A stretch of DNA of 64,000 nucleotides, taken from the NCBI RefSeq assembly GCF_013371215.1, contig NZ_JABWMH010000004.1:186001-250000 (forward strand), written 5' to 3'. The notes under the pieces were generated by a model that saw only the letters and a list, made by a program, of their open reading frames with translations, searched no databases and had not been told where the DNA came from. The first letter of the stretch is position 1. Each line of letters begins with the position of its first letter. The DNA is from Parasphingorhabdus flavimaris (GTDB lineage Bacteria; Pseudomonadota; Alphaproteobacteria; Sphingomonadales; Sphingomonadaceae). Both the position numbers and the translations under genes were made by a program. This document shows, in pieces, positions 1 through 64,000 of this stretch.

Positions 1-1655
1 ATTGCAGAGCCGGTAACCGTGTTGGTTGCTGCATCATAGCTGTAAGGATTCGCCGCTTCATAGGCTGCGCTGACGCCGCCAACGCAATCGAGAAAACCGC
101 TTGCTGATGTTGTGTAGCAATTCTGGTTCAATTCGCGCTTGAAGAACGGTGCCCGCAAACCGAGTACTGCGGTCAGACCGCCGAATGTACCGCGATATTC
201 GCCCGAAATCTGATGCAGCGTCGCGTAAGACTGGCGATCGCGTTTGTTGAGTTCAAAACCGTCTACCGTAACCAGTCCGTTGTTGACCGGGAACACGTCG
301 GCAATCTCGCCGTTGAGGAGCGCAACCGAGGTCTGGCCGGTCTGGCGATGGTTGGCATCGTCATAGGTATAGGCAAGACGGAAACGGTGGTCCGGGTTGA
401 GCTCGTAAGAGAGGTTTGAAATAACACCGAAACGCCGGGTGCGGGTCTGGCTTGGATCGTGACCCGTTACTTCGTCGAGCGTATCGCCGTCACCGTTGAG
501 GTCACGACCGAAATAATAGCGTCCGCGAATGAAGCCGGTCATTTCAACACCGCCAACGTTGCGAGTCTGCTCGAGCAGTTCTTCGTCGCCGCCGCCATTT
601 GCCTTCACATATTGGTAGCTCGGATCGACCGAAAGAACCAGGCCGTCCGTCAAGGTGAAGCGCGATGCGCCACGGATGTTACCGGTGTTCGACGGGTTAA
701 AGCGGCGATCGAATTCTGCGCCGCAATTGTTGTCGCTCTGGGCGGTTCCGGCTTCAGGAGCCTCGACCGTGCAAGGAAAGTTGATGTCGTAAAAGCGGTC
801 CGCTTTTGTCGCCGGGAAACTGTCCAGCGAGAAGGAACCGAAGAAGTTGTTGCGGTTTTCGTTATAGTGACCCGCGACGGCAATGAAGTCGCCATTGCTG
901 CCGATATCCTGCCAGATACGGCCGTTATATTGCTGCTTCTCAACAATGCCGTAGTTGTTGAACGGGTTGTTGTAACGCGTGTAGCTGGCAGAAACGAACG
1001 CCTTGGTGCCGAAACCGGTGATGTCGCCGGTGTCGATCATGCCGAAGCCGCGCATGTAAAGCCGGCTGCGGTTGTCGTTGTCACCTTTTGCAAAAGTGCT
1101 ACCGGCCGAAAGCGTGCCGGTCAGCTTGAAATCGTCGCTGGGCTGGCGGGTACGAAGGTTGATCGTGCCGCCAACAGCGGAAGCGGTCGGACTGTCGACG
1201 TCGGTCACGCCGAGGTTGACGTTGACCTGCTCGATGATTTCCGAGTCAACCTGCTGGTTGGTGTACAGCGCGTAGTTGCCCGAATCGTTGAGTGGCAGAC
1301 CGTCAAGCGTCTGCGAAATGCGATCGTCGCTGAAGCCGCGGATCGTGAACGAACCGCCGGAAGAGCCCCATGGGTCATTGTTCTGGAAGCTGACACCGGG
1401 AACGAGGTTGACGATATCATTGACCGTCTGGCCGGGGCGTTGACGACGGATGATTTCTTCGTCGAGAACCTGCTTTGCCTTTGGCGTGTTGGGAATTTCA
1501 ACGCCACCGACATCGACGGTTCTGCCGCCGGTCACGATGATGACATCATTTTCAAAATCGACGGTACCGGTCGACTGAGCCGAGGCGGATGTTGCCATCA
1601 GGCCCGCCGTTGAAAGGCTGACTACGCTGGTAGCCAAGAGATATTTAATCTTCAT
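1..1655 (-). CDS. TonB-dependent receptor, N-terminal part (runs off window)
   Basis: An outer-membrane active-transport receptor, energised by TonB-ExbBD. About 551 codons are present; the C-terminal part of the barrel lies left of the window. The ATG at 1655 gives a signal peptide of about 27 residues ending ATSASAQ, followed by the TonB-box-like segment DVIIVTGG. The plug domain follows, with the typical stretches GSFTIRGFSDDRISQTLDG and VDSPTASAVGGTINLRTRQ. The barrel then shows alternating aromatic strands such as RFRLAYTYDD. A DVGGVEIPNTPKAKQ-type start of the plug suggests a sphingomonad receptor of unknown ligand. No neighbouring gene in the window identifies the substrate. The family call is firm; substrate is unknown. 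Confidence 0.93.
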   Translation of the reverse strand, partial: MKIKYLLATSVVSLSTAGLMATSASAQSTGTVDFENDVIIVTGGRTVDVGGVEIPNTPKAKQVLDEEIIRRQRPGQTVNDIVNLVPGVSFQNNDPWGSSGGSFTIRGFSDDRISQTLDGLPLNDSGNYALYTNQQVDSEIIEQVNVNLGVTDVDSPTASAVGGTINLRTRQPSDDFKLTGTLSAGSTFAKGDNDNRSRLYMRGFGMIDTGDITGFGTKAFVSASYTRYNNPFNNYGIVEKQQYNGRIWQDIGSNGDFIAVAGHYNENRNNFFGSFSLDSFPATKADRFYDINFPCTVEAPEAGTAQSDNNCGAEFDRRFNPSNTGNIRGASRFTLTDGLVLSVDPSYQYVKANGGGDEELLEQTRNVGGVEMTGFIRGRYYFGRDLNGDGDTLDEVTGHDPSQTRTRRFGVISNLSYELNPDHRFRLAYTYDDANHRQTGQTSVALLNGEIADVFPVNNGLVTVDGFELNKRDRQSYATLHQISGEYRGTFGGLTAVLGLRAPFFKRELNQNCYTTSASGFLDCVGGVSAAYEAANPYSYDAATNTVTGSA

Positions 1656-1858
1656 GATAAGAATTCCCCGTTGTGCGACGCAGTGGTTTGTGCGCCGCCA
1701 TAATAAAACTGTCTAAAGCCTGAGCGACGGCACATCATGCGCACCGCCGGATCAACGCCGGTCGTCTGTAGGGGCCCTTAATGACAGTTTTGTCTCAATT
1801 GAAATGTCATATGCCGCACTGCAGCATTTTATTTTTGTCCAACAGGGGAAATTGTCGT

Positions 1859-1885
1859 GAAATCGGTCGGGAAAGACCGGATTTC
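1859..1885 (-). terminator. Hairpin downstream of the kinase gene, possible terminator
   Basis: GAAATC(C)GGTC and GACCGATTTC form a 10-bp stem with one bulge around a short loop, about 30 bp past the stop of the kinase gene on the minus strand. No clear T-run follows, so intrinsic termination is only a guess. Confidence 0.3.
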
Positions 1886-1916
1886 GGAACAGATGCTTGA
1901 AACTAATTTATGCTTT

Positions 1917-2528
1917 TCAATGGCTTAATAGCGAGTCGATGCTGGCCAGCAGCGTCGAGAATGACATTTCGCACTGTTGCGAATTTATCACGATATCGGC
2001 GTGGGTTTTGGATGGCTCGACGTGGAGATCGTGCATCGGGCCAACCTGGTTGGCAAATTGGTCGTTCACCGACTGCGCTGTGCGTCCCCGTTCGCGGACG
2101 TCGCGTTCGAGTCGCCGGGCAAAGCGGGTTTCCGCATCGCATTCGACGAAGATGCTGAGATCCAGAAGGTCGCGCAACGGCTGATGCTGGAGAATCAATA
2201 TGCCGTCGATCAATATCACCGGACGCGATTCGGTCCGTTCGGTCTCGGTTTTCGGCATGTGGGTGGGGAAATCGTAAAGCGGCCGGTCAATCGTCTGGCC
2301 ATTTTTCAACTGCGCCAGTTGCAGACACATTTGTTCGAAGTCGACCGCATTGGGATGGTCGAAATTGGGGCCGCCTTTTCCCTCCGGAGCATCGCCAATA
2401 CCGAAAAAATAGTCGTCCTGCGGCAGGATCACGCACTGATCCGGTCCCAGCCTGTCGAAAATCTTGCGGGTCAGGGTGGATTTTCCGGAACAGCTGCCGC
2501 CGCTGATGCCGATCGCCCTTGCTGTCAT
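1917..2528 (-). CDS. Uridine kinase-like P-loop kinase
   Basis: A 203-residue kinase of the uridine kinase/phosphoribulokinase superfamily, expected to phosphorylate a nucleoside with ATP in the cytosol. The P-loop GISGGSCSGKST is at residues 8-19. A DDYFFG segment near residue 40 matches the catalytic Asp region of Udk, and VILIDGILILQH resembles the uridine-kinase strand that carries the second acidic residue. RLERDVRERGRT is the lid-like Arg-rich stretch. Length fits the family (about 200-215). The ATG overlaps the stop of the oxygenase gene by 4 nt, implying translational coupling, and a nucleoside transporter lies one gene further upstream, so nucleoside salvage is the natural role. Exact substrate not proven. 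Confidence 0.82.
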   Translation of the reverse strand: MTARAIGISGGSCSGKSTLTRKIFDRLGPDQCVILPQDDYFFGIGDAPEGKGGPNFDHPNAVDFEQMCLQLAQLKNGQTIDRPLYDFPTHMPKTETERTESRPVILIDGILILQHQPLRDLLDLSIFVECDAETRFARRLERDVRERGRTAQSVNDQFANQVGPMHDLHVEPSKTHADIVINSQQCEMSFSTLLASIDSLLSH

Positions 2529-3469
2529 GCGAGCCCGATTTCGCGCAGGCGCTGCATCAGATATTCGTGCGCGGTGATCGGTTCGGGATAGAGATTCGGA
2601 TGGGTGTCATCGACGCAGCTCGGCAGCGTCTCGATCGAATAATCCGGCCGGAAGTGGAGGAAGAAAGGCATCGAATAGCGTGAATGTCCGCGCCGTTCCG
2701 GGGGCGGGTTGACCACGCGGTGGGTGGTCGAGGGCAAAAGATTGTTGGTCAGCCGCTGCAGCATGTCACCGATATTGACCGCCAGTTCTCCCGCTTTGGG
2801 GGTTACCGCTCGCCAGTTGCCATTTTTGTCGAGCAATTCGAGTCCGGCCTCTTCGGCACCGATCAGCAAGGTGATGGTGTTGATATCCTCGTGCGCGGCG
2901 GCGCGGACCGCGGGCGAATCTTGCGGCACCGGCGGATAATGGATCAGTCGCATCACCGAATTGCCGTCGCGCACCGTGTCGACGAAGAAATCCGGTGCCA
3001 GTCCCAGAAAGCGGGCGATGGCCTCGAGGATACGCGCGCCGGCCTTGTCGAAGGCGGCAAACATCTCGAGATAGGTCTCGCGAAATCCGTCGAGTTCCCT
3101 GGGCCAGATATTGGGCGGCATATAGGGCTCGAACGGATGGCCGGACGGCAGATCGCGGCCGATATGCCAGAATTCCTTGAGATCGCTGATATTGCTATCC
3201 TTGGCGCTTTCGGTGCCGAACGGCGTGTAGCCGCGCGCGCCGCCGCCGCCGGGGATATGATAGGATCGCTTCACTTCGTCGGGCAGCGCGAAAAAGGCAC
3301 GCGACATGGCTTCGGCGCGTGCGATCAGTTCCGCCGGGATGCCATGGTCGGAAACCACGGCAAAGCCCCAGTCGGAAAAGCTGCGGCCGATCCGTTCGGC
3401 AAATGCGTTGCTGTCTTCGTCGGCCATGGCGAGCGATACGGCGGCCAATGTATCTGGGTTCTGGGTCAT
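2525..3469 (-). CDS. 2-oxoglutarate/Fe(II)-dependent oxygenase, isopenicillin N synthase family
   Basis: A 314-residue non-haem iron oxygenase with the DIOX_N and 2OG-FeII_Oxy domains. The N-terminal segment (DWGFAVVSDHGIP, ALPDEVKRSYHIP) is typical. The iron-binding facial triad is visible as HED in AAHEDINTITLL and the distal His in LPSTTHRVVNP; HSRYSMPFFLHF supplies the co-substrate-binding Arg-x-Ser/Tyr motif. These enzymes hydroxylate, desaturate or ring-open small molecules. It lies between a nucleoside transporter and a uridine-kinase-like gene and overlaps the latter by 4 nt, so a nucleoside or base-related substrate is possible, but the family is too broad to say. Start ATG at 3469 fits the family N-terminus. 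Confidence 0.88.
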   Translation of the reverse strand: MTQNPDTLAAVSLAMADEDSNAFAERIGRSFSDWGFAVVSDHGIPAELIARAEAMSRAFFALPDEVKRSYHIPGGGGARGYTPFGTESAKDSNISDLKEFWHIGRDLPSGHPFEPYMPPNIWPRELDGFRETYLEMFAAFDKAGARILEAIARFLGLAPDFFVDTVRDGNSVMRLIHYPPVPQDSPAVRAAAHEDINTITLLIGAEEAGLELLDKNGNWRAVTPKAGELAVNIGDMLQRLTNNLLPSTTHRVVNPPPERRGHSRYSMPFFLHFRPDYSIETLPSCVDDTHPNLYPEPITAHEYLMQRLREIGLA

Positions 3470-3513
3470 GTTCTTAAAATGCGCTCTCGTGTTTCTTTGT
3501 CAATCGCGATGAA

Positions 3514-4749
3514 TCAGGCGAGCGACAGCAATATGCCGGCGAGCGCCGCGCTCATCAGATTGGCGAGCGATCCGGCGGCCAGCGCGCGCAGGCCGAGCCG
3601 CGCGATGACCGGCCGCTGATTGGGGGCAAGCCCGCCGGTGACGGCGAGCTGGATGGCGATGCTGCTGAAATTGGCGAAACCGCACAGGGCGAAGATGACA
3701 ATGGCGTTGGTCAGCGGAGAAATGCCGTCCTGGATCTTGCCGAGTTCGATGAAGGCGACAAATTCGTTGAGCACGATCTTGGTGCCGAACAGTCCGCCGG
3801 CGCCGAGCGCTTCATTCCACGGCACCCCGAGCAGAAACATGATCGGTGCGAAAATATAGCCGATGACCAGCTGGAAGCTGAGATCGGGCATGCCGAACCA
3901 GCCGCCGATACCGCCGAGCAGGCCGTTGGCCAGGGCCACCAGCGCGACAAAGGCGAGCACCATCGCGCCGACCGCAACCGCCAGCTTGACGCCGGTCTGT
4001 GCGCCCATCGCCGCAGCCATGATAATATTGGCAGGCTTTTCCTCTTCATATTCGACCGCGATGAGCAGTTCTTCGGGGGCCGGATCATCGGGATTGTCCG
4101 GCATGATGATCTTGGCCATCAATATCCCGCCGGGGGCAGACATGAAGGCGGCGGCGAGCAGATAGTCGACTCTTATGCCCATTGCGGCATAGGCCGCCAG
4201 GATGGTTCCGGCGACGCCGGCCATGCCGACGCTCATCACGGTGAACAGCTGCGACTGGGTCAGGCTGGCGAGATAGGGGCGGATGACCAGCGGCGATTCG
4301 GACTGACCGACGAAGATATTTGCCGCGGCGCACAGCGATTCGACCTTGGATATGCCGGTCACCTTCTGGATCGCGCCGCCGACCCATTTGATGATGAACT
4401 GCATGATGCCGAGATAATAGAGGATCGATATCAGCGCCGAGAAAAAGATGATCACCGGAAGCGCGGCTATCGCGAAGCTGTTGCCCCCCATTTCCGGCGA
4501 GGCGAGCGGGCCGAAGATGAAATTGGTGCCGGCCGAGGCGTAGCCAAGCAGGCTGGAGACGCCGAAAGCCATGGCCTCGATGATCCGTTTTCCCGCCGGA
4601 ATATAGAGCACGATGACGGCAATCCCGGCCTGGAGCGCGAATGCGGCGCCAACCACTCGCAGCCGGATATTCCGCCGTCCCGTCGAGAGGGCAAGGGCGA
4701 TCAGCAGGATCAATGCCATGCCGGCGATGCTTGTCAGGATGGGTATCAT
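3514..4749 (-). CDS. NupC-type concentrative nucleoside transporter
   Basis: A 411-residue inner-membrane protein of the concentrative nucleoside transporter family (Nucleos_tra2_N and C domains), importing nucleosides with a proton or sodium gradient. Hydrophobic segments run through the whole chain. Recognisable motifs include NIFVGQSESPLVIRPYL (substrate-binding region, with the conserved Gln-x-Glu) and MSAPGGILMAKI, plus LNEFVAFIEL and the C-terminal LCGFANFSSIAIQLAVTGG. The next genes downstream, an oxygenase and a uridine-kinase-like enzyme, lie on the same strand 45 and 4 nt apart, making uptake and phosphorylation a single unit. Nucleoside preference cannot be read off. Confidence 0.92.
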   Translation of the reverse strand: MIPILTSIAGMALILLIALALSTGRRNIRLRVVGAAFALQAGIAVIVLYIPAGKRIIEAMAFGVSSLLGYASAGTNFIFGPLASPEMGGNSFAIAALPVIIFFSALISILYYLGIMQFIIKWVGGAIQKVTGISKVESLCAAANIFVGQSESPLVIRPYLASLTQSQLFTVMSVGMAGVAGTILAAYAAMGIRVDYLLAAAFMSAPGGILMAKIIMPDNPDDPAPEELLIAVEYEEEKPANIIMAAAMGAQTGVKLAVAVGAMVLAFVALVALANGLLGGIGGWFGMPDLSFQLVIGYIFAPIMFLLGVPWNEALGAGGLFGTKIVLNEFVAFIELGKIQDGISPLTNAIVIFALCGFANFSSIAIQLAVTGGLAPNQRPVIARLGLRALAAGSLANLMSAALAGILLSLA

Positions 4750-4785
4750 CGGTCTTTTCCAGTCAAATTTTCAGCGCGACAAGGC

Positions 4786-5355
4786 TCACCAGGTGAAACT
4801 GCCGGTCTCGCTATTGCAGGCGGCCGCAAGGCGGTCGAGGCAGTCATCGATATTGTCGGACACGATCAGATGTTTGCGCCGTTCGGCGGACACGAATCCC
4901 TGTTCCGACATTTTGTCGAGAAAATCGATCAGCGAGTCCCAATAGCCGCCGATATTCAATATCGCGAACGGCTTGTTGTGATAGCCGAGCGCGTTCCAGC
5001 TCCAGGCCTCGAACAGTTCGTCCATCGTGCCGACGCCGCCGGGCAAGGCGACGAAGGCATCGGTCAGATCGGTCATCTTGGCTTTGCGTTCGTGCATATT
5101 CTGGACGATGTGCAGCTCGGTGACGCCGGTATGCGCAACTTCGAGATCCCTCAGCATTTCCGGGATTACGCCATGAACCCGGCCGCCTTCGACGAGCACG
5201 GTGTCGGCGATAATGCCCATCAGGCCGAGACGGCCGCCACCATAGACCAGATCAACGCCGCGCGCTGCCATGGCCTTGCCGAGTAAGATTGTCGATGCGG
5301 CATAAGCCGGGTCCTGCCCCGCGTTGGCGCCACAATAAACTGCCAGTCTTTGCAA
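4786..5355 (-). CDS. LOG family / TIGR00730 nucleotide 5'-monophosphate phosphoribohydrolase
   Basis: A 189-residue Rossmann-fold protein of the LOG (lysine decarboxylase-like) family, which cleaves nucleoside 5'-monophosphates, including cytokinin ribotides, into base and ribose 5-phosphate. The signature PGGVGTMDE and the N-terminal VYGGGRLGLMG are intact, with the family Arg-Lys in MHERKAKM. The start MQRLAVYCGAN is the family start. It ends 36 nt upstream of the nucleoside transporter start on the same strand, so it may be the first gene of that nucleoside cluster. The older label 'lysine decarboxylase' should not be used. Confidence 0.9.
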   Translation of the reverse strand: MQRLAVYCGANAGQDPAYAASTILLGKAMAARGVDLVYGGGRLGLMGIIADTVLVEGGRVHGVIPEMLRDLEVAHTGVTELHIVQNMHERKAKMTDLTDAFVALPGGVGTMDELFEAWSWNALGYHNKPFAILNIGGYWDSLIDFLDKMSEQGFVSAERRKHLIVSDNIDDCLDRLAAACNSETGSFTW

Positions 5356-5481
5356 ATTATCCCCCGATCGTGCGACATGAAGGGCCGCGATCCGCTAATT
5401 TCGATTTCCTTTTCCCTATAGAAAAATTCGCTCTTGTGACTATTTCTTTTTTTTCGCCGCCGATCACGCTAGGCAGCCGCG

Positions 5482-6123
5482 ATGATTGAAACTGCGAAAA
5501 CCAACCTCATCCCACGATCCCTGTTCGTCTTTGCCGTGCTTTACGGCGGAATGACCTGCATCGCCGGGATATTGGGCGCGAAACAGGTCGCGCTCGGACC
5601 CCTGGCTGTCGAATCGGGGATATTCCCCTTTCTGCTTCTGGTCGTATTATCCAGTGCGGTTGCGGAACTGCATGGCCGCGATGTCGCCAACCGGCTGGTC
5701 CGGTTCGGCTTCGTGCCGCTGATCACCGCGATCATATTGATCCAGATCGTATTGGCGCTGCCGACCGACCCGGGCATGTACGAACCGGCAAAGGACGCCT
5801 TTCCGATCATCCTGTCGCAGGGCGCGCGCCTGATGTTCGCAGGGATCATCGCTTATGGCGTGTCGCAGTTCCTCAATGTCTATATTTTCTCCCGCCTCGC
5901 CAATATGAAGGGCGCGATGCTGGCCTTGCGTGCCGCGATCGCCAGCGCCTTGTCGCAACTCGTCGACACGATCATTTTCATCACCATCGCTTTCTATGGC
6001 GAGCGCCCGATCGGACAATTGCTGCTGGGCCAGGGTTCGGCCAAGGTTGTCCTGTCCTTCCTGCTGGTGCCATTTCTGATCGTCTTTTTTGTGAAACTGG
6101 GCAAGAGACTGGATCGCGAATGA
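5482..6123 (+). CDS. Queuosine precursor transporter, YhhQ/VUT family
   Basis: A 213-residue membrane protein with six hydrophobic segments. The GILGAKQVALGPLAVESGIFPF stretch near residue 30, split here only for description, is the family hallmark, with SSAVAELHGRD after it and a C-terminal LVDTIIFITIAFYGE segment. YhhQ proteins import queuosine precursors such as preQ0 and preQ1. It stands alone, divergent from the LOG gene and convergent with mocA 18 nt away. The 126-bp upstream gap holds pyrimidine-rich sequence; I could not recognise a preQ1 riboswitch there. Family assignment is firm, ligand by family. Confidence 0.88.
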   Translation: MIETAKTNLIPRSLFVFAVLYGGMTCIAGILGAKQVALGPLAVESGIFPFLLLVVLSSAVAELHGRDVANRLVRFGFVPLITAIILIQIVLALPTDPGMYEPAKDAFPIILSQGARLMFAGIIAYGVSQFLNVYIFSRLANMKGAMLALRAAIASALSQLVDTIIFITIAFYGERPIGQLLLGQGSAKVVLSFLLVPFLIVFFVKLGKRLDRE

Positions 6124-6141
6124 AGGCGTTTCGGCGAAGAG

Positions 6142-6744
6142 CTACGTGACAGGCCGGAATATCCGGTTGGCTTCGGCAAGATCTGCCGGCGTGTCTATAT
6201 CGATCAGAAACTGATCGTCGCCCTCGACCATCAGCGCGTCGGCCAGCAACTTGCGCGCGCCGGCATCGCCTTGCAGTTCCGACAAACGGTCCAGCGCGCC
6301 GGACGGAAATATTGCCGGGGGCATGGCCTGTCCACTGCGCGCGGACGCCACGCTATTTGTCTCGCCCGCCTGTTCGAAACTCTCGATCAGCCTGGCGAGA
6401 TGGCCGCTCGTCACGAACGGCATATCGGCCAGCATGATGCAAAGGGCGCTGGCTCCGGCCTCGATGGCGTGGGCCGCGGCAAGCCTGACTGACGTCGCCT
6501 GACCCCGGATGGCATCTGTATTGGCGACCACCCGATATCCCAGGTCACGCCAGCCCGCCGCACAGTCAGGGTCCGGTGATGCGATCACAAGTTTTTGCGA
6601 AAAGGGCAAGTCGGCGGCCGCTTGGGCAGCGTGCAGGCCGAGCATTTTGCCGCCGAGCATCGCGCTCAGCTTGTCCCGGTCACCAAATCTGCGGGATTGT
6701 CCGGCAGCCAGCAGCGCCAGCATGATGCCCGACTTCCGGTTCAA
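6142..6744 (-). CDS. Molybdenum cofactor cytidylyltransferase-like NTP transferase (MocA type)
   Basis: A 200-residue nucleotidyltransferase with the N-terminal nucleotide-binding loop LLAAGQSRRFGDRDKL and the acidic LADMPFVTSGHL motif. MocA-type enzymes add CMP to molybdopterin to form the cytosine dinucleotide cofactor used by molybdenum hydroxylases. Its stop-side neighbours explain the choice: the gene follows a molybdenum hydroxylase operon on the same strand and overlaps the cytochrome gene by 4 nt, so it probably loads the cofactor of that enzyme. A MobA-like guanylyltransferase is the alternative but fits the context less well. Confidence 0.87.
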   Translation of the reverse strand: MNRKSGIMLALLAAGQSRRFGDRDKLSAMLGGKMLGLHAAQAAADLPFSQKLVIASPDPDCAAGWRDLGYRVVANTDAIRGQATSVRLAAAHAIEAGASALCIMLADMPFVTSGHLARLIESFEQAGETNSVASARSGQAMPPAIFPSGALDRLSELQGDAGARKLLADALMVEGDDQFLIDIDTPADLAEANRIFRPVT

Positions 6745-7208
6745 TTGGCGGTAGTGCTTTCAATATAGGCAATGACGGCCTGTCGCTTCGACGGATCCGC
6801 GATTGCCCCCGCGACCATGGTCGTACCCGGAATTTTACCGGCCGGGTCGGCGATGAAGCTGTCCAGTTCTGCCGCTGTCCAGACGATGCCGGATGCCTCG
6901 AGCGCGTCCGAATAGGCAAATCCGGCGACACCACCCGCATTCTTGCCAACGATCCCGTAAAGATTGGGGCCAACGCCATTGGCCGCGCCCTGCTCGAGAC
7001 TGTGGCAGGCGGAGCAATTGGCGAAAGCCGCTTTCCCGTCGGCGATCAGCGTGCTGGCCGGTGCTTCGGTCGCAGCAACGGCAACGGCCGGGGCCGCGCC
7101 GGGTTCGCGGACAATGATCTGCTCGACCGGTCCCGGCGCCGGGTCAGCGCCACAGGCAGTCAGGGCGAGCATCGAAGACAGAGCAACAGCGCGGATATAT
7201 TTCAGCAT
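6741..7208 (-). CDS. c-type cytochrome lipoprotein
   Basis: A 155-residue class I cytochrome c. The chosen ATG at 7208 gives the lipoprotein signal [19 protein letters not shown], with the lipobox Cys at residue 19, preceded by a GGAGA Shine-Dalgarno; longer readings of the frame would overlap the hydroxylase gene and bury the signal. A Pro/Ala-rich linker follows, then the haem motif CSACH and the axial Met in PGTTMVAG. It is anchored on the periplasmic face and lies 13 nt behind the large hydroxylase subunit, so it should take electrons from the 2Fe-2S subunit and pass them to the respiratory chain. Confidence 0.92.
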
Positions 7209-7221
7209 TTCAGGTCTCCGG

Positions 7222-9429
7222 TCAGGCAAAATCATGCTTGGCAATGGGCAGCTCGCGGACCCGCGTACCAGTGGCAGCAAAAATCGCATTGGTGACGGCG
7301 GGCGCAATCGGCGGCAGGCCCGGTTCGCCCCCACCGCCCAGGCGCTCGTGATCGCCATTTATCAGAGTCACTTCGACCTCCGGCATCTCGTCGATCCGGA
7401 GCATCGGATAGTCGTGAAAATTGCTTTGCTGGACGGCGCCGTCCTTGATCGTGATATCGCCATAAAGCGCTGCGGTCAGGCCATAGACAATCCCGCTTTC
7501 CATCTGCGCGGTAAAGCCGTCGGGATTGACGACAAAGCCGGGATCGGCGGCGACATAGACTTTTGTCACCCGTGGCTTGGGTCCGCTCATGTCGACTTCG
7601 GCGACCTGTGCGACGATCGACCCGAAGGACGGGACAAAGGCGATGCCGCGGCCATGTTTTTCCGGCAGAGCGCTGCCCCAGCCGGACATTTTCGCGGCGG
7701 TGTCGAGCACTTTCAGATGACGCGGCGATTTCGCCAGCAGTTCGCGGCGGAAGGCATAGCCATCCTTGCCGGCGGCATGGGCCATCTCGTCGACAAAGGA
7801 TTCGATGAAGAATCCGTGCTGGCTGTGATCGACCGAACGCCAGGGGCCGAAGCGCAGATGCATCGACACGTCGACCTTGCGGATCCTGTGGCTGGCAATG
7901 TTGTAATGGGGTATGGTTGGCGCGTCTGCAGGATCGAACAGATGGGTGTGGATATTGTCCCAGCTGACCGCCTTGCCATCCTTGTCGAGCCCGCCCCGGA
8001 AGCGACTGGTCGCCGACGGGCGATAGTGATCCTGCGCCGTGTCCTCTTCCCGCGACCAGATCATCTTGACCGGATAGCCGGTAGCCTTGGCGATCCGGGT
8101 GGCCATGATGATGGCGTCACTGTCGGACCGGCGTCCGAAACCGCCACCAAGATAGGCGTTGTGATAGGTCACATCCTCGAATGGCAGACCGGCAGCATCG
8201 GCAGCCGCCTGGCGGGCATTGACCGGCGCCTGATGGCCCGACCAGACATCGCATTTGCCATCGCGCACCCATGCGGTGCAGTTCATCGGCTCCATTGTCG
8301 CATGGGCAAGGAACGGCACCTTATATTCCGCTTCGACCTTGGTCGCTGCCTCGGTAAAACCCTTGGTGATATCGCCTGCTTCGGTTTGCATGTCTCCGCC
8401 GTCTTCTCCGGCTTCATCGAGATGGCTGGCGTAGCGGGCGAAGATCGCGTCCTGATCGAGGCCGTCCCCTTCGGTTTTGCTATATCGGGTGTCGATCGTG
8501 CCCAACGCTTGTTGCGCCTGCCAATAGCCGTCGGCCACCACGGCGACAAAATCCCCCATGTTGAGAATCTGCAGCACGCCGGGCATGGTTTTGGCGGTGG
8601 TTGCATCCATCGATTCAATCGTGGCGCCAATGACCGGAGGGGCCTTGACCGCGGCATATTTCATGCCCGGAACGTCGGCATCAATCCCGAAAACCGCGCT
8701 ACCATCAACTTTTTCGGGAATATCATGGCGGGCCTTTGGCTGGCCCATGATCTTGTAATTTTCCGGCGATTTCAGTTTCGGCTTGGCCGGCAGGCTTTGT
8801 TCTGCTGCGGCGCGCGCAAATGTCGCGAATGGTTCGGACTTGCCGCTCTCGGCATGGATGATCATGCTGTCGGCGGTGGTAATCTCGGCGGCTGGTACCT
8901 GCCATTCGCTCGCCGCTGCCGCTACCAGCATTTCGCGGGCTGCGGCGCCGGCGGTGCGCATGGCACGCTGGCCGGTGGCGCGCACCGAATAGCTGCCGCC
9001 GGTGAATTGCAGGCCCATCGCCTGCGCCAGTTCCAAGATGCCGCCCGCGACCGTCGGTTCGATCAAAGCCGGGACCTGGAGATTGGGAAACAGAAAATCG
9101 CGACCGATCGAATCGGAGACATATTGCATGTCGGCGGGTGCTTCGAGGATTTGCACCTTGCTCCAGTCGGCATCCATCTCGTCCGCCAGCATCTGCGCCA
9201 GCGCGGTATAGACGCCCTGCCCCATTTCGACATGCGGGATGACGGCGGTGACGATATTGTCGGTATCGACCTTTACCCAGGCGTTGAGCAGCTGCTCATT
9301 CTCGCCGTCGGTGAGTAGCGGACTCAGCCCGTCGATCGGATTGCCCGGCCGAACGGCAATGCCGACAACCAGAGCGCCGCCAGCGGCGACACCGGCACCA
9401 ATGAACGCGCGTCTTGACCATTTGCCCAT
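7222..9429 (-). CDS. Molybdenum hydroxylase large subunit, IorB / aldehyde dehydrogenase type
   Basis: A 735-residue molybdopterin-binding subunit of the xanthine oxidase family, closest in architecture to isoquinoline 1-oxidoreductase beta and periplasmic aldehyde dehydrogenases. The N-terminus carries a Tat-like signal, [17 protein letters not shown], so the holoenzyme should be exported folded. [13 protein letters not shown] and the C-terminal [18 protein letters not shown] motif, which carries the catalytic Glu, are present. It forms one operon with the small 2Fe-2S subunit (3 nt upstream), a cytochrome and mocA. The N-heterocycle or aldehyde substrate cannot be told. Confidence 0.92.
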
Positions 9430-9432
9430 GAC

Positions 9433-9912
9433 CTACGCCTCCACTTTCGCGGCTGTGTCGATGCCGGCGGCAGCCTTGATCGCCTTGCGTATCCGGCCAT
9501 ACATGCCGCAGCGGCAGATATTGCCGGCCATGGCGGCGTCGATCTGCGCGTCGGTTGGCTGCGGGTTTTTCTCCAGCAGCGCGGTGGCCGCCATGATCTG
9601 GCCCGACTGGCAATAGCCGCATTGGGGAACCTGCGCTTCGATCCACGCCTGCTGGACCTTGTGCAATGTGCCGTCTTCGGCGGCAATGCCCTCGATGGTG
9701 GTGATCGTCTTGCCTTCGGCGGCAGAAACGGGAGTCGAGCAACTGCGGATCGGTTTGCCGTCGAGATGGACGGTGCAGGCCCCGCACTGGGCGATGCCGC
9801 AGCCGAATTTCGTGCCGGGCATTTTCAGATTTTCGCGCACGATCCACAATATCGGGGTCGCCGGGTCGGCATCGACCTCCCGTGCCTGACCGTTGACGTT
9901 CAGCTTGATCAT
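9433..9912 (-). CDS. Molybdenum hydroxylase small subunit, two 2Fe-2S clusters (IorA type)
   Basis: A 159-residue iron-sulfur subunit. The N-terminal plant-ferredoxin domain has [17 protein letters not shown] plus the fourth Cys in IRSCSTP; the C-terminal helical domain has CGYCQSGQ and [11 protein letters not shown]. Both clusters are therefore complete. It passes electrons from the molybdenum centre of the large subunit to the cytochrome encoded behind it. Start ATG at 9912 gives the family N-terminus MIKLNVNGQ; an in-frame extension to 9960 adds 16 residues without similarity and was rejected. First gene of the operon. Confidence 0.93.
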
Positions 9913-10014
9913 GGAAGTTTCACCCGGATGTTTGAATAGCAATTTGCAACTTATAGGCAATTGCGCCGTTCATGCCAATAAATCTATTGGCCGGTGCGGT
10001 TGCGTCGTTCGGAG

Positions 10015-10773
10015 TCAGGCAAACACATTTGCCAATGCATCCGTATTCCCGCCTTCTTTGACTATGCGAAGATCAACATAGACCGCGGCAATACCGGTCC
10101 CCTGTATGGCGCCGGTCAGAGTGTTGATGATCAGGCCGATGATCGTCACCCCGACGGTGCCGGCAAAGGCAAAGGGCATCATGAAAAGGCCCAGAACCGA
10201 CGCGATAACCATATAGACTACGAACAAAAGCAGAATCCAGCGCTTCGATCCCTTGGTCAATTCCGCGCTGCGCTTCAGGGAATCAATGATTCCCTTGTCT
10301 TCGGCCATCATCACCGGGGAAGAAACAATCCACATCAGCGCCAGTATCAGGCCCGGAATGACGAGCAAGACAAGGCCGAGCATGATGCCCAATGTCATCA
10401 ATATGCCTAGCCCGATCAATGGCAATATCTTGCCAAGGGCCTGGGTCACGCACTCGCCAAGATTTACTGCCTGTCCGTTGAGGTCCTTGACCGTGGCGAT
10501 GATGAACGTGGCTTGCAGTAAAATCGACAATATGACGAACAGCAGCCACCCTCCAAATGCAGTTCCTATCATCGAGGGGGAGCTGAACATCGCCGTCATC
10601 GCGTCCGCGTCGACGCCTACCGCCGAAGCGCCGGTTGCCATCTGGATAAGCGCCTGTGGCAGAGCGACCATCAGGAAGGACAGGCCAAGAAAGATCAACG
10701 GGTTGCGCTTGATCACGCCAAATGTGTTGTTGAGTACCCGCCCAATATCCAAGTGCTGCGCTGTATCTGCCAT
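10015..10773 (-). CDS. Polytopic membrane protein, unknown function
   Basis: A 252-residue inner-membrane protein with about six hydrophobic segments. The pattern DIGRVLNNTFGVIKRNPLIF at the N-terminus and the central MWIVSSPVMMAEDKGIIDSL resemble the membrane domain found fused to glycerophosphoryl diester phosphodiesterases (YciC/GPDPase_memb-like). The Shine-Dalgarno AGGGGG six bases before ATG 10773 decides the start over in-frame starts 14 residues upstream. It is divergent from the MoxR operon and shares its promoter region. No catalytic motif seen; function not known. Confidence 0.75.
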   Translation of the reverse strand: MADTAQHLDIGRVLNNTFGVIKRNPLIFLGLSFLMVALPQALIQMATGASAVGVDADAMTAMFSSPSMIGTAFGGWLLFVILSILLQATFIIATVKDLNGQAVNLGECVTQALGKILPLIGLGILMTLGIMLGLVLLVIPGLILALMWIVSSPVMMAEDKGIIDSLKRSAELTKGSKRWILLLFVVYMVIASVLGLFMMPFAFAGTVGVTIIGLIINTLTGAIQGTGIAAVYVDLRIVKEGGNTDALANVFA

Positions 10774-10892
10774 CTTGATCCCCCTCTTCATGACGCGCGG
10801 ACAAGTTGTCACAAATCATATCGGACGTAAAGCAGAACAGGAGCGCGATCTTCGCTCTTGCTCGATCATTGCGATTCTGCGACACTTTGGCG

Positions 10893-11561
10893 GTGGTAAA
10901 AGCAGCGCAAAGCAACAGTGATGGCGTCAGCGCTTCTTTTGACAGTGCCTGGGATGACGTGCGCGAAGATGCGGCGATCCAGTTCTCGCCCATACCGGTC
11001 CCGGAGGCTCCGGAATCGCCGCAATGGTGGCGGGATTTTCTCGACTGGCTCGGCGAAACGCTCCAGCCTGTGTTCGAAATTATTGCCGATGGCTGGCCAA
11101 TCTTGCGGATAATATTGCTGCTCATGCTTGCCGCCGGCGTGCTGACCCTGATCTGGGTCATATTGGCGCCCTATGTCGAACAGTGGCGCGGCCGGGAACG
11201 TCCGGCGAAAGATGACTGGCAACCCCAGCCGGCCGAAGCCCGCGAATTGCTCGCGCAAGCCGAGGCGCTGGCCGCCAGGGGACAATATGGGCAAGCGGTT
11301 CGCCTGCTGCTCCACAACAGCATCGAGGATATCGAAAAACGCAGACCGAATTTGCTGCGACCGTCGAGCACATCGCGCGAGATCGAGCGGTTCGACAGTC
11401 TGCCTGAAGCCGCGCGGGCGATGTTTGCGGTGATCGCCGGTCAGGTCGAGCGCGGCATATTTGCAGCCCTTCCGATCGACGAGAATGGCTGGCGGTTATC
11501 GCGGGATGCCTATGCCGGCTTTGCGCTCAAGGAAAGCTGGCGGAAGGCCGGGAAGGGATGA
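10893..11561 (+). CDS. DUF4129 domain-containing protein, first gene of MoxR operon
   Basis: A membrane-anchored protein of about 222 residues with a DUF4129 C-terminal domain (ARELLAQAEALAARGQYGQAVRLLL). There is one transmembrane helix around residues 70-95 (ILRIILLLMLAAGVLTLIWVI, in part). The GTG at 10893 gives the family-like start VKAAQSN...FDSAWDDVREDAAIQF; the frame is open to a TTG at 10806, but that extension reaches into the divergent promoter. It overlaps the next gene by 4 nt. Function unknown; the domain recurs in MoxR/DUF58 operons and may assist in building an envelope complex. Confidence 0.78.
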   Translation: MVKAAQSNSDGVSASFDSAWDDVREDAAIQFSPIPVPEAPESPQWWRDFLDWLGETLQPVFEIIADGWPILRIILLLMLAAGVLTLIWVILAPYVEQWRGRERPAKDDWQPQPAEARELLAQAEALAARGQYGQAVRLLLHNSIEDIEKRRPNLLRPSSTSREIERFDSLPEAARAMFAVIAGQVERGIFAALPIDENGWRLSRDAYAGFALKESWRKAGKG

Positions 11562-12834
11562 GCGTCCAGGCAAACCCCTTCCGGCGGACGACGATCATGA
11601 TCATGTTCGCGGTCGGCTTTTCGGCCTTCATCGTGCTGCTCTACGGACTGGGCGCGGCCGACCCGCTGGCTTCGGGTGAAAACGGCGAGGCGCACGGTGC
11701 TTCGAACAGCATTGTCGGTTACAAGGCGCTGGCCAATCTGCTCGAAAGGACCGGTGTGCCGGTGCAATATTCGCGCTCCGAGGCGGGTATGGACAAGGGC
11801 GGATTGCTGATCCTGACGCCGGGGCCGTTCACGCCCGCCGAAGAAATCGATGCGGTGGTCCAGCAGCGCGCCTATGTCGGACCGACCATGATCATCCTGC
11901 CCAAATGGCAGACCGGTACCAGCGCGGACTTGCGTAAAGGCTGGGTCCATCTTGGCGAACCGTGGAGCGGCGATCCGGGCACGGAAATGCTGAAGGATCT
12001 GGTCGAGGTCGATATAACCGTTGGCGACAAGTCGCTGGCCGGGCGCAATCTGGTCTCCGCTGTGGGTGGGAGAGTGAAGGCGCCCGAAACGCCGGTCACG
12101 ATCAAGGGGAATGATGTCCGCTCGATCGTGCGCGGTCCCGACGCCAAGGGCGCGCTGATTGCCTATATTGACGATGGCGGCGTCTATGCGCAGCTCGACA
12201 GTCTCGATGAATCACAAATCACGGACGAGGAAGAGTTTGACGAATCCTTTTATCCGGTGGTGATCGTCGCCGATGCCGACCTGCTCAACAATGGCGGCAT
12301 GGCCGATAAGCCGACCGCGCGTCACGCTCTGGCGTTGATCGGGGCGGTTTCGAGCGCCAGCAACGAGGAGGTGACCTTCGACCTTACGTTCAACGGCCTG
12401 GGGAGCGCGGAAAACTTGCTGACCCTGGCCTTTGCGCCGCCGTTCCTGTCGGCGACCATCTGCCTGATCACCGCCGCACTGGCGGCGGCGTGGATGGCGT
12501 TCAACCGCTTTGGACCGCCGGTCCTGGAGAAGCGCAGCATAATTTTCGGCAAATCCGCTTTGGTGAACAACAGCGCTGCCTTCATCAGCCGGATGGAGCG
12601 CGGATATCTGGTAACCGATCCCTATGCCGAGATGATACGGACGCAAGCCGCCGAGGCGGTCGGGATCGGGCCGCAAGCGTCCGAACAGGAAATTCACCAC
12701 AGACTGGATGCGCTGGGGGAGAGCGACGGCAACCGTTTCTCGGCCCTGTTCCACCAACTCGTTCGCGCGCGCAAGCCGCAGGAAATAGCCGACGGGGCCG
12801 CGGCCCTCCACGCCTGGAAAAAGGAAATTATCGG

Positions 12835-12838
<4 letters not shown>
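11558..12838 (+). CDS. DUF4350 domain-containing membrane protein
   Basis: A 426-residue protein. An N-terminal transmembrane helix ([20 protein letters not shown]) is followed by the DUF4350 region with [18 protein letters not shown] and [10 protein letters not shown], which resembles a glutamine-amidotransferase-like fold without its catalytic residues. A second helix near residue 295-315 ([20 protein letters not shown]) precedes a cytosolic tail of about 110 residues. ATG overlaps the preceding stop (ATGA), and the gene in turn overlaps moxR by 4 nt. Role unknown; conserved partner of MoxR and DUF58 proteins. Confidence 0.82.
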
Positions 12839-13787
<949 letters not shown>

Positions 13788-13791
<4 letters not shown>

Positions 13792-15110
13792 ATTTCTACC
13801 CGACCGGGCGGGCCATCTGGCTCATCGCGCTTGGTGCGCCGATTGCCGCAGTGTTGGCGGCGATCATGCCGGCGCTGTGGGCAATTGGTGCCGGATGGGC
13901 GGCGATGCTTTTGCTGCTGCTCATTCTTGACGGCCTCGTCGCCGCCAAGGCAAACGAGGTGCGGTTGACGGTGTCGAGCAGCGCCGAGATTGGCGAGCCG
14001 CTGCTTCTGGGACTGGCGGCGGGTTTCTCCGGCAAGATAGGACCACGGAAACTGTCCGGTAATCTGGGCCTGGACGAACGGCTGGCGGAAGACGGAACGG
14101 TTGCTTTCTCGCTGAACCGCAGCGTTCTGGACGATCAGGCTTTTACCGGCCAGGCCACCACCATTCCCGTCCGACGGGGAACCGGAGATATCGGCCGGCT
14201 GTGGCTGCGATGGACCGGGCCGCTCGGGCTGGCCTGGCGACAGATCCAGAAGCAGAGCAGCCAGTGCGTCGCGGTGATGCCCAATGTATCGGCGGTCCGC
14301 AGCCCGACCCTGCAGATGTTCATGCGCGATTCCGTCTTCGGACTGCTCGCTCGCAAGATCCGTGGCGAAGGCAGCGAATTTGAAGCCCTGTCCGAATATC
14401 AGCCGGGCATGGACCGGCGCAGCATCGACTGGAAAGGATCGGCCCGGCACAGCAAGTTGCTGGCCAAGGAATATGACACCGAACGCAACAACCAGATTGT
14501 TTTCGCGCTGGATTGCGGTGCGGCGATGTGCGAGCCGGTTGACGGTCTGCCGCGCATCGACCGGGCGGTATCGGCGGCGCTGCTGACGGCCTATATCGCG
14601 CTCAAGGCCGGCGACCGGACCAGCCTGTTCAGCTTTGCCGCCAAGCCGGAATTGTCGACCCCCTTTCTCTCCGGCAGCCGCAATTTCTTCCGGTTGCAGC
14701 AGGAAGCGGCAACCATCGATTATCGTCATCAGGAGAGCAACTACACATTGGCGCTGTCGAGCCTGCAGAACCGGCTCCAGCGGCGTTCGCTGATCGTCAT
14801 CTTCACCGACTTCACCGATCCGACCGCAGCCGATCTGATGCTCGAGGCGGCGGGCCGGCTGATCGACAAGCATCTGGTGCTCTTCGTCGTCCTCGAGGAT
14901 CGCGAGCTGACCTCTATTATCGACAAGCCGCCCGAAAGCGCCGAGGATGTCGCCCGGGCAGTGACCGCACGCAATCTGCTCGACCAGAAGAAACTGGTGC
15001 TGACCCGGCTGCGCCACATGGGCATTGATGTGATCGAAGGCGCCCATCAGGAAATCGGAACGCGGCTGATCAACTCCTATCTCAAGATAAAAAGGCGGGG
15101 CGCCCTGTGA
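13788..15110 (+). CDS. DUF58 domain-containing (VWA-like) protein
   Basis: A 440-residue protein starting at TTG 13788, which overlaps the moxR stop (TTGA). Two transmembrane helices occur within the first 45 residues ([18 protein letters not shown] and the Leu-rich segment after it). The DUF58 signature is clear: [19 protein letters not shown] followed by [18 protein letters not shown], the first strand of the VWA-like domain, where the MIDAS-type Asp is kept. It is the typical partner of MoxR ATPases. Function in the envelope unknown. Confidence 0.92.
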
Positions 15111-16129
15111 GTACAGAACAGGCATTGAGCGCAGCGGTTCTGCGCAGCGACCGGTTCCGGCTGGAGCGGGAGGCAGACTGGATCCGGCTGGAGGATATTG
15201 TCAGCAAGATGGAGAAGGGCAAGAATGGCCGGTTGTCCGACGAGGATGTGCTGGCGCTTCCGACTCTGTACCGAACTCTGTTGTCCAGCCTCTCGATCGC
15301 CCGGGAAAATTCGCTCGATGCCGGTCTGATCGACTATCTCGAGGGACTTTCGCTGCGATCCTATTTTCTGGTCTATGGCACCCAGAGCAGTTTTGGTCGC
15401 TGGTTTGCCGGTTTTTTCGGCGGCGGCTGGAGCCGTGCGGTCCGGGCGATCCAGCTCGATATCTGGATTGCGTTGTCGGTGATGATTGCCGGTGCGGTGA
15501 TTGGCTATATCCTGGTCGCGGGGGATAGCGACTGGTTCTATGCGCTGGTGCCGGGGGGCTTTTCCGAAGTGCGGGTTCCCGGCGCTACCGAAGAGGCGTT
15601 GCGCGGGACGCTTTTCGGCACCGAAGATTCAGACGGACTCGGCGTGTTTGCGGCATTTCTGTTCAGCAATAATGCGCAGGTCGCAATCCTGGCCTTCGCG
15701 CTCGGCTTTGCCTTTGCCATCCCCAGCATATTGCTGCTGATCCACAATATGGCGTTGCTCGGCGCGATGCTCTGGGTGTTTGCGCAACGCGGTCTGACGG
15801 TTGATTTTATCGGCTGGCTGTCGATTCACGGCACGACCGAATTGTTCGCGATCCTGCTGGCAGGGGCGGCTGGCATCCATGTCGGCCGTTCGATGGCCTT
15901 CCCTGGCGCGCGGTCGCACCTCAAGGCAGCCAGCGATGCCGGCAAGCGAGCGGCGCTGGTGATGGCGGGCGTCATCATCATGCTGGTTTGCGCCGGATTG
16001 CTCGAGGGTTTTGCCCGCCAGCTGATCGACAATAGCGCTGGCCGTTTCGGCGTCGGCGGCGGGATGCTGTTGCTGTGGCTGGTCTATTTCATCGGCTTTG
16101 GCCGCGAACGACGGAGGCCCGGCGCATGA
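15107..16129 (+). CDS. Stage II sporulation protein M (SpoIIM) family membrane protein
   Basis: A 340-residue integral membrane protein starting at GTG 15107, overlapping the DUF58 stop. The N-terminal third is soluble and charged; at least five hydrophobic helices follow from about residue 125. The family stretch FLFSNNAQVAILAFALGFAF and the helix with HGTTELFAILLAGAAGIH are typical SpoIIM segments. The name comes from sporulating Firmicutes; in Proteobacteria the family occurs in MoxR operons with RDD proteins, as here, and has nothing to do with sporulation. Confidence 0.9.
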   Translation: MSTEQALSAAVLRSDRFRLEREADWIRLEDIVSKMEKGKNGRLSDEDVLALPTLYRTLLSSLSIARENSLDAGLIDYLEGLSLRSYFLVYGTQSSFGRWFAGFFGGGWSRAVRAIQLDIWIALSVMIAGAVIGYILVAGDSDWFYALVPGGFSEVRVPGATEEALRGTLFGTEDSDGLGVFAAFLFSNNAQVAILAFALGFAFAIPSILLLIHNMALLGAMLWVFAQRGLTVDFIGWLSIHGTTELFAILLAGAAGIHVGRSMAFPGARSHLKAASDAGKRAALVMAGVIIMLVCAGLLEGFARQLIDNSAGRFGVGGGMLLLWLVYFIGFGRERRRPGA

Positions 16130-17070
16130 GCAGCAGCAGAGCCGTCAATCCCTGGATACGTCGTTCCGCCGATCCGACGCTCGACCGCATCATGGTCACC
16201 CCGGAAGGCGTGCCGCTCAATGTCACGATCGCCAGCGCCGGTGCAAGAGCAGGGGCGTTGTTGCTGGATCTGGTCTTCATCCAGATCATCTCGACTGTGA
16301 TCGCGCTTCTATGTCTGACACTGGCCTTTTTTTTCGTGGCCGGCGGGGCCGATTTTCTTGATATGGATGGCCCGCTGGGGTTTGTCGGGATTTTCTATTT
16401 CATCGCCAATTTTCTGTTGCTCAACGGCTATTTCATATATTTTGAACTGGGGGACAGGTCGGCCACCTGGGGCAAACGGCTGGTCGGTATTCGGGTGGCC
16501 AGCCGGGATGGAAGCCGTCTCACTGCGGAGGCGATCATCGCCCGGAATATCGTGCGTTCGGTCGAACTTTTCCTGCCGCTGACCTTTCTGGGTTCGGCCG
16601 GAGCAGGCGGGATGTCGGTTGATCTGACCACCTGGGCCGGCTTTCTTTGGGTGTTGATGTTTCTTCTCTTTCCCTTGTTCAACAAGGACCGGTTGCGTGG
16701 TGGCGACGTGATCGCCGGGACGTGGGTAATCCAGAATGTGAAAAAGAATCTCGGCGATATTGTCGCGCCTTCGGCAGCACGGATTTCAGCGGACGGCAGT
16801 CCTGTGGCCGCGCGCTATCACTTTTCCGACGCGGAATTGTCGGTCTATGGCGAATATGAATTGCAGACCCTGGAAAATGTCCTGCGCAGCGATCAGGAGG
16901 AAGCGCTGGAGAAGGTCGCGACTTCTATCTGTCAGAAAATCGGATGGGAACCGGGCAGCGGCGACGAGCGCGCTTTTCTCGAGGCTTATTATACCGCGTT
17001 GCGGGCCCGCTTGGAGCGGAGCATGAAATTCGGCAAGCGGCGCAAGGACAAATTTGCCCCGCACGAGTAA
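16126..17070 (+). CDS. RDD family membrane protein, last gene of MoxR operon
   Basis: A 314-residue protein. ATG at 16126 overlaps the SpoIIM stop and gives the N-terminus MSSSRAVNPWIRR. The RDD domain spans roughly residues 20-210: VTIASAGARAGALLLDLVF holds the first conserved Arg-Asp pair, GKRLVGIRVASRDGSR the conserved loop, and LFNKDRLRGGDVIAGTWVI the last Asp. Four hydrophobic helices are visible. About 100 cytosolic residues follow the domain, ending in a Lys/Arg-rich tail. It closes an operon of six genes joined by 4-nt overlaps. Function unknown. Confidence 0.9.
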   Translation: MSSSRAVNPWIRRSADPTLDRIMVTPEGVPLNVTIASAGARAGALLLDLVFIQIISTVIALLCLTLAFFFVAGGADFLDMDGPLGFVGIFYFIANFLLLNGYFIYFELGDRSATWGKRLVGIRVASRDGSRLTAEAIIARNIVRSVELFLPLTFLGSAGAGGMSVDLTTWAGFLWVLMFLLFPLFNKDRLRGGDVIAGTWVIQNVKKNLGDIVAPSAARISADGSPVAARYHFSDAELSVYGEYELQTLENVLRSDQEEALEKVATSICQKIGWEPGSGDERAFLEAYYTALRARLERSMKFGKRRKDKFAPHE

Positions 17071-17132
17071 ACCGGCCCGATGGCAGCGATCCGGCGGTGC
17101 CGTAGCGTCACCTTAATCGGCTGGTTAATTGC

Positions 17133-17160
17133 TTGTTTTCGGCGGGTTTCGCCCTATAGT
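17133..17160 (+). promoter_or_regulatory. Candidate sigma-70-type promoter of the acyl-CoA dehydrogenase pair
   Basis: TTGTTT at 17133-17138 and TATAGT at 17155-17160 are separated by 16 bp, and the ATG of the first acyl-CoA dehydrogenase lies 30 bp downstream with an AAGGAG ribosome site. Consensus match by eye only. Confidence 0.45.
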
Positions 17161-17190
17161 CCAGCCAAATTCTGACCAAGGAGCATTCCC

Positions 17191-18387
17191 ATGAATCTGG
17201 AATTCACAGAAGAAGAAAAAGCCTTTCGCGCAGAAGTGCGTGAATTTATTGAGAATAATTATCCCGAGAATATCGGCACACGCGGGGTTCAGGATGACCT
17301 GAGTCCCGAGGATATGCTCGCCTGGCACAAGATTCTTGGCAAAAAGGGCTGGTCTACGCCGGCCTGGCCCAAGGAATATGGCGGCACCGACTGGACCCCG
17401 ACCCAGCGCTATATCTGGTCGGAAGAAAATGCGCGGAAAAACACCGTGATGCCGTTGCCTTTCGGCGTCGCGATGGTTGCGCCGGTGATTTACACATTCG
17501 GCAATGAAGAGCAGAAAGCGCAGCATTTGCCGGGCATCAGATCGGGTGAAGTATGGTGGTGTCAGGGCTATTCCGAGCCCGGCGCCGGTTCCGATCTGGC
17601 TTCGCTGAAAACCACCGCCGTGCGCGATGGCGATGATTATATCCTCAACGGCCAGAAGACCTGGACGACGCTGGCGCAACATGCCGACTGGGGTTTCTTC
17701 CTCTGTCGCACCGATCAAGATGCGCCGAAGCCGCAAATGGGCATCAGCTTCATTCTCGTCGACATGAAGACCCCCGGCATCGAAGTGCGCCCGATCAAGC
17801 TGATCGACGGTGGCTATGAAGTCAACGAAGTGTGGCTGACCGATGTACGCGTTCCGGCGACCAATTTGATTGGTGAAGAGAACAAGGGCTGGACCTACGC
17901 CAAATTCCTGCTCGCGCACGAACGCTCCGGTATCGCGGGTGTCGCGCGGTCGAAGCGTGGTGTCGAACAGCTCAAGGAAATTGCTGCAGCCGAAATGCTG
18001 GATGGCAAGCCTCTGCTCGAGGATATGGGTTTTGCCCAGAAAATCAGCCAGCTGGAAATCGATCTCTCGGCGCTGGAAATCACCGAGCTGCGGACGCTGG
18101 CCGGTGAACAGGCGGGCAAGGGGCCGGGACCGGAAAGTTCCCTGCTGAAGGTCAAGGGTACGGAAATCCAGCAGCGGCTGACCGAGCTGACGCTGGAAGC
18201 GGTCGGCCATTATGGCGCGCCCGATTTCCGCAGCTTCCCGGATGACGGTTCGAACGACTTCCCGATTGGTCCGGACTATGCCCATCACGCGGCACCGACC
18301 TATTTCAACATGCGCAAGACGTCGATCTACGGCGGGTCCAACGAGATCCAGCGCAACATCATCACCAAAATGATCCTCGGCCTTTAA
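17191..18387 (+). CDS. Acyl-CoA dehydrogenase, large-subunit type (PimC-like)
   Basis: A 398-residue flavoenzyme oxidising an acyl-CoA to the 2,3-enoyl-CoA and passing electrons to ETF. N-terminal helices (LEFTEEEKAFRAEVREFIE), the middle-domain QGYSEPGAGSDLASLKT and the C-terminal YGGSNEIQRNIITKMILGL signature are all present. An AAGGAG site precedes the ATG. The next gene, 23 nt behind, encodes a second, divergent dehydrogenase; such pairs resemble the heteromeric PimC/PimD pimeloyl-CoA and steroid side-chain type enzymes. The acyl substrate is unknown. Confidence 0.92.
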   Translation: MNLEFTEEEKAFRAEVREFIENNYPENIGTRGVQDDLSPEDMLAWHKILGKKGWSTPAWPKEYGGTDWTPTQRYIWSEENARKNTVMPLPFGVAMVAPVIYTFGNEEQKAQHLPGIRSGEVWWCQGYSEPGAGSDLASLKTTAVRDGDDYILNGQKTWTTLAQHADWGFFLCRTDQDAPKPQMGISFILVDMKTPGIEVRPIKLIDGGYEVNEVWLTDVRVPATNLIGEENKGWTYAKFLLAHERSGIAGVARSKRGVEQLKEIAAAEMLDGKPLLEDMGFAQKISQLEIDLSALEITELRTLAGEQAGKGPGPESSLLKVKGTEIQQRLTELTLEAVGHYGAPDFRSFPDDGSNDFPIGPDYAHHAAPTYFNMRKTSIYGGSNEIQRNIITKMILGL

Positions 18388-18410
18388 CGGACCGATACAG
18401 GAGATATAGA

Positions 18411-19544
18411 ATGGATTTCGATTTTACCGACGAACAGAATATGGTGCGCGACGGCATTTCGCGTCTGATCCGCGAGCAATATGACTTTGATACGCGCCGC
18501 AAGGTCGTTGCGAGCGAATCCGGCTGGCGTCCCGAGCTCTGGGCGCAACTGGCCGAACTCGGCATGCTTGCGGCACCCTTTTCGGAAGAAGATGGCGGTT
18601 TTGGCGGTGCGACCGAAGCGATGATCATCATGGAAGAATTCGGCAAGGGCCTAGCGGTCGAGCCGTTCATTCCATCAGTGGTCTGCGCCGGCGGTGCCCT
18701 GAAACATGGCGGCAATGATGCGCAGCGCGAAGAATATATCGGCGGCATTATTTCCGGCGAGATGGTCTTTGCCTTTGCTTATGCCGAACCACGCGGGCGT
18801 TATGATCTGGCGAATCTGGAAACCACGGCCAAGGCCGATGGCGGCGACTATGTCATCAACGGCCACAAGGCGGTTGTGATCGGCGCACCCTGGGCAACCC
18901 ATCTGGTCGTAACCGCGCGCACTTCGGGCGGACAGACCGACAAGGACGGCGTATCCGTATTCATCGTCGACAAGGCGGCACAGGGCGTGAGCACCCGCGA
19001 TTATGCGACGGTTGACGGCCGCCGCGCTTCGGAAGTCTATTTCGAAAATGTCAAAGTTTCCGGCGACGCGCTGATCGGCGACGCGGGCAACGGCTTGCCG
19101 CTGATCGAGAAGGTCGTCGACGAAGCGACCGCAGCGGTCTGCGCGGAAGCGGTTGGCGCGATGAAGGTGACCAACGAAACCACGCTCGATTATTCGCGCC
19201 AGCGCAAGCAGTTCGGCACGCCGATCGGATCGTTCCAGGTGCTGCAGCACCGGATGGCGGATATGCTGATGGAATATGAGCAGTCGGTATCGATGTGCTA
19301 TCTGGCGACGATCAAGCTTGATGAAGACGATGCAACCCGCAAGAAGAATGTCTCCGCGGCCAAGGTCCGGATCGGACAGGCCGGACGTTTCATCGGCCAG
19401 TCGGCAATCCAGACCCATGGCGGCATGGGCATGACCGACGAACTGGCGGTGGGCAGCTATTTCAAGCGCCTGTCGATCATCGAAGGCGAATTCGGCAGCG
19501 TCGACCATCATATGCGGCGGCATATTGCTTTGACGGCAGCCTGA
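18411..19544 (+). CDS. Acyl-CoA dehydrogenase, small-subunit type (PimD-like)
   Basis: A 377-residue acyl-CoA dehydrogenase homologue. N-terminal MDFDFTDEQNMVRDGISRL, middle-domain FAFAYAEPRGRYDLANL and the C-terminal IQTHGGMGMTDELAVGSYF are typical. The end, EGEFGSVDHHMRRHIAL, matches the small subunit of pimeloyl-CoA dehydrogenase-like heteromers, and differs from the EIQR ending of the first gene's product. The two genes are cotranscribed (23-nt gap) and closed by a strong terminator. A heteromer is inferred from the pair and its divergence. Confidence 0.9.
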   Translation: MDFDFTDEQNMVRDGISRLIREQYDFDTRRKVVASESGWRPELWAQLAELGMLAAPFSEEDGGFGGATEAMIIMEEFGKGLAVEPFIPSVVCAGGALKHGGNDAQREEYIGGIISGEMVFAFAYAEPRGRYDLANLETTAKADGGDYVINGHKAVVIGAPWATHLVVTARTSGGQTDKDGVSVFIVDKAAQGVSTRDYATVDGRRASEVYFENVKVSGDALIGDAGNGLPLIEKVVDEATAAVCAEAVGAMKVTNETTLDYSRQRKQFGTPIGSFQVLQHRMADMLMEYEQSVSMCYLATIKLDEDDATRKKNVSAAKVRIGQAGRFIGQSAIQTHGGMGMTDELAVGSYFKRLSIIEGEFGSVDHHMRRHIALTAA

Positions 19545-19564
19545 TAGTCGAACCCAACCCAATT

Positions 19565-19606
19565 AAAAAGGGGGGCGAACCAAGCCGGTTCCGCCCCCTT
19601 TTTTTG
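19565..19606. terminator. Intrinsic terminator, probably bidirectional
   Basis: GGGGGCGAACC pairs with GGTTCCGCCCCC (one bulged base) around a 4-5 nt loop, flanked by an A-run on the left and a T7 run on the right. It lies between the convergent acyl-CoA dehydrogenase and SDR genes, so it can serve both strands. Confidence 0.88.
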
Positions 19607-19625
19607 TCCAGCGCTTTCACGCAAA

Positions 19626-20366
19626 TTATAGCAGCAAACCGCCGTCGGCGATAATCGTCTGGCCGACGATATAGCCAGCCAGCGGTGAGGCGAGGAACAG
19701 GGCGAGGCCCGCCATGTCATCCGGATCGCCGATTCTGCCGACCGGGATCGACTTGACGGTTGCTTCCCGGCGCTGGGGATTGTCGGTGGTGACCTTGGTC
19801 ATCTTGGTCGCGATCAGTCCGGGCGCAATGCCGTTGACGCGGATGCCGTCCGGAGCCCAGGCCTTGCCCAGAGTCCGCGTCAAACCGGCAGCACCGGCCT
19901 TGGAGGCATTATAGCCGGGGTTGCCGACCGTCGCGTGGAAGGCCGCGGTGGAACTGATGATGATCAGCGAGCCTTTGGCCTGTTTCAGCAGATCGTGAAA
20001 CTCTCCTGCGCAGGTCATCAGGCTGTTGAGGTTGACCTGGACGACCCTGGCGAAATTCTCCGGTTCGAATTCTGCGCGCTTGTACATCACCATGCCCTGG
20101 GAGCAGACGAGTATGTCCAGCCTGTCGAACTTCTGGCGGAGCGCAATGATAGCGCTATCGTCGGCGGCATCGAGCTGGTGGTAGGTCAGACCCACAAGGT
20201 CGGAGCCTTCAGCCGCATCATAGTCGGTCTCGCTGGCCCGCGTTCCGGTTACATGGACATCTGCGCCCTGGTTGCGAAAGGCGTGCGCGGTGGCATTGCC
20301 GATGCCGCTGGATCCGCCGATGATGCAGACGGTCTGGCCATTATAGTCGAGCGATGGATCGATCAT
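19626..20366 (-). CDS. SDR family oxidoreductase
   Basis: A 246-residue NAD(P)-dependent short-chain dehydrogenase of classical type. The cofactor loop is IIGGSSGIGNATA near residue 15, the NNAG-region equivalent is LVCSQGMVMYKRA, the catalytic Ser is in IISSTAAFH, and YNASKAGAAGL gives Tyr-x-x-x-Lys. The usual Asn-Ala-Gly is changed to SQG. C-terminal PVGRIGDPDDMAGLALFLAS and IIADGG are standard. It is convergent with the acyl-CoA dehydrogenases and divergent from the second SDR. Likely part of an acyl or alcohol oxidation pathway; substrate unknown. Confidence 0.9.
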   Translation of the reverse strand: MIDPSLDYNGQTVCIIGGSSGIGNATAHAFRNQGADVHVTGTRASETDYDAAEGSDLVGLTYHQLDAADDSAIIALRQKFDRLDILVCSQGMVMYKRAEFEPENFARVVQVNLNSLMTCAGEFHDLLKQAKGSLIIISSTAAFHATVGNPGYNASKAGAAGLTRTLGKAWAPDGIRVNGIAPGLIATKMTKVTTDNPQRREATVKSIPVGRIGDPDDMAGLALFLASPLAGYIVGQTIIADGGLLL

Positions 20367-20456
20367 TTTTTTCTGTCTCCTGTATGATTGACTATTGGCC
20401 GAGCATTTGCCGATCGTCTAGACCCTGTTGCATCATCAGGCCGGAGCAATGACATT

Positions 20457-21227
20457 ATGGATATTCCCTTTTCCCTCGAAGGACGCACCGCGCTGATTGC
20501 CGGTGCCTCGTCCGGCTTTGGTGCGCGGTTCGCGATTCTTTTTGCGGCGGCGGGTGCCAATGTGGTGCTCGGTGCCCGGCGAACCGACCGGACAGATGCG
20601 CTGGCCCAGCAGATTGTCGATGCCGGCGGCAGGGCGCTGGCGGTGCCGCTGGACGTTACCGACGAAGCGTCGGTCGTCGCGGCTTATGATGCAGCGGAGG
20701 CGGCTTTTGGAACGGTCGATACGATCATCGCCAATGCCGGAGTGGCAGCACCCGGGCGAGCAACCGAGGTCGCAGCAGATCGGCTGCAGACGTTGCTCGA
20801 TACCAATTTCAAGGGGGTCTATCTGGTGGCGCGCGAGGGTGCCAAACGCCTGATTGCTTCCGGTAGCCGAGAAAAGGGCAATGGCCGGATCGTGATTGTC
20901 GGATCGATCACCTCGCGGCAAACCGGCGACGGCGACAGCGCCTATGCGGCCAGCAAGGCCGGCATAACCCATCTTGGCCGCAATTTTGCGCGCGAATGGA
21001 TACGGCAGGGGATCAATGTGAATATCATCCACCCCGGCTATATCGCTACCGAAATCCAGGGCGACTGGTACCAGACCGCTGGCGGCGAAGCGCAGATTGC
21101 CGGATTCCATCGCCGCCGCTTGCAGGATATCGAATCACTCGATCCGATGATGCTCTATCTCTCGTCCGATGCCTCGCAGATGGTAACCGGATCGGATATG
21201 GTCGTCGACGACGGCCAATCGCTCTGA
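20457..21227 (+). CDS. SDR family oxidoreductase
   Basis: A 256-residue short-chain dehydrogenase. ATG at 20457 gives MDIPFSLEGRTALIAGASSGFG, with the nucleotide loop GASSGFG; longer in-frame readings run into the promoter region shared with the first SDR. ANAGVAAPG is the NAG motif, the catalytic Ser is in IVGSITSRQ and YAASKAGITHLGRNF holds Tyr and Lys. SDQM-type end VTGSDMVVDDGQSL is typical of 3-oxoacyl reductase or 3-hydroxyacyl-CoA dehydrogenase-like SDRs. Role beside the acyl-CoA dehydrogenases fits beta-oxidation-like steps; this is inference. Confidence 0.9.
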   Translation: MDIPFSLEGRTALIAGASSGFGARFAILFAAAGANVVLGARRTDRTDALAQQIVDAGGRALAVPLDVTDEASVVAAYDAAEAAFGTVDTIIANAGVAAPGRATEVAADRLQTLLDTNFKGVYLVAREGAKRLIASGSREKGNGRIVIVGSITSRQTGDGDSAYAASKAGITHLGRNFAREWIRQGINVNIIHPGYIATEIQGDWYQTAGGEAQIAGFHRRRLQDIESLDPMMLYLSSDASQMVTGSDMVVDDGQSL

Positions 21228-21274
21228 CCCGCAGACCGGGCTAAAGCTCTGGTCACGCGATTCAATCCGACGGT

Positions 21275-23140
21275 CTAGGCAGCGACGCTCCCGGGCTGAA
21301 CCGGCGCCGGCAGTCCGGTTTCCGCCAGACAATTGGCGCGGAGCGTTTCGATATCCGGGCCAAAGTTGAACGGTCCGTCGGTCTCGACGATATTTTCCGC
21401 CATTTCCGCGCGCAGGCTTTCAGTGGACGGACCATCGACGCTGCCATCGCTGGCAATCACCACGCCATAATCGCGGGCGCCTTTGGCGGTGACCAGGCCC
21501 TGCCTGATTTCCAGCGCAACCAGTTCAGGGTCGCGCTCGAGCGGGTTGCCCCAGCCGCCCCCGCCCCAGGTGATGAAGTGAAGCAGATCGCCTTCGCGCA
21601 CCTCGATGCCGTCCTGCTTGTTGCCGACCACCTCTTTTGATCCATCCGCGCGCTCGAGTATTTTGGTCGCCCGGTCACCCGGCTGGCCTCCGTTGACGCC
21701 CCAGGGATAGGTGAACCAGCGATCGTCGTGGATCGCCACCGTTCCGGGTTCGAGGAAGCGGTAGGTCATGTGGATGCCGTTGCCGCCGCGAAACAGGCCT
21801 GCGCCACCGCTGTCCGGCTTGGCTTCATAGCGTTCGATTCTGAGCGGGAAATATTTCTCGAGAAATTCGTTCGGCACATTGGTGAAGCCGGGCCACAGCG
21901 AGTGACCATCCGGGCCATCGCCAAAGGGTCGGCCGGGAATGCCGCCAAAGCCGATCTGGAAGAGCTGGAACCATTCACCCGACTTGTCGAAACCGGAATA
22001 CATCAGATGCGGGCTGGAGGAGAATCCGGCGCCGTTGAGGAATTCCGGCTGGCGCTGGCCGAGAAGACCGCCCAATATGTCGAAAATCCGGCCCAGCGCA
22101 TGGGTGCGTCCGGCGAGCGCGGCCGGATATTTCGGCTTGAGCAGCGAGCCTTCCGGAATGCGCACGTCGACCAGATCATAGAAGCCGTCGTTGAACAATA
22201 TCTGCGGATCAAAGACCATGATCATGTAGATGCCGAAGAACATCTTGAACATATTCTCGTTGAGGAAGAAGTTGATCGAGCTCGGCGCCTGCGGGTCGGT
22301 GCCCTCGAAATCGAGGATCACCTTGCCGTCCTCGCGCCACATCTTGCAGCTGATCTTGTAGGGGCCGAAACCGACGCCGTCGTCGCAGATATAGTCGCTG
22401 AAGCTGACCGGTTCCTCGCCGATGCTGGTCTCGATCAGATGTTTCATGGCGCGGTGGTTGCGTGCCAGCAGCAGATCGGTGGCGCCGGCAAATTCATCCT
22501 CGCCAAAGCGCGCACACATTTCATCGACCCGGCGGGCCGCCACCCGGCAGGAAGCAATCAGCGCGTTGAGATCGGCGGCGCACCAGTCCGGCTTGCGGCT
22601 CTGGTGCAGGACGACCTTCACCATCTCCTCGTTATAGACGCCCTTTTGATAGATTTTCACCGGCGGTATGCGGACACCTTCCTCGAACACGCTCTTGCTG
22701 TCGATCGGAATCGAGCCGGCGACCTTGCCGCCGATATCGGACTGGTGACCGAACATGGCGGTCCAGGCGACAAGCCGCCCACCGCGATAGACCGGCAGCA
22801 ACACCAGCCAGTCATTATTATGGCTGACCGCGCCGTCGCAACTGTACGGATCGCTGAGGAAGATCATGTCGCCTTCCTCGATCGTGCCGGGATAGGAGCG
22901 CAGGAAGCCGTCGATGAAGCTGCCGAACTGGCCGACCACCATCTTGCCGGCGCGGTCGGCGATCAGGGGAAAGGCGTCGCCCTGTTCCCTGATGCCCGGC
23001 GACATGGCGGTGCGCACGAGGGTTGCGTCCATCTCGATCCGAGCGTTGCGCAAGGCATTTTCCATGATGTCGAGCGTGACCGGGTCGACCTCGACCTTGT
23101 TGAAGGGAGCATTGTTGGTTTCGATAATCTGTGCGGGCAT
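21275..23140 (-). CDS. Hydantoinase/oxoprolinase family protein, subunit B (HyuB type)
   Basis: A 621-residue protein of the HyuB family. HyuAB-type enzymes use ATP to open cyclic amides (N-methylhydantoin, 5-oxoproline, lactams) or, in acetone and acetophenone carboxylases, to carboxylate ketones. Family segments: VDPVTLDIMENALRNARIEM near the start, DPYSCDGAVSHNNDW (a metal-binding-like DPY...H), GSIPIDSKSVFEEGVRIPP and the C-terminal WGVNGGQPGDRATKI and HFITWGGGGWGNPLERDP. It begins 1 nt after the subunit A stop, so both subunits are made together. Which ring or ketone is used cannot be told from the sequence. Confidence 0.92.
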   Translation of the reverse strand: MPAQIIETNNAPFNKVEVDPVTLDIMENALRNARIEMDATLVRTAMSPGIREQGDAFPLIADRAGKMVVGQFGSFIDGFLRSYPGTIEEGDMIFLSDPYSCDGAVSHNNDWLVLLPVYRGGRLVAWTAMFGHQSDIGGKVAGSIPIDSKSVFEEGVRIPPVKIYQKGVYNEEMVKVVLHQSRKPDWCAADLNALIASCRVAARRVDEMCARFGEDEFAGATDLLLARNHRAMKHLIETSIGEEPVSFSDYICDDGVGFGPYKISCKMWREDGKVILDFEGTDPQAPSSINFFLNENMFKMFFGIYMIMVFDPQILFNDGFYDLVDVRIPEGSLLKPKYPAALAGRTHALGRIFDILGGLLGQRQPEFLNGAGFSSSPHLMYSGFDKSGEWFQLFQIGFGGIPGRPFGDGPDGHSLWPGFTNVPNEFLEKYFPLRIERYEAKPDSGGAGLFRGGNGIHMTYRFLEPGTVAIHDDRWFTYPWGVNGGQPGDRATKILERADGSKEVVGNKQDGIEVREGDLLHFITWGGGGWGNPLERDPELVALEIRQGLVTAKGARDYGVVIASDGSVDGPSTESLRAEMAENIVETDGPFNFGPDIETLRANCLAETGLPAPVQPGSVAA

Positions 23141-23141
23141 A

Positions 23142-25196
23142 TCAGGCTCCTTCCACCAGGTTGATGATCAGATTGCCATGGTCGTCGACCAGCGCTTCGC
23201 AGCCGCTGTGCACGAGCGTGGTGCTATCCATTTCGGTGACGATGGCGGGCCCCGATATGCTGTTGCCGGCCTTCAGCAGCGCGCGGTCGTAAATCACCGC
23301 ATCTTGCATCTTGCCGTCCATATAGAGCTGGTGATCGCGGGTTTTTGCAGCCGACGGGTCGGCATCCCCCTTTTCGATCACTGGTGGCGCAACGTCGGCG
23401 GACTTGCCGAGCGCGACCGCGCGAACATTGACGATCTCGTGTGGTGTCTCGTCCAGATTGAAGGTGAACAAGCGCTCATGCTCGGTATCGAAGCGGGTGA
23501 TCAGGCTGGCGATGGAAAGACCTGCGGGTTCCACCGACAGCGGAATTTCGAAGGCCTGGCCGGCGTAGCGGATATCGATTTCATAGAGCAATTCGATATC
23601 GCCGGGCGCGACATCCTCGGCCTCCAGTTCCTGTTTGACCTGCGCGCCGAGGCTGTCGAGATAGGCGGTGAGCTCTTCGTCGCTGGTGTTCTGCACCATC
23701 TTGTTGAAGCTGCGCTGGGTTTCGACCCGTTGCCGTGTGGTCGCGTCGCCATAGGCGCAGAGCACACCGGGTGAAGGCGGGATGATCACCGGCCAGCTGT
23801 TCATCAGCTTGCCCATCGCATTGGCGTGCAGCGGTCCGGCACCGCCAAATCCCATCAGAGCAAAGTCGCGCGGGTCATAGCCCTGCTGGACCGAGACCAG
23901 CCGCAGCGCGCCAAACATATTTTCATTCACGATGTCGATGATACCGGCGGCGGCGTCCATCAGGTCGATGCCCAGCGCGTCGGAAATCGTCTGCACCGAT
24001 TTTTTGGCCCCTTCGCGATCCAGGGTGAAGCTGCCTCCCAGCAGGGACTCCGGCAAATAGCCGAGCACGACATTGGCGTCGGTCACCGTCGGCAATTCGC
24101 CACCCTTGCCATAAGCCACCGGCCCGGGCACCGCGCCGGCGCTTTCAGGGCCGACCCGCAGCGCCTTGGTCAGCTCGGGCACGAAGGCGATCGAGCCGCC
24201 ACCCGCGCCGACGGTTTTGACGTCGATGGAAGAAGCGCGGACATTCAGGTCACCGACCGAGGTCTCCCGTTGCAACCGCGCGGCACCGTTTTCGATCAGC
24301 GCCACATCGGTCGACGTGCCGCCCATGTCGAGCGTGAGAATATTTTTCACGCCCGCGCTTTTCGCCACCCAGACGGCCCCGGCGACACCGCCGGCCGGTC
24401 CCGACATCAGCAGGTTGACCGGCGCTTCGGCGCTTTTTTCCGCCGACATCAATCCGCCATCGGAGCGCAGCAGATTGAGCTTTGCCTTGCTACCCCAATC
24501 CTTCAGCTCCCGTTCCAGATTGCCGACATAGCGCGCGACCGCCGGGCGTACGGCGCTATTGGCGATGGTGGTGAGGGCGCGTTCATATTCCTGCATCTCC
24601 GGCAGGATGTCGGAGGAGATGGAAATCGGAATATCGGGAAAGACTTCGGCGCAAATGGCGGCGACCGCCTTTTCGTGCCGACCGTCCACATAGCTGTTCA
24701 TCAGACAGATGGTCAGCGCCTCGATTTCTTCCGATGCTTTCAGCCGTTCCAGCCGGGCTCGCATTTCCGCCTCGTCCAGCTCGCGAACGGTCTTGCCTTC
24801 GGCATCCATCCGTTCCGGCGCCTCGATCGTGCGTTCGAGCGCTGCCATGGGTTCGGGTTTCGGCCAGATGATCCAGGCGGCGAGGCCACCGGGTACCAGA
24901 CTGCGGGCAATCTGCATCAAATGGCGATAGCCGTCGGTGACGACCAGCCCGACTTTGGCGATCTTCTTTTCCAGCACTGCGTTGGTCGCGACGGTGGTGC
25001 CGTGCAGAAACAGGTCGATATCGGCGGGTGCAATATTCTGGCGTTCGCAAAGGCCCCTTGCGCCATTAATAACCGCCTGGGAGGGGTCGCTTGGGGTTGA
25101 GGGCACCTTGTCGCGGAACGTCCGGCCGGTCGCTTCGTCAATCAGCAGCAGGTCGGTAAAAGTTCCACCGACGTCGACACCCAATCGATACCCCAT
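23142..25196 (-). CDS. Hydantoinase/oxoprolinase family protein, subunit A (HyuA type)
   Basis: A 684-residue ATP-binding subunit with an ASKHA-type fold. The phosphate loop GVDVGGTFTDLLLID is at residues 6-20, LFLHGTTVATNAVLEKK near 65, and NILTLDMGGTSTDVALI plus GAGGGSIAFV supply the second phosphate site. FALMGFGGAGPLHANAMG is the usual C-terminal domain motif. Spacing to subunit B is 1 nt and to the upstream lyase 29 nt, so lyase, A and B form one operon read from the operator-containing promoter at 26150. It should activate the carbonyl of the substrate by phosphorylation. Confidence 0.93.
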   Translation of the reverse strand: MGYRLGVDVGGTFTDLLLIDEATGRTFRDKVPSTPSDPSQAVINGARGLCERQNIAPADIDLFLHGTTVATNAVLEKKIAKVGLVVTDGYRHLMQIARSLVPGGLAAWIIWPKPEPMAALERTIEAPERMDAEGKTVRELDEAEMRARLERLKASEEIEALTICLMNSYVDGRHEKAVAAICAEVFPDIPISISSDILPEMQEYERALTTIANSAVRPAVARYVGNLERELKDWGSKAKLNLLRSDGGLMSAEKSAEAPVNLLMSGPAGGVAGAVWVAKSAGVKNILTLDMGGTSTDVALIENGAARLQRETSVGDLNVRASSIDVKTVGAGGGSIAFVPELTKALRVGPESAGAVPGPVAYGKGGELPTVTDANVVLGYLPESLLGGSFTLDREGAKKSVQTISDALGIDLMDAAAGIIDIVNENMFGALRLVSVQQGYDPRDFALMGFGGAGPLHANAMGKLMNSWPVIIPPSPGVLCAYGDATTRQRVETQRSFNKMVQNTSDEELTAYLDSLGAQVKQELEAEDVAPGDIELLYEIDIRYAGQAFEIPLSVEPAGLSIASLITRFDTEHERLFTFNLDETPHEIVNVRAVALGKSADVAPPVIEKGDADPSAAKTRDHQLYMDGKMQDAVIYDRALLKAGNSISGPAIVTEMDSTTLVHSGCEALVDDHGNLIINLVEGA

Positions 25197-25225
25197 ATTT
25201 TACACTCTCTCTTATATTATGTCAT

Positions 25226-26146
25226 TCAGGCTTCGGCTCTCGCAACCAGAGACGGCAACGGTCGCCCGAGAATCGATTCAAACCACTGGTTGGTGGCTAT
25301 GGCTTTTTGCAGATCGAGATCATGGTCAATGCCGGAACGGTTCAGCAGATTGACCAGATCTTCCGTGGCGATGTTGCCAGTGGCATTGGGCGCGAACGGA
25401 CAGCCTCCGAGCCCGCCGAGGCTGGAATCGAGCGTCGACACACCCGCCTGAACCGCGGCCCACGCATTGGCGATGCCGGTGTTGCGGGTGTCATGGAAAT
25501 GGGCGCGCATGGAGATATGGTCGGGAAGCAATTCCCTGAGACGGCCGAACAGGTCGGTGACCTGCGCCGGCACGCCGACACCTATCGTGTCGGCCAGGGC
25601 AATTTCCGTGGGGTCTTCGGCGGCCATTTCCTGAGCGATATGCATTACGGTTTTGGGATCCACAGCGCCTTCGAACGGACAGCCAAAGGCAGCCGAGATG
25701 GTGACTTGTGCCTTCAGTCCCTCGGCCTTGGCGAAACGGATCATCTCGCGATTTTCTTTGATCCCCTGCTCAATGGTCTGGCCCTGGTTCTTTTCACCGA
25801 ATGTATTGCTGGCCACTATAACGCAACCGGCTTCGTCAATGCCGCGCTTGTTGCCTTCGCGCGTCGCCAGTCCGCGCAGCACACCGCGCTTGTTCAGGCA
25901 GAGGCCGATATAGGAGATATCGTCGCGGTCGGGCAGACCGGCGATCACCGCTTCGGCATCGGCCATTTGCGGAACCCGGCCGGGGTGGACAAAGCTCGCC
26001 ACTTCGATGCGCTTGACTCCGGCGTCGAGCATCCGGGTGATCAGGCCCAGCTTGTCCGCCGTCGAAATGATCTCCGCTTCATTCTGTAGCCCGTCCCGGG
26101 GACCGACTTCCAATATTGACACGGCAGTGCGAGTATCTGTGCTCAT
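25226..26146 (-). CDS. HMG-CoA lyase family protein (DRE-TIM metallolyase)
   Basis: A 306-residue lyase that should cleave a 3-hydroxy-3-methylglutaryl-CoA-like thioester to acetyl-CoA and an oxo acid. VGPRDGLQNEAEI carries the catalytic Arg and metal-binding Asp; MRAHFHDTRNTGIANAW holds the His-x-His pair; GLGGCPFAPNATGN carries the conserved loop Cys. Active-site residues are thus complete. ATG at 26146 was chosen because longer readings cross the promoter. No Shine-Dalgarno is visible and a TATACA box sits at -7 to -12 from the start codon, so the mRNA may be leaderless. First gene of the lyase-HyuA-HyuB operon. Confidence 0.9.
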   Translation of the reverse strand: MSTDTRTAVSILEVGPRDGLQNEAEIISTADKLGLITRMLDAGVKRIEVASFVHPGRVPQMADAEAVIAGLPDRDDISYIGLCLNKRGVLRGLATREGNKRGIDEAGCVIVASNTFGEKNQGQTIEQGIKENREMIRFAKAEGLKAQVTISAAFGCPFEGAVDPKTVMHIAQEMAAEDPTEIALADTIGVGVPAQVTDLFGRLRELLPDHISMRAHFHDTRNTGIANAWAAVQAGVSTLDSSLGGLGGCPFAPNATGNIATEDLVNLLNRSGIDHDLDLQKAIATNQWFESILGRPLPSLVARAEA

Positions 26147-26150
26147 ATAA

Positions 26151-26162
26151 ATTGTATACAAT
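26151..26162. promoter_or_regulatory. Palindromic operator ATTGTATACAAT, copy 1 (predicted GntR site)
   Basis: A perfect 12-bp palindrome in the 64-bp gap between the divergent lyase and CoA-transferase genes. An identical copy lies at 28136-28147 beside the GntR/FCD regulator gene. It covers the presumed minus-strand -10 box TATACA (26153-26158), which has a -35-like TATACA 17 bp upstream (26176-26181). FCD-type GntR proteins commonly bind short palindromes of this kind, so repression by the local regulator is inferred. Confidence 0.75.
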
Positions 26163-26210
26163 CCTGTTTGCGCTTTGTATAGGGGAAAGCATGATGCGGG
26201 AGTATTTTTC

Positions 26211-27392
26211 ATGACGCAAGGGGCGTTGACAGGATTGCGGCTGATCGAAATGGGTCAGCTGATTGCGGGGCCGTTCTGCGGCCAGCTGATGGGCGACCAT
26301 GGGGCAGAAGTGATCAAGATCGAACCGCCGAAGGTCGGCGACGCGATGCGCAGCTGGGGTCAGGGCATTCCGCTCTGGTTCTCTGTTGTCGGCCGCAACA
26401 AAAAGTCGATCACGCTTAATCTGCGCGAAAAAGAAGGACAGGCGATCGTCAAGCAGCTGGTCGAGAAATCCGACTTTCTGTTGGAGAATTTCCGTGCCGG
26501 TACGATGGAAAAATGGGGTCTGGATTACGAGACGCTGAGCGCGATCAACAAGGGCCTGATCATGATCCGTGTCTCTGGCTATGGCCAGACCGGACCCTAT
26601 TCGCACCGGGCCGGCTATGGCGGCATAGGCGAGGCCATGGGCGGCATGCGCTATATCATGGGCGAGCCCGACCGGCCGCCAAGCCGCGCTGGCCTGTCGA
26701 TTGGCGATTCGCTCGCCGCGACCTACGCCTGTCTTGGCGGGCTGATGGCGCTGGAGCACCGGCACAAGACCGGCGAGGGACAGGTCGTCGATTCAGCCAT
26801 TTACGAAGCGGTGCTGGCGAATATGGAATCGACCATCGCGGAATATACGGTGGCGGGCCATATCCGCGAGCGGACGGGATCGATCCTGCCGAAAATTGCG
26901 CCCTCCAATGTCTATCCGACCAGCGACGGCAGTATATTGATCGGCGGCAATCAGGACAGTGTCTGGAAGCGCATGGCGGCGATGATGGGCCGGCCGGAAC
27001 TGGGCGAGGATCCACGCTATGCGACCCATGTCGCGCGTGGTGAAAACCAGACCGAGCTGGACGAACTGATCATGGAATGGACCAAAGGGATAAAAAGCCA
27101 GGAATTGCTGGATATGTGCGAGGAACATGGGGTTCCCGCCGGCAATGTCTATCGCGCTCCCGAAATGCTCGAAGACCCCCATTTCAAGGCACGCGAGGCC
27201 CTGGTCGAGATGGACCACCCGCAGCACGAGCATTTCGTCATGCAGAATGTCGCGCCGAAATTGTCCAAGACTCCCGGCCATATCGATAGTGTCGGGCCGG
27301 ATCTGGGTGCGCATAATGAAGCCGTTTATGGCGAGCTTCTGGGCATGGACAGCGCGAAAATGAACGACTTGCGGGAGCGGGGTATTATCTGA
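26211..27392 (+). CDS. CaiB/BaiF (class III) CoA transferase
   Basis: A 393-residue family III CoA transferase, moving CoA between acyl-CoA and a free carboxylic acid. GLRLIEMGQLIAGPFCGQL, HGAEVIKIEPP and KSITLNLREKEG are family N-terminal segments; GLSIGDSLAATYACLGGLMAL carries the conserved catalytic Asp (GD). The start ATG 26211 has GGGAG eight bases upstream; the frame is open to a TTG at 26175 that lies in the promoter. It diverges from the lyase-HyuAB operon and ends 13 nt from the convergent GntR gene. It probably activates the cluster's substrate acid. Confidence 0.93.
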   Translation: MTQGALTGLRLIEMGQLIAGPFCGQLMGDHGAEVIKIEPPKVGDAMRSWGQGIPLWFSVVGRNKKSITLNLREKEGQAIVKQLVEKSDFLLENFRAGTMEKWGLDYETLSAINKGLIMIRVSGYGQTGPYSHRAGYGGIGEAMGGMRYIMGEPDRPPSRAGLSIGDSLAATYACLGGLMALEHRHKTGEGQVVDSAIYEAVLANMESTIAEYTVAGHIRERTGSILPKIAPSNVYPTSDGSILIGGNQDSVWKRMAAMMGRPELGEDPRYATHVARGENQTELDELIMEWTKGIKSQELLDMCEEHGVPAGNVYRAPEMLEDPHFKAREALVEMDHPQHEHFVMQNVAPKLSKTPGHIDSVGPDLGAHNEAVYGELLGMDSAKMNDLRERGII

Positions 27393-27405
27393 AATCTGTA
27401 TCCAG

Positions 27406-28059
27406 TCAGTCTTCCACGGTTCGCGCCGATGCGCTGCTGAAGCTGTGGAAAGCGCGCCGGATATGGCTGGTCATCACCGCACCGGCCCAGACCTGATCCC
27501 TGGCGGTAAAGGCGGCGATCAGTTCATCATGATCGAGTCCCGACTGGACCAGGTCCTCCTGTGAATAGTGATTGGCGGTGCGACGGACCACTGGCTGTTC
27601 GACCAGCGCCGGCAGCAGCTTGCTCAGCCTTGGTGACTGCGCACATGCGAGGATCAGGTCGTGAAACTGCCGGTTGGCGTCCAGAAAAGTCCCGATGTCG
27701 GGCTTGGGCCGATTGACGGCCTCGGTCAGAATTTCATTGATCTCGCGCAACCGGACAAGGCTGTCGCCGTCCATGCGCTGTGCCGCCCGCTCGGCGGCAT
27801 GGGATTCCAGCATCGCCCGCAATGTGAACATTTCATCAATTTCATCATCGGACCAGTCCGCGACCGAAAGTCGCTTGGAGGCGCTGCGCACCAGCAGCAT
27901 CTCGTTCTCCAGGCGCTGAACCGCATCGCGCACCGGGGTTCGCGACACGCCGGAAATCTCGGAAAGCCGTTCCTCGGTCAATTGCATACCCGGATGGGCT
28001 TCTCCGTACAGGATGAAGCTGCGGATTTTTTCATAGGCGGTGTCGGAAGCGCGGCTCAT
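27406..28059 (-). CDS. GntR family transcriptional regulator, FCD subfamily
   Basis: A 217-residue regulator. The N-terminal winged helix-turn-helix has LTEERLSEISGVSRTPVRDAV at about residues 27-47, and the all-helical FCD effector domain follows, with FLDANRQFHDLILACA carrying the Asp/His metal or ligand residues and a later SGLDHDELIAAFTARD His. Such proteins usually respond to small carboxylic acids. Two identical palindromes, 77 bp upstream of its own start and in front of the lyase/CoA-transferase pair, are its likely sites. It therefore probably controls itself, the lyase-HyuAB operon, the CoA transferase and the downstream uptake operon. Confidence 0.93.
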   Translation of the reverse strand: MSRASDTAYEKIRSFILYGEAHPGMQLTEERLSEISGVSRTPVRDAVQRLENEMLLVRSASKRLSVADWSDDEIDEMFTLRAMLESHAAERAAQRMDGDSLVRLREINEILTEAVNRPKPDIGTFLDANRQFHDLILACAQSPRLSKLLPALVEQPVVRRTANHYSQEDLVQSGLDHDELIAAFTARDQVWAGAVMTSHIRRAFHSFSSASARTVED

Positions 28060-28135
28060 GGACAGGCTATTGGCGGATTAAGCACGATTGAGCAAGTCCT
28101 GACCAGAACGGGCAATTTCCGCTTGACGGACGGCA

Positions 28136-28147
28136 ATTGTATACAAT
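28136..28147. promoter_or_regulatory. Palindromic operator ATTGTATACAAT, copy 2 (predicted GntR site)
   Basis: Identical to the palindrome at 26151-26162. It lies between the divergent GntR gene and the racemase-like gene, inside the spacer of a plus-strand promoter candidate (TTGACG at 28123-28128, TAGAAC at 28147-28152, 18-bp spacer). Binding there would block RNA polymerase, which fits a repressor. Confidence 0.75.
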
Positions 28148-28177
28148 AGAACGTCATCAGGGAGTCTTTACATCACC

Positions 28178-28201
28178 ATGACTGAACCGAAATTGCTATG
28201 A
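28178..28201 (+). CDS. Possible 7-residue leader peptide ahead of the racemase-like gene
   Basis: ATG 28178 opens a micro-ORF reading MTEPKLL whose TGA overlaps the ATG at 28198 (ATGA). A GGGAG lies 13 bases before it, whereas the racemase-like gene has no Shine-Dalgarno of its own. Translational coupling through the micro-ORF is possible; chance is not excluded. Confidence 0.35.
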   Translation: MTEPKLL

Positions 28202-28941
28202 AGCGGATCAAGGTCATCGTCCCCATCCCGATGGATGAGGCCGGCGTGGCCGCCCGCGCAGAGCAATTGCCCGCTGACTTCGTCAGGGAAGGTTTCCAGC
28301 CTGAATTTGTCGCCGTCCCGTGGGGCGCTGCCCTTGGCGACAGCTATCATGACACATTGCTAATGGACTGGACCGTCTTCCAGGCCGGGATCAAGGCCGA
28401 GGAAGAAGGCTATGCCGGGGTGCTGATCGACACGGTCAGCGACAGCGGCCTCCGCGCACTTCGTTCCCGTCTTGATATTCCTGTGGTCGGCCCTGGCGAG
28501 GCCGCTTTTGCCGCCGCGATGATGCTGGGCAAGAAATTCACCGTGCTGACGATGTGGCCCGAATGGTTCCCGCTCTATGAAAAGACGCTGACCGAATATG
28601 GCTGGTGGGAGAGGGTGGCGTCGTTGCGCTCGATCGACACCCGCCCCGACGTCACCGAATTGCTCGCCGGCAAGGAAGAGGTGATCTTCGACAAGCTCAA
28701 GGCAGAAGCTCTGCTGGCAATCGAGGAAGATGGCGCGGATGTGATCGTGCTGGGTTCGACCACCATGCATCAGTCGGCCCAATATCTTGACGCGAACCTG
28801 CCGATCCCGGTGCTTAACCCGGGCCAGGTCGCCTATAAATTTCTCGAAACTTTGATCGAACTCGGCCTGACCCACAGCAAGAAGGCCTTCCCGGCTCCCG
28901 AAGTGCCGAAGGATGAAGATATTCGAAAGGGATGGTATTGA
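28198..28941 (+). CDS. Asp/Glu/hydantoin racemase superfamily protein lacking catalytic cysteines
   Basis: A 247-residue protein with the two-domain Asp/Glu racemase fold. MKRIKVIVPIPMDEAG, GVLIDTVSDSGLRALRSRL and ADVIVLGSTTMHQ align by eye with the hydantoin racemase pattern, in which the two catalytic Cys follow the strands (CFxDPGL and LGCAGM). Here these positions are Thr/Val and Ser, so the two-base Cys mechanism cannot operate. It may be a lyase or isomerase of the wider family, or a binding protein. First gene of the plus-strand group that continues with two NTF2-like proteins (each overlapping by 1 nt), a TonB receptor and an amidase-like hydrolase. Confidence 0.85.
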   Translation: MKRIKVIVPIPMDEAGVAARAEQLPADFVREGFQPEFVAVPWGAALGDSYHDTLLMDWTVFQAGIKAEEEGYAGVLIDTVSDSGLRALRSRLDIPVVGPGEAAFAAAMMLGKKFTVLTMWPEWFPLYEKTLTEYGWWERVASLRSIDTRPDVTELLAGKEEVIFDKLKAEALLAIEEDGADVIVLGSTTMHQSAQYLDANLPIPVLNPGQVAYKFLETLIELGLTHSKKAFPAPEVPKDEDIRKGWY

Positions 28942-29372
28942 TGACTGACTGGACACCCGGAATGGCAGGCCAGGTGGCTTTGCCTTATCCTTTCTACATC
29001 GACATCGTGACCAAGCGCTATTTTGATGGCGTCGACAACAAGAACATGACCCAGGTGCTCAACTGTTTCGCGCCCGATGCGGTGCTCTATGAGGCAACCT
29101 CCGATACCACCCACAAGGGCCGCGAAGCGATCAGGGCGATGTTCGAAAAGCTGTTCGCCGATTTCGAGCAGATCTGGCACGGCAATTTTGTCCACACCGC
29201 CGACCCTGCTTCCAACGCCATCTGTTCGCAGTTCACGGTGCTGATCACGCCCAATGGCGGCGAGCAGCTGCGCTATGAAAATTGCAACCGTTTCTATTGC
29301 AAGGATCGCCTGTTCCAGGACGTCACCGTCTATATGAGCGGCGACAATCTGCTGAAAGAGGGAGATGTCTGA
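28941..29372 (+). CDS. NTF2-like (SnoaL-type) protein, first of a tandem pair
   Basis: A 143-residue protein with the cone-shaped NTF2-like fold predicted from YFDGVDNKNMTQVLNCFAPDAVLYE, read in parts, and the C-terminal FYCKDRLFQDVTVYMSG. ATG 28941 overlaps the preceding TGA (TGATG). It is clearly paralogous to the product of the next gene: both share VD(N/A)KNM, a Cys-Phe pair and YMSG(D/A)N at the end. NTF2-like proteins act as small hydrolases, isomerases, cyclases or as subunits. The function is not known; the context suggests a step of the cluster's catabolic route. Confidence 0.82.
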   Translation: MTDWTPGMAGQVALPYPFYIDIVTKRYFDGVDNKNMTQVLNCFAPDAVLYEATSDTTHKGREAIRAMFEKLFADFEQIWHGNFVHTADPASNAICSQFTVLITPNGGEQLRYENCNRFYCKDRLFQDVTVYMSGDNLLKEGDV

Positions 29373-29770
29373 TGCAATATGAACCCGGCCTTTCCCGCGA
29401 CGAACTGATCCAGCTGGCAACCCGGACCTATTTCGGCAATGTCGATGCCAAGAATATGGAGGCCGCGCTCGACTGTTTCCACGACGGCGCGCTCTTCTGC
29501 GTCCAGACCGATTTTACCCGTCACAGCGGCAAGGAAGAAATCCGGCGCATGTTCGATGATTTCTTCGCAGCCTATGAAACCATCATCCACCGTGACTTCA
29601 CCTGTACCGTCGATGAAGCCAATGGCCGGATCGCCGCCTCTTTCGTTGCCGAACTGACCGATGCCGACGGCGGTGTCACATTACTCAACAACACCAATTT
29701 TTGGAGAGTCCGGGACGGTAAATTTCAGGAAGTTTACGTCTATATGAGCGGGGCCAACGTGCTCGTTTAA
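29372..29770 (+). CDS. NTF2-like (SnoaL-type) protein, second of a tandem pair
   Basis: A 132-residue NTF2-like protein starting at ATG 29372, which overlaps the TGA of its paralogue. Segments YFGNVDAKNMEAALDCFHDG, RHSGKEEIRRMFDDFFAAYE and KFQEVYVYMSGANVLV are typical of the fold. Identity to the first copy is modest but spread over the whole length, so the pair probably arose by an old duplication and may form a heterodimer. No catalytic residues can be assigned with confidence. Confidence 0.82.
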   Translation: MQYEPGLSRDELIQLATRTYFGNVDAKNMEAALDCFHDGALFCVQTDFTRHSGKEEIRRMFDDFFAAYETIIHRDFTCTVDEANGRIAASFVAELTDADGGVTLLNNTNFWRVRDGKFQEVYVYMSGANVLV

Positions 29771-29827
29771 TCACCATTTGACGGGCCAAAAGGTCCGCAA
29801 ATCATTCCATTCAGGGAAGGAAGAAAA

Positions 29828-32350
29828 ATGCGACGCATCAAAACAGTTCTTTCACTTTCAGCCGGCTTCGCCGCGCTGGTCGGCTCCAATTCGGCTTTCG
29901 CGCAAACCGGTAGCGATCAGGCGAGCGAAGGTCAGGACAGCAATATGATCATCGTGACGGCACGACGTCAGGACGAACTGCTTGTAGACGTTCCGGCATC
30001 GGTCACGGTTTTCACGTCCGAAATGCTCGATCGGACGGGCGTCCAGCAAGCTGATGAATTTGTCCAGCTTACCGCTGGTGTGACCATTGTCAGCGGAACC
30101 GCGGAGGCGGGCGACACGCAGATCAACATCCGGGGTATCAATGGCGCGCGCGACGCCGAAAGTTCGGTTGCGCTGGTGGTTGACGGTATTCTCAAGACCA
30201 ACACCGCCCAGCTCAACCAGGATCAGGGCACGTTGCGCCAGATCGAAATATTGAAGGGTCCGCAAGGCGCTCTTTATGGCCGCAACGCGGCGGCCGGCGC
30301 GATCGTGATCCAGACGCTCAAACCCAGCGATATCATGGAAGGCGGCATCAAGGTCAGCGCCGCCGAGGATAAGACTTATAAGGCATCGGCCTATATTTCC
30401 ACGCCATTGGGCGACAGCGCCGGTCTGGTGCTTTCCGGCTCCTACAACACCACCGACGGTTTTTACCGCAACAGCTTTCTCGGCAACCGCAAGGTTGTCG
30501 ATGATCAGGAAACCTGGTCGGTCGACGGCCGTTTTGTCGCCGAGTTGGGAGATTCGACGGAAGTCGATGTGAAGGCTCGCTACGCCGATCTGTCCGGCGC
30601 CTCGATCAATTTCAACACGTCATTCCATCTGCCCAATTTTGCTGGCGTGGATCCGGCCTTTTTCGAAGACGTGAACACGCACAAGTTCGGCTATTATTCG
30701 AACATCCGCCCGACCAACGAGCAGACCACGTTTGAAACATCGGTCAAACTGACCCATGAATTTGAAGCAATGACGCTGACCGCCTGGGCGCTCTACAGCG
30801 ATGTTGACCAGGCGCTGACAGCAGACGGCACGTCGGCAGATTTCGCACGATACACTTTCCCGGGTGCAACGCCCGCGTCGGTCGTGGCGTCAAACAGCTG
30901 CTTTGCAACCACGGCGCAACTGACCGGCTATCCGCTCAACGCTCCGACCTTTGTTGGCAACAATCCGATCCCGTTCATTTTCGATCCGGTCAATGGTTCA
31001 ACCTTGGGCGCCTATAGCCCGACCACCTGTGATGGCACCCAATATCAGATTCGCGAACAGACGGACATCAGCGCGGAAATCCGGCTGGCCTCCAATGGTG
31101 ACGGGCCGCTGGCCTGGCAGATCGGTGCCTATTATCTGAACATCGATCGTGATGTCGGGGTCAGCCTCGGTGCTGATCTCGGGCAGGGAGTCACGAGAGA
31201 ATTGTATAATGATGCGAACAGCAGCAACCCGACTTCGCAGCTGTTTGCCGACAATTTCAACACCAATGTCTATGCCGCCTTTGGCTCGGTTGATTATGAA
31301 GTTGCCGATAATTTAGACGTCAGCCTGGCGCTGCGCTACGACATCGAGCAGCGGGAAGTATCCAGCCGGGTACCACTGGTGACCGATCCGATCACCGGCG
31401 GACCGATCAATCCGGGGCAGGCTTTTGGTCCCATTCCGGATCAGAAGGAGACGTTCAAGGAGCTGCAGCCAAAACTGTCGCTGCGCTATGGTCTGACCGA
31501 CAATCTCAATTTCTACGCCAACTGGGGTATCGGTTTCAAATCGGGCGGCTTCAACAACCAGGGATCCGCCGCCATTGTTGACCAGAATTTCAACCAGTTC
31601 CTCGGGACCAACGTCCTGATCAACGATATTTACCGCAAGGAAACATCGAGCGCTTTCGAGGCGGGTTTCAAGGGATCGGCGGCGAATGATGCGATCACCT
31701 TCGATCTGGCCGGCTATTATACCAAAGTCGATGACATGCAGTTCTTCGAATTTTTCGTCGGCGCCTTTGGTTTGCTCCGCGTGGTCTCGAACATCGACAA
31801 GGTTGATCTTTACGGAATCGAGTTCAACGCCAATGCAGAAATTGTAGACGGCTGGGATATCTTCGGATCGATCAATGTCACCGAAAGCGAGATCAAGGCC
31901 AACGCCTCCCGACCCTACACGGTTGGCAACAAGTCGCCTCATACCGCAGATTATACGATCAATCTCGGTACACAGATGGTTGCCCCGATCGCGACCAGTT
32001 TTGACCTGGTGATGCGCGCCGACTATCGGATCACCGGCCCGACCTGGTTCCACACGGTTCAGGAAGACACCGGCCCGACCCTGTTCAGTGGTCTGTTACC
32101 CGGTTCTGCTCTCGCGCTACCCGCGTTTGTCGGCGACGGAGATATGTCGGTTACCGAGCGTGACGCTTTCGGGGTTCTCGATCTTCGTTTCGGACTGGAA
32201 GGCGACAACTGGAATGTCACCGCCTTTGCCGACAATCTGCTCGACAAGCGCTATCTCAACGAGGTGATTACTGCGGTCGAATTTGGCGGGTCGTTCATTT
32301 CACCCGGTGGCCTGCGCCGCTTCGGTGTCGAAGTCGGATATAAATTCTGA
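29828..32350 (+). CDS. TonB-dependent receptor of the hydantoinase cluster
   Basis: An 840-residue outer-membrane receptor. The signal peptide of about 25 residues ends NSAFAQ, the TonB-box-like NMIIVTARRQDE follows, and the plug has PASVTVFTSEMLDRTG, INIRGINGARD and LKGPQGALYGRNAAAGAI. The C-terminus ends with the barrel-closing LRRFGVEVGYKF, with a terminal Phe. GGAAGG lies seven bases before the ATG. It sits 57 nt behind the NTF2-like pair and should import the cluster's substrate or a related compound. Iron-siderophore uptake is the generic alternative. Confidence 0.95.
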   Translation: MRRIKTVLSLSAGFAALVGSNSAFAQTGSDQASEGQDSNMIIVTARRQDELLVDVPASVTVFTSEMLDRTGVQQADEFVQLTAGVTIVSGTAEAGDTQINIRGINGARDAESSVALVVDGILKTNTAQLNQDQGTLRQIEILKGPQGALYGRNAAAGAIVIQTLKPSDIMEGGIKVSAAEDKTYKASAYISTPLGDSAGLVLSGSYNTTDGFYRNSFLGNRKVVDDQETWSVDGRFVAELGDSTEVDVKARYADLSGASINFNTSFHLPNFAGVDPAFFEDVNTHKFGYYSNIRPTNEQTTFETSVKLTHEFEAMTLTAWALYSDVDQALTADGTSADFARYTFPGATPASVVASNSCFATTAQLTGYPLNAPTFVGNNPIPFIFDPVNGSTLGAYSPTTCDGTQYQIREQTDISAEIRLASNGDGPLAWQIGAYYLNIDRDVGVSLGADLGQGVTRELYNDANSSNPTSQLFADNFNTNVYAAFGSVDYEVADNLDVSLALRYDIEQREVSSRVPLVTDPITGGPINPGQAFGPIPDQKETFKELQPKLSLRYGLTDNLNFYANWGIGFKSGGFNNQGSAAIVDQNFNQFLGTNVLINDIYRKETSSAFEAGFKGSAANDAITFDLAGYYTKVDDMQFFEFFVGAFGLLRVVSNIDKVDLYGIEFNANAEIVDGWDIFGSINVTESEIKANASRPYTVGNKSPHTADYTINLGTQMVAPIATSFDLVMRADYRITGPTWFHTVQEDTGPTLFSGLLPGSALALPAFVGDGDMSVTERDAFGVLDLRFGLEGDNWNVTAFADNLLDKRYLNEVITAVEFGGSFISPGGLRRFGVEVGYKF

Positions 32351-32389
32351 TGATTGCGCCGTCCTGCGGCTGGCGATATCGTTGCCGCG

Positions 32390-33025
32390 ATGACGGATGA
32401 ACTTCAAGACAATTACGCGGGCGTTTTTGACGGCGGGCTCGGCTTTGGTCGCAAGCCGGCGCTGATCCTGGTCGATTTCGTCGAGGCCTATTTCGACAAG
32501 GGCTGCGATCTATATGCCGGGGTCGAGGACGTTCTCGCCAATGCCATTGTGCTGCGTGACGCGGCCCGGCGCGCCGGGCTTCTGATTGTCTACACCAATG
32601 TCGCTTACGCGCCATCGCTGATCGACGGGGGCCGGTTCGCGCAGAAAGTGGCGCCGCTGGCCAATTTCGTCGCCGGTCATCCGATGGGCGCGTGGCCCGA
32701 CGGGCTGGTACCGGCTGACAATGAGCTGGTCATTTCGAAACAATATGCCAGCGCCTTTTTTGGCACGAGTCTGGCCTCGACGCTGACCGCCAATGGCAAT
32801 GACAGTCTGATCATCGCAGGCTTGACCACCAGCGGCTGCGTACGCGCCACCTGTGTCGATTGCTGTTCCCACGGTTTCATCCCGATTGTCGCCCGGCAAT
32901 CCGTCGGCGATCGACACCCGGGACCGCATGAAGCGAACCTGTTCGACATGCAGGCCAAATATGGTGAAGTGGTTCCCGACGCGCAGGTCATCGACTATTT
33001 GAGCGACTTGCAGGGCGGGGCTTGA
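32390..33025 (+). CDS. Isochorismatase-family cysteine hydrolase (N-carbamoylsarcosine amidase-like)
   Basis: A 211-residue cysteine hydrolase. The start MTDELQDNYAGVFDGGLGF and the block GFGRKPALILVDFVEAYFD, with the catalytic Asp, are those of N-carbamoylsarcosine amidohydrolase-type enzymes. The catalytic Lys is in VISKQYASAFFG and the nucleophile in GLTTSGCVRATCVDC. The triad is complete. Such enzymes remove carbamoyl groups from N-carbamoyl amino acids made by hydantoinases, so the gene complements the HyuAB genes of this cluster. It lies 39 nt behind the receptor gene. The exact substrate is inferred from family and context only. Confidence 0.9.
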   Translation: MTDELQDNYAGVFDGGLGFGRKPALILVDFVEAYFDKGCDLYAGVEDVLANAIVLRDAARRAGLLIVYTNVAYAPSLIDGGRFAQKVAPLANFVAGHPMGAWPDGLVPADNELVISKQYASAFFGTSLASTLTANGNDSLIIAGLTTSGCVRATCVDCCSHGFIPIVARQSVGDRHPGPHEANLFDMQAKYGEVVPDAQVIDYLSDLQGGA

Positions 33026-33079
33026 GCATCTTGGCTGACCGTCCGGGCGATGATTGCCGATGATGATCGGGCGGCAAGT

Positions 33080-34189
33080 CTATATACGCGACGTCTTGCG
33101 TCTCGAACCCAGCCTGGCAGCCTCGTCGGCGAATATTCTATCATAGACGCGGATCGTCAGGTCCGCAATTTCTTCCCATTGCGGAAACCGGTCGGCGTTC
33201 ACGCGAAATCCGCCGGGATTGGCATGGGCACGTTGGAGAGCGCTGACCAGGCTTCGGATATCGCCCGGATTGAAATAATGTTTGGCGTCGAGCCGCAAAT
33301 CCCGGTTTTCCGGCAGGTCGCTCAACAATATCGGACAGTTGCAGCTTATCGCCTCGAGCAGGGTATTGGAATGGCCTTCGCGGATCGACGGGTTCACGAA
33401 AAACCGTGCGCCGCGATACAGCGGGGATAATGCGGGGCGTGGCACGCTGCCCAATATCACAATGCGTTTGTCGCCCAGGGCCTCGATCTGTTCGCGACCC
33501 GACCCTTTTTCCCAGTCGCCGACGATCACCAGCTTCATGTGCGGATGGTTTTTGACAAAGATGCAGAATGCCGCGACCAGACTGTGAATATTCCTACGTT
33601 CGGAAATCTGGCCGACGAACAGGATATAGTCTCCGCTGATCGGAGCCTCTGCTGCAACCGGGGCATTTTCTGGCGGATCGACGGCATTGCCGATGACATG
33701 AATATTCTGCCTGATCCCCGAAGCGCGAAGATTCTTGGCCAGGGCAGGCGTCACCGCGATGATATGATCCGCCCATCGCAATTGATATTTGGCGCATCGC
33801 ATGACCCATTTGGGGGATTTGCTCCAGGGACGATGGTGAAAATCCGCGCCGAGGCGGACGACGATCTTGCAACCCAAGAGCTTATAGGCCCACAGCATGA
33901 AAGCCGGTTCCAGCCCTGCAATATGGACAAGATCCGGACGCATGCGAAGCGCCCTGATCAGCGTCGAGATTGCATAGAGCGTCTCACTTTTCGCGAGAAA
34001 AGGCGGTATCGGGGCAGACCATAAGGAGACCCCCTTATATTGGCCTGATTTAACAAAAGGTCTCCGGCCGGCGATGCACAGTTTCCACCCCCGATTGGCG
34101 ATCAGGGGAAACAGGCGTTCCGCATTTTTTTCCACGCCGCCGATGACATCCGGTATGCCGCGGGCGCCGATGACCAATATCGATTTCAT
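33080..34189 (-). CDS. Glycosyltransferase family 4 protein
   Basis: A 369-residue GT-B glycosyltransferase. ATG 34189 gives MKSILVIGARGIPDVIGGV, the DUF1972-type acceptor-domain start seen in rhamnosyl- and other polysaccharide transferases. The donor domain has DYILFVGQISERRNIHSLV and the E-x7-E motif in REGHSNTLLEAI. Longer in-frame readings run into the upstream AT-rich region. It stands alone on the minus strand; no other polysaccharide genes adjoin it, so it may decorate a glycan or glycolipid made elsewhere. Confidence 0.9.
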   Translation of the reverse strand: MKSILVIGARGIPDVIGGVEKNAERLFPLIANRGWKLCIAGRRPFVKSGQYKGVSLWSAPIPPFLAKSETLYAISTLIRALRMRPDLVHIAGLEPAFMLWAYKLLGCKIVVRLGADFHHRPWSKSPKWVMRCAKYQLRWADHIIAVTPALAKNLRASGIRQNIHVIGNAVDPPENAPVAAEAPISGDYILFVGQISERRNIHSLVAAFCIFVKNHPHMKLVIVGDWEKGSGREQIEALGDKRIVILGSVPRPALSPLYRGARFFVNPSIREGHSNTLLEAISCNCPILLSDLPENRDLRLDAKHYFNPGDIRSLVSALQRAHANPGGFRVNADRFPQWEEIADLTIRVYDRIFADEAARLGSRRKTSRI

Positions 34190-34338
34190 TGCTCGTCCCT
34201 CTGGCTGATCCGGGAATTTGCACCATATCATCGCAATCCGGTTAACAAGTTCAACTGCGATCCGGACATTTGGCCGATTAAGACAAGTATTCATTTCGAA
34301 TAGCCGGAAACTGCTCTATTTTTCCAATCGGGATTTTT

Positions 34339-34367
34339 TTGCGATAATTGTCTGGCTATTATATGCT
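34339..34367 (+). promoter_or_regulatory. Weak promoter candidate upstream of the DUF1702 gene
   Basis: TTGCGA at 34339-34344 and TATGCT at 34362-34367 are 17 bp apart in an AT-rich stretch between the glycosyltransferase and DUF1702 genes. Match is partial and judged by eye. Confidence 0.3.
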
Positions 34368-34463
34368 AATCAAAAGAGGCGTGAAAACCCGCCGTACCGA
34401 AATTTAAAGAACAGGACTAATCCCATCACAACAAATGAAAATATTGCCGATCAGCTGAAGCCG

Positions 34464-35396
34464 TTGCCCGCGATCATCCAAAAGTTTCTGGCGCTGGACC
34501 CGAAGCGGGTGGAATTCCGTGTTCGCGGGTTCGATCTCGCCGAAAAAAGCCACGAGGAAAGGCTGGAAGCAATCGGCAAGGCGTTTCTGCGTGGTTATAA
34601 TCTGATGCTGGCGGTTCGCTCATTCGGCGAAATCGACCAGGCCTTGGCGCAGGAATCGGATTTGCTGCGGGGGTTTTTTATCGAAGGCGGCGCGATGGGC
34701 AGCGCGCTGGTCGACAGTCTTCCGTTCCGCAAGCCAATGCTGCCACGCTATCTTGCCCGGTTTGGAACCCGGTTTCCGATATTGGTGCATGCCGGTGTCG
34801 GCCTGACGATCTCGAAACTGTCCTGGCGCGAGAAGGGGATATTGGCCGAGCTGGATCCGTTTTATCGCTGGCTGGCTTATGATGGTCGCGGCTATCACAA
34901 CATGTATTTCGAGCCGGAAAAGACGCTGGCGGGCCCGACCCACATGCTCCGGGGCTATGCGGCCCGTGCTTATGATCAGGGTGCGGGGCGAGGCATCTGG
35001 TTTATCAGCGGCGCTTCTGTCGAGAAGGCCGCTGACACGATTGTGACCATGGCCAGCGAACGGTGGCCGGATTTGTGGGCCGGGGTCGGGCTGGCATTAT
35101 GCTATGCCGGGCCGGCGGGCTCCCGGGAATTCATGGCGGCAAAAAAGCTGGCCGGTGATCATGCTGCCGATATGGCAACGGGTGTGGCTCTCGCCTGCGC
35201 TGCCAGAATCAAGGATCAGTCGCTGTCGCCCGAAACCAGAGAGGGGATAACCGCCTTGTGGGGGATTACGCCGGAAGCGTTGGCAGAGCGGGTTGAAGCC
35301 GCACGATTGGCCATAGCGTCATCGCAGCCTGATCGTGGCTATGCGATGTGGCGCGACAAAATTGCCGGGGAATTTGTCGCGCAACAATCCGCCTGA
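34464..35396 (+). CDS. DUF1702 family protein
   Basis: About 310 residues. RVEFRVRGFDLAEKSHEERL, LLRGFFIEGGAMGSALVD, PILVHAGVGLTISKLSW, YRWLAYDGRGYHNMYFEPE, GAGRGIWFISGASVEK and WPDLWAGVGLALCYAG match the DUF1702 pattern (UnbL) first noted in enediyne clusters. Function of the family is unknown. The frame is open from 34218, but the first 80 codons are AT-rich, lack ATG and overlap promoter-like sequence; TTG 34464 is the most sensible start and remains doubtful. No polyketide synthase lies in the window, so this copy is outside any enediyne cluster. Confidence 0.8.
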   Translation: MPAIIQKFLALDPKRVEFRVRGFDLAEKSHEERLEAIGKAFLRGYNLMLAVRSFGEIDQALAQESDLLRGFFIEGGAMGSALVDSLPFRKPMLPRYLARFGTRFPILVHAGVGLTISKLSWREKGILAELDPFYRWLAYDGRGYHNMYFEPEKTLAGPTHMLRGYAARAYDQGAGRGIWFISGASVEKAADTIVTMASERWPDLWAGVGLALCYAGPAGSREFMAAKKLAGDHAADMATGVALACAARIKDQSLSPETREGITALWGITPEALAERVEAARLAIASSQPDRGYAMWRDKIAGEFVAQQSA

Positions 35397-35424
35397 TCCG
35401 GCACCGAGTCTCGATGCCGCCCGA

Positions 35425-36396
35425 TCAGTCTGGATATTCGGCTGCAAAAGCAGTGGCCGCACCCAGCAGGCCGGGTTCGGGATGGGTGATAAGCTTGACC
35501 GGCAGGCTTTCCATCAGCCCGCGATAGCGGCCTTTGGAAACAAACCGGTCGGCAAATCCCGATCCGGAAATATGCTTGGCCAGCCGCAGTCCCAGGCCCC
35601 CGGCCAGCACGACCGGGCCGGGGCCATGGGTCAGTGAGATATCGCCGACTACCGCACCCAATGCCTGAAAGAAGCGATCGAGCGCGGCTATGGCAATGCT
35701 GTTCTTGCCCGCCAGAGCCAGTGACCAGAGCGCCTTGTCGTCGCCGGGCGGCATCGCCCGGCCTTCCATTTCGCACAGCACTTCGAATATTGCGCGAAGG
35801 CCAGGACCGGCCACGACCCGTTCGACCGACACCCGGCCATGTTTGGCACGGAGATTCTGGAGAATACGGTCCTCTACCGCATCGAGCGGCGCAAAATCAC
35901 AACGACCGCCTTCGGACGGAAGCACCTGTGCCCGGCCATTTTTGAAAACCAGCGCGGCGACGCCAAGGCCGGTTCCGGGACCGATCACGCTGACAACGCC
36001 ATCGGCGGGCAGCGGCTGATCCGGTCCGGTGATGTGGATCAATCGGTCTTGGTCAACCATGGCAACCGCGTGGGCAACGGCGGCGAAGTCATTGATCAAT
36101 ATATGCCGGTCCACCCGCAGCTTTTCCGGGATTTGCGATGGCCGGACAATCCACGGATTATTGGTCAGCTTGATCAGGTCGCTGCTGATCGGCGCGGCAA
36201 TGGCGATCGCCGCGGCGCGGGGCAGCGCGCGCCCGAGATGCTCGGCAAATATTTCCCAGGCGATCTGGAAGCTCGGATGATCGGCGGTCGGCAAGGTGAC
36301 CGGGGTGGAAAGGGACAATATCCTGCCATCATCGATTTCCGCGATGGCAAAGCGGGCGTGGGTTCCGCCAATATCTGCGACAACGATTTCATTCAT
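35425..36396 (-). CDS. glk: Glucokinase
   Basis: A 323-residue hexokinase-fold kinase making glucose 6-phosphate from glucose and ATP in the cytosol. EIVVADIGGTHARFAI is the phosphate-1 loop of proteobacterial Glk, GPGTGLGVAALV phosphate-2, EGGRCDFAP the sugar-binding Glu region and VVLAGGLGLRLA the adenosine motif. Length fits (about 320). The gene follows the GH3 gene on the same strand after 168 bp, so it probably phosphorylates glucose released by that enzyme. Confidence 0.92.
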   Translation of the reverse strand: MNEIVVADIGGTHARFAIAEIDDGRILSLSTPVTLPTADHPSFQIAWEIFAEHLGRALPRAAAIAIAAPISSDLIKLTNNPWIVRPSQIPEKLRVDRHILINDFAAVAHAVAMVDQDRLIHITGPDQPLPADGVVSVIGPGTGLGVAALVFKNGRAQVLPSEGGRCDFAPLDAVEDRILQNLRAKHGRVSVERVVAGPGLRAIFEVLCEMEGRAMPPGDDKALWSLALAGKNSIAIAALDRFFQALGAVVGDISLTHGPGPVVLAGGLGLRLAKHISGSGFADRFVSKGRYRGLMESLPVKLITHPEPGLLGAATAFAAEYPD

Positions 36397-36432
36397 GATT
36401 CAAAGCACCGCCCTTGAAGGCATCCGGGGTCC

Positions 36433-36458
36433 AGCGCAGCGGCCCTCATCGCTGCGCT
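36433..36458 (-). other. Intercistronic hairpin between GH3 and glk
   Basis: AGCGCAGCG and CGCTGCGCT form a perfect 9-bp stem with an 8-nt loop in the 168-bp gap between the GH3 stop and the glk start. No T-run follows on either strand, so it may tune message stability or partial readthrough rather than terminate. The rest of the gap shows nothing recognisable. Confidence 0.4.
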
Positions 36459-36564
36459 TTGGCGACTGCCTACCAGTCGCTTGCAGATTCCGCCGCCCCG
36501 CTTTTTTTGGAGGGAAGCGCCATGCCGTCTTGCCGGCCTGCTTTCGGTCGAGATCGGAATTATT

Positions 36565-39099
36565 TCATTCGCAGCCCAATATGGTGTCGGCCACCGTCCC
36601 CAGAGCCACGCGCGACAGACTGAAGTCGATCGGTCCGGTCGTCGCAATCTGAAACGGGGCGTCCAGCTTGCTGACATCCGCTCCGGCGGCGGCAAAACAT
36701 TTGATCGGTACGCCGACCGTTTGCCATGTCCCGACCTCGAGCGCGCTCAGAGCCGCCGGCGCAATTTGCCCTCCGCATCCCTCGCCGCAGCGCATCGACA
36801 ATTTGATCGGCGCGCTGGACTGTTGCTCATAGCGCATCGTCACCAACAGCAGGACATCACCATTGGTTTCGCGGCTGATGTCTATCGGAGCATGGGTCAC
36901 CAGCTCGATCAGTGTCGGACCGTTGCCGCTGGAGGTGAACTGCCGGGCACCTTCCTGGGTCAAATGGTCGACAGCTTTGATCTGCACCCGGCCGCCGATC
37001 GCCTCTGCCGGCGTGGTGGTGATACGCGTCCGGTCGGATTGGCCGTCGGAAACCAGCAACGACCAGGACGCGGTCGGCAGGCCCTTGTCAAAAAATGTTC
37101 CGGCGCTGGACTCCTGGCCGACGACCCCCGAATCTTCGGGCAGCATGTCAAGATCGGAGCGGCTTGCCGAGTTCAGGCCGTAGCCGAGCTCGAACAATCT
37201 CGGTCCTTTGGCGTCTGCGGTCATCGGCCAAGAGAAACTCAACTTGCCGGTAAATTCATGAGCGACTTTCCCGTATTTGTCACGGAACAGGACATCGGCG
37301 ACGCCGCCGCCTTCGGAGCCGGGCAACCAGGCGGTGACAAATGCGTCGGACGCGTTGATTTCCTCGTTGGTCCACAGCGGTCGTCCGGTGAGAAAGACCG
37401 CAACCACGGGTATATCCTGGGCCTGCAACTTGCGCATGGTCGCGAGGGGACCCTTCAGCTCCGGCTTGAGCTGGAGCGTTTTCAAATCGCCCTGGAATTC
37501 GGCATAAGGTGTCTCGCCAAAAATTACGATGGCCGCATCCGGCTTCTTCTCGAAGCTGCCATCGGGCGCGTGTCGGAGAGTGCCATTTGCTGCGCTAACG
37601 GCGTCTTCGATTCCTTGCAGGATTGATGTCGCGCCCGGGAATTTGTCGTTCCCGATACCGGTCCCCTGCCAGGTCAGCGTCCACCCTCCCGAGGCGCGGC
37701 CGATATCATCGGCACCGTCGCCTGCCACCAGGATATGGCTGCGGGGATCGAGCGGCAGAATCTGCTTGTTGTTCTTCATCAGGACCAGCGACTTGCGCAC
37801 CGCTTCGCGAGCGAGGGCGCGATGGTCAGCGCTGCCGAGCAGCTCGAAGCGCCCGGAAAAGGGACGGCTGGACGGTCGCCCGGCTTCAAAAAGCCCGGCG
37901 CGGATCTTGACCCGGAGGATATTGGCGACCGCGTCTTCCAGCCGCTCCATCGGCACGATGCCGCTTTTGGCCTGTGCCAGCAGGCTCTCGTACATCGGTT
38001 TCCACGTGTCGGGAGCCATATACATGTCGAGGCCCGCATTGATCGCCTGCGGACAGCTCGTGTTGGTGCAGCCGGAGATCTGGCCATGGGCATTCCAGTC
38101 GCTGACGATGAATCCGCCAAAGCGCATCCGCTGCTTCAGAACGTCGGTCAGCAATCCCTTGTGGCCGGTTATCTTTGCGCCGTTCCAGCTCGAAAAACTC
38201 GCCATGATCGTTTGCACGCCAGCATTGATGGCGGAAACATAGGGCGTGCCGTGGATATCCCGCAATTCGGTTTCGCTGATTCTGGCATCGCCCTGGTCAC
38301 GACCCTCATCGGTGCCGCCATCGGCGAGAAAATGTTTGGTGCTCGCCAGCACATGGGGTCCTGACAGGATCGGTCTGTCGCTAGGCTGTCCCTGCAGGCC
38401 TTCGATGAACCGTTCGACATAGCTGGCGACCAGCGCCGGGTCCTGCGAATAGCCTTCATAAGCGCGACCCCAGCGACCGTCTTGCGGAACGGTTATAGTC
38501 GGAGCAAAAGTCCATTCCATCCCGGTCGAGCGCAGTTCGAGCGCTGTGGCCTCGGCAATCTGCTGTACCAGATCCGCGTCATGCATCGCGCCGAGGCCGA
38601 CATTGTGGGGGAATATCGTTGCGCCGACGATATTGCTGTGACCGTGGACGGCATCGGTGCCCCAGATGATCGGAACAGCGGTGCGTCCGCCGCTGGTGTC
38701 GACCGACGCATCATAAAAGGCATCCGCGAGCGCCAGCCATTTTTCCGGCGCAGCAAATTCGTCATTGCCGGGAGCGGAGTTGCCGCCATTGAGGATTGAT
38801 CCGAGATGGTAGCGCCTGGCATCTTCGGGCGTGACACTGGCGATATCGGCCTGGATGACCTGGCCGACTTTTTCTTCGACGGTCATTCGCGCGATAATGG
38901 CATCGATACGCGTTTCGACCGAGGCGTCCACCGGATAGGGCCAGTCGGCTCGTGGCCAGATTTCGGGGTGGACGGTCGCCGCGGGATTGTCGTCAGCTAT
39001 TGCCGCAACCATTGTCGGAGGAGGAGCACCGACACATGCTGTCGTGACAGTCAATGCCAGCAATGAGCCGGCCAGATGGCGCTGCACTCTTAAGGTCAA
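36565..39099 (-). CDS. Glycoside hydrolase family 3 lipoprotein (exo-beta-glucosidase type)
   Basis: An 844-residue enzyme removing beta-linked glucose or xylose units from glycan ends. TTG 39099, eight bases after GGGAGGA, gives a lipoprotein signal with lipobox LTVTTAC near residue 22; longer readings displace it. The catalytic (alpha/beta)8 domain has MTVEEKVGQVIQADI, LASTKHFLADGGTDEGRDQ (Lys-His) and the nucleophile Asp in GGFIVSDWNAHG. The second domain has SLVLMKNNKQILPLD, and about 180 further residues form an ExoP-type carbohydrate-binding-like end. It should work at the cell surface or in the periplasm. Three LacI-type operators precede it. Confidence 0.93.
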   Translation of the reverse strand: MTLRVQRHLAGSLLALTVTTACVGAPPPTMVAAIADDNPAATVHPEIWPRADWPYPVDASVETRIDAIIARMTVEEKVGQVIQADIASVTPEDARRYHLGSILNGGNSAPGNDEFAAPEKWLALADAFYDASVDTSGGRTAVPIIWGTDAVHGHSNIVGATIFPHNVGLGAMHDADLVQQIAEATALELRSTGMEWTFAPTITVPQDGRWGRAYEGYSQDPALVASYVERFIEGLQGQPSDRPILSGPHVLASTKHFLADGGTDEGRDQGDARISETELRDIHGTPYVSAINAGVQTIMASFSSWNGAKITGHKGLLTDVLKQRMRFGGFIVSDWNAHGQISGCTNTSCPQAINAGLDMYMAPDTWKPMYESLLAQAKSGIVPMERLEDAVANILRVKIRAGLFEAGRPSSRPFSGRFELLGSADHRALAREAVRKSLVLMKNNKQILPLDPRSHILVAGDGADDIGRASGGWTLTWQGTGIGNDKFPGATSILQGIEDAVSAANGTLRHAPDGSFEKKPDAAIVIFGETPYAEFQGDLKTLQLKPELKGPLATMRKLQAQDIPVVAVFLTGRPLWTNEEINASDAFVTAWLPGSEGGGVADVLFRDKYGKVAHEFTGKLSFSWPMTADAKGPRLFELGYGLNSASRSDLDMLPEDSGVVGQESSAGTFFDKGLPTASWSLLVSDGQSDRTRITTTPAEAIGGRVQIKAVDHLTQEGARQFTSSGNGPTLIELVTHAPIDISRETNGDVLLLVTMRYEQQSSAPIKLSMRCGEGCGGQIAPAALSALEVGTWQTVGVPIKCFAAAGADVSKLDAPFQIATTGPIDFSLSRVALGTVADTILGCE

Positions 39100-39162
39100 T
39101 TCTATTTCCTCCCACAATATAGTACCACTCGCCGATGGCATTGTTACTGCCAATAAATATTT

Positions 39163-39178
39163 TTGACAACGTTATCAA
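39163..39178. promoter_or_regulatory. LacI-type operator 1, TTGACAACGTTATCAA
   Basis: An imperfect 16-bp palindrome with the central ACGT typical of LacI-family operators. It is the copy nearest the GH3 start and repeats almost unchanged at 39208-39223. Confidence 0.8.
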
Positions 39179-39184
39179 CAATTT

Positions 39185-39200
39185 TTGACAACCTTGTCAT
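39185..39200. promoter_or_regulatory. LacI-type operator 2, TTGACAACCTTGTCAT
   Basis: Second copy, centred 22 bp from operator 1. Its centre CCTT departs from the CG step of the other two, but both half-sites (TTGACAA, TTGTCA) are kept. Confidence 0.72.
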
Positions 39201-39207
39201 TTAGTCG

Positions 39208-39223
39208 TTGACAACGTTATCAA
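39208..39223. promoter_or_regulatory. LacI-type operator 3, TTGACAACGTTATCAA
   Basis: Identical to operator 1 and centred 23 bp from operator 2. All three copies lie on about the same face of the DNA, in the 293-bp gap between the divergent GH3 and TonB receptor genes. The remainder of that gap (39224-39392) holds the receptor's leader and a GGGAGG ribosome site. Confidence 0.8.
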
Positions 39224-39392
39224 TTTTTTGCAATTTAGAATGCGAGGTGGAATTCGTTCAGTTGTTCTGATTCCATTGGTGCATCCGGGGTGTGCAACAT
39301 AGCCCCTTAATGCCTGCGAGTCGTAACGTCCGCAGGCGCATTAGAATTAAGTGATTGCGTCAAAAAGGCGTAACATTTGGGAGGATATCAGA

Positions 39393-42300
39393 ATGATCGG
39401 TCGAAAGTTTATATCGCGGCATAGCTTGATGGCTGCGGCATCCTTATATGCAATTGGCAGCGCGAGCGTTGCGGTCGCACAGGACGCAGATGCGCAAGGC
39501 GCATCGTCTCAGAATTCAGAAAATAACGCAGCTTCCGACGACGTCATCGTCGTTACCGGGTTTCGCGCCTCGCTTGAAAATGCGCTGGCCGCCAAACGCG
39601 ATTCCAACCTGATTATCGAATCGGTTACGGCAGAAGATATCGGCAAATTCCCCGATCAGAATATCGCTGAATCGCTGCAACGTCTCCCCGGTGTCCAGAT
39701 TGACCGTGAAAATGGACAGGGCACCAAGGTGCGTATTCGTGGCCTAGAGCAGAATGTCACGCTTCTGAATGGTGATCTGTTCGTCAGCGGTCTGGAAAAT
39801 TTCAAGGTTGGCGAGGGCAATTTTGTCCGCCAGGACTCGCTGGAAGGCGTGCCCTCCGAGCTGATCGGCGGGGTGGAAGTATTTAAATCGCCCAACGCGT
39901 CCCTGCTCGAGGGTGGCCTTGGCGGGATCATCAATCTGAAGACCCGCAGTGCGCTCGACATGAAGGACGGTATCACACTTGCCGGCAACGTGCGCATGAA
40001 CAAAGGATCGGAGATCAGTGGCTGGGAGCCGACCGGCGCTGTAGTCGCCGGCTATAATTTCAACGACACATTGGGCATCATCGCTTCCTTCAGCTATGAT
40101 CAGACCAACGACCACCATAATGTTCTGGGCGGTGAAAACCGGGGCAACTGGGCCTTTGCCGACGGTCGTCGTGATCAGGCAACAACGCCGACCAACTATT
40201 ACGCACCCGAATATCGCTACATCACCGACCGCGATCAATATCGCAAGAGGTGGGGCGCATCCCTGGGGATCAACTACCGGCCAACCGATCAGCTCGAGCT
40301 GATGGTGAATTATATCCACTCGGAGCTGACGGTCGATACGCGCGAAGTGTCGCTCAAATTCCCGTTTGGCCAGGGTGAATTGCTGCAACTGCGTCCCGGA
40401 GCAAGCATCGACAGCAATGGCATTCTCCAAAGCGGAACGGTTCAGGCCAATTCGGCGGAGGCGATTTCATTCGTCGATATTTCCGATATCAAATCCGACA
40501 ATCTCCAGTTCGGCATTGATTATGACAATGGAAGCAATTTCCGCGCAAAAATTGCCGCCAATTATTCCACCGCCGACCTGATCCGTGAAGTGGCGAATAA
40601 TGATGTTCGCCAAACCGCTTATACGGTCCGGCAGAACGGTGCTGGCGGCGCCCTGGTTGATGGGGTTGCGGGTAATCCAGCGGCTCCGGCGACCTGGGAT
40701 TTCACCTATCAAAATGGGAAATTCCCGGTTTTCGGATTTGGACCCGGCACGCCGACCGACCTGTTTTCCAACCCGGCTTACGGGCTGTTCAAGTCGCATT
40801 GGGCCTTCGGTGACCGTTCGAAAGTGGACGGCCATTCGATCAAGGCGGATTTTGCCTATGACATCGACGATAGCGCAGAAAATGCAATCACGTTGAGCGC
40901 CGGTTTCCGTTATGGTCAGCGCCAGGTCGAGTTTGCATCGGGTCGTTATCTCGCGGACTATTCGGGCAGGGGTGAAATCGATGCATCGGCGATTCCCGAT
41001 GCGGAGCGGGTGCCGGGTTTCTCCTATAACTGGACGCCTTATGGATATTTCCAGGATCCGGCCATCGGTTTCAAGATTTGCGATCTGCCGGAAGCGAACA
41101 AACCTGCGGCATTTGCGGGCTGCAGCCGTTTCGGCAATTCACCTGTCGTGATTTCGCCGATCCAGTCATTTCTTTCCAATCCGGAGCGTCTGGAAACGAT
41201 CGCCAACTTTGCTGGCGGCCAAAATACTCCCGGCGGATCGCTGACGGTTCAGGACCGGGCCCAGATGACGGACGCTCTGGCCTGGATACAGGCTCTGTAT
41301 CCCGATACTCCGTTCAGCTTCTTTGAAGACCCGCTTCAGGCCTATCTCGTGAAGGAAGAAACCAAGTCTGCCTATGTAATGGCAGATATGGGCAGCCCGG
41401 ATGACCCTTATCATATCAATGTCGGGCTCCGCATCGTGAACACCAAATTGCGGGTCGACCAGAATCAGCCGTCAAACGCCGATCCGGTCTATTGGGGTAC
41501 CGATAGCTGGAATGGCGTGCTGCGTGATTTCCAGACCGATACGATAACCCAGAGCACCACGGACTTCCTGCCTAGCATCAACGCGGTGGTGGACGTGAAT
41601 GATGATTCCAAGCTGAGATTTTCCGCAGCACGGGTCGTTGCCCGCCAGAAACTGGACGATCTGGGTCGGGGTTTCTCTACCCAGTTTACGAGGGATTCCA
41701 CGGTTGGTTCACCGACAGAAAATCTGTTCCTGTTCACCAATGGCTCGCGTGGCAACGCTGCACTCGAACCGTTTCGTGCCTATCAGTTTGATCTGGCCTA
41801 CGAGCTCTATCTGGGGCGTCATGGCCTGCTCTCGGTCGGTGCATTCTGGAAAGAGGTCGACTCGTTCATTGTGACCGAAACCGTCCCGGTCTTCGTCAAT
41901 GACCAGGGCGGCGGTCGCCTGGGACCAGTCAACCAGCCGGCAAATGGAACCGGCGGTCGGGTTCGTGGCTTTGAAGTTGCGGGACAATATTCCTTCGATT
42001 TCGGACTGGGTTTTACCGGAAACTACACCTTCTCGGACACCACGACCGATGGTTCCAATGATTTCGATACCGATCTTCCGTTGCCGGGTGTTTCGAAACA
42101 TTCGTTCAACACGCAGGTCTATTTCGAAAGGGACGGCTTTGCCGCACGGGCCTCCTATACATGGCGTTCGAAGCAATATCTCGGGAACTTCGGTTTCGGC
42201 GATGGCGGGACAACACGTACACTCGGCATCTACCAGCGCTCCTATGGTCAGCTCGACGGCCAGATTTCCTATGACTTTAACGAGAATTTCGGCGTATTTG

Positions 42301-42419
42301 TCGAAGGGATCAACCTGACCAAGGCCGACCAGTCTGCCTATCTGCAATTTCCGGAACTGCCGTTCCGTTATGAATCCGGCTCTCGCAGGATTTATGTGGG
42401 CGGCAAGTTCAAATTCTAG
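39393..42419 (+). CDS. TonB-dependent receptor, Xanthomonas/Caulobacter carbohydrate type
   Basis: A 1008-residue outer-membrane receptor. ATG 39393, preceded by GGGAGG, gives MIGRKFISRHSLMAAASLY and a signal peptide ending SVAVAQ. The TonB box DVIVVTGFRASLENALAAKR, followed by the segment with SVTAEDIGKFPDQNIAESLQ, is characteristic of the TIGR01782 group that imports oligosaccharides. The barrel ends in a GGKFKF tail with terminal Phe. Lying between GH3, symporter and mannanase genes, it should take up manno- or gluco-oligosaccharides. A strong terminator follows. Confidence 0.95.
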   Translation: MIGRKFISRHSLMAAASLYAIGSASVAVAQDADAQGASSQNSENNAASDDVIVVTGFRASLENALAAKRDSNLIIESVTAEDIGKFPDQNIAESLQRLPGVQIDRENGQGTKVRIRGLEQNVTLLNGDLFVSGLENFKVGEGNFVRQDSLEGVPSELIGGVEVFKSPNASLLEGGLGGIINLKTRSALDMKDGITLAGNVRMNKGSEISGWEPTGAVVAGYNFNDTLGIIASFSYDQTNDHHNVLGGENRGNWAFADGRRDQATTPTNYYAPEYRYITDRDQYRKRWGASLGINYRPTDQLELMVNYIHSELTVDTREVSLKFPFGQGELLQLRPGASIDSNGILQSGTVQANSAEAISFVDISDIKSDNLQFGIDYDNGSNFRAKIAANYSTADLIREVANNDVRQTAYTVRQNGAGGALVDGVAGNPAAPATWDFTYQNGKFPVFGFGPGTPTDLFSNPAYGLFKSHWAFGDRSKVDGHSIKADFAYDIDDSAENAITLSAGFRYGQRQVEFASGRYLADYSGRGEIDASAIPDAERVPGFSYNWTPYGYFQDPAIGFKICDLPEANKPAAFAGCSRFGNSPVVISPIQSFLSNPERLETIANFAGGQNTPGGSLTVQDRAQMTDALAWIQALYPDTPFSFFEDPLQAYLVKEETKSAYVMADMGSPDDPYHINVGLRIVNTKLRVDQNQPSNADPVYWGTDSWNGVLRDFQTDTITQSTTDFLPSINAVVDVNDDSKLRFSAARVVARQKLDDLGRGFSTQFTRDSTVGSPTENLFLFTNGSRGNAALEPFRAYQFDLAYELYLGRHGLLSVGAFWKEVDSFIVTETVPVFVNDQGGGRLGPVNQPANGTGGRVRGFEVAGQYSFDFGLGFTGNYTFSDTTTDGSNDFDTDLPLPGVSKHSFNTQVYFERDGFAARASYTWRSKQYLGNFGFGDGGTTRTLGIYQRSYGQLDGQISYDFNENFGVFVEGINLTKADQSAYLQFPELPFRYESGSRRIYVGGKFKF

Positions 42420-42430
42420 GCTCCCTTAAC

Positions 42431-42470
42431 GCGGGCCCGTATCCGACACCGATACGGGCCCGCTCTTTTT
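42431..42470 (+). terminator. Strong intrinsic terminator
   Basis: GCGGGCCCGTATC and GATACGGGCCCGC form a perfect 13-bp stem with a 7-nt loop, followed by CTCTTTTT. It ends the receptor transcript 12 bp after the stop, so the halogenase-like gene needs its own promoter or readthrough. Confidence 0.93.
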
Positions 42471-42538
42471 CAGATTTGTTTGCCGGCCCTGAAACTGATA
42501 CGTGACAGTCTGGCCCTTGGGAGTGCGTGAAAGCTGTC

Positions 42539-44095
42539 ATGACTGACGCGAACCGGATCAGGAAAATCGCCATTGTCGGGGGCGGCACCGCCGGCTGGTC
42601 GGCAGCCTGCTTGCTGGGCCGGATCTTCGCCCGGGACGATACAGAAATCCAGTTGATCGAATCGTCCGATATTCCGACGGTCGGTGTCGGCGAGGCCACG
42701 ATCCCGCCGATATTCGAATTTCTCCAGCTGCTCGAAATCGATCCGGTCGATTTTGTCAGGGAAACCCAGGCGACGTTCAAACTGGCAATCGAATTTCGCG
42801 ACTGGTTGAAGGTCGGCCACAGCTATTGGCACCCGTTTGGCAATTTCGGGGTCACCATCGACCGGCGGCCTTTCCATCATTATTGGTGGAAGAACGAAGC
42901 GCAGGGCCATGATGACAAAGTGGCGGATTTTTGCCCCTCTATCGCGCTGGCAGAGCAGGACAAGTTTCTTTTCCCGCCAGCCGATGGCCAGTTTCCAGGC
43001 GGCGCTCTCTCTTATGCCTTGCATTTTGATGCCGGATTGGTCGCTGCCTATCTGCGCCGGATTTCCGAACAGCTCGGCATCATCCGTCTCGACCGGAAAG
43101 TGGAACGTGCGACCCTCGATGATCGCGGTCATATCGACCAGCTTCACTGCGACGACGGATCATCTGTGTCTGCAGACCTCTACATCGACTGTTCCGGATT
43201 TCGCGGACTGCTGATCGAACAAGGTCTCGATGCCGGCTATGAAGACTGGACCAACTGGCTGCCCTGTGACCGCGCGGTAGCAGTCCAAAGCGAGGCGGTC
43301 GGGCCGCGAACACCTTATACGATATCCACCGCGCGCGAAGCCGGCTGGCAATGGCGCATCCCGCTGCAGAACCGGGTCGGCAATGGCTATGTCTACTCGA
43401 GCGCTTTCATCAGCGATTCCGAAGCGCAAGCACGACTGGTGGGGTCGCTGGATGGCAAGCCTCTGGCCGACCCGCGGGTGATCGGATTTACCGCTGGCCA
43501 TCGCAAGAAATTCTGGGACGGCAATTGCGTGGCGATCGGATTGTCGGCGGGATTTCTGGAGCCGCTGGAATCCACCAGTATCCACTTGATCGTGACCGGT
43601 CTGAACCGGTTGCTGGACTATTTTCCCGATCGCAATTTCGATCCCGCGCTGCAGGCCGCCTATAATCGGGAAACATTGACCGAATACGAGCATATTCGCG
43701 ACTTTCTCATGCTCCATTATTATCCCAATCAGCGCATCGGCGAGCCCTTCTGGGATCATGTCCGCGAAGCACCGCTGCCGGACAGCCTTGCGCAGAAAAT
43801 GGAACTGTTCGGAAATAGCGGCCGGATCATCTCGCGCCGGCGCGAGCTGTTTCATGACCTGAGCTGGTTTTTTGTCGCTCGCGGCATGGGGTTGAAACCG
43901 AAAAGCTATGACCCGTTAGCGGATATCCCGGATTTTCACGATGTCCGCGATGTCATGGGACAGGTGAGCGGAGCGGTCGGTCAACTGGCCCGTGCAGCCC
44001 CTACCCATGATCAGTTTCTCGAAGCGCTGATCACGCCCGGCGATCATCGGCGCCCAACCTTCCACGCGCCTTCGAGAACAGGCTTCGGGCGCTGA
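42539..44095 (+). CDS. Flavin-dependent tryptophan halogenase family protein
   Basis: A 518-residue FAD enzyme of the PrnA/Trp halogenase family. The FAD loop IAIVGGGTAGWSAA, the catalytic Lys in QATFKLAIEFRDW, the signature Trp-x-Trp-x-Ile-Pro in AGWQWRIPLQN and the active-site Glu in GFLEPLESTSIHLI are all present, so chemistry may be intact. Starts at ATG 42539; GTG 42527 is an alternative, but its GGGAG is too close. Halogenase homologues are known beside TonB receptors in glycan loci of Xanthomonas and Caulobacter relatives, where their role is unknown. Free Trp as substrate is not implied. Confidence 0.9.
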   Translation: MTDANRIRKIAIVGGGTAGWSAACLLGRIFARDDTEIQLIESSDIPTVGVGEATIPPIFEFLQLLEIDPVDFVRETQATFKLAIEFRDWLKVGHSYWHPFGNFGVTIDRRPFHHYWWKNEAQGHDDKVADFCPSIALAEQDKFLFPPADGQFPGGALSYALHFDAGLVAAYLRRISEQLGIIRLDRKVERATLDDRGHIDQLHCDDGSSVSADLYIDCSGFRGLLIEQGLDAGYEDWTNWLPCDRAVAVQSEAVGPRTPYTISTAREAGWQWRIPLQNRVGNGYVYSSAFISDSEAQARLVGSLDGKPLADPRVIGFTAGHRKKFWDGNCVAIGLSAGFLEPLESTSIHLIVTGLNRLLDYFPDRNFDPALQAAYNRETLTEYEHIRDFLMLHYYPNQRIGEPFWDHVREAPLPDSLAQKMELFGNSGRIISRRRELFHDLSWFFVARGMGLKPKSYDPLADIPDFHDVRDVMGQVSGAVGQLARAAPTHDQFLEALITPGDHRRPTFHAPSRTGFGR

Positions 44096-44099
44096 CCGT

Positions 44100-45389
44100 T
44101 CAGGATTGCATGGGGCGCGGCAAACCGTTGCCCGCTCTGCGGAGGGGCCGGTAAAAGACCACGGTCACGCCGCAAATCAGGGATGCCAATATCATACCGG
44201 GCAGAACGGCGCCGCCCTTGAGCGTAGCATCCCCCCCGCCGGTCAGGGCCAGGCTCAGGGCGATGAATTGCGGTGCCAGCGCCTGCCCCAGTTTGCGGGC
44301 GACGTTGGACATGGCGTAGACCCGGGCGGCGCAGCCGGTTCCACCGGGCGCGGTTTCGAGATTGCGGATTGTGATCGGAACCATGGTCCAGAACATCACC
44401 GACATGCCGCAGGTCGCCGAAATTGCTATTGCCAGGATGACGGTCGCGACCGCGAGATTCTGTGCATAAAAGATCCATAATGTCACCAGGGCAGCGACGT
44501 GCAGAAGAACCGCAGAAATCAGGGTGGTTACCAGTCCGATACGCGATGACAGGGCCACCCACAGGGGCGTTGTGATCAGCAAGGCGGCGGACGGCATCAG
44601 TGCTGCCCAATAGCCCCATTGGGGATTTTGCAAATCGCGGTCGAACAGGAACAGGATTGCCTTTGCCGTTACCGTCGTGCTCAATCCGGCGACTATGATC
44701 GTTACCAGCAATCGCCGCAGTCCGCTGCTCTTTCCGACCAGTCTGAAATAATGGACAATTTCCTGGGCAGCGCGCAGGGATGATGACGGTGGCGGGGGCA
44801 CGCGCTCCCTGACCCCGAGCCAGGTGATCAGGAAACAGGGCTGTGCGAGCACGCCCAAAATCAGCGCTCCGACCAGAAAGGGTGTGTCGCCACCGGAAAC
44901 CAGAGCATAGATGGTGGCGGCTGTCAGACCGCCCAATGCGGCACCCTGCATTCTCAGACCGGTCAACTTCAGCTGTTCAGACGGATCATCGGTGATCCGT
45001 GCGGTCAGCACTGCATAGGGAATATTGCCGCAACCATAGGCAAAGCGCAATCCGACATGGGTGACCGTCGCGTAGATCGCGAGATCCATTCCTTCGAGCG
45101 GGGGCGACCGGAAGGCCAGCCATAATGCGACCGCGATGAGAGGACCGCTCAGAAAAACCCACAGTCGCATCGGATATCGGTCCGCGTTGCGATCGGCCAC
45201 AGCACCGATTACCGGGTCGAAAAGCCAGTCGATTGCCGCGCCGATCAGAAATATGCCTGCGGCAACGCCCAAGGGCAAATGCAGTATCTGGATATAGAAA
45301 AACAGCAGGTAGAGTTCGATCGATTGCCAGACGAGGTTGAACCCCAGATCTCCGGAAGCATAGCTCAGACGTTCGCGGCGCCGGATCAT
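44100..45389 (-). CDS. GPH-family (melibiose-type) sugar:cation symporter
   Basis: A 429-residue inner-membrane transporter with about 12 hydrophobic segments. The N-terminus ERLSYASGDLGFNLVWQSI and GAAIDWLFDPVIGAVADRN are the signature of the GPH branch of MFS_2 transporters, which import oligosaccharides with sodium or protons. It starts 11 nt after the LacI gene's stop on the same strand, so regulator and transporter are cotranscribed, and it converges with the halogenase-like gene. It should move mannose- or glucose-containing oligosaccharides from periplasm to cytosol. Confidence 0.9.
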   Translation of the reverse strand: MIRRRERLSYASGDLGFNLVWQSIELYLLFFYIQILHLPLGVAAGIFLIGAAIDWLFDPVIGAVADRNADRYPMRLWVFLSGPLIAVALWLAFRSPPLEGMDLAIYATVTHVGLRFAYGCGNIPYAVLTARITDDPSEQLKLTGLRMQGAALGGLTAATIYALVSGGDTPFLVGALILGVLAQPCFLITWLGVRERVPPPPSSSLRAAQEIVHYFRLVGKSSGLRRLLVTIIVAGLSTTVTAKAILFLFDRDLQNPQWGYWAALMPSAALLITTPLWVALSSRIGLVTTLISAVLLHVAALVTLWIFYAQNLAVATVILAIAISATCGMSVMFWTMVPITIRNLETAPGGTGCAARVYAMSNVARKLGQALAPQFIALSLALTGGGDATLKGGAVLPGMILASLICGVTVVFYRPLRRAGNGLPRPMQS

Positions 45390-45399
45390 GGCCGGATCC

Positions 45400-46425
45400 T
45401 CACAGGACTGCAGGTGCCGCCGTCGATTCCCGGATGATCAATTCGCATGGCTGCGTTTCCAGCATGGTAAACGGCTTGTTCTCGAGCTTTGCGATCAAGG
45501 CATCGGTCGCGTCGCGGGCCATGTCATATACCGGCTGATGAACCGTGGTAATCCGCGGCCACACAATCTGGGCGATCGCACTGTCATCGAAGCCGGAAAT
45601 GGACAGGTCGTCGGGTACCTTCAGGCCGAGATCACGCGCTGCCATGATTGCCGCCGCCGCCATGTCATCATTCTGGGCAAATATGGCGGTCGGTCGATCC
45701 GGGCGATCCAGCAATTTACGGGCAGCGGCGAGGCCGGATTCATAAGTGTAGAAGCCCTGCTCGACCAGATCGGGCGAATGGGACACTCCGGCGGCTTTCA
45801 GGGCATCCAGAAAACCGGTCAATCTTGCCCCGCTGGACGGATGGGTAGGGTCACCCTTGATGACGCCGATGCGGGTGTGACCGAGGCTGAGCAGATATTC
45901 GGTCATCTTCCGCGACGCGTCGACATCGTCGGTCGTCCGGCTGGGCCCAATGTCGAGAGACTGGGTGGGAGCGATACGCGAGAAGGGGAAATCGTTCTGC
46001 CGAAGCTCGCTCAGGATTCCCGGATGATCGGAGGCGGGTGGCGAGAGGATGACGCCATCGAGAGCCGCCGCCCGCAAGACGCTCATTATCTTTCCCGCGA
46101 CCTCGACCACGGATTCCACTGGCAGCACGAGCAAGCGGTATTTCTCTCCGTGCAGCCGATCGAGCGCCCCGTTCTGCAGCTCCACGACATAGTTCGGGCT
46201 GGGGTTTTCGTATATCAGGCCGAGCAGATAGGATCGTCGTCCGACCAGGCCGCGGGCCATGATATTGGGATGATAATCCAGTTCGGCTGCCGCCTTGAGA
46301 ACCTTGTCACGCAATATTTTCCGAACATGCGGTTCGTCGTTGAACACTCTCGAGACGGTTTTGGTGGAGACATTTGCGGCCGTTGCGACGTCGATGATTG
46401 TGGCCCGCTTTCTGGAATCTTTCAT
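45400..46425 (-). CDS. LacI family transcriptional regulator
   Basis: A 341-residue repressor. The helix-turn-helix ATIIDVATAANVSTKTVSRV and hinge AAAELDYHPNIMARGL lie at residues 8-60, and the periplasmic-binding-like effector domain follows (SYLLGLIYENPSPNYV). ATG 46425 was chosen; the frame is open to a TTG at 46467. It should bind the TTGACAAC-type palindromes upstream of the GH3 and receptor genes and respond to a mannan- or glucan-derived sugar. A TGACAACG half-site at 46558-46565, between it and the GH5 gene, may be a further contact. Confidence 0.93.
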   Translation of the reverse strand: MKDSRKRATIIDVATAANVSTKTVSRVFNDEPHVRKILRDKVLKAAAELDYHPNIMARGLVGRRSYLLGLIYENPSPNYVVELQNGALDRLHGEKYRLLVLPVESVVEVAGKIMSVLRAAALDGVILSPPASDHPGILSELRQNDFPFSRIAPTQSLDIGPSRTTDDVDASRKMTEYLLSLGHTRIGVIKGDPTHPSSGARLTGFLDALKAAGVSHSPDLVEQGFYTYESGLAAARKLLDRPDRPTAIFAQNDDMAAAAIMAARDLGLKVPDDLSISGFDDSAIAQIVWPRITTVHQPVYDMARDATDALIAKLENKPFTMLETQPCELIIRESTAAPAVL

Positions 46426-46615
46426 GGGGCGGGCAATCTCTCTTTGATCGTTGGCGTCAGGGCGCAATATCCGACATTTCCAGACCTGCCGATCCTAGGC
46501 GGTTTTCGGCTGTTTTGCAACAAAATCAGTCCCGGACAGCGCGTCGCCACATAAATATGACAACGAACGCCATTTCTGCTACGCATGACCGGCATCTGGA
46601 GAGGGGTCGGAGCGT

Positions 46616-47941
46616 ATGATAAAGACAACAAGACGTCAGATATTGGCAGCAGGGGTTAGTGTCCCCCTGTTATCCCTGGCTGGCTGCAGTCCGGCAAGCT
46701 CGGCTGTTCCGGATTTTGTAAAACGAAAAGGCAGCCGCCTGACGCTTGATGACAAAACCTACCGGTTTGTCGGCGCCAATCTCTGGTACGGAGCCTATCT
46801 TGGTGCCGACGCGGCTTATGGCGACCGGCCGCGGCTGGTCCGGGAACTGGACCGGTTGAAGGCATTGGGCATTACAAATTTGCGGATCATGGCTTCGGCT
46901 GAAGAGGGACCGCTCAAGGCCGGCATAAAGCCGGGTTTCCGCACCAGGGACAGCTGGAACGAGACGCTGTTCGAGGGTCTGGACTATTGCATGGCGGAAA
47001 TGGCGAAGCGCGACATGAAAGCGGTGCTCTGCCTGACCAATTTCTGGGAATGGTCCGGCGGTATGATGACCTATCTTCACTATGCGACCGGCGAATATGT
47101 CGACATGAACGATCCGGCCCATCCGTGGCCCGAATTCCCCGACCGGAACAGCGATTTTTACCGGTCGGAGGAGGCGATCGGCCTCTATCATGATCATGTC
47201 CGGCATATGGTCGGGCGAACCAATAAAGTCACCGGGCAGCGCTATAGCGACGATCCCGCCCTGATGAGCTGGCAGCTTTGCAACGAGCCGCGCCCCGGCG
47301 TCACGCCGGAGGTGATCGATCGGGCGCTGCCGGATTATTATGCCTGGATCGGTGCGACAGCAAAACTGATCCGGTCGATCGACGGCAATCATCTGCTATC
47401 GCTGGGACAGGAGGGCACCACCGCCAGCGCCGGTCGCGAGGATGTGTTTGTCGAGGCGCATCGGGAGATGGATTATCTCACCGCCCATATCTGGCCGCTC
47501 AACTGGGGCTGGGTGGACGGCAAGGACCTCGCGGGCACATGGGACGCCGGCGCCGCCAAAGTGGCTGATTATATCGATACCCATGTCCGTCTCGCCACCG
47601 AGATGGGCAAGCCGCTGGTCTTTGAGGAATTCGGCTTCCCGCGCGATGGCGAACTATATGATCCCGAAATACCGACCACGTTCCGCGAGCGCTTCTATGC
47701 CATGATTTACCAAGCGGTCGAGGATAGCGTGGCGTCCGGCGGGCCGGTTGCCGGCAGCAATTTCTGGGCATGGAATGGCGAAGCGCGAGCGGCCCATGAC
47801 GATCGTCGTTTCCATCGCGGGGACACCGCCTATATGGGCGACCCTCCCCATGAACCACAGGGCTGGTATGGCATATTTGACCGGGACGCGTCGATGCATG
47901 ACGTCATAAAGGCGCACGGCGCCGAGATTCGGAAGAACTGA
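46616..47941 (+). CDS. Glycoside hydrolase family 5 (mannan endo-1,4-beta-mannosidase-like) lipoprotein
   Basis: A 441-residue (beta/alpha)8 hydrolase cutting internal beta-1,4-mannosidic bonds. The N-terminus TRRQILAAGVSVPLLSLAGC combines a twin Arg with a lipobox Cys, so it is probably exported (Tat or Sec) and lipidated. The catalytic acid/base Glu is in MSWQLCNEPRPG and the nucleophile Glu in PLVFEEFGFPRDG. LTAHIWPLNWGWVD gives the aromatic substrate platform. The pattern fits subfamily GH5_7 mannanases best; another GH5 activity is possible. Divergent from the LacI-symporter pair. Confidence 0.9.
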   Translation: MIKTTRRQILAAGVSVPLLSLAGCSPASSAVPDFVKRKGSRLTLDDKTYRFVGANLWYGAYLGADAAYGDRPRLVRELDRLKALGITNLRIMASAEEGPLKAGIKPGFRTRDSWNETLFEGLDYCMAEMAKRDMKAVLCLTNFWEWSGGMMTYLHYATGEYVDMNDPAHPWPEFPDRNSDFYRSEEAIGLYHDHVRHMVGRTNKVTGQRYSDDPALMSWQLCNEPRPGVTPEVIDRALPDYYAWIGATAKLIRSIDGNHLLSLGQEGTTASAGREDVFVEAHREMDYLTAHIWPLNWGWVDGKDLAGTWDAGAAKVADYIDTHVRLATEMGKPLVFEEFGFPRDGELYDPEIPTTFRERFYAMIYQAVEDSVASGGPVAGSNFWAWNGEARAAHDDRRFHRGDTAYMGDPPHEPQGWYGIFDRDASMHDVIKAHGAEIRKN

Positions 47942-48013
47942 GGATCGCCGCGACCATGCCACTAGCGGGGGAGACCGTGCGATATTGATACGGCCGGTAA
48001 TTTCCTGGTTATC

Positions 48014-48102
48014 TGGTGCGGTCGAGAAGACTCGAACTTCCACGGGGTATTAACCCCACAGCGACCTCAACGCTGCGCGTCTACCAATTCCGCCACGACC
48101 GC
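48014..48102 (-). tRNA. tRNA-Leu (anticodon GAG)
   Basis: An 89-nt class II tRNA with encoded CCA. The acceptor stem GCGGTCG/CGACCGC pairs fully; the D arm TGGCGGAATTGGTAGACGCG is typical of tRNA-Leu; the anticodon arm CAGCG-TTGAGGT-CGCTG places GAG at 34-36; a long variable arm and the T loop TTCGAGT follow. It reads CUC and CUU. It lies just past the GH5 gene. Confidence 0.95.
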
Positions 48103-48344
48103 ACTGTCTCTAGCTTGGGACACTTGAGTCCCGGGTAGGCGCGAGCCTCTAGCAAAGGGGTCGGGCAGCCGCAACAGATATTCGCTGCCGGGCGGTTTTG
48201 ATGTTAACCGGGGCAACGAAATCGTCCCGTAACCGTACATTATCTGTCACTGCGAGCCCTTGCGCCAGAAAACTTGCGCGTCGGGGCACCGTTAACCTTT
48301 TATTTACCTTGTCCGGGAGGGGGCGGGGCGCTGTTGTACATTTT
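48103..48344. other. Intergenic region upstream of tRNA-Leu and small secreted protein
   Basis: A 242-bp gap holding the presumed tRNA promoter (minus strand) and the leader of the small gene at 48345. No repeat or further structure recognised. Confidence 0.4.
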
Positions 48345-48617
48345 ATGGATGGTTTGTTTCTCATATTTCTTTTGCTGGGCGCCGCGCCTGACGGGGCACC
48401 GGTCGAAGCGCCTCGTTCCCAGTCGCGGGTGCAGGCGGTGGCGAGTGCGACGATCCTGCGCGGGGAAGTGATCGATTTCGGAGCGGCGACAAGCGCGCGT
48501 AACGGCGACACCGGAAAAGACGACCGCAATGTCTTCCGGATCGCGACGATACGCTCTGCGGGCAAAATCGACAGCGTTGATGGCGGCGGGGAAGTCCGGC
48601 TGCAGGAATTTCACTGA
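48345..48617 (+). CDS. Small secreted hypothetical protein
   Basis: A 90-residue reading frame starting MDGLFLIFLLLGAAPDG, a likely signal peptide, followed by AVASATILRGEVIDFGA and a C-terminal VRLQEFH. I do not recognise a domain. Similar short exported proteins with an internal ATILRGE-like segment occur in sphingomonads as uncharacterised proteins. The ATG has no close Shine-Dalgarno (GGGAGGGGG is 25 bases away), so start and expression are doubtful. Convergent with the zinc-ribbon gene. Confidence 0.5.
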   Translation: MDGLFLIFLLLGAAPDGAPVEAPRSQSRVQAVASATILRGEVIDFGAATSARNGDTGKDDRNVFRIATIRSAGKIDSVDGGGEVRLQEFH

Positions 48618-48635
48618 GCCGTCGCCGCCGGACGG

Positions 48636-49418
48636 CTATTCGCGGGCCTGGTCAGCCCATCCGACTTCCAGCTGGCTTGCAGCGCGCGGCACATCCAGCT
48701 TGGCTTCGTTGAAATTTATCTTTGCCCCGGGCGCGAGCGACGGTGCGGGCGCTTTCATTTTCCAGCTGTAGACAATCCGGCCACCGGCATCGCGCAGGAT
48801 CACCAGCATCGGCGGGACCGCCTGGTCGCTCGTTGTCGGATTGATGATTGTTCCGCTGGCCGCAAAATATTCGGTGCCGTCGGGCAGGGTCCGGCGGTCC
48901 TGTTTCTGGCTCAGCTCGATCAGCAGCGGCGTCTCTTCAGCCGCGGCGAACTGATAGTCCGAAACCCACTGTGGGGGCCCGAAATAGAATAATGCCGCGC
49001 CTGATGCCAATATGACAGTAGCGAAGGCGACCGCGGCGATGGTCCATAATTTCGCCGGGTTCCGGCGCGCCTTGAACGGTGGTTCGTGCGCGAAGCTGCT
49101 CGATTTTGCGGCATATTCGGGTGTCACCGAAATCGGAGGCGGCGGCGTCGATCGCGTGACCGGCGAGGCTGGCGGTGTCACTTTCCAGTCCGTCCTGGCG
49201 GCCGGTTCCGGCTGGGCAACCGGAGGTGCCGGTGCTGGTGCGGGCGTTGGCCCGTTGGCGGCCGCTTCGACCAGCTCTTTTTCCGGAAGCGCGGCTTCCT
49301 GGAACCAGCTATGGCGACAGGACGCGCAGCGCACCGAACGGCCATTGAGCCCAATGGCGCTGTCGGGCACGAGATAACGGGTTTTACAAGCCGGGCAATT
49401 CAAGATCATGGCAGCCAT
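48636..49418 (-). CDS. Zinc-ribbon, DUF3426 domain membrane protein
   Basis: A 260-residue protein. The N-terminal MJ0042-type zinc ribbon has CPAC near residue 8 and CASC near 31. A Pro/Ala-rich linker of about 60 residues ([15 protein letters not shown]) leads to one transmembrane helix around residues 128-152, and the periplasmic C-terminal half carries the DUF3426 fold ([21 protein letters not shown]). Two ATGs are usable, 49418 and 49409; the latter gives the common family start MILNCPAC. It sits divergently beside ftsE, as in many alphaproteobacteria. Function unknown. Confidence 0.88.
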
Positions 49419-49606
49419 CTAAACACGCCATGACGGCAAACTGCAAGTGGCTGCTTGGCCGATTTGAGACCGAAGCATGATTTTTCGCGTTTTCCGGCAA
49501 ATTAGTCTTGCTGGCGGGGATAGCGGAGTTGATTTGGAGGGCCTTCCCGGCCTATTGATCCCGGGGCTGGCGATATTGGGCCACGATATTGGAATGTAGA
49601 ACAAAA

Positions 49607-50320
49607 ATGGATGAAATTGTTCGGTTTGAGAATGTCGGCCTGCGCTATGGCGCGGGGGCGGAGACGCTGGCGGATCTCAACTTCACCCTCTATCCGGGCA
49701 GCTTCTATTTTCTGACCGGAGCCTCGGGAGCGGGGAAGACCTCGCTGTTGAAACTGCTCTATCTGTCGCAGCGCCCCAGTCGCGGTATCATCAAGCTGTT
49801 CGGGGAGGACGCGGTCACCATGCCGCGCGAGCGCCTGCCCGGTTTCCGGCGCCGGATCGGGGTTGTTTTCCAGGATTTCCGTCTTGTTCCGCACCTTTCG
49901 GCGTTCGACAATATCGCCTTGCCTTTGCGGGTGGCGGGGGTTCGCGAGAAGGATCTGGAAGTTCCGGTGGCAGAGATGCTCGAGTGGGTCGGTCTTGGCG
50001 ACCGGACGTCCGCCCGGCCGGCGACGCTTTCGGGCGGGGAGCAGCAGCGGGTGGCGATTGCCCGGGCGGTGATCGGTCGGCCGGAAATATTGGTCGCCGA
50101 CGAGCCAACCGGCAACGTCGATCCCGACATGGCAATCCGGTTGCTGCAATTGTTCGAGGCGCTCAACACGCTTGGCACCACGATTGTCGTTGCGACCCAT
50201 GACATTCATCTGCTCAGCAAGATACCGGGCGCGCAGATGATGCGGCTGGAAAAAGGCATGTTGGCCGATCCGACCGGATCGCTGCGCCATCCGCCGCTAC
50301 CCAATGACCAGCAGCAATAG
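49607..50320 (+). CDS. ftsE: Cell division ATP-binding protein FtsE
   Basis: A 237-residue ABC ATPase forming the FtsEX complex, which drives periplasmic cell-wall hydrolase activation at the septum. Walker A GASGAGKTSLLK, the ABC signature LSGGEQQRVAIARAV and Walker B ILVADEPTGNVD are intact; the FtsE-typical RRIGVVFQDFRLVPHLSAF is present. ATG 49607 gives MDEIVRFENVGLRYG; the frame opens at a TTG 18 nt earlier. ftsX follows after 12 nt. Confidence 0.95.
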   Translation: MDEIVRFENVGLRYGAGAETLADLNFTLYPGSFYFLTGASGAGKTSLLKLLYLSQRPSRGIIKLFGEDAVTMPRERLPGFRRRIGVVFQDFRLVPHLSAFDNIALPLRVAGVREKDLEVPVAEMLEWVGLGDRTSARPATLSGGEQQRVAIARAVIGRPEILVADEPTGNVDPDMAIRLLQLFEALNTLGTTIVVATHDIHLLSKIPGAQMMRLEKGMLADPTGSLRHPPLPNDQQQ

Positions 50321-50332
50321 GTCGCGGGGCGC

Positions 50333-51229
50333 ATGTTCAAATTTTTCGTCATTCCCGGACATGACCGGCGCCTGATCCCGGAGGGCCGCTTGTCTGGTCC
50401 GATGCCCTGGGTCATCGCGATCATGATCTTCCTCACCGTCCTTGCGGCGGCGGCCGGGCTCGCTATGACCCGCGCGATGGGCGATGTGTCGGACGAGCTC
50501 TCGAGCCGGGCCACGGTGCAGATTGTCGAGGCCAATAGTGAAATCCGCAGCGATCAGGCAGCGGCGGTGGCCGAGCGCTTGCGCTCGATACCGCTGGTCG
50601 AAGAGGTTCGGGTGTTGCCGCCGGAAGAAATAGAGGCCCTGATCGAACCATGGCTGGGCACGCAGGATCTGGGAGAGGATATTCCGCTGCCGGCCCTGGT
50701 CGATGTCAAGCTTGCCCGCGCCGCTACGGATGCCGAATATCAATCGCTGCGCAGTGACCTGCAACGGATTGCGCCGGGTGCCCGGATCGAGCCGAGCAGC
50801 GGCTATATCGCCCCGGTAATCTCTCTGGTGCGGTCCTTTCAGTGGATAGCCTTCGGACTGGTCGCCCTGCTCGCTCTGGCGACGGCTTCTGCGGTGATCA
50901 TCTCTGCGCGATCGGCGCTCAATACCCATGGCGAAACCATCGCGGTGGTGCATCTGCTTGGCGGGACGGACGAGCAGATCAGCCGATTGTTCCAGCGGCG
51001 GATCGCGCTCGATGCGCTGCTTGGCGGATTGATCGGACTGGTCGGGGGTGGTGCGATCATCTGGCTGATCAGCGGGCAATTGTCGGCGCTCGGCTCCGGT
51101 CTCGTCCAGTCGGTCGGTCTCGACTGGTGGAGCTGGTTGATAATTGCTGTCATTCCGATATTGGGGATGTTCCTTGCCATGATAACCGCCAGATGGACGG
51201 TTATCGGCGCCCTGAAAAAGATTGTGTAG
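50333..51229 (+). CDS. ftsX: Cell division protein FtsX
   Basis: A 298-residue membrane partner of FtsE. One transmembrane helix lies near residues 22-45 (VIAIMIFLTVLAAAAGLAM), then a periplasmic loop of about 115 residues (IPLVEEVRVLPPEEIEALIE), then three helices near 165-190, 225-250 and 265-285. The loop lacks any obvious insertion. HLLGGTDEQISRLFQRRIALD is the conserved cytosolic coupling segment. Cotranscribed with ftsE and probably with the two genes behind it. Confidence 0.93.
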   Translation: MFKFFVIPGHDRRLIPEGRLSGPMPWVIAIMIFLTVLAAAAGLAMTRAMGDVSDELSSRATVQIVEANSEIRSDQAAAVAERLRSIPLVEEVRVLPPEEIEALIEPWLGTQDLGEDIPLPALVDVKLARAATDAEYQSLRSDLQRIAPGARIEPSSGYIAPVISLVRSFQWIAFGLVALLALATASAVIISARSALNTHGETIAVVHLLGGTDEQISRLFQRRIALDALLGGLIGLVGGGAIIWLISGQLSALGSGLVQSVGLDWWSWLIIAVIPILGMFLAMITARWTVIGALKKIV

Positions 51230-51238
51230 CCCGCCGGA

Positions 51239-51772
51239 ATGATTTTGCGCCTTTTCTCTTTCCTGCTTCTGTTGTGGATCATGGGATTTGCCTGGTTTGC
51301 CATCGATCTGCCGCGTCCGGCGGTCGATGATGCCCATACCGGTTCGGTTGTGGTGCTGACCGGAGGAGGCGGCCGGATTGACCGCGCGCTCGATATACTG
51401 GAAGCAAAGTCGGCAAGCCGCCTGTTGATCTCCGGGGTCGATCGCGACGTGAAGCCGGCGGAACTGGCGGCGGAATATGACCGCTCGGACGATCTTTTCG
51501 CTTGCTGTATCGATCTTGGTTTCCAGGCGGTGGACACGCGTTCCAACGCGCTCGAGATCGCGCGCTGGGCGGCGCGGCGGGGCGACAAGTCGGTCCGTCT
51601 GGTAACCTCCGACTGGCATATGCGGCGCGCCCGGCTGGAGCTGGAGCGTGCGATGCCGCCGGATGTCCTGATATTGTCCGACGCGGTGCAGACCCAGCCG
51701 TCGCTGCGCACCCTGTTCACCGAATATAACAAATATCTGATGCGCCGCCTGGCCGCTCTGGCAGGCGTCTGA
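51239..51772 (+). CDS. YdcF/DUF218 family protein
   Basis: A 177-residue protein with an N-terminal membrane anchor (FSFLLLLWIMGFAWFAI) and a DUF218 domain: VVLTGGGGRIDRALDIL, RLLISGVDRDVKP, DTRSNALEIARWA and LVTSDWHMRRARLELE. ElyC and SanA of this family take part in envelope or lipid-carrier maintenance, with unknown chemistry. It follows ftsX after 9 nt and precedes plsC-like by 1 nt, so it belongs to the same envelope operon. Confidence 0.88.
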   Translation: MILRLFSFLLLLWIMGFAWFAIDLPRPAVDDAHTGSVVVLTGGGGRIDRALDILEAKSASRLLISGVDRDVKPAELAAEYDRSDDLFACCIDLGFQAVDTRSNALEIARWAARRGDKSVRLVTSDWHMRRARLELERAMPPDVLILSDAVQTQPSLRTLFTEYNKYLMRRLAALAGV

Positions 51773-51773
51773 G

Positions 51774-52463
51774 ATGCTGGCGCTCATCCGTTCCCTGATT
51801 TTCATGGCGGTCTTCTATATCGGCTCGGTCCCGATCATCATCGCCACGTTCATCGGCGCGTTCTTCTGGCCCAGAACCATCTATTATATGGCGCAATATT
51901 GGAGCCGATACCATTATCTCTGCGCCCGCCTGATCCTCGGCATCCGGGTCGAGGTCAAGGGCGAGATCCGCAACGAGCCTCTGCTCTATGTCTTCAAGCA
52001 TGAAAGCATGTTCGAAACAATCGACCTGCTTCGCCATTTCGACAAGCCGGTGGTGATCGCCAAGAAGGAACTGCTGGTGATCCCGCTATGGGGATGGATT
52101 GCGACCAGACACGGCCTGCTCGGCATCGACCGCGACGGCGGCGGCGCGGCAATGCGGCAGATCATCAAGCAAGCCAAGAAAGCCGTCGCCGAAGGCCGGC
52201 CGATCGTCATCTTCGCCGAAGGCAGCCGCGCCCATCATGGTGAACGACCCGAACTGCAGACCGGATTTGCCGGCATCTACAAGCTGATGGGCATTCCTCT
52301 GGTCCCGGTGGCGCTGAACAGCGGCATCGTCTCCCCGCGCGACACGTTCGTCCAGAAAAGCGGCGTGATCACCTATGAAGTGCAGCCGGAGATCGAGCCC
52401 GGCCTCGAGCGCGACGATATCCGCGACCGGGTGCACAAGGCGATCAATATGTTGAACGACTGA
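51774..52463 (+). CDS. 1-acyl-sn-glycerol-3-phosphate acyltransferase (PlsC-like)
   Basis: A 229-residue membrane acyltransferase making phosphatidic acid from lysophosphatidic acid. One or two N-terminal helices are seen (LIFMAVFYIGSVPIIIATF). Motif I is VFKHESMFETIDLL, where the usual His-x4-Asp reads His-x4-Glu. Motif II GLLGIDRDGG and motif III IVIFAEGSRAHHGE are present, followed by the Pro-containing IPLVPVALNSG. It starts 1 nt after the YdcF-like gene. The conservative Asp-to-Glu change may be normal for the clade. Confidence 0.88.
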   Translation: MLALIRSLIFMAVFYIGSVPIIIATFIGAFFWPRTIYYMAQYWSRYHYLCARLILGIRVEVKGEIRNEPLLYVFKHESMFETIDLLRHFDKPVVIAKKELLVIPLWGWIATRHGLLGIDRDGGGAAMRQIIKQAKKAVAEGRPIVIFAEGSRAHHGERPELQTGFAGIYKLMGIPLVPVALNSGIVSPRDTFVQKSGVITYEVQPEIEPGLERDDIRDRVHKAINMLND

Positions 52464-52590
52464 GCGCAGGCGGCCCGTCGCTGCTTCGGTGAAGGCAGAG
52501 AGTCTTTCGCCCCATCATTTTCTGCCGGAAGCAGTGCTTTTCGGGGCTGAACGGGATGGTGCCAACCTGGCTTCGCCGGGCCGCTTCTAC

Positions 52591-52616
52591 GGAACATTAC
52601 GTGGTTATCTGCCGTC
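52591..52616 (+). promoter_or_regulatory. Possible EcfG-type (general stress) promoter
   Basis: GGAAC at 52591-52595 and CGTC at 52613-52616 are 17 bp apart, close to the alphaproteobacterial general-stress sigma consensus (GGAAC, 16-17 bp, CGTT). It lies 93 bp before a stress-protein-like gene. The -10 match is imperfect. Confidence 0.35.
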
Positions 52617-52708
52617 GATAGCGGGTTAGGACTATCAGCCATGGTAGCTGATGCGCGGGCAGCTTTCGATCTTGTCCCCGTCCGCAATCCACACCGGGAG
52701 AAGATGAT

Positions 52709-53692
52709 ATGGCCGAGCAAAAAACCCCTACCGTCCGCGAAGCGGTTGGTGTCTTTCCATCCGAACGCACGCTTCAGGCTGCTGTTGACGATTTGCTGTC
52801 GCACGGTTTCGACCGTTCGGAACTTAGTCTACTCGCTCCGCTGTCCTCGGTGCAAAAGGAACTGGGCCACGGCTTCGCTTCGGTAACGGAGCTGGAAGAT
52901 GATGCGACTGTTCCCACCACTGCCTATATTTCGACGAACACCATCGGCGACGCTGAAGGCGGTGTCTTTGGCGGATTCATCTATGTCGGCGCGCTGGCGA
53001 GTCTCACCGCGGTGGTCGCGTCGGGCGGTGCTATCGGCGCGGCAATCATTGCCGCCGCTGCCGGCGGGGTCGGTGGCGGTGCGATCGGCGGAGTGCTGGC
53101 CAAGATTATCGGACAGCATCATGCCGATTATATCGAAGATCAGCTCGAACGCGGCGGCCTGCTTCTCTGGGTCCGGACCTGGAGCGCGGCCGATGAAAAG
53201 CACGCGATAGAAATTCTCGCCAACCATAGCGGATCGGACGTGCATGTTCACGATCTTCCAGCGACCCATGCTGCCCTGGAGGAGCGCTATAATGGCGCGG
53301 AATTTGCCGGCGAACTGCAGGCCTATCGTGGCGTGCCCTATTCTTTCCTTCCAAGTGGCGAATATTATATTGCCGGTGAAGTTCTGCCCACGGAGCAGGA
53401 CGTCAAGGCAAGGATCGACCGGGACATTGACCGCGAAAAATTGCGGTCCGAAGCGAAAGCGCAGAACTGGGATATCGAGGCGCTGCTGGGTAATCCCGCC
53501 AGCATATTTCCGAGCCCGGCCAAGCTGTTGGCAACGGAGCTTCCGCTCTCCATCCAGAGAGATATTCTCAAACGCTGGGCTTATGGCGAAAAGCAGCTCG
53601 AGATCGCATCGGATGACGGCATGAAGCCAGCCCAAAACGGTGATCGCCTGCAGGAAATCAATCTTGCGCTGGAACGGTTGCAGGCCCGTTGA
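52709..53692 (+). CDS. Hypothetical protein with Gly-rich membrane-like segment, stress-protein-like
   Basis: A 327-residue protein with GGGAGAAG just before the ATG. The N-terminal 60 residues (VREAVGVFPSERTLQAAVDDLLSHGFDR, described in part) resemble the YflT/17M general-stress fold that appears in membrane-active stress proteins. A Gly/Ala-rich hydrophobic stretch spans about residues 88-132 (IGAAIIAAAAGGVGGGAIGG). A second alpha/beta segment follows (DYIEDQLERGGLLLWVRTW), then a charged helical tail. Function unknown. A possible EcfG-type promoter precedes it, supporting a stress role. Confidence 0.8.
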   Translation: MAEQKTPTVREAVGVFPSERTLQAAVDDLLSHGFDRSELSLLAPLSSVQKELGHGFASVTELEDDATVPTTAYISTNTIGDAEGGVFGGFIYVGALASLTAVVASGGAIGAAIIAAAAGGVGGGAIGGVLAKIIGQHHADYIEDQLERGGLLLWVRTWSAADEKHAIEILANHSGSDVHVHDLPATHAALEERYNGAEFAGELQAYRGVPYSFLPSGEYYIAGEVLPTEQDVKARIDRDIDREKLRSEAKAQNWDIEALLGNPASIFPSPAKLLATELPLSIQRDILKRWAYGEKQLEIASDDGMKPAQNGDRLQEINLALERLQAR

Positions 53693-53828
53693 AATTCATT
53701 TCAGGGCGCGGACTTGCGGGAATTACGTAGTTACAAATTGCCGCAGATATTGTTTTTGAGACTCATCCCGAAGCGATGGAAGACAGCTTGTTCCATTGAT
53801 TCACCATTGCCATTCTGGAGTCCGAGCC

Positions 53829-54434
53829 ATGAACAAGAGAATATCGACCGTCGCGACCGTGCTGGCCCTTTCCCTGACGATTCAGGGCTGCACCCCGAAA
53901 GCAGAAAATGATGATCAGGCAGAATGCGCCTCATCCGAATATGACGCGCTGGACGACGCCCGGGACAGCATGGACGCTGCAGCACATGATGCGAGCCAGG
54001 CGGCACTGGAGGCGCATGATGCCGCCAGAATGGCGGTGATGGCGGCCAAGCTGGCGGTCTGTTCCGAAGCGCAGAAAGACAAGGAGGCCGCCGCCCAGAT
54101 GGCGATCAGCGTGGAAGCGGCTGCCAAACGGGCTCAGGCCAAGATTTTGACGGCCAACAGCAAGTTGGATCTGGCGGCGAATGAAAATGCCCGGAAAGCC
54201 CAGGATTTGATGAAAGAGGCGGTGACCGCAACCGGTGAAGCCGTTCGCGAAACCAATGCGTCGCTTATGGCAGGACTGGAAGCCGATACTGCTGCTGCGA
54301 AAAAGGCCGCAGACTCAGCGCAAGAAGCGGTGATCAAGGCTGCCGCTGCTACCGCAGATGCGAGCAAAGCTGCGCAGGTTGCGGCAAAGGAGACATGGGA
54401 AAAAGAAATGGCCGAAAGCGGTGAAACCGAATAG
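53829..54434 (+). CDS. Alanine-rich helical lipoprotein
   Basis: A 201-residue protein. ATG 53829 gives MNKRISTVATVLALSLTIQGC, a lipoprotein signal with the Cys at residue 21; Gln at -2 is unusual for a lipobox. The rest is dominated by Ala, Glu, Asp and Lys without Pro or Gly runs (DAASQ-like, AARMAVMAAKLAV, AAKKAADSAQEAVIKAA), so one long amphipathic helix or coiled coil is likely, resembling Lpp-type or LEA-like proteins. It may span the periplasm or act in desiccation or stress. Function unknown. Confidence 0.75.
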   Translation: MNKRISTVATVLALSLTIQGCTPKAENDDQAECASSEYDALDDARDSMDAAAHDASQAALEAHDAARMAVMAAKLAVCSEAQKDKEAAAQMAISVEAAAKRAQAKILTANSKLDLAANENARKAQDLMKEAVTATGEAVRETNASLMAGLEADTAAAKKAADSAQEAVIKAAAATADASKAAQVAAKETWEKEMAESGETE

Positions 54435-54480
54435 TCGTTTGCACGACGCAACGGGTTTCCCCACGAAAGGATATATTCAC

Positions 54481-54876
54481 ATGCAGGGATTTGTCGACAA
54501 TATCGAAGCGCTGACGGAGCAGAATGATGACTTTCGCCGGGTGCTCTACACCGGGCATAATCTGCAGCTAGTGCTGATGACGCTTCAGCCCGGCGACGAG
54601 ATCGGCGAAGAGGTCCATGATGATCGCGACCAGTTTTTCCGGATCGAAGAGGGTAGCGGCGAAATCTGGATTGATGGCAAAGCGAACCAGGTGAAGGCCG
54701 ATGACGGCATCATCGTGCCGCAGGGTGCCAGCCATAATGTCGTTAACACCGGTACGGAGCCGCTTCGGCTTTACACCATCTACGGTCCGCCCGAGCATAT
54801 CGACGGAACCGTACATGCCACCGCCGCCGATGCGGCAAACGAGCATGAGCATTTCGACGGCAAGACTACCGAATAG
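54481..54876 (+). CDS. Cupin domain-containing protein
   Basis: A 131-residue single-domain cupin. ATG 54481 follows AAAGGA. Cupin motif 1 is visible as EIGEEVHDDRDQFFRIEEGSG, split for description, with a His and Asp/Gln in place of the full His3Glu set, and motif 2 as PQGASHNVVNTGTEPLRL. It resembles small mannose-6-phosphate-isomerase-like cupins. It lies 46 nt behind the lipoprotein gene and is probably cotranscribed with it. Substrate unknown. Confidence 0.88.
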   Translation: MQGFVDNIEALTEQNDDFRRVLYTGHNLQLVLMTLQPGDEIGEEVHDDRDQFFRIEEGSGEIWIDGKANQVKADDGIIVPQGASHNVVNTGTEPLRLYTIYGPPEHIDGTVHATAADAANEHEHFDGKTTE

Positions 54877-54961
54877 TCGACAATTCCATTTCAGCGACCG
54901 CCACCGGATGGCGGAGAAGCTGCTGCAGAAAGCAGAATGTCTCCGTCATCTGACCTGAGCC

Positions 54962-56446
54962 CTAGCGCCCCATGTCACGCTGGATCGTGCGGCTGGCCAT
55001 GTAGAAATGGAACACCGCCCATAGATAGAGGCATTTGAACAGGATCATCGACCATTGCAGTCCGTCGGCATTGGCCGAATCGCAAGCGGCCTGGGCGGCT
55101 ACCGCAAGATTGCTTCCCTTGCACGCTTCCAGCGTCAGCGCCGGATCCATTCCCGACAGGAATGTCGCGTTCAATATCGTCGACAGGCCGCCGATCAGCG
55201 GCGGTCCGAGGCCGTAACCGAGCAGGTTGACGATGAACAGGGTGACGGCAACCGCCGTCGCTCTCATTCTGCTGTCGACCACCCCGCTCGGCACCGCATA
55301 GAGCGGACAGAGATAGGTGTAGAGCAGCATCTGGCCGACCATCATCAGCGGAATTGCTAGCCACAGGGATTCGGCGAGATAGCCGACGACGTGCATGGGT
55401 ATGACGCCGAGCAGCGCGAACATCGGGATAAGCGCCAGGGCCTTGGGGAAACGCTCGGCATATTTGTCCGCCAGAAAACCCGACATATAGGTGCCGATCG
55501 ATGCCATGACGGCCAGGGCCAGTGCGACCTTGACCGACGCGTCGAATATCGACAGCTCGTGGGTCCGGATCAGGAAGGACACGAAGAACTGGCCGACGCC
55601 ATAATTGACGAACGAGGCAATGGTCACGCCCATGGTGACATGCCAATAGGCCGGCTTCTGGGACAGGATTTTCAATACTTCACGAAAGCCGACCTGGTCC
55701 TTGTTCTGCATTTCCACCGGGTCGGTATAGCCGCGGGGCGGTTCCTTGATCGTCATCTTGACGATCAAGGCGACAAGAAGCCCGGGAACACCGACGACCA
55801 CGAAAGCCACCCGCCATCCTTCGATATTTTGCCAGTCCAGCGCATTGACGGCCCAGGTCCAGTTCCAGCTGCTGAGCATCGCGGCGACAGTGGGGCCGTC
55901 GAGGCTGCCGACAATGAAACCGCCGAAAACATAAGCGACCATGCCGCCGAGCGGGATCCCCAATGCATAGACCGAAACGGCGGTCGAGCGCTCCTTGGGC
56001 ACAAAATAGTCGGCAATGATCGAATTGGCCGGTGGCGAGCAGCCCGCCTCGCCGATGCTGACGCCGATACGGAATATGAACAGCGCGATGAAGCTGGTTG
56101 CAAAGCCGCACAAGACCGTCATCAGGCTCCATAGCGCCACCGATCCGGCAATGATCCAGACCCGGTGATTCTTTTCGGAGAAGCGCGCAATCGGGATGCC
56201 GACAAATGTGTAGAGGATCGCAAAAGCCGGGCCGCCAAGCAGCCCCATCTGCCAGTCTTCAACCCCGAAGCTCTCCTTGATCGGCTCGGTCAATATGTTG
56301 ATGATCGTGCGATCGATGAAATTGAAAATATAGACGGTGAGCAATATTCCGAGAATATAATTGCGGTAGTTTTTGGTGCCATATCCCGTTTCCGGGCTTC
56401 CACCATTGCTCGAATGCGCGACATTATCCGCTGTAGCTTCGGCCAA
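54962..56446 (-). CDS. MFS transporter, Spinster-like
   Basis: A 494-residue 12-helix transporter. TTG 56446, eight bases after AGGAG, is the start. NFIDRTIINILTEPIKESFG and MGLLGGPAFAILYTFVGIPI are typical of Spinster-type MFS proteins that are frequent in sphingomonads; SIGEAGCSPPANSIIADYF is a further family segment. A long loop between helices 6 and 7 contains MTIKEPPRGYTDPVEMQ. Substrate unknown (lipids, lysolipids or aromatic acids in relatives). No linked pathway genes. Confidence 0.9.
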   Translation of the reverse strand: MAEATADNVAHSSNGGSPETGYGTKNYRNYILGILLTVYIFNFIDRTIINILTEPIKESFGVEDWQMGLLGGPAFAILYTFVGIPIARFSEKNHRVWIIAGSVALWSLMTVLCGFATSFIALFIFRIGVSIGEAGCSPPANSIIADYFVPKERSTAVSVYALGIPLGGMVAYVFGGFIVGSLDGPTVAAMLSSWNWTWAVNALDWQNIEGWRVAFVVVGVPGLLVALIVKMTIKEPPRGYTDPVEMQNKDQVGFREVLKILSQKPAYWHVTMGVTIASFVNYGVGQFFVSFLIRTHELSIFDASVKVALALAVMASIGTYMSGFLADKYAERFPKALALIPMFALLGVIPMHVVGYLAESLWLAIPLMMVGQMLLYTYLCPLYAVPSGVVDSRMRATAVAVTLFIVNLLGYGLGPPLIGGLSTILNATFLSGMDPALTLEACKGSNLAVAAQAACDSANADGLQWSMILFKCLYLWAVFHFYMASRTIQRDMGR

Positions 56447-56579
56447 ATTCAGACTCCTAATGCTTTTCCCGACTGATTGTTACCGCCAAGTATTCTCGCA
56501 CCGTAGTGAATTTCGCAGCATTGTATATCCCATTGTAAAAGTTCGTTTTCGGGATTCTGGAATAGAGGAGGGTCACGGT

Positions 56580-56746
56580 GGCAGCGTGCAGTGGCCGTAC
56601 GCTGCTGCCCGCCGGACGCGGTTGCCGCTGCAATGATTCCCGGCTCACCTCTGTAAAGTTGCCGAGGGGTGCAGCACCGGTCAAGCTTGTGCGACCACGG
56701 GAAATGTCTCTGCAATCGCTTGGCTGCCATCGGCACCAAGAGAGGT
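56580..56746. other. Structured intergenic region, possible non-coding RNA
   Basis: The 303-bp gap between the MFS and tyrA genes has no credible gene. It holds three adjoining stem-loops: 56582-56604 (CAGCGT/ACGCTG plus outer GGC/GCC), 56611-56644 (GCCGG/CCGGC with inner GCGG/CCGC) and a rod of nested stems from 56647 to 56746 (ACCTCT/AGAGGT, TGCCGA/TCGGCA, GCAG/CTGC, AAGC/GCTT). I could not match it to 6S, SRP, tmRNA or RNase P. Strand is uncertain. The part 56447-56579 shows nothing further. Confidence 0.35.
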
Positions 56747-56749
56747 CTT

Positions 56750-57658
56750 CTAATCGTGGGTACGGCCGAAATCGGGCGCGGCGTCGTCCTGGCCTTCTTC
56801 GATAATCCGGCGGCGGATGGCGCGGGTCTTGGAGAAGAGATCGAACAGTTCGTCGCCCTTGTCCCAGCGGATCGCGCGTTGCAGCGCGGTCAGATCTTCC
56901 GAGAAGCGCTGGAGCATTTCCAGCACCGCTTCCTTGTTGGACAGGAAGACGTCGCGCCACATCGTCGGGTCGGAGGCCGCGATCCGGGTGAAGTCGCGGA
57001 AACCGCCGGCGGAATATTTGATTACTTCGCTGCGGGTCACGTCTTCGAGATCCGATGCGGTGCCGACGATGGTATAGGCGATCAGATGGGGCAGATGGCT
57101 GGTAACGGCAAGGACCAGATCATGATGTTTGGCGCCCATGATCTCGACATTGGCACCAAGCTTCTCCCAGAAGGCCTTCACTTGCTCGATATCGGCCTTG
57201 GCGGCATCTTCGGGCGGGGTCAGGATGCACCAGCGCTCGTGGAACAGGGTCGCGAATCCGGCATCCGGACCGCTATGCTCGGTACCGGCGACCGGGTGGG
57301 CGGGGATGATCCGCGCGCCGGGAAGCGCATCGGTGAGCGCGGCCAACACTATTTCCTTGGATGACCCGACATCGCTGATGATCGCGTCATCGGGCAGGTC
57401 GACGGCGAGTTCGGCGGCAACATCCGCGATCACGCCGACCGGGACGCAGAGCATGACAAGGCCGGCATCGGTGACCGCTGCGCCGGCGCTGTCGCTGACA
57501 TCGTCGCAAAAGCCGAGTTCGATAACCCGCGCTCGCACCGCCGGATCAGCGTCAAAGCCGGTAATGCGCGCCGACGGCATGGATTCCCGCACGGCATGGG
57601 CGATGGAAGAGCCGATCAGCCCGAGACCGATGATCGAGATATTGGCAAAGGGCAGCAT
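56750..57658 (-). CDS. tyrA: Prephenate/arogenate dehydrogenase
   Basis: A 302-residue NAD(P)-dependent enzyme of tyrosine synthesis, turning prephenate to 4-hydroxyphenylpyruvate or arogenate to tyrosine. The Rossmann loop IIGLGLIGSSIAHAV is at residues 8-22; IISDVGSSKEIVL and IIPAHPVAGTEHSG, with the catalytic His, are typical TyrA segments. It overlaps the hisC stop by 1 nt and is translated with it, an arrangement seen in many alphaproteobacteria, where the HisC-type enzyme also transaminates aromatic precursors. Confidence 0.93.
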   Translation of the reverse strand: MLPFANISIIGLGLIGSSIAHAVRESMPSARITGFDADPAVRARVIELGFCDDVSDSAGAAVTDAGLVMLCVPVGVIADVAAELAVDLPDDAIISDVGSSKEIVLAALTDALPGARIIPAHPVAGTEHSGPDAGFATLFHERWCILTPPEDAAKADIEQVKAFWEKLGANVEIMGAKHHDLVLAVTSHLPHLIAYTIVGTASDLEDVTRSEVIKYSAGGFRDFTRIAASDPTMWRDVFLSNKEAVLEMLQRFSEDLTALQRAIRWDKGDELFDLFSKTRAIRRRIIEEGQDDAAPDFGRTHD

Positions 57659-58758
57659 CAGCCGGCGTCAGCCAGTATTTCGCGCAGGGCTTTGGCCAGA
57701 CCGCGGGTTTCGAGTTCCGTGCCGATGGTCATGCGCAAGCCGTTGACCAGCCCCTGTCCGGGCAGCCAGCGCACGGCATAGCCCTTGTCGAGCAGGGCAG
57801 CATTGGCCTGCTCGGCGGTAACCTCGCCCTCGAACAGGACGAGCAGGAAGTTGGTGTGGCTCGGGATGACGCGGAGGCCGTGATTGCCAAGCGCGCTGCA
57901 CTCTTCGCTCAGCCATTGCCGCCATTTCGCATTATGCTTGCGGCTCGCGGCGACAAAATCGTCGGCGGCGAGAGCGGCGAGGGCGGCTTGCTGACCGGCG
58001 GTGGTGACGTTGAAGGGCAGGCGGATGCGGTTCATCGCGTCGATAATCTCTGCCGAAGCATAGCCCCAGCCGATCCGTTCGGCGGCCAGGCCGTGGATCT
58101 TGGAAAAGGTGCGGGTGACCAGGACATTGGCCTTGGTCTCGGCCAGGCCGAGCGCGCCATCGTCTTCGTCCGCGACGAGATATTCGGCATAGGCGCCGTC
58201 GAGCACCAGCAGGACATGGCCCGGCAGTTCGGCCTGCAGGCGCGCGATCTCCTCGCGGCTGGAAAATGTGCCGGTGGGATTATTGGGGTTGGCGATGAAC
58301 ACCACCCGCGTCTGGTCGTTGACCTTGGCGAGTATCGCATCGACATCGGTGCCATAATCCTTGTCATCGGCAATCACCGGGGTGCCGCCGTAGCGCCGCG
58401 CGGCAATATCATAGACCGCAAAGCCATAGCGGACATAGATGATCTCGTCGCCCGGTCCGCTGAACGCGTTGGCGGCGAGGTGGAGCACTTCGTCGGAACC
58501 GGTGCCGCAAATGATCCGCGCCGGATCGAGGTCATATTTGGCGGCGATCGCTTCGCGCAATTTGGTCGAGCCGGGATCGGGATAGCGGTCGACGAACGCG
58601 GAGGCCGCGTTCAACGCCGCGGTCGCTTCCGGACTGCATCCCAGCGGGTTCTCGTTGGCCGAAAGCTTGACCAGCTTCTTGCCGTCATCGCCGCTCGACT
58701 TGCCCGGCACATAGGGTGCGATTCCCATGATCCAGTCTTTTGGTTTTGGTGTGCTCAT
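57658..58758 (-). CDS. hisC: Histidinol-phosphate aminotransferase
   Basis: A 366-residue fold-type I PLP aminotransferase. ATG 58758 gives [49 protein letters not shown] and the PLP-binding Lys in [15 protein letters not shown] are characteristic. It makes L-histidinol phosphate in histidine synthesis and, being linked to tyrA, probably also serves aromatic amino acids. Divergent from metX across a 115-bp gap, in which I see no riboswitch that I can name. Confidence 0.93.
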
Positions 58759-58873
58759 TGGCTTGGCCTGCTTGTCTGGAGATAATCTCTGTCGCCGGAC
58801 TAACCCCTGCGGCCTGTCAGTCAACAGCATTATCATTTGACGGTCGGGAATTCGCCGCTTAGCTCCTCTGATC

Positions 58874-59998
58874 ATGAGTGAAGATACGCGTTATGGATTG
58901 AACAGGCAGGTCCGCTTGCTGGGACCGTTGCCACTGGACAGCGGGACGAGCCTCGCGCCGGTCGAATATGCCTATGAAACCTACGGAAATCTCAATGCGG
59001 ACGCCAGCAACGCGATCCTGATCTGCCATGCCTTGACCATGGATCAATATGTCGCTTCAAAACATCCGCTGACCGGCAAGCCTGGCTGGTGGACCGATAT
59101 GGTCGGTCCCGGCAGGCCGGTCGATACGGATCGCCATTTCGTCATTTGTGCCAATGTGATCGGCAGCTGTCTCGGCAGCTCGGGTCCGGCGACGATCAAT
59201 CCGGCCACCGACGAGCCCTGGGGGATGGACTTTCCGGTGCTGACCATCGCCGATATGGTGCGGGCGCAGGCGATGCTGCTCGACCATCTCGGGATCGAGC
59301 GGCTGCATGCGGTCGTCGGCGGCTCGATGGGCGGGATGCAGGCGATAAGCTGGGCCGCGCTCTATCCCGAGCGGGTCAAATCGGCAGTGATCATCGCTTC
59401 GGCGGCGCGCCACAGCGCCCAGAATATCGCCTTTCACGAAGTCGGACGGCAGGCGATCATGGCCGACCCGCGCTGGCGCGGCGGGGCTTATTATGCCGAC
59501 GACGACCCGCCGAGCAGCGGCCTCGCGGTCGCCCGTATGGCGGCACATATCACCTATCTCTCCGAAGCGGGCCTGACCGAGAAATTCGGCCGCCGCCTGC
59601 AGGACCGGGAGGCCAAGACCTTCGGTTTCGACGCAGATTTCCAGGTCGAAAGCTACCTGCGCCATCAGGGGATCAGCTTTGTCGACCGCTTCGATGCCAA
59701 CAGCTATCTCTATATCACCCGGGCGATGGACTATTTCGATCTCGCCGAAGCCCATGGCGGGGCGCTGGCCAATGCGTTCAGGGGGTCGCAGACCCGTTTC
59801 TGCCTGATCAGCTTCGACACCGATTGGCTATACCCGACCAGCGAAAGCCGGGCGATTGTCCACGCGCTCAACGCCGCTGGTGCCGCGGTCAGCTTCATGG
59901 AATTGTCGAGCCCCTTCGGCCATGACAGCTTCCTGTTGGAAAATCCCGAGATGAACCGGATTGTCGACGGGTTTCTGAAGGCGGGGGAAGGAAAATGA
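58874..59998 (+). CDS. metX: Homoserine O-acetyltransferase
   Basis: A 374-residue alpha/beta hydrolase-fold enzyme acylating homoserine for methionine synthesis. N-terminal [20 protein letters not shown], the oxyanion and nucleophile segment [15 protein letters not shown] (Ser), the catalytic Asp in [12 protein letters not shown] and the His in [12 protein letters not shown] complete the triad. It is followed, after 151 bp that include an inverted repeat, by metW, its usual partner. Succinyl rather than acetyl donor use cannot be excluded. Confidence 0.94.
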
Positions 59999-60043
59999 CC
60001 GCAGGTCCTATTATCAAACTGTCGTTGCGGAGTAGTGGACTCG

Positions 60044-60109
60044 CACAAAGCCACAAAGGCACAAAGAAGAAATCGCATATTCTTCCCTTCGTGCCTTCGT
60101 GTCTTCGTG
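60044..60109. repeat. Inverted repeat of three 8-nt units, copy 1 (metX-metW gap)
   Basis: The left arm is three CACAAAG units one base apart (60044-60066); the right arm is three CTTCGTG units at the same spacing (60087-60109). The arms pair with A:C or G:U at one position per unit, so the minus-strand RNA folds better. It is the same kind of element as the repeat at 63791-63863. Confidence 0.8.
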
Positions 60110-60149
60110 CGCAAAAATCTTCTGTCTTCCGTTTCGGGCAGCGCGCCGC

Positions 60150-60740
60150 ATGACCAAACTCCGTCCCGATCTGCAGATTATCGCCGACAATATTACGCCC
60201 GGCAGCCGGGTGCTCGATATCGGCTGTGGCGACGGCGCGCTGATGGCGGCGCTGCGCGACGAAAAAGGCTGCGATGCGCGCGGGCTGGAGATTGATCCGG
60301 TCAATGTAGCCAGCGCGGTCGGCAAGGGTCTCTCGGTGGTGCAGGGCGATGCCGACACCGATCTGGCCACCTATCCCGACGGCAGTTTCGACTATGCGGT
60401 CCTCAGCCAGACGCTGCAGACCACCCACCGGCCTGATGTCATGCTCGACCAGCTGCTGCGGATCGGCCAGCAGGCCTTTGTAAGCTTTCCCAATTTTGCC
60501 CATTGGCGTGTGCGCAGCTCGCTGATGTTCGGCGGCCGGATGCCGGTAACCCGCCTGATTCCGCAAAGCTGGTACGACACGCCGAATATCCACCATGTCA
60601 CGATCGACGATTTCCGCGCGCTGGTGCAGGATGGCAAATATGCACAGGAAGGCCAGTGGTTCCTGAGCGGCGACAAGCAGACCGGGCGCGGCATGGCGAA
60701 CCTGCTGGCGGAACATGCGGTGTTCCTGCTCAGGGGGTAA
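60150..60740 (+). CDS. metW: Methionine biosynthesis protein MetW
   Basis: A 196-residue class I methyltransferase-like protein. SAM-loop VLDIGCGDGALMAAL is near residues 23-37 and DYAVLSQTLQTTHRP and FVSFPNFAHWRVR are hallmarks of MetW. ATG 60150 gives MTKLRPDLQIIADNI. MetW works with MetX and may act as an activator of the acyltransferase rather than a classic methyltransferase. The inverted repeat between metX and metW is an insertion into an otherwise compact operon. Confidence 0.92.
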   Translation: MTKLRPDLQIIADNITPGSRVLDIGCGDGALMAALRDEKGCDARGLEIDPVNVASAVGKGLSVVQGDADTDLATYPDGSFDYAVLSQTLQTTHRPDVMLDQLLRIGQQAFVSFPNFAHWRVRSSLMFGGRMPVTRLIPQSWYDTPNIHHVTIDDFRALVQDGKYAQEGQWFLSGDKQTGRGMANLLAEHAVFLLRG

Positions 60741-60743
60741 CTT

Positions 60744-60827
60744 GTCGTCCCGGCGAAGGCTGCGATCCAACCCAATGGAGGCGAAATTCGCGAGCTTGGT
60801 TTAGGCCCCAGCCTTCGCTGGGGCGAC
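60744..60827. repeat. Palindromic intergenic element downstream of metW
   Basis: The arm GTCGTCCCGGCGAAGGCTG (60744-60762) is matched with few mismatches by the inverse of 60808-60827, and the right side holds an inner hairpin CCCCAGC/GCTGGGG. The pattern CCGGCGAAGGC...GCCTTCGC is common between genes of alphaproteobacteria. It may also act as a terminator for metW and the convergent MFS gene. Confidence 0.7.
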
Positions 60828-60853
60828 CGCTTATATGGAAATCTTCGCTGGGA

Positions 60854-62161
60854 TTACTTTGTCCCCCGCTGCACTTCTTCCAGCCCCCAAGCAGCCAATA
60901 TAGCCAGTCCGCTCATCCCCGCCATGATCGCCAGCACGACTTCTCCGCCAAACCAGTTGGCGATCAGACTGAAGACCCCGCCGGCAAGCAACAGCAGGCC
61001 GATGATCGTGTTCGACAGCGCGGTATAGGCGGCGCGTGTGTCCTTGTCGGCCATGTCGACAAGATGGGTTGATCGCCCGAGACGGACGCCTTGATAGGCG
61101 ATCATCAGGCCGAACAGCAGCACCGGCAATATGAAACCGCCGCCCAATGTCCCGACAAAGGCAAGCCAGCTTGTTACGGCCAATATAACGGCAGCAACCA
61201 GCGCCGAGAACACCATTACCTTCCGGCTGGACCGATCCGAGAGTCGGCCCCAGACAAAGCTGCTGCACAGGCTGGCCAGTGCCGAGGCGAGCACCAGAAA
61301 GCCGAGCTTGTCATAGCCTTCCCCGGCCTCGCTCCCGACCGCGATCATGAACGGCGGTGCCAGCGCGGTGGCGGTCAGGAGGCCGCGCGTCAGGATGAAG
61401 CGGAGCAGCTGCCGATCGTCGCGCAGATAGCTGAAATTGTTGAACGCTTCCTTGAGCGCGGTTTTCCCGCCTTCTGTCGCGCCCGCCTCTTCCTGCAATG
61501 TGGCGAACAGGAGGGCTGCGACAATCCATGCCGCCCCGGCCAGAAACAGGCCGCCGGTGACCAGCAGCATGCGGTCGACAAGATTGGAAGACAGAATGAG
61601 CGCATAGACAATGACGCTTACCGACGCGATCGAGCCGGCCAGTCCGGTTGCGGTCCCGCGCCGGGATTTGTCGATGGTCTTGCCGAGCACGTCCTTGTAG
61701 CAGACCGAGCAGATACTGCGCGCCAGTGCCAATATGGCCAGCGCGATGACCATTGCCCAGCCTGCGGCAACACCGGTCATGGAAATCGCGACAAGCCCGA
61801 TAGCGGCGGCGGCCAGGCCTTGCACCAGCGAACCAGCTGCCCAGGCCCATTTGCGACGTTGCAGACGCCTCAGAAATCCTGCGGTTAACAGCTGGGGTAA
61901 CAACGCTCCCGCTTCCCTGACCGGCACCAGCAGCCCGATCAGCGCCACCGGCGCGCCCAGCGATGTCATAAGCCAGCTGAGCACCAGCTTCGGGTCAATC
62001 AGCCCGTCGGCGCTCTTGGTAAGCGCGAGCGATCCGACATGTTTGAAGAAATTGCCCGGTTCCTGATTGCATGCGCTTTCCGGAATATCGGCGCAGACGC
62101 GGCCTTCATCATCGATGGTGATCGCCTGGAAGGCTTTTTCGGTTGTCGATCTGCTCGCCAT
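60854..62161 (-). CDS. MFS transporter
   Basis: A 435-residue protein with 12 hydrophobic segments from about residue 60 onward. The first 50 residues are soluble (FQAITIDDEGRVCADIPESA) and unusual for the superfamily. GWAMVIALAILALARSICSVCYKDVLGK and FILTRGLLTATALAPPFMIAV are transmembrane-rich stretches, described in part. I do not recognise the subfamily or substrate. It lies 18 nt behind prfC on the same strand and may be cotranscribed with it. Confidence 0.82.
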   Translation of the reverse strand: MASRSTTEKAFQAITIDDEGRVCADIPESACNQEPGNFFKHVGSLALTKSADGLIDPKLVLSWLMTSLGAPVALIGLLVPVREAGALLPQLLTAGFLRRLQRRKWAWAAGSLVQGLAAAAIGLVAISMTGVAAGWAMVIALAILALARSICSVCYKDVLGKTIDKSRRGTATGLAGSIASVSVIVYALILSSNLVDRMLLVTGGLFLAGAAWIVAALLFATLQEEAGATEGGKTALKEAFNNFSYLRDDRQLLRFILTRGLLTATALAPPFMIAVGSEAGEGYDKLGFLVLASALASLCSSFVWGRLSDRSSRKVMVFSALVAAVILAVTSWLAFVGTLGGGFILPVLLFGLMIAYQGVRLGRSTHLVDMADKDTRAAYTALSNTIIGLLLLAGGVFSLIANWFGGEVVLAIMAGMSGLAILAAWGLEEVQRGTK

Positions 62162-62178
62162 GACCGGGCTCTAGCGGA

Positions 62179-63741
62179 TTAACGCTCCCGCGTCGTGCTG
62201 AACTTTAGGTCAGGATTGCGCTCTTCCTGATAGCCGACATCCCATGCGCTTCTTGCTAGGAACACCAGATTATTGTCGCGATCCTTGGCGAGGGCGCTCT
62301 GGTTGATATTGGCAAAGGCATCGACGATTGCTTCGTCGCCGCTGATCCAGCGGGCGGTTTCGAACGGGGCCTGTTCCAGATAGGCGTCGACCTTATATTC
62401 GGCCTCGAGCCGGGAAACCAGCACTTCCAGCTGCAACTGCCCGACCACACCGATGATCCAGTTGGCACCGATTTCGGGATAGAAGACCTGCACGACGCCT
62501 TCTTCGCTCAGATCATCGAGCGCCTTGCGCAGTTGCTTGGTCTTGGTCGGATCGCGCAGGATCACGCGGCGGAGGATTTCAGGAGCGAAATTGGGCAGGC
62601 CCGTGATACGCACCTGGTTTTTCTCGGACAAGGTATCGCCGACCCGCAGGGTGCCGTGATTGGGGATGCCGATGATATCACCCGGTTCCGCAGTGTCGGC
62701 AATCTCGCGGTCCTGCGCGAAAAACAGGATCGGCGAGTGGATCGCAATCGGCTTGCCGAGACCCGAGGGCGTCAGCTTCATACCGCGTTTGAACTCGCCC
62801 GAGCAGAGTCGCATGAAGGCGATCCGGTCGCGGTGCTGCGGGTCCATATTGGCCTGAATCTTGAAAATGAAGCCGGTGACATCGCTGCTAGCCGGATCAA
62901 TCGGAGCCGGATCAGCGGGTTGTGGGCGGGGCGATGGTGCATAGTCGGCAATCGCCTCGATCAGCTCCTCGACGCCGAATTGCTTGAGAGCTGAACCGAA
63001 AAATACGGGCGTCAGGTCACCATTTTGGTAAGCTTCGAGATCGAAGCCGCTATAGCCGCCCTGCGCCAGTTCGCCCTCGCTGGTCAGCCGTTCGAGCGCG
63101 CTTTCGCTCAGAACCTCGGCCAGCTTGGGATCGTCGAGACCGGTAAATTGCCGGGTCACACCGTCATATTGCTTGCTGTCGCCGGTCGGTTGATGCAGCT
63201 GATTGTTGACCAGATCGTAGACGCCCTCAAACTGCCCGCCCATACCTGCGGGCCAGCTCATCGGACAGACGTCGAGCGCCAATTTGTCAGCAACCTCGTC
63301 GAGTAATTCGAACGGATCGCGGCCTTCGCGATCGACCTTGTTGACGAAGGTGATGATCGGCACGCTGCGTAGCCGGCAGACTTCGAACAGCTTGAGCGTC
63401 TGCGCCTCGATACCGCTCGCGGCATCGATCACCATGATCGCGCTGTCGACCGCGGTCAGCGTGCGATAGGTGTCCTCGGAAAAATCCTCATGGCCCGGCG
63501 TGTCGAGCAGGTTGAAGACAATGCCGTTGCGCTCGAAGGTCATGACGGAGCTGGTCACGGAAATTCCGCGCTGCTGCTCGATCTTCATCCAGTCGGACCG
63601 CGCCCGCCGGTTGTCGCCCCTCGCCTTGACCTCGCCCGCCAGATGGATAGCGCCGCCCTTCAAGAGCAGCTTCTCGGTCAGCGTCGTCTTACCCGCATCG
63701 GGGTGGGAGATGATCGCGAATGTGCGGCGTGGTTTGGTCAT
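62179..63741 (-). CDS. prfC: Peptide chain release factor 3
   Basis: A 520-residue translational GTPase that recycles RF1 and RF2 after termination. G1 ISHPDAGKTTLTEKLL, switch I region RRARSDWMKIEQQRGISVTS, G3 LLDTPGHEDFSED and G4 ITFVNKVDREGRDP are intact. PTGDSKQYDGVTRQFTG and the C-terminal QVFYPEIGANWIIGVVGQLQ, described in part, are RF3-specific. Length is normal (about 525). ATG at 63741 gives MTKPRRTFAII. Confidence 0.96.
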   Translation of the reverse strand: MTKPRRTFAIISHPDAGKTTLTEKLLLKGGAIHLAGEVKARGDNRRARSDWMKIEQQRGISVTSSVMTFERNGIVFNLLDTPGHEDFSEDTYRTLTAVDSAIMVIDAASGIEAQTLKLFEVCRLRSVPIITFVNKVDREGRDPFELLDEVADKLALDVCPMSWPAGMGGQFEGVYDLVNNQLHQPTGDSKQYDGVTRQFTGLDDPKLAEVLSESALERLTSEGELAQGGYSGFDLEAYQNGDLTPVFFGSALKQFGVEELIEAIADYAPSPRPQPADPAPIDPASSDVTGFIFKIQANMDPQHRDRIAFMRLCSGEFKRGMKLTPSGLGKPIAIHSPILFFAQDREIADTAEPGDIIGIPNHGTLRVGDTLSEKNQVRITGLPNFAPEILRRVILRDPTKTKQLRKALDDLSEEGVVQVFYPEIGANWIIGVVGQLQLEVLVSRLEAEYKVDAYLEQAPFETARWISGDEAIVDAFANINQSALAKDRDNNLVFLARSAWDVGYQEERNPDLKFSTTRER

Positions 63742-63790
63742 TTTACTTCACTTTTCTTTCCCGCGTAGCGGGAGGTGTATTCCAAATTTG

Positions 63791-63863
63791 TCACGCGAAG
63801 CCGCGAAGACACGAAGAGTTTCTGACAACCGCCAATTCTTTGCGCCTTCGCGGCTTCGCGTGA
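63791..63863. repeat. Inverted repeat of three 8-nt units, copy 2
   Basis: The left arm 63791-63816 (TCACGCGAAG, CCGCGAAG, ACACGAAG) and right arm 63838-63863 are complementary over 18 bp without mismatch at the outer end and with few mismatches inside, around a 21-nt loop. Both arms have an 8-nt period (CGCGAAG plus one base). Same architecture as 60044-60109. Confidence 0.85.
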
Positions 63864-63910
63864 ACCCAAAAGAGCTGAGGTGCAGCTAACGCTGCAATTA
63901 TTTGCTTAGA

Positions 63911-64000
63911 CTATCCTCTCAATTCAGCGCCCAATTTCGTCGCATTAGCGACAACCTTGTCCGACAGCGACTTCAGATCCTCTTCTGTCAACGTCGCATC
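63911..64000 (-). CDS. pheT: Phenylalanine-tRNA ligase beta subunit, C-terminal end (runs off window)
   Basis: Only the last 29 codons are present, reading DATLTEEDLKSLSDKVV and ending ATKLGAELRG before TAG at 63911-63913. This matches the end of the B8/ferredoxin-fold anticodon-binding domain of PheT (pattern T..E....S.K.V..A.KLGA.LRG). The rest lies right of the window. The call rests on a short stretch. Confidence 0.78.
   Translation of the reverse strand, partial: DATLTEEDLKSLSDKVVANATKLGAELRG

Follow-up and report, generated by a model that had tools for sequence, protein, structure and literature searches.

A HyuAB-centred gene cluster of sphingomonads with a putative shared GntR/FCD operator and a candidate role in the catabolism of cyclic imides or ureides

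Ten genes grouped around a HyuAB-type enzyme in a 64,000-nucleotide stretch of the Parasphingorhabdus flavimaris genome (the window) are, as read from the sequence, one GntR/FCD regulon with a putative shared operator, and the cluster is carried by many sphingomonads. The gene set, its co-conservation, the shared operator and the conserved catalytic-type residues in HyuB, HMGL, CaiB and ICH are established at this level. The pathway proposed as a whole, on which we are evenly divided, is that the regulon would import a cyclic imide or ureide, HyuAB open it, ICH deamidate the product, CaiB activate it and HMGL cleave it. The picture drawn in a first-pass annotation of the same DNA holds for a conserved, co-regulated HyuAB unit and for a dicarboxyl-CoA as a sensible intermediate, but is left unsupported as to a racemase function.

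Gene calls are open reading frames whose family labels were checked against Pfam. Every gene previously named is an open frame at the position it had been given, and Pfam concurs with each label (Hydantoinase_B, Hydantoinase_A, HMGL-like, CoA_transf_3, GntR+FCD, Asp_Glu_race, two SnoaL/NTF2, TonB receptor and isochorismatase); some starts were corrected (Table 1). A sequence scan for promoters and terminators gave no usable signal, with 8 promoter-like sites (4.2 expected) and 12 terminator-like sites (10.6 expected).

Table 1. Genes and putative operators of the cluster, in window coordinates
Feature	Position	Strand	Evidence
HyuB, hydantoinase-B subunit, 621 aa	21275..23140	-	Pfam Hydantoinase_B 473.5 bits
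HyuA, ATP-binding-type subunit, 684 aa	23142..25196	-	Pfam Hydantoinase_A with N and C domains
HMGL, HMG-CoA-lyase-type lyase, 306 aa	25226..26146	-	NF004283 284 bits, cut-off 246; start corrected to 26146
Putative operator ATTGTATACAAT, HMGL/CaiB divergent promoter	26151..26162		perfect match; conserved in relatives
CaiB, family III CoA-transferase, 393 aa	26211..27392	+	Pfam CoA_transf_3 412 bits; start corrected to 26211
GntR/FCD regulator, 217 aa	27406..28059	-	Pfam FCD and GntR
Putative operator ATTGTATACAAT, GntR/Race divergent promoter	28136..28147		perfect match; conserved in relatives
Race, allantoin/hydantoin-racemase-fold protein without catalytic cysteines, 247 aa	28198..28941	+	Pfam Asp_Glu_race
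NTFa, SnoaL/NTF2-like, 146 aa	28932..29372	+	Pfam SnoaL_2
NTFb, SnoaL/NTF2-like	29369..29770, likely start 29372	+	Pfam SnoaL_2
TonB-dependent outer-membrane receptor, 840 aa	29828..32350	+	Pfam plug and barrel
ICH, isochorismatase-fold amidohydrolase, 211 aa	32390..33025	+	Pfam; start corrected to 32390

Across the 3.35-Mb genome the palindrome TTGTATACAA has just two places, the two divergent promoters of the cluster, one in each; since its backwards control has 3 places, it is the position of the sites and not their number that is unusual. Each divergent promoter holds a perfect ATTGTATACAAT, where 0.06 matches with at most one mismatch would be expected in the window, and the palindromic site is present both at the promoter of the GntR gene itself and at target promoters, as in a local regulator. 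In relatives the core of the palindrome, TGTATACA, occurs 103 times inside 54 cluster spans and 0 times in 568 kb of flank, counted over the 54 of 80 loci that are at least 21 kb long. The placement of TTGTATACAA in the cluster promoters and this split are why the genes are read as one GntR/FCD regulon, and they bear out the earlier proposal of one regulated unit. Outside the cluster two sites of the motif were seen, one (G155) upstream of another TonB receptor, which is 30% identical, and one (G230) in pilin-like frames, read by eye.

Co-conservation was analysed in the best 80 of at least 554 HyuB relatives, loci that share kinship and are not phylogenetically independent; 78 carry sphingomonad taxon names and two are named only 'Alphaproteobacteria'. 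A gene was counted where its best tblastn hit reached 40% identity and exceeded 60 bits. The loci reach 10 kb from HyuB, and the downstream neighbours of the window are no fair control because they would mostly fall beyond this flank. Among the 54 full-flank loci, which extend at least 1 kb beyond the cluster on the downstream-neighbour side in 40 cases and on the other side in all 54, HyuA and CaiB were each found in every locus and HMGL in 53; GntR was found in 52, as was a TonB receptor of at least 40% identity, ICH in 38 and Race-NTFa-NTFb in 27. ICH was not found in 16 loci, in part because in close relatives the gene sits at the cut edge or past it. Taking the families present in at least 30 of the best 80 loci recovers the ten genes and nothing else (as nine clusters, since both NTF proteins were merged into one), with no other family in more than 11. 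Lack of co-conservation had been offered in the first-pass annotation as grounds for giving up the unit, which withstands the test on these counts. HyuAB relatives (73% in HyuB) with no HMGL, CaiB or ICH nearby also occur (L215, L216), which speaks against the proposed pathway.

That the genes are chance neighbours with separate roles would suit the occurrence of the Race-NTF trio in only half of the full-flank relatives (27/54), but both genomic places of the palindrome fall in the cluster, its core is split 103 to 0 in relatives, and Race of at least 340 bits, found in 26 genomes, is accompanied by HyuB in all 26. Operator placement and the co-occurrence of Race and HyuB already contradict this explanation, which we regard as next to impossible.

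At E≤0.001 the genome yields no match other than HyuB itself. In the PDB HyuB is matched best by N-methylhydantoinase 7hk5 and next by 6yra_B, and HyuA matches 7hk5 with 462 bits; at family level this is the HyuAB-type ATP-dependent hydantoinase of the N-methylhydantoin pathway. The entry 6yra is deposited as 5-oxoprolinase/hydantoinase and is presumably caprolactamase; HyuA gave 519 bits against the NCBIfam CapA model and the CapB model gave 204, both under the equivalog cut-off of 1000. In HyuB, residues H107, D110, H132, D135 and G138 are conserved in 120 of 120 aligned sequences and G137 in 119 (here, as for CaiB, ICH and HMGL, counted in frames that share at least 50% identity and are of comparable length). 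The motif is D-I-G-G, as in 6yra, compared with D-N-G-G in N-methylhydantoinase and E-T-G-A or D-T-G-A in carboxylases.

A carboxylase of the acetone/acetophenone type, with CaiB and HMGL acting on a carboxylated ketone, would belong to the same superfamily, and carboxylases are among the PDB matches. They score lower, however, with hydrolases on top of the ranking for both subunits, the acetophenone-carboxylase NCBIfam models gave 290, 188 and 118 bits against cut-offs of 1500, 1250 and 1500, the (E/D)-T-G-A motif is absent and ICH would be left without a role. This reading, very improbable in our estimate, was rejected on the lower scores and the hydrolase-type motif, and we infer that HyuAB sides with the hydrolases as a putative ATP-dependent cyclic amidohydrolase.

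The best PDB match of ICH is N-carbamoylsarcosine amidohydrolase 26st with 133 bits, followed by 3ot4/3uao with 118 bits, which are listed as putative isochorismatase, which we take to be NicF maleamate amidase, and which have GPHEANLFDM in common with ICH. Residues D29, K117, C150 and R175 are present in 37 of 37 aligned sequences, as befits, at family level, an N-carbamoylsarcosine amidohydrolase-type enzyme with Asp-Lys-Cys; R175 is presumably the arginine that clamps a carboxylate. The order of the two scores favours a ureide. In such a route HyuAB would open a substituted hydantoin, ICH take off the carbamoyl group and an unlinked deamination precede CaiB and HMGL, with Race descending from an enzyme of the ring stereocentre. 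HyuAB and ICH both score highest against the N-methylhydantoin enzyme pair, Race has the allantoin-racemase fold and one relative (L091) has an NCS1 permease within its operon, but no deaminating enzyme is among the families in at least 30 of the best 80 loci and Race has neither catalytic cysteine, and we give the route a low though real chance. We favour an imide over a hydantoin, since the dicarboxylate from an imide would go straight into CaiB, while an amino acid would first have to pass a deamination step missing from the widely conserved set.

The AF2 model of Race (pLDDT 91.6) is nearest in fold to allantoin racemase 3qvk (TM 0.84, 29% identity). Both catalytic cysteines of the Cys-Cys Asp/Glu/hydantoin racemases are absent, replaced by Thr79 and Ser187, which are invariant in the 24 aligned sequences (out of 43 Race sequences) and align with the cysteines of a 38% identical paralogue in L031; the Race of the window has zero cysteines, though among 42 homologues 29 carry a cysteine at another position. 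The earlier label 'racemase-like' is therefore not supported as a statement of function. NTFa (AF2 pLDDT 86.5) has a ketosteroid-isomerase/limonene-epoxide-hydrolase-type (SnoaL/KSI-type) fold, and NTFb is 40% identical to it over 120 residues.

HMGL passes the NCBI HMG-CoA lyase subfamily model and has R17, D18, E48, H216, H218, C249 and N258 in 78 of 78 aligned sequences, so that by subfamily score and catalytic residues it is a putative HMG-CoA lyase. No second one was found among the three PF00682 matches in the genome, the other two being a DmpG-domain aldolase type and, by eye, a 2-isopropylmalate synthase. The best NCBIfam model of CaiB is succinate-glutarate CoA-transferase (297 bits, cut-off 750), its best PDB matches include succinate-HMG CoA-transferase (9br7), and D166 is found in 81 of 81 aligned sequences. 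The suggestion that an acid becomes a branched dicarboxyl-CoA is upheld in that a branched or hydroxy dicarboxyl-CoA intermediate is chemically sensible from these models and matches, with activities and substrate remaining putative. A 3-hydroxy-3-methylglutaryl amide or imide, from which CaiB and HMGL would make and cleave HMG-CoA to acetyl-CoA and acetoacetate, is suggested by the subfamily score, by 9br7 and by the lack of another such lyase among those three matches. Yet CaiB is under every curated cut-off listed and HMG would not call for the LeuCD-like and lyase extras that some relatives carry, and we consider this substrate rather unlikely.

These extras occur in variant loci. A LeuCD-like pair is divergent from HMGL in L048, with a TGTATACA site ~35 bp upstream, and also in L182; L161 and L167 combine HyuA-HyuB, a methylisocitrate/dimethylmalate-lyase-like gene, a LeuCD-like pair and ICH; and L091 has the order TBDT-PrpD-NCS1-HMGL-HyuA-HyuB-CaiB-ICH-GntR. 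The best model of its NCS1 permease is cytosine permease, with a score below the cut-off, and the NCS1 family presumably transports hydantoin and allantoin; no NCS1 match was found in a search of the source genome. The additions fit a hydroxy- or alkyl-dicarboxylate intermediate, but the variants that support the best explanation are a minority, since the 120 loci examined hold the methylisocitrate/dimethylmalate-lyase-like gene in 8, a LeuC-like gene in 4 and NCS1 in 1. A dedicated hydratase of the LeuCD or PrpD type is missing from the cluster in the window, while elsewhere the genome offers a single close match to LeuC and a single distant one of aconitase type. For an unsaturated dicarboxylate the hydration would therefore fall to a housekeeping enzyme or to one of NTF type.

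In the proposed pathway the TonB receptor would take up a small cyclic imide or ureide, which HyuAB would open to a carboxylate and a CO-NH2 group. ICH would release that nitrogen as ammonia, its arginine clamping the new carboxylate, and CaiB would load the resulting hydroxy- or alkyl-dicarboxylate with CoA drawn from, for instance, succinyl-CoA. HMGL would then cleave the CoA ester in a retro-Claisen reaction, yielding an acyl-CoA together with a keto acid, which in the case of HMG is acetoacetate. The Race-NTFa-NTFb trio, which is optional, may widen the substrate range or carry out the hydration or isomerisation done by LeuCD-/PrpD-like enzymes in some relatives, and GntR would leave both operators once an intermediate is present. 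A bolder form, quite improbable, is a widespread Sphingomonadales pathway dedicated to cyclic imides, where HyuAB would be an ATP-driven imidase, the HMGL homologue would cleave a substituted malyl-CoA, alkyl-maleimides would be candidate substrates and the cysteine-less Race would be a new catalytic type. Alkyl-maleimides from the breakdown of chlorophyll, haem and bilins are a chemical guess, by which for instance hematinic acid is predicted to give pyruvate and glutaryl-CoA. With so clean a regulon a reporter screen can reveal the inducer, and through it the substrate of a widespread HyuAB family and a further step in how nitrogen-containing rings are turned over. The cysteine-less racemase fold of Race raises a separate question that is open to test.

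No description of such a HyuAB-based cluster or pathway was found in searches of an open-access library, which covers few subscription papers, and within that scope the claim of the first-pass annotation that no named pathway contains all these families is supported; an annotated record (L217, Novosphingobium capsulatum HAMBI 0103) names the genes singly and gives no pathway. The anaerobic indoleacetate pathway uses HyuAB-like lactam opening and a family III CoA-transferase, and its ring opening likewise comes before CoA transfer, but the cluster has ICH and HMGL and no mutase in its widely conserved set. An indoleacetate-type reading was set aside, as the Variovorax iad preprint (PMC12633357) has no word beginning with hydantoin in its text and assigns an acyl-CoA synthase and a thiolase, and the widely conserved set includes no oxygenase. 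Caprolactamase CapAB is matched by HyuAB over nearly the full length, with the HxxD..H..DIGG residues as in 6yra_B, but the scores amount to roughly half (CapA) and one fifth (CapB) of what the curated cut-offs demand, and the widely conserved set lacks a transaminase. The catabolism of HMG (meglutol) proceeds by a CoA-transferase and HMG-CoA lyase of the same families as CaiB and HMGL, whereas here ring-opening and deamidation enzymes are in the same regulon. The late nicotinate routes employ NicF/NicE or dimethylmaleate hydratase and dimethylmalate lyase, and some relatives resemble them in combining ICH, a LeuCD-like hydratase and a dimethylmalate-lyase-like enzyme, while the cluster in the window uses CaiB and HMGL. 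The N-methylhydantoin (creatinine) route consists of an ATP-dependent N-methylhydantoinase and N-carbamoylsarcosine amidohydrolase; sarcosine oxidase/dehydrogenase is not among the families in at least 30 of the best 80 loci. It is against the solved enzymes of this route that HyuAB and ICH score best, and to these the cluster adds CaiB, HMGL, the TonB receptor, Race and the NTF proteins.

The gene families that the first-pass annotation had proposed to look for together in other genomes recur together among the best 80 (76-99% identical) of at least 554 relatives obtained when species genomes were scanned with HyuB, one of the two hydantoinase-type subunits (HyuAB). When all frames in these 80 loci were clustered, only the ten cluster genes gave families shared by at least 30 loci, the next commonest families being found in 11. 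Using tblastn, the best 80 of the at least 554 contained HyuA in 79 cases, the family III CoA-transferase CaiB in 77, the HMG-CoA-lyase-type HMGL in 71, GntR in 67, the TonB receptor (TBDT) in 63, the isochorismatase-fold amidohydrolase (ICH) in 53, the SnoaL/NTF2-like NTFa and NTFb in 33 each and the racemase-fold protein Race in 32, and for the 54 full-flank loci the counts were HyuA 54, CaiB 54, HMGL 53, GntR 52, TBDT 52, ICH 38 and Race, NTFa and NTFb 27 each. The SDR and acyl-CoA dehydrogenase genes next to the cluster occur in 10 or 11 of the best 80 loci and are therefore markers of close kinship only; close relatives such as L034 carry an MFS transporter between them that is missing in the window. 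The relatives' loci extend 10 kb from HyuB, and counterparts of the window cluster's neighbours on the other side would mostly fall outside and hence give no control, 40 of the 54 loci extending at least 1 kb past the cluster on that side.

In the window the open frames form a block of 11.75 kb in which HyuA and HyuB are separated by one base while Race overlaps NTFa and NTFa overlaps NTFb. Family assignment of the frames bore out all the earlier gene labels at family level.

Arrangement and positions of features in the window and in related loci
Feature	Position	Remark
HMGL-HyuA-HyuB		leftward from divergent promoter; opposite arm CaiB
GntR/FCD regulator		beyond CaiB; divergent from Race-NTFa-NTFb-TBDT-ICH
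Palindrome ATTGTATACAAT	window 26151-26162	divergent promoter
Palindrome ATTGTATACAAT	window 28136-28147	divergent promoter
Adjoining genes	window 17191-21227	two acyl-CoA dehydrogenases, two SDR genes
Nitrilase-family gene	L182:13605-15212	TGTATACA centred 19 bp upstream
Sua5/YrdC-domain protein	L157:12820-13560	
L167	G254:C1:2673000-2692900	second HyuAB locus of same-genus genome
L215	NZ_KM017071.1 29384-55228	different HyuAB cluster, sphingomonad plasmid
L216	AP027332.1 1-20166	different HyuAB cluster, sphingomonad plasmid

Among 296 genomes of the order HyuB was matched at E<=1e-200 in 95, an upper bound for the cluster since HyuB relatives outside such clusters are included (e.g. G014, 58% and 49% identical). 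Race reached at least 340 bits, a line chosen after the score gap was visible, in 26 of the 296, all 26 having HyuB (chance 1e-14, without kinship correction). Adding the three matches that follow in score (247-258 bits) makes the figure 28 of 29, G231 giving a Race match but no HyuB match in this order-wide search. Other orders of the class also carry the cluster, G632 (L150) having all ten families together. In G432 (L165) HyuAB, ICH, Race and NTFb are present, and HMGL and CaiB were not found in the 20 kb examined.

Both divergent promoters contain a perfect palindrome, a putative operator, and its form TTGTATACAA occurs in exactly these two places in the 3,349,176-base genome, against 3 places for the backwards control; it is absent from the adjoining SDR/acyl-CoA dehydrogenase segment. 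The longer form ATTGTATACAAW was found in 26 places in 21 genomes when 119 genomes of the family were searched, and of the 25 inspected (23 loci plus one further site each in G000 and G254, the second one in G726 being left out) 23 are next to cluster genes and 2 are elsewhere. In the 54 of the 80 relatives with at least 21 kb of locus sequence, all 103 copies of TGTATACA fall within the cluster spans (612 kb), and the remaining 568 kb contains none; 50 loci have two or more copies, 3 have one and 1 has none. The shared palindrome and this distribution support the earlier suggestion of one regulated unit. In G155, with HyuB on contig 12, the palindrome is located on contig 13 (L212) upstream of a different TonB receptor (30% identical), possibly a distant member of the regulon.

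Additional enzymes appear in minorities among 120 loci (lyase 8, LeuC-like 4, NCS1 1). The order in L091 (Sphingomonas sp. Y57) is TBDT-MmgE/PrpD-NCS1 permease-HMGL-HyuA-HyuB-CaiB-ICH-GntR; a methylisocitrate/dimethylmalate-lyase-like gene and the two NTF genes run divergently. LeuCD-like genes are divergent from HMGL in L048, as a pair with its own TGTATACA ~35 bp upstream, and in L182, where only degenerate look-alikes and no exact TGTATACA were found between them and HMGL. The nitrilase-family gene of L182, below model cut-off, adjoins a second isochorismatase-family gene, which fits the biuret amidohydrolase and RutB models best but only weakly, scoring below cut-off for both. HyuAB, ICH and a PrpB/dimethylmalate-lyase-like enzyme are combined with a LeuCD-like pair in L161 and L167 (the L167 enzyme below its models' cut-offs) and with CaiB and HMGL at 27-42% identity in L157, L163 and L164. 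L167, which looks like a heterocycle pathway, further contains an arylmalonate-decarboxylase-family protein, two FAD monooxygenase-like genes, two aldehyde dehydrogenases, a PuuE-like hydrolase, an IclR regulator and an MFS transporter. The neighbours of HyuAB, ICH and the PrpB-like lyase in L155, L157, L163 and L164 include a Sua5/YrdC-domain protein (55-72% relative to that of L157), which is matched more weakly (32-41%) in L156, L159 and L160. As for the plasmid clusters, that of pJE1 holds FAD oxidoreductases, zinc dehydrogenase, PrpD, methyltransferase, HapK-like protein and semialdehyde dehydrogenase, and that of pTomTYG65b flavoprotein, quinone oxidoreductase and semialdehyde dehydrogenase.

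The AF2 model of Race (pLDDT 91.6) has allantoin racemases as nearest solved folds (TM 0.84, 29% identity), so the label "racemase-like" holds for fold and family. Function as a two-base cysteine racemase is unlikely, because Thr79 and Ser187, which do not vary across 24 aligned sequences (identity as low as 46%), stand opposite the two cysteines of an L031 paralogue (38% identical) that we take to be the catalytic cysteines of the racemase family. The NTFa model shows a ketosteroid-isomerase/limonene-epoxide-hydrolase type fold. The HMGL catalytic set is present in 78/78 aligned sequences, CaiB D166 in 81/81 and ICH D29/K117/C150/R175 in 37/37. No second HMG-CoA lyase was found among the PF00682 matches across the genome, since the two besides HMGL are one of DmpG-domain aldolase type (L113) and one that inspection by eye suggests to be a 2-isopropylmalate synthase (L112).

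Relatives of ICH require a CO-NH2 group near a carboxylate. Such a group would arise if HyuAB opened an imide to a half-amide or a ureide to an N-carbamoyl acid, and would be lacking after opening of a plain lactam. A ureide substrate would agree with the ICH scores, which lean slightly to the carbamoyl enzyme, but the amino acid derived from a hydantoin would have to be deaminated before CaiB and HMGL, and no deaminating enzyme is among the widely conserved genes (families in at least 30 of the best 80 loci). The dicarboxylate from an imide would suit CaiB and HMGL, directly if it carries a beta-hydroxyl and otherwise after hydration by LeuCD/PrpD/NTF-type enzymes, and for these reasons an imide is moderately preferred as substrate class, every step from import to cleavage being predicted from the gene families.

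In line with the first-pass statement that no named pathway is known to contain all these genes, none with this set turned up in searches of a collection of open-access literature, which omits most subscription journals. In RefSeq, a plasmid of Novosphingobium capsulatum HAMBI 0103 has the parts annotated one by one (TonB receptor, GntR, hydroxymethylglutaryl-CoA lyase, two hydantoinase subunits, CoA transferase and N-carbamoylsarcosine amidohydrolase), and its record gives no pathway. The best PDB matches are, in order, N-methylhydantoinase, 6yra and carboxylases, with 462, 371, 282 and 229 bits for HyuA and 226, 184, 124 and 52 bits for HyuB. The entry 6yra, deposited as 5-oxoprolinase/hydantoinase, is presumably a caprolactamase. 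The HyuB motif H107-x-x-D110 ... H132-x-x-D135-I-G-G, its residues kept in 119-120 of 120 aligned sequences, is the same as in 6yra_B, while its second half is replaced by Q-x-x-D-N-G-G in N-methylhydantoinase and by H-x-x-(E/D)-T-G-A in the carboxylases.
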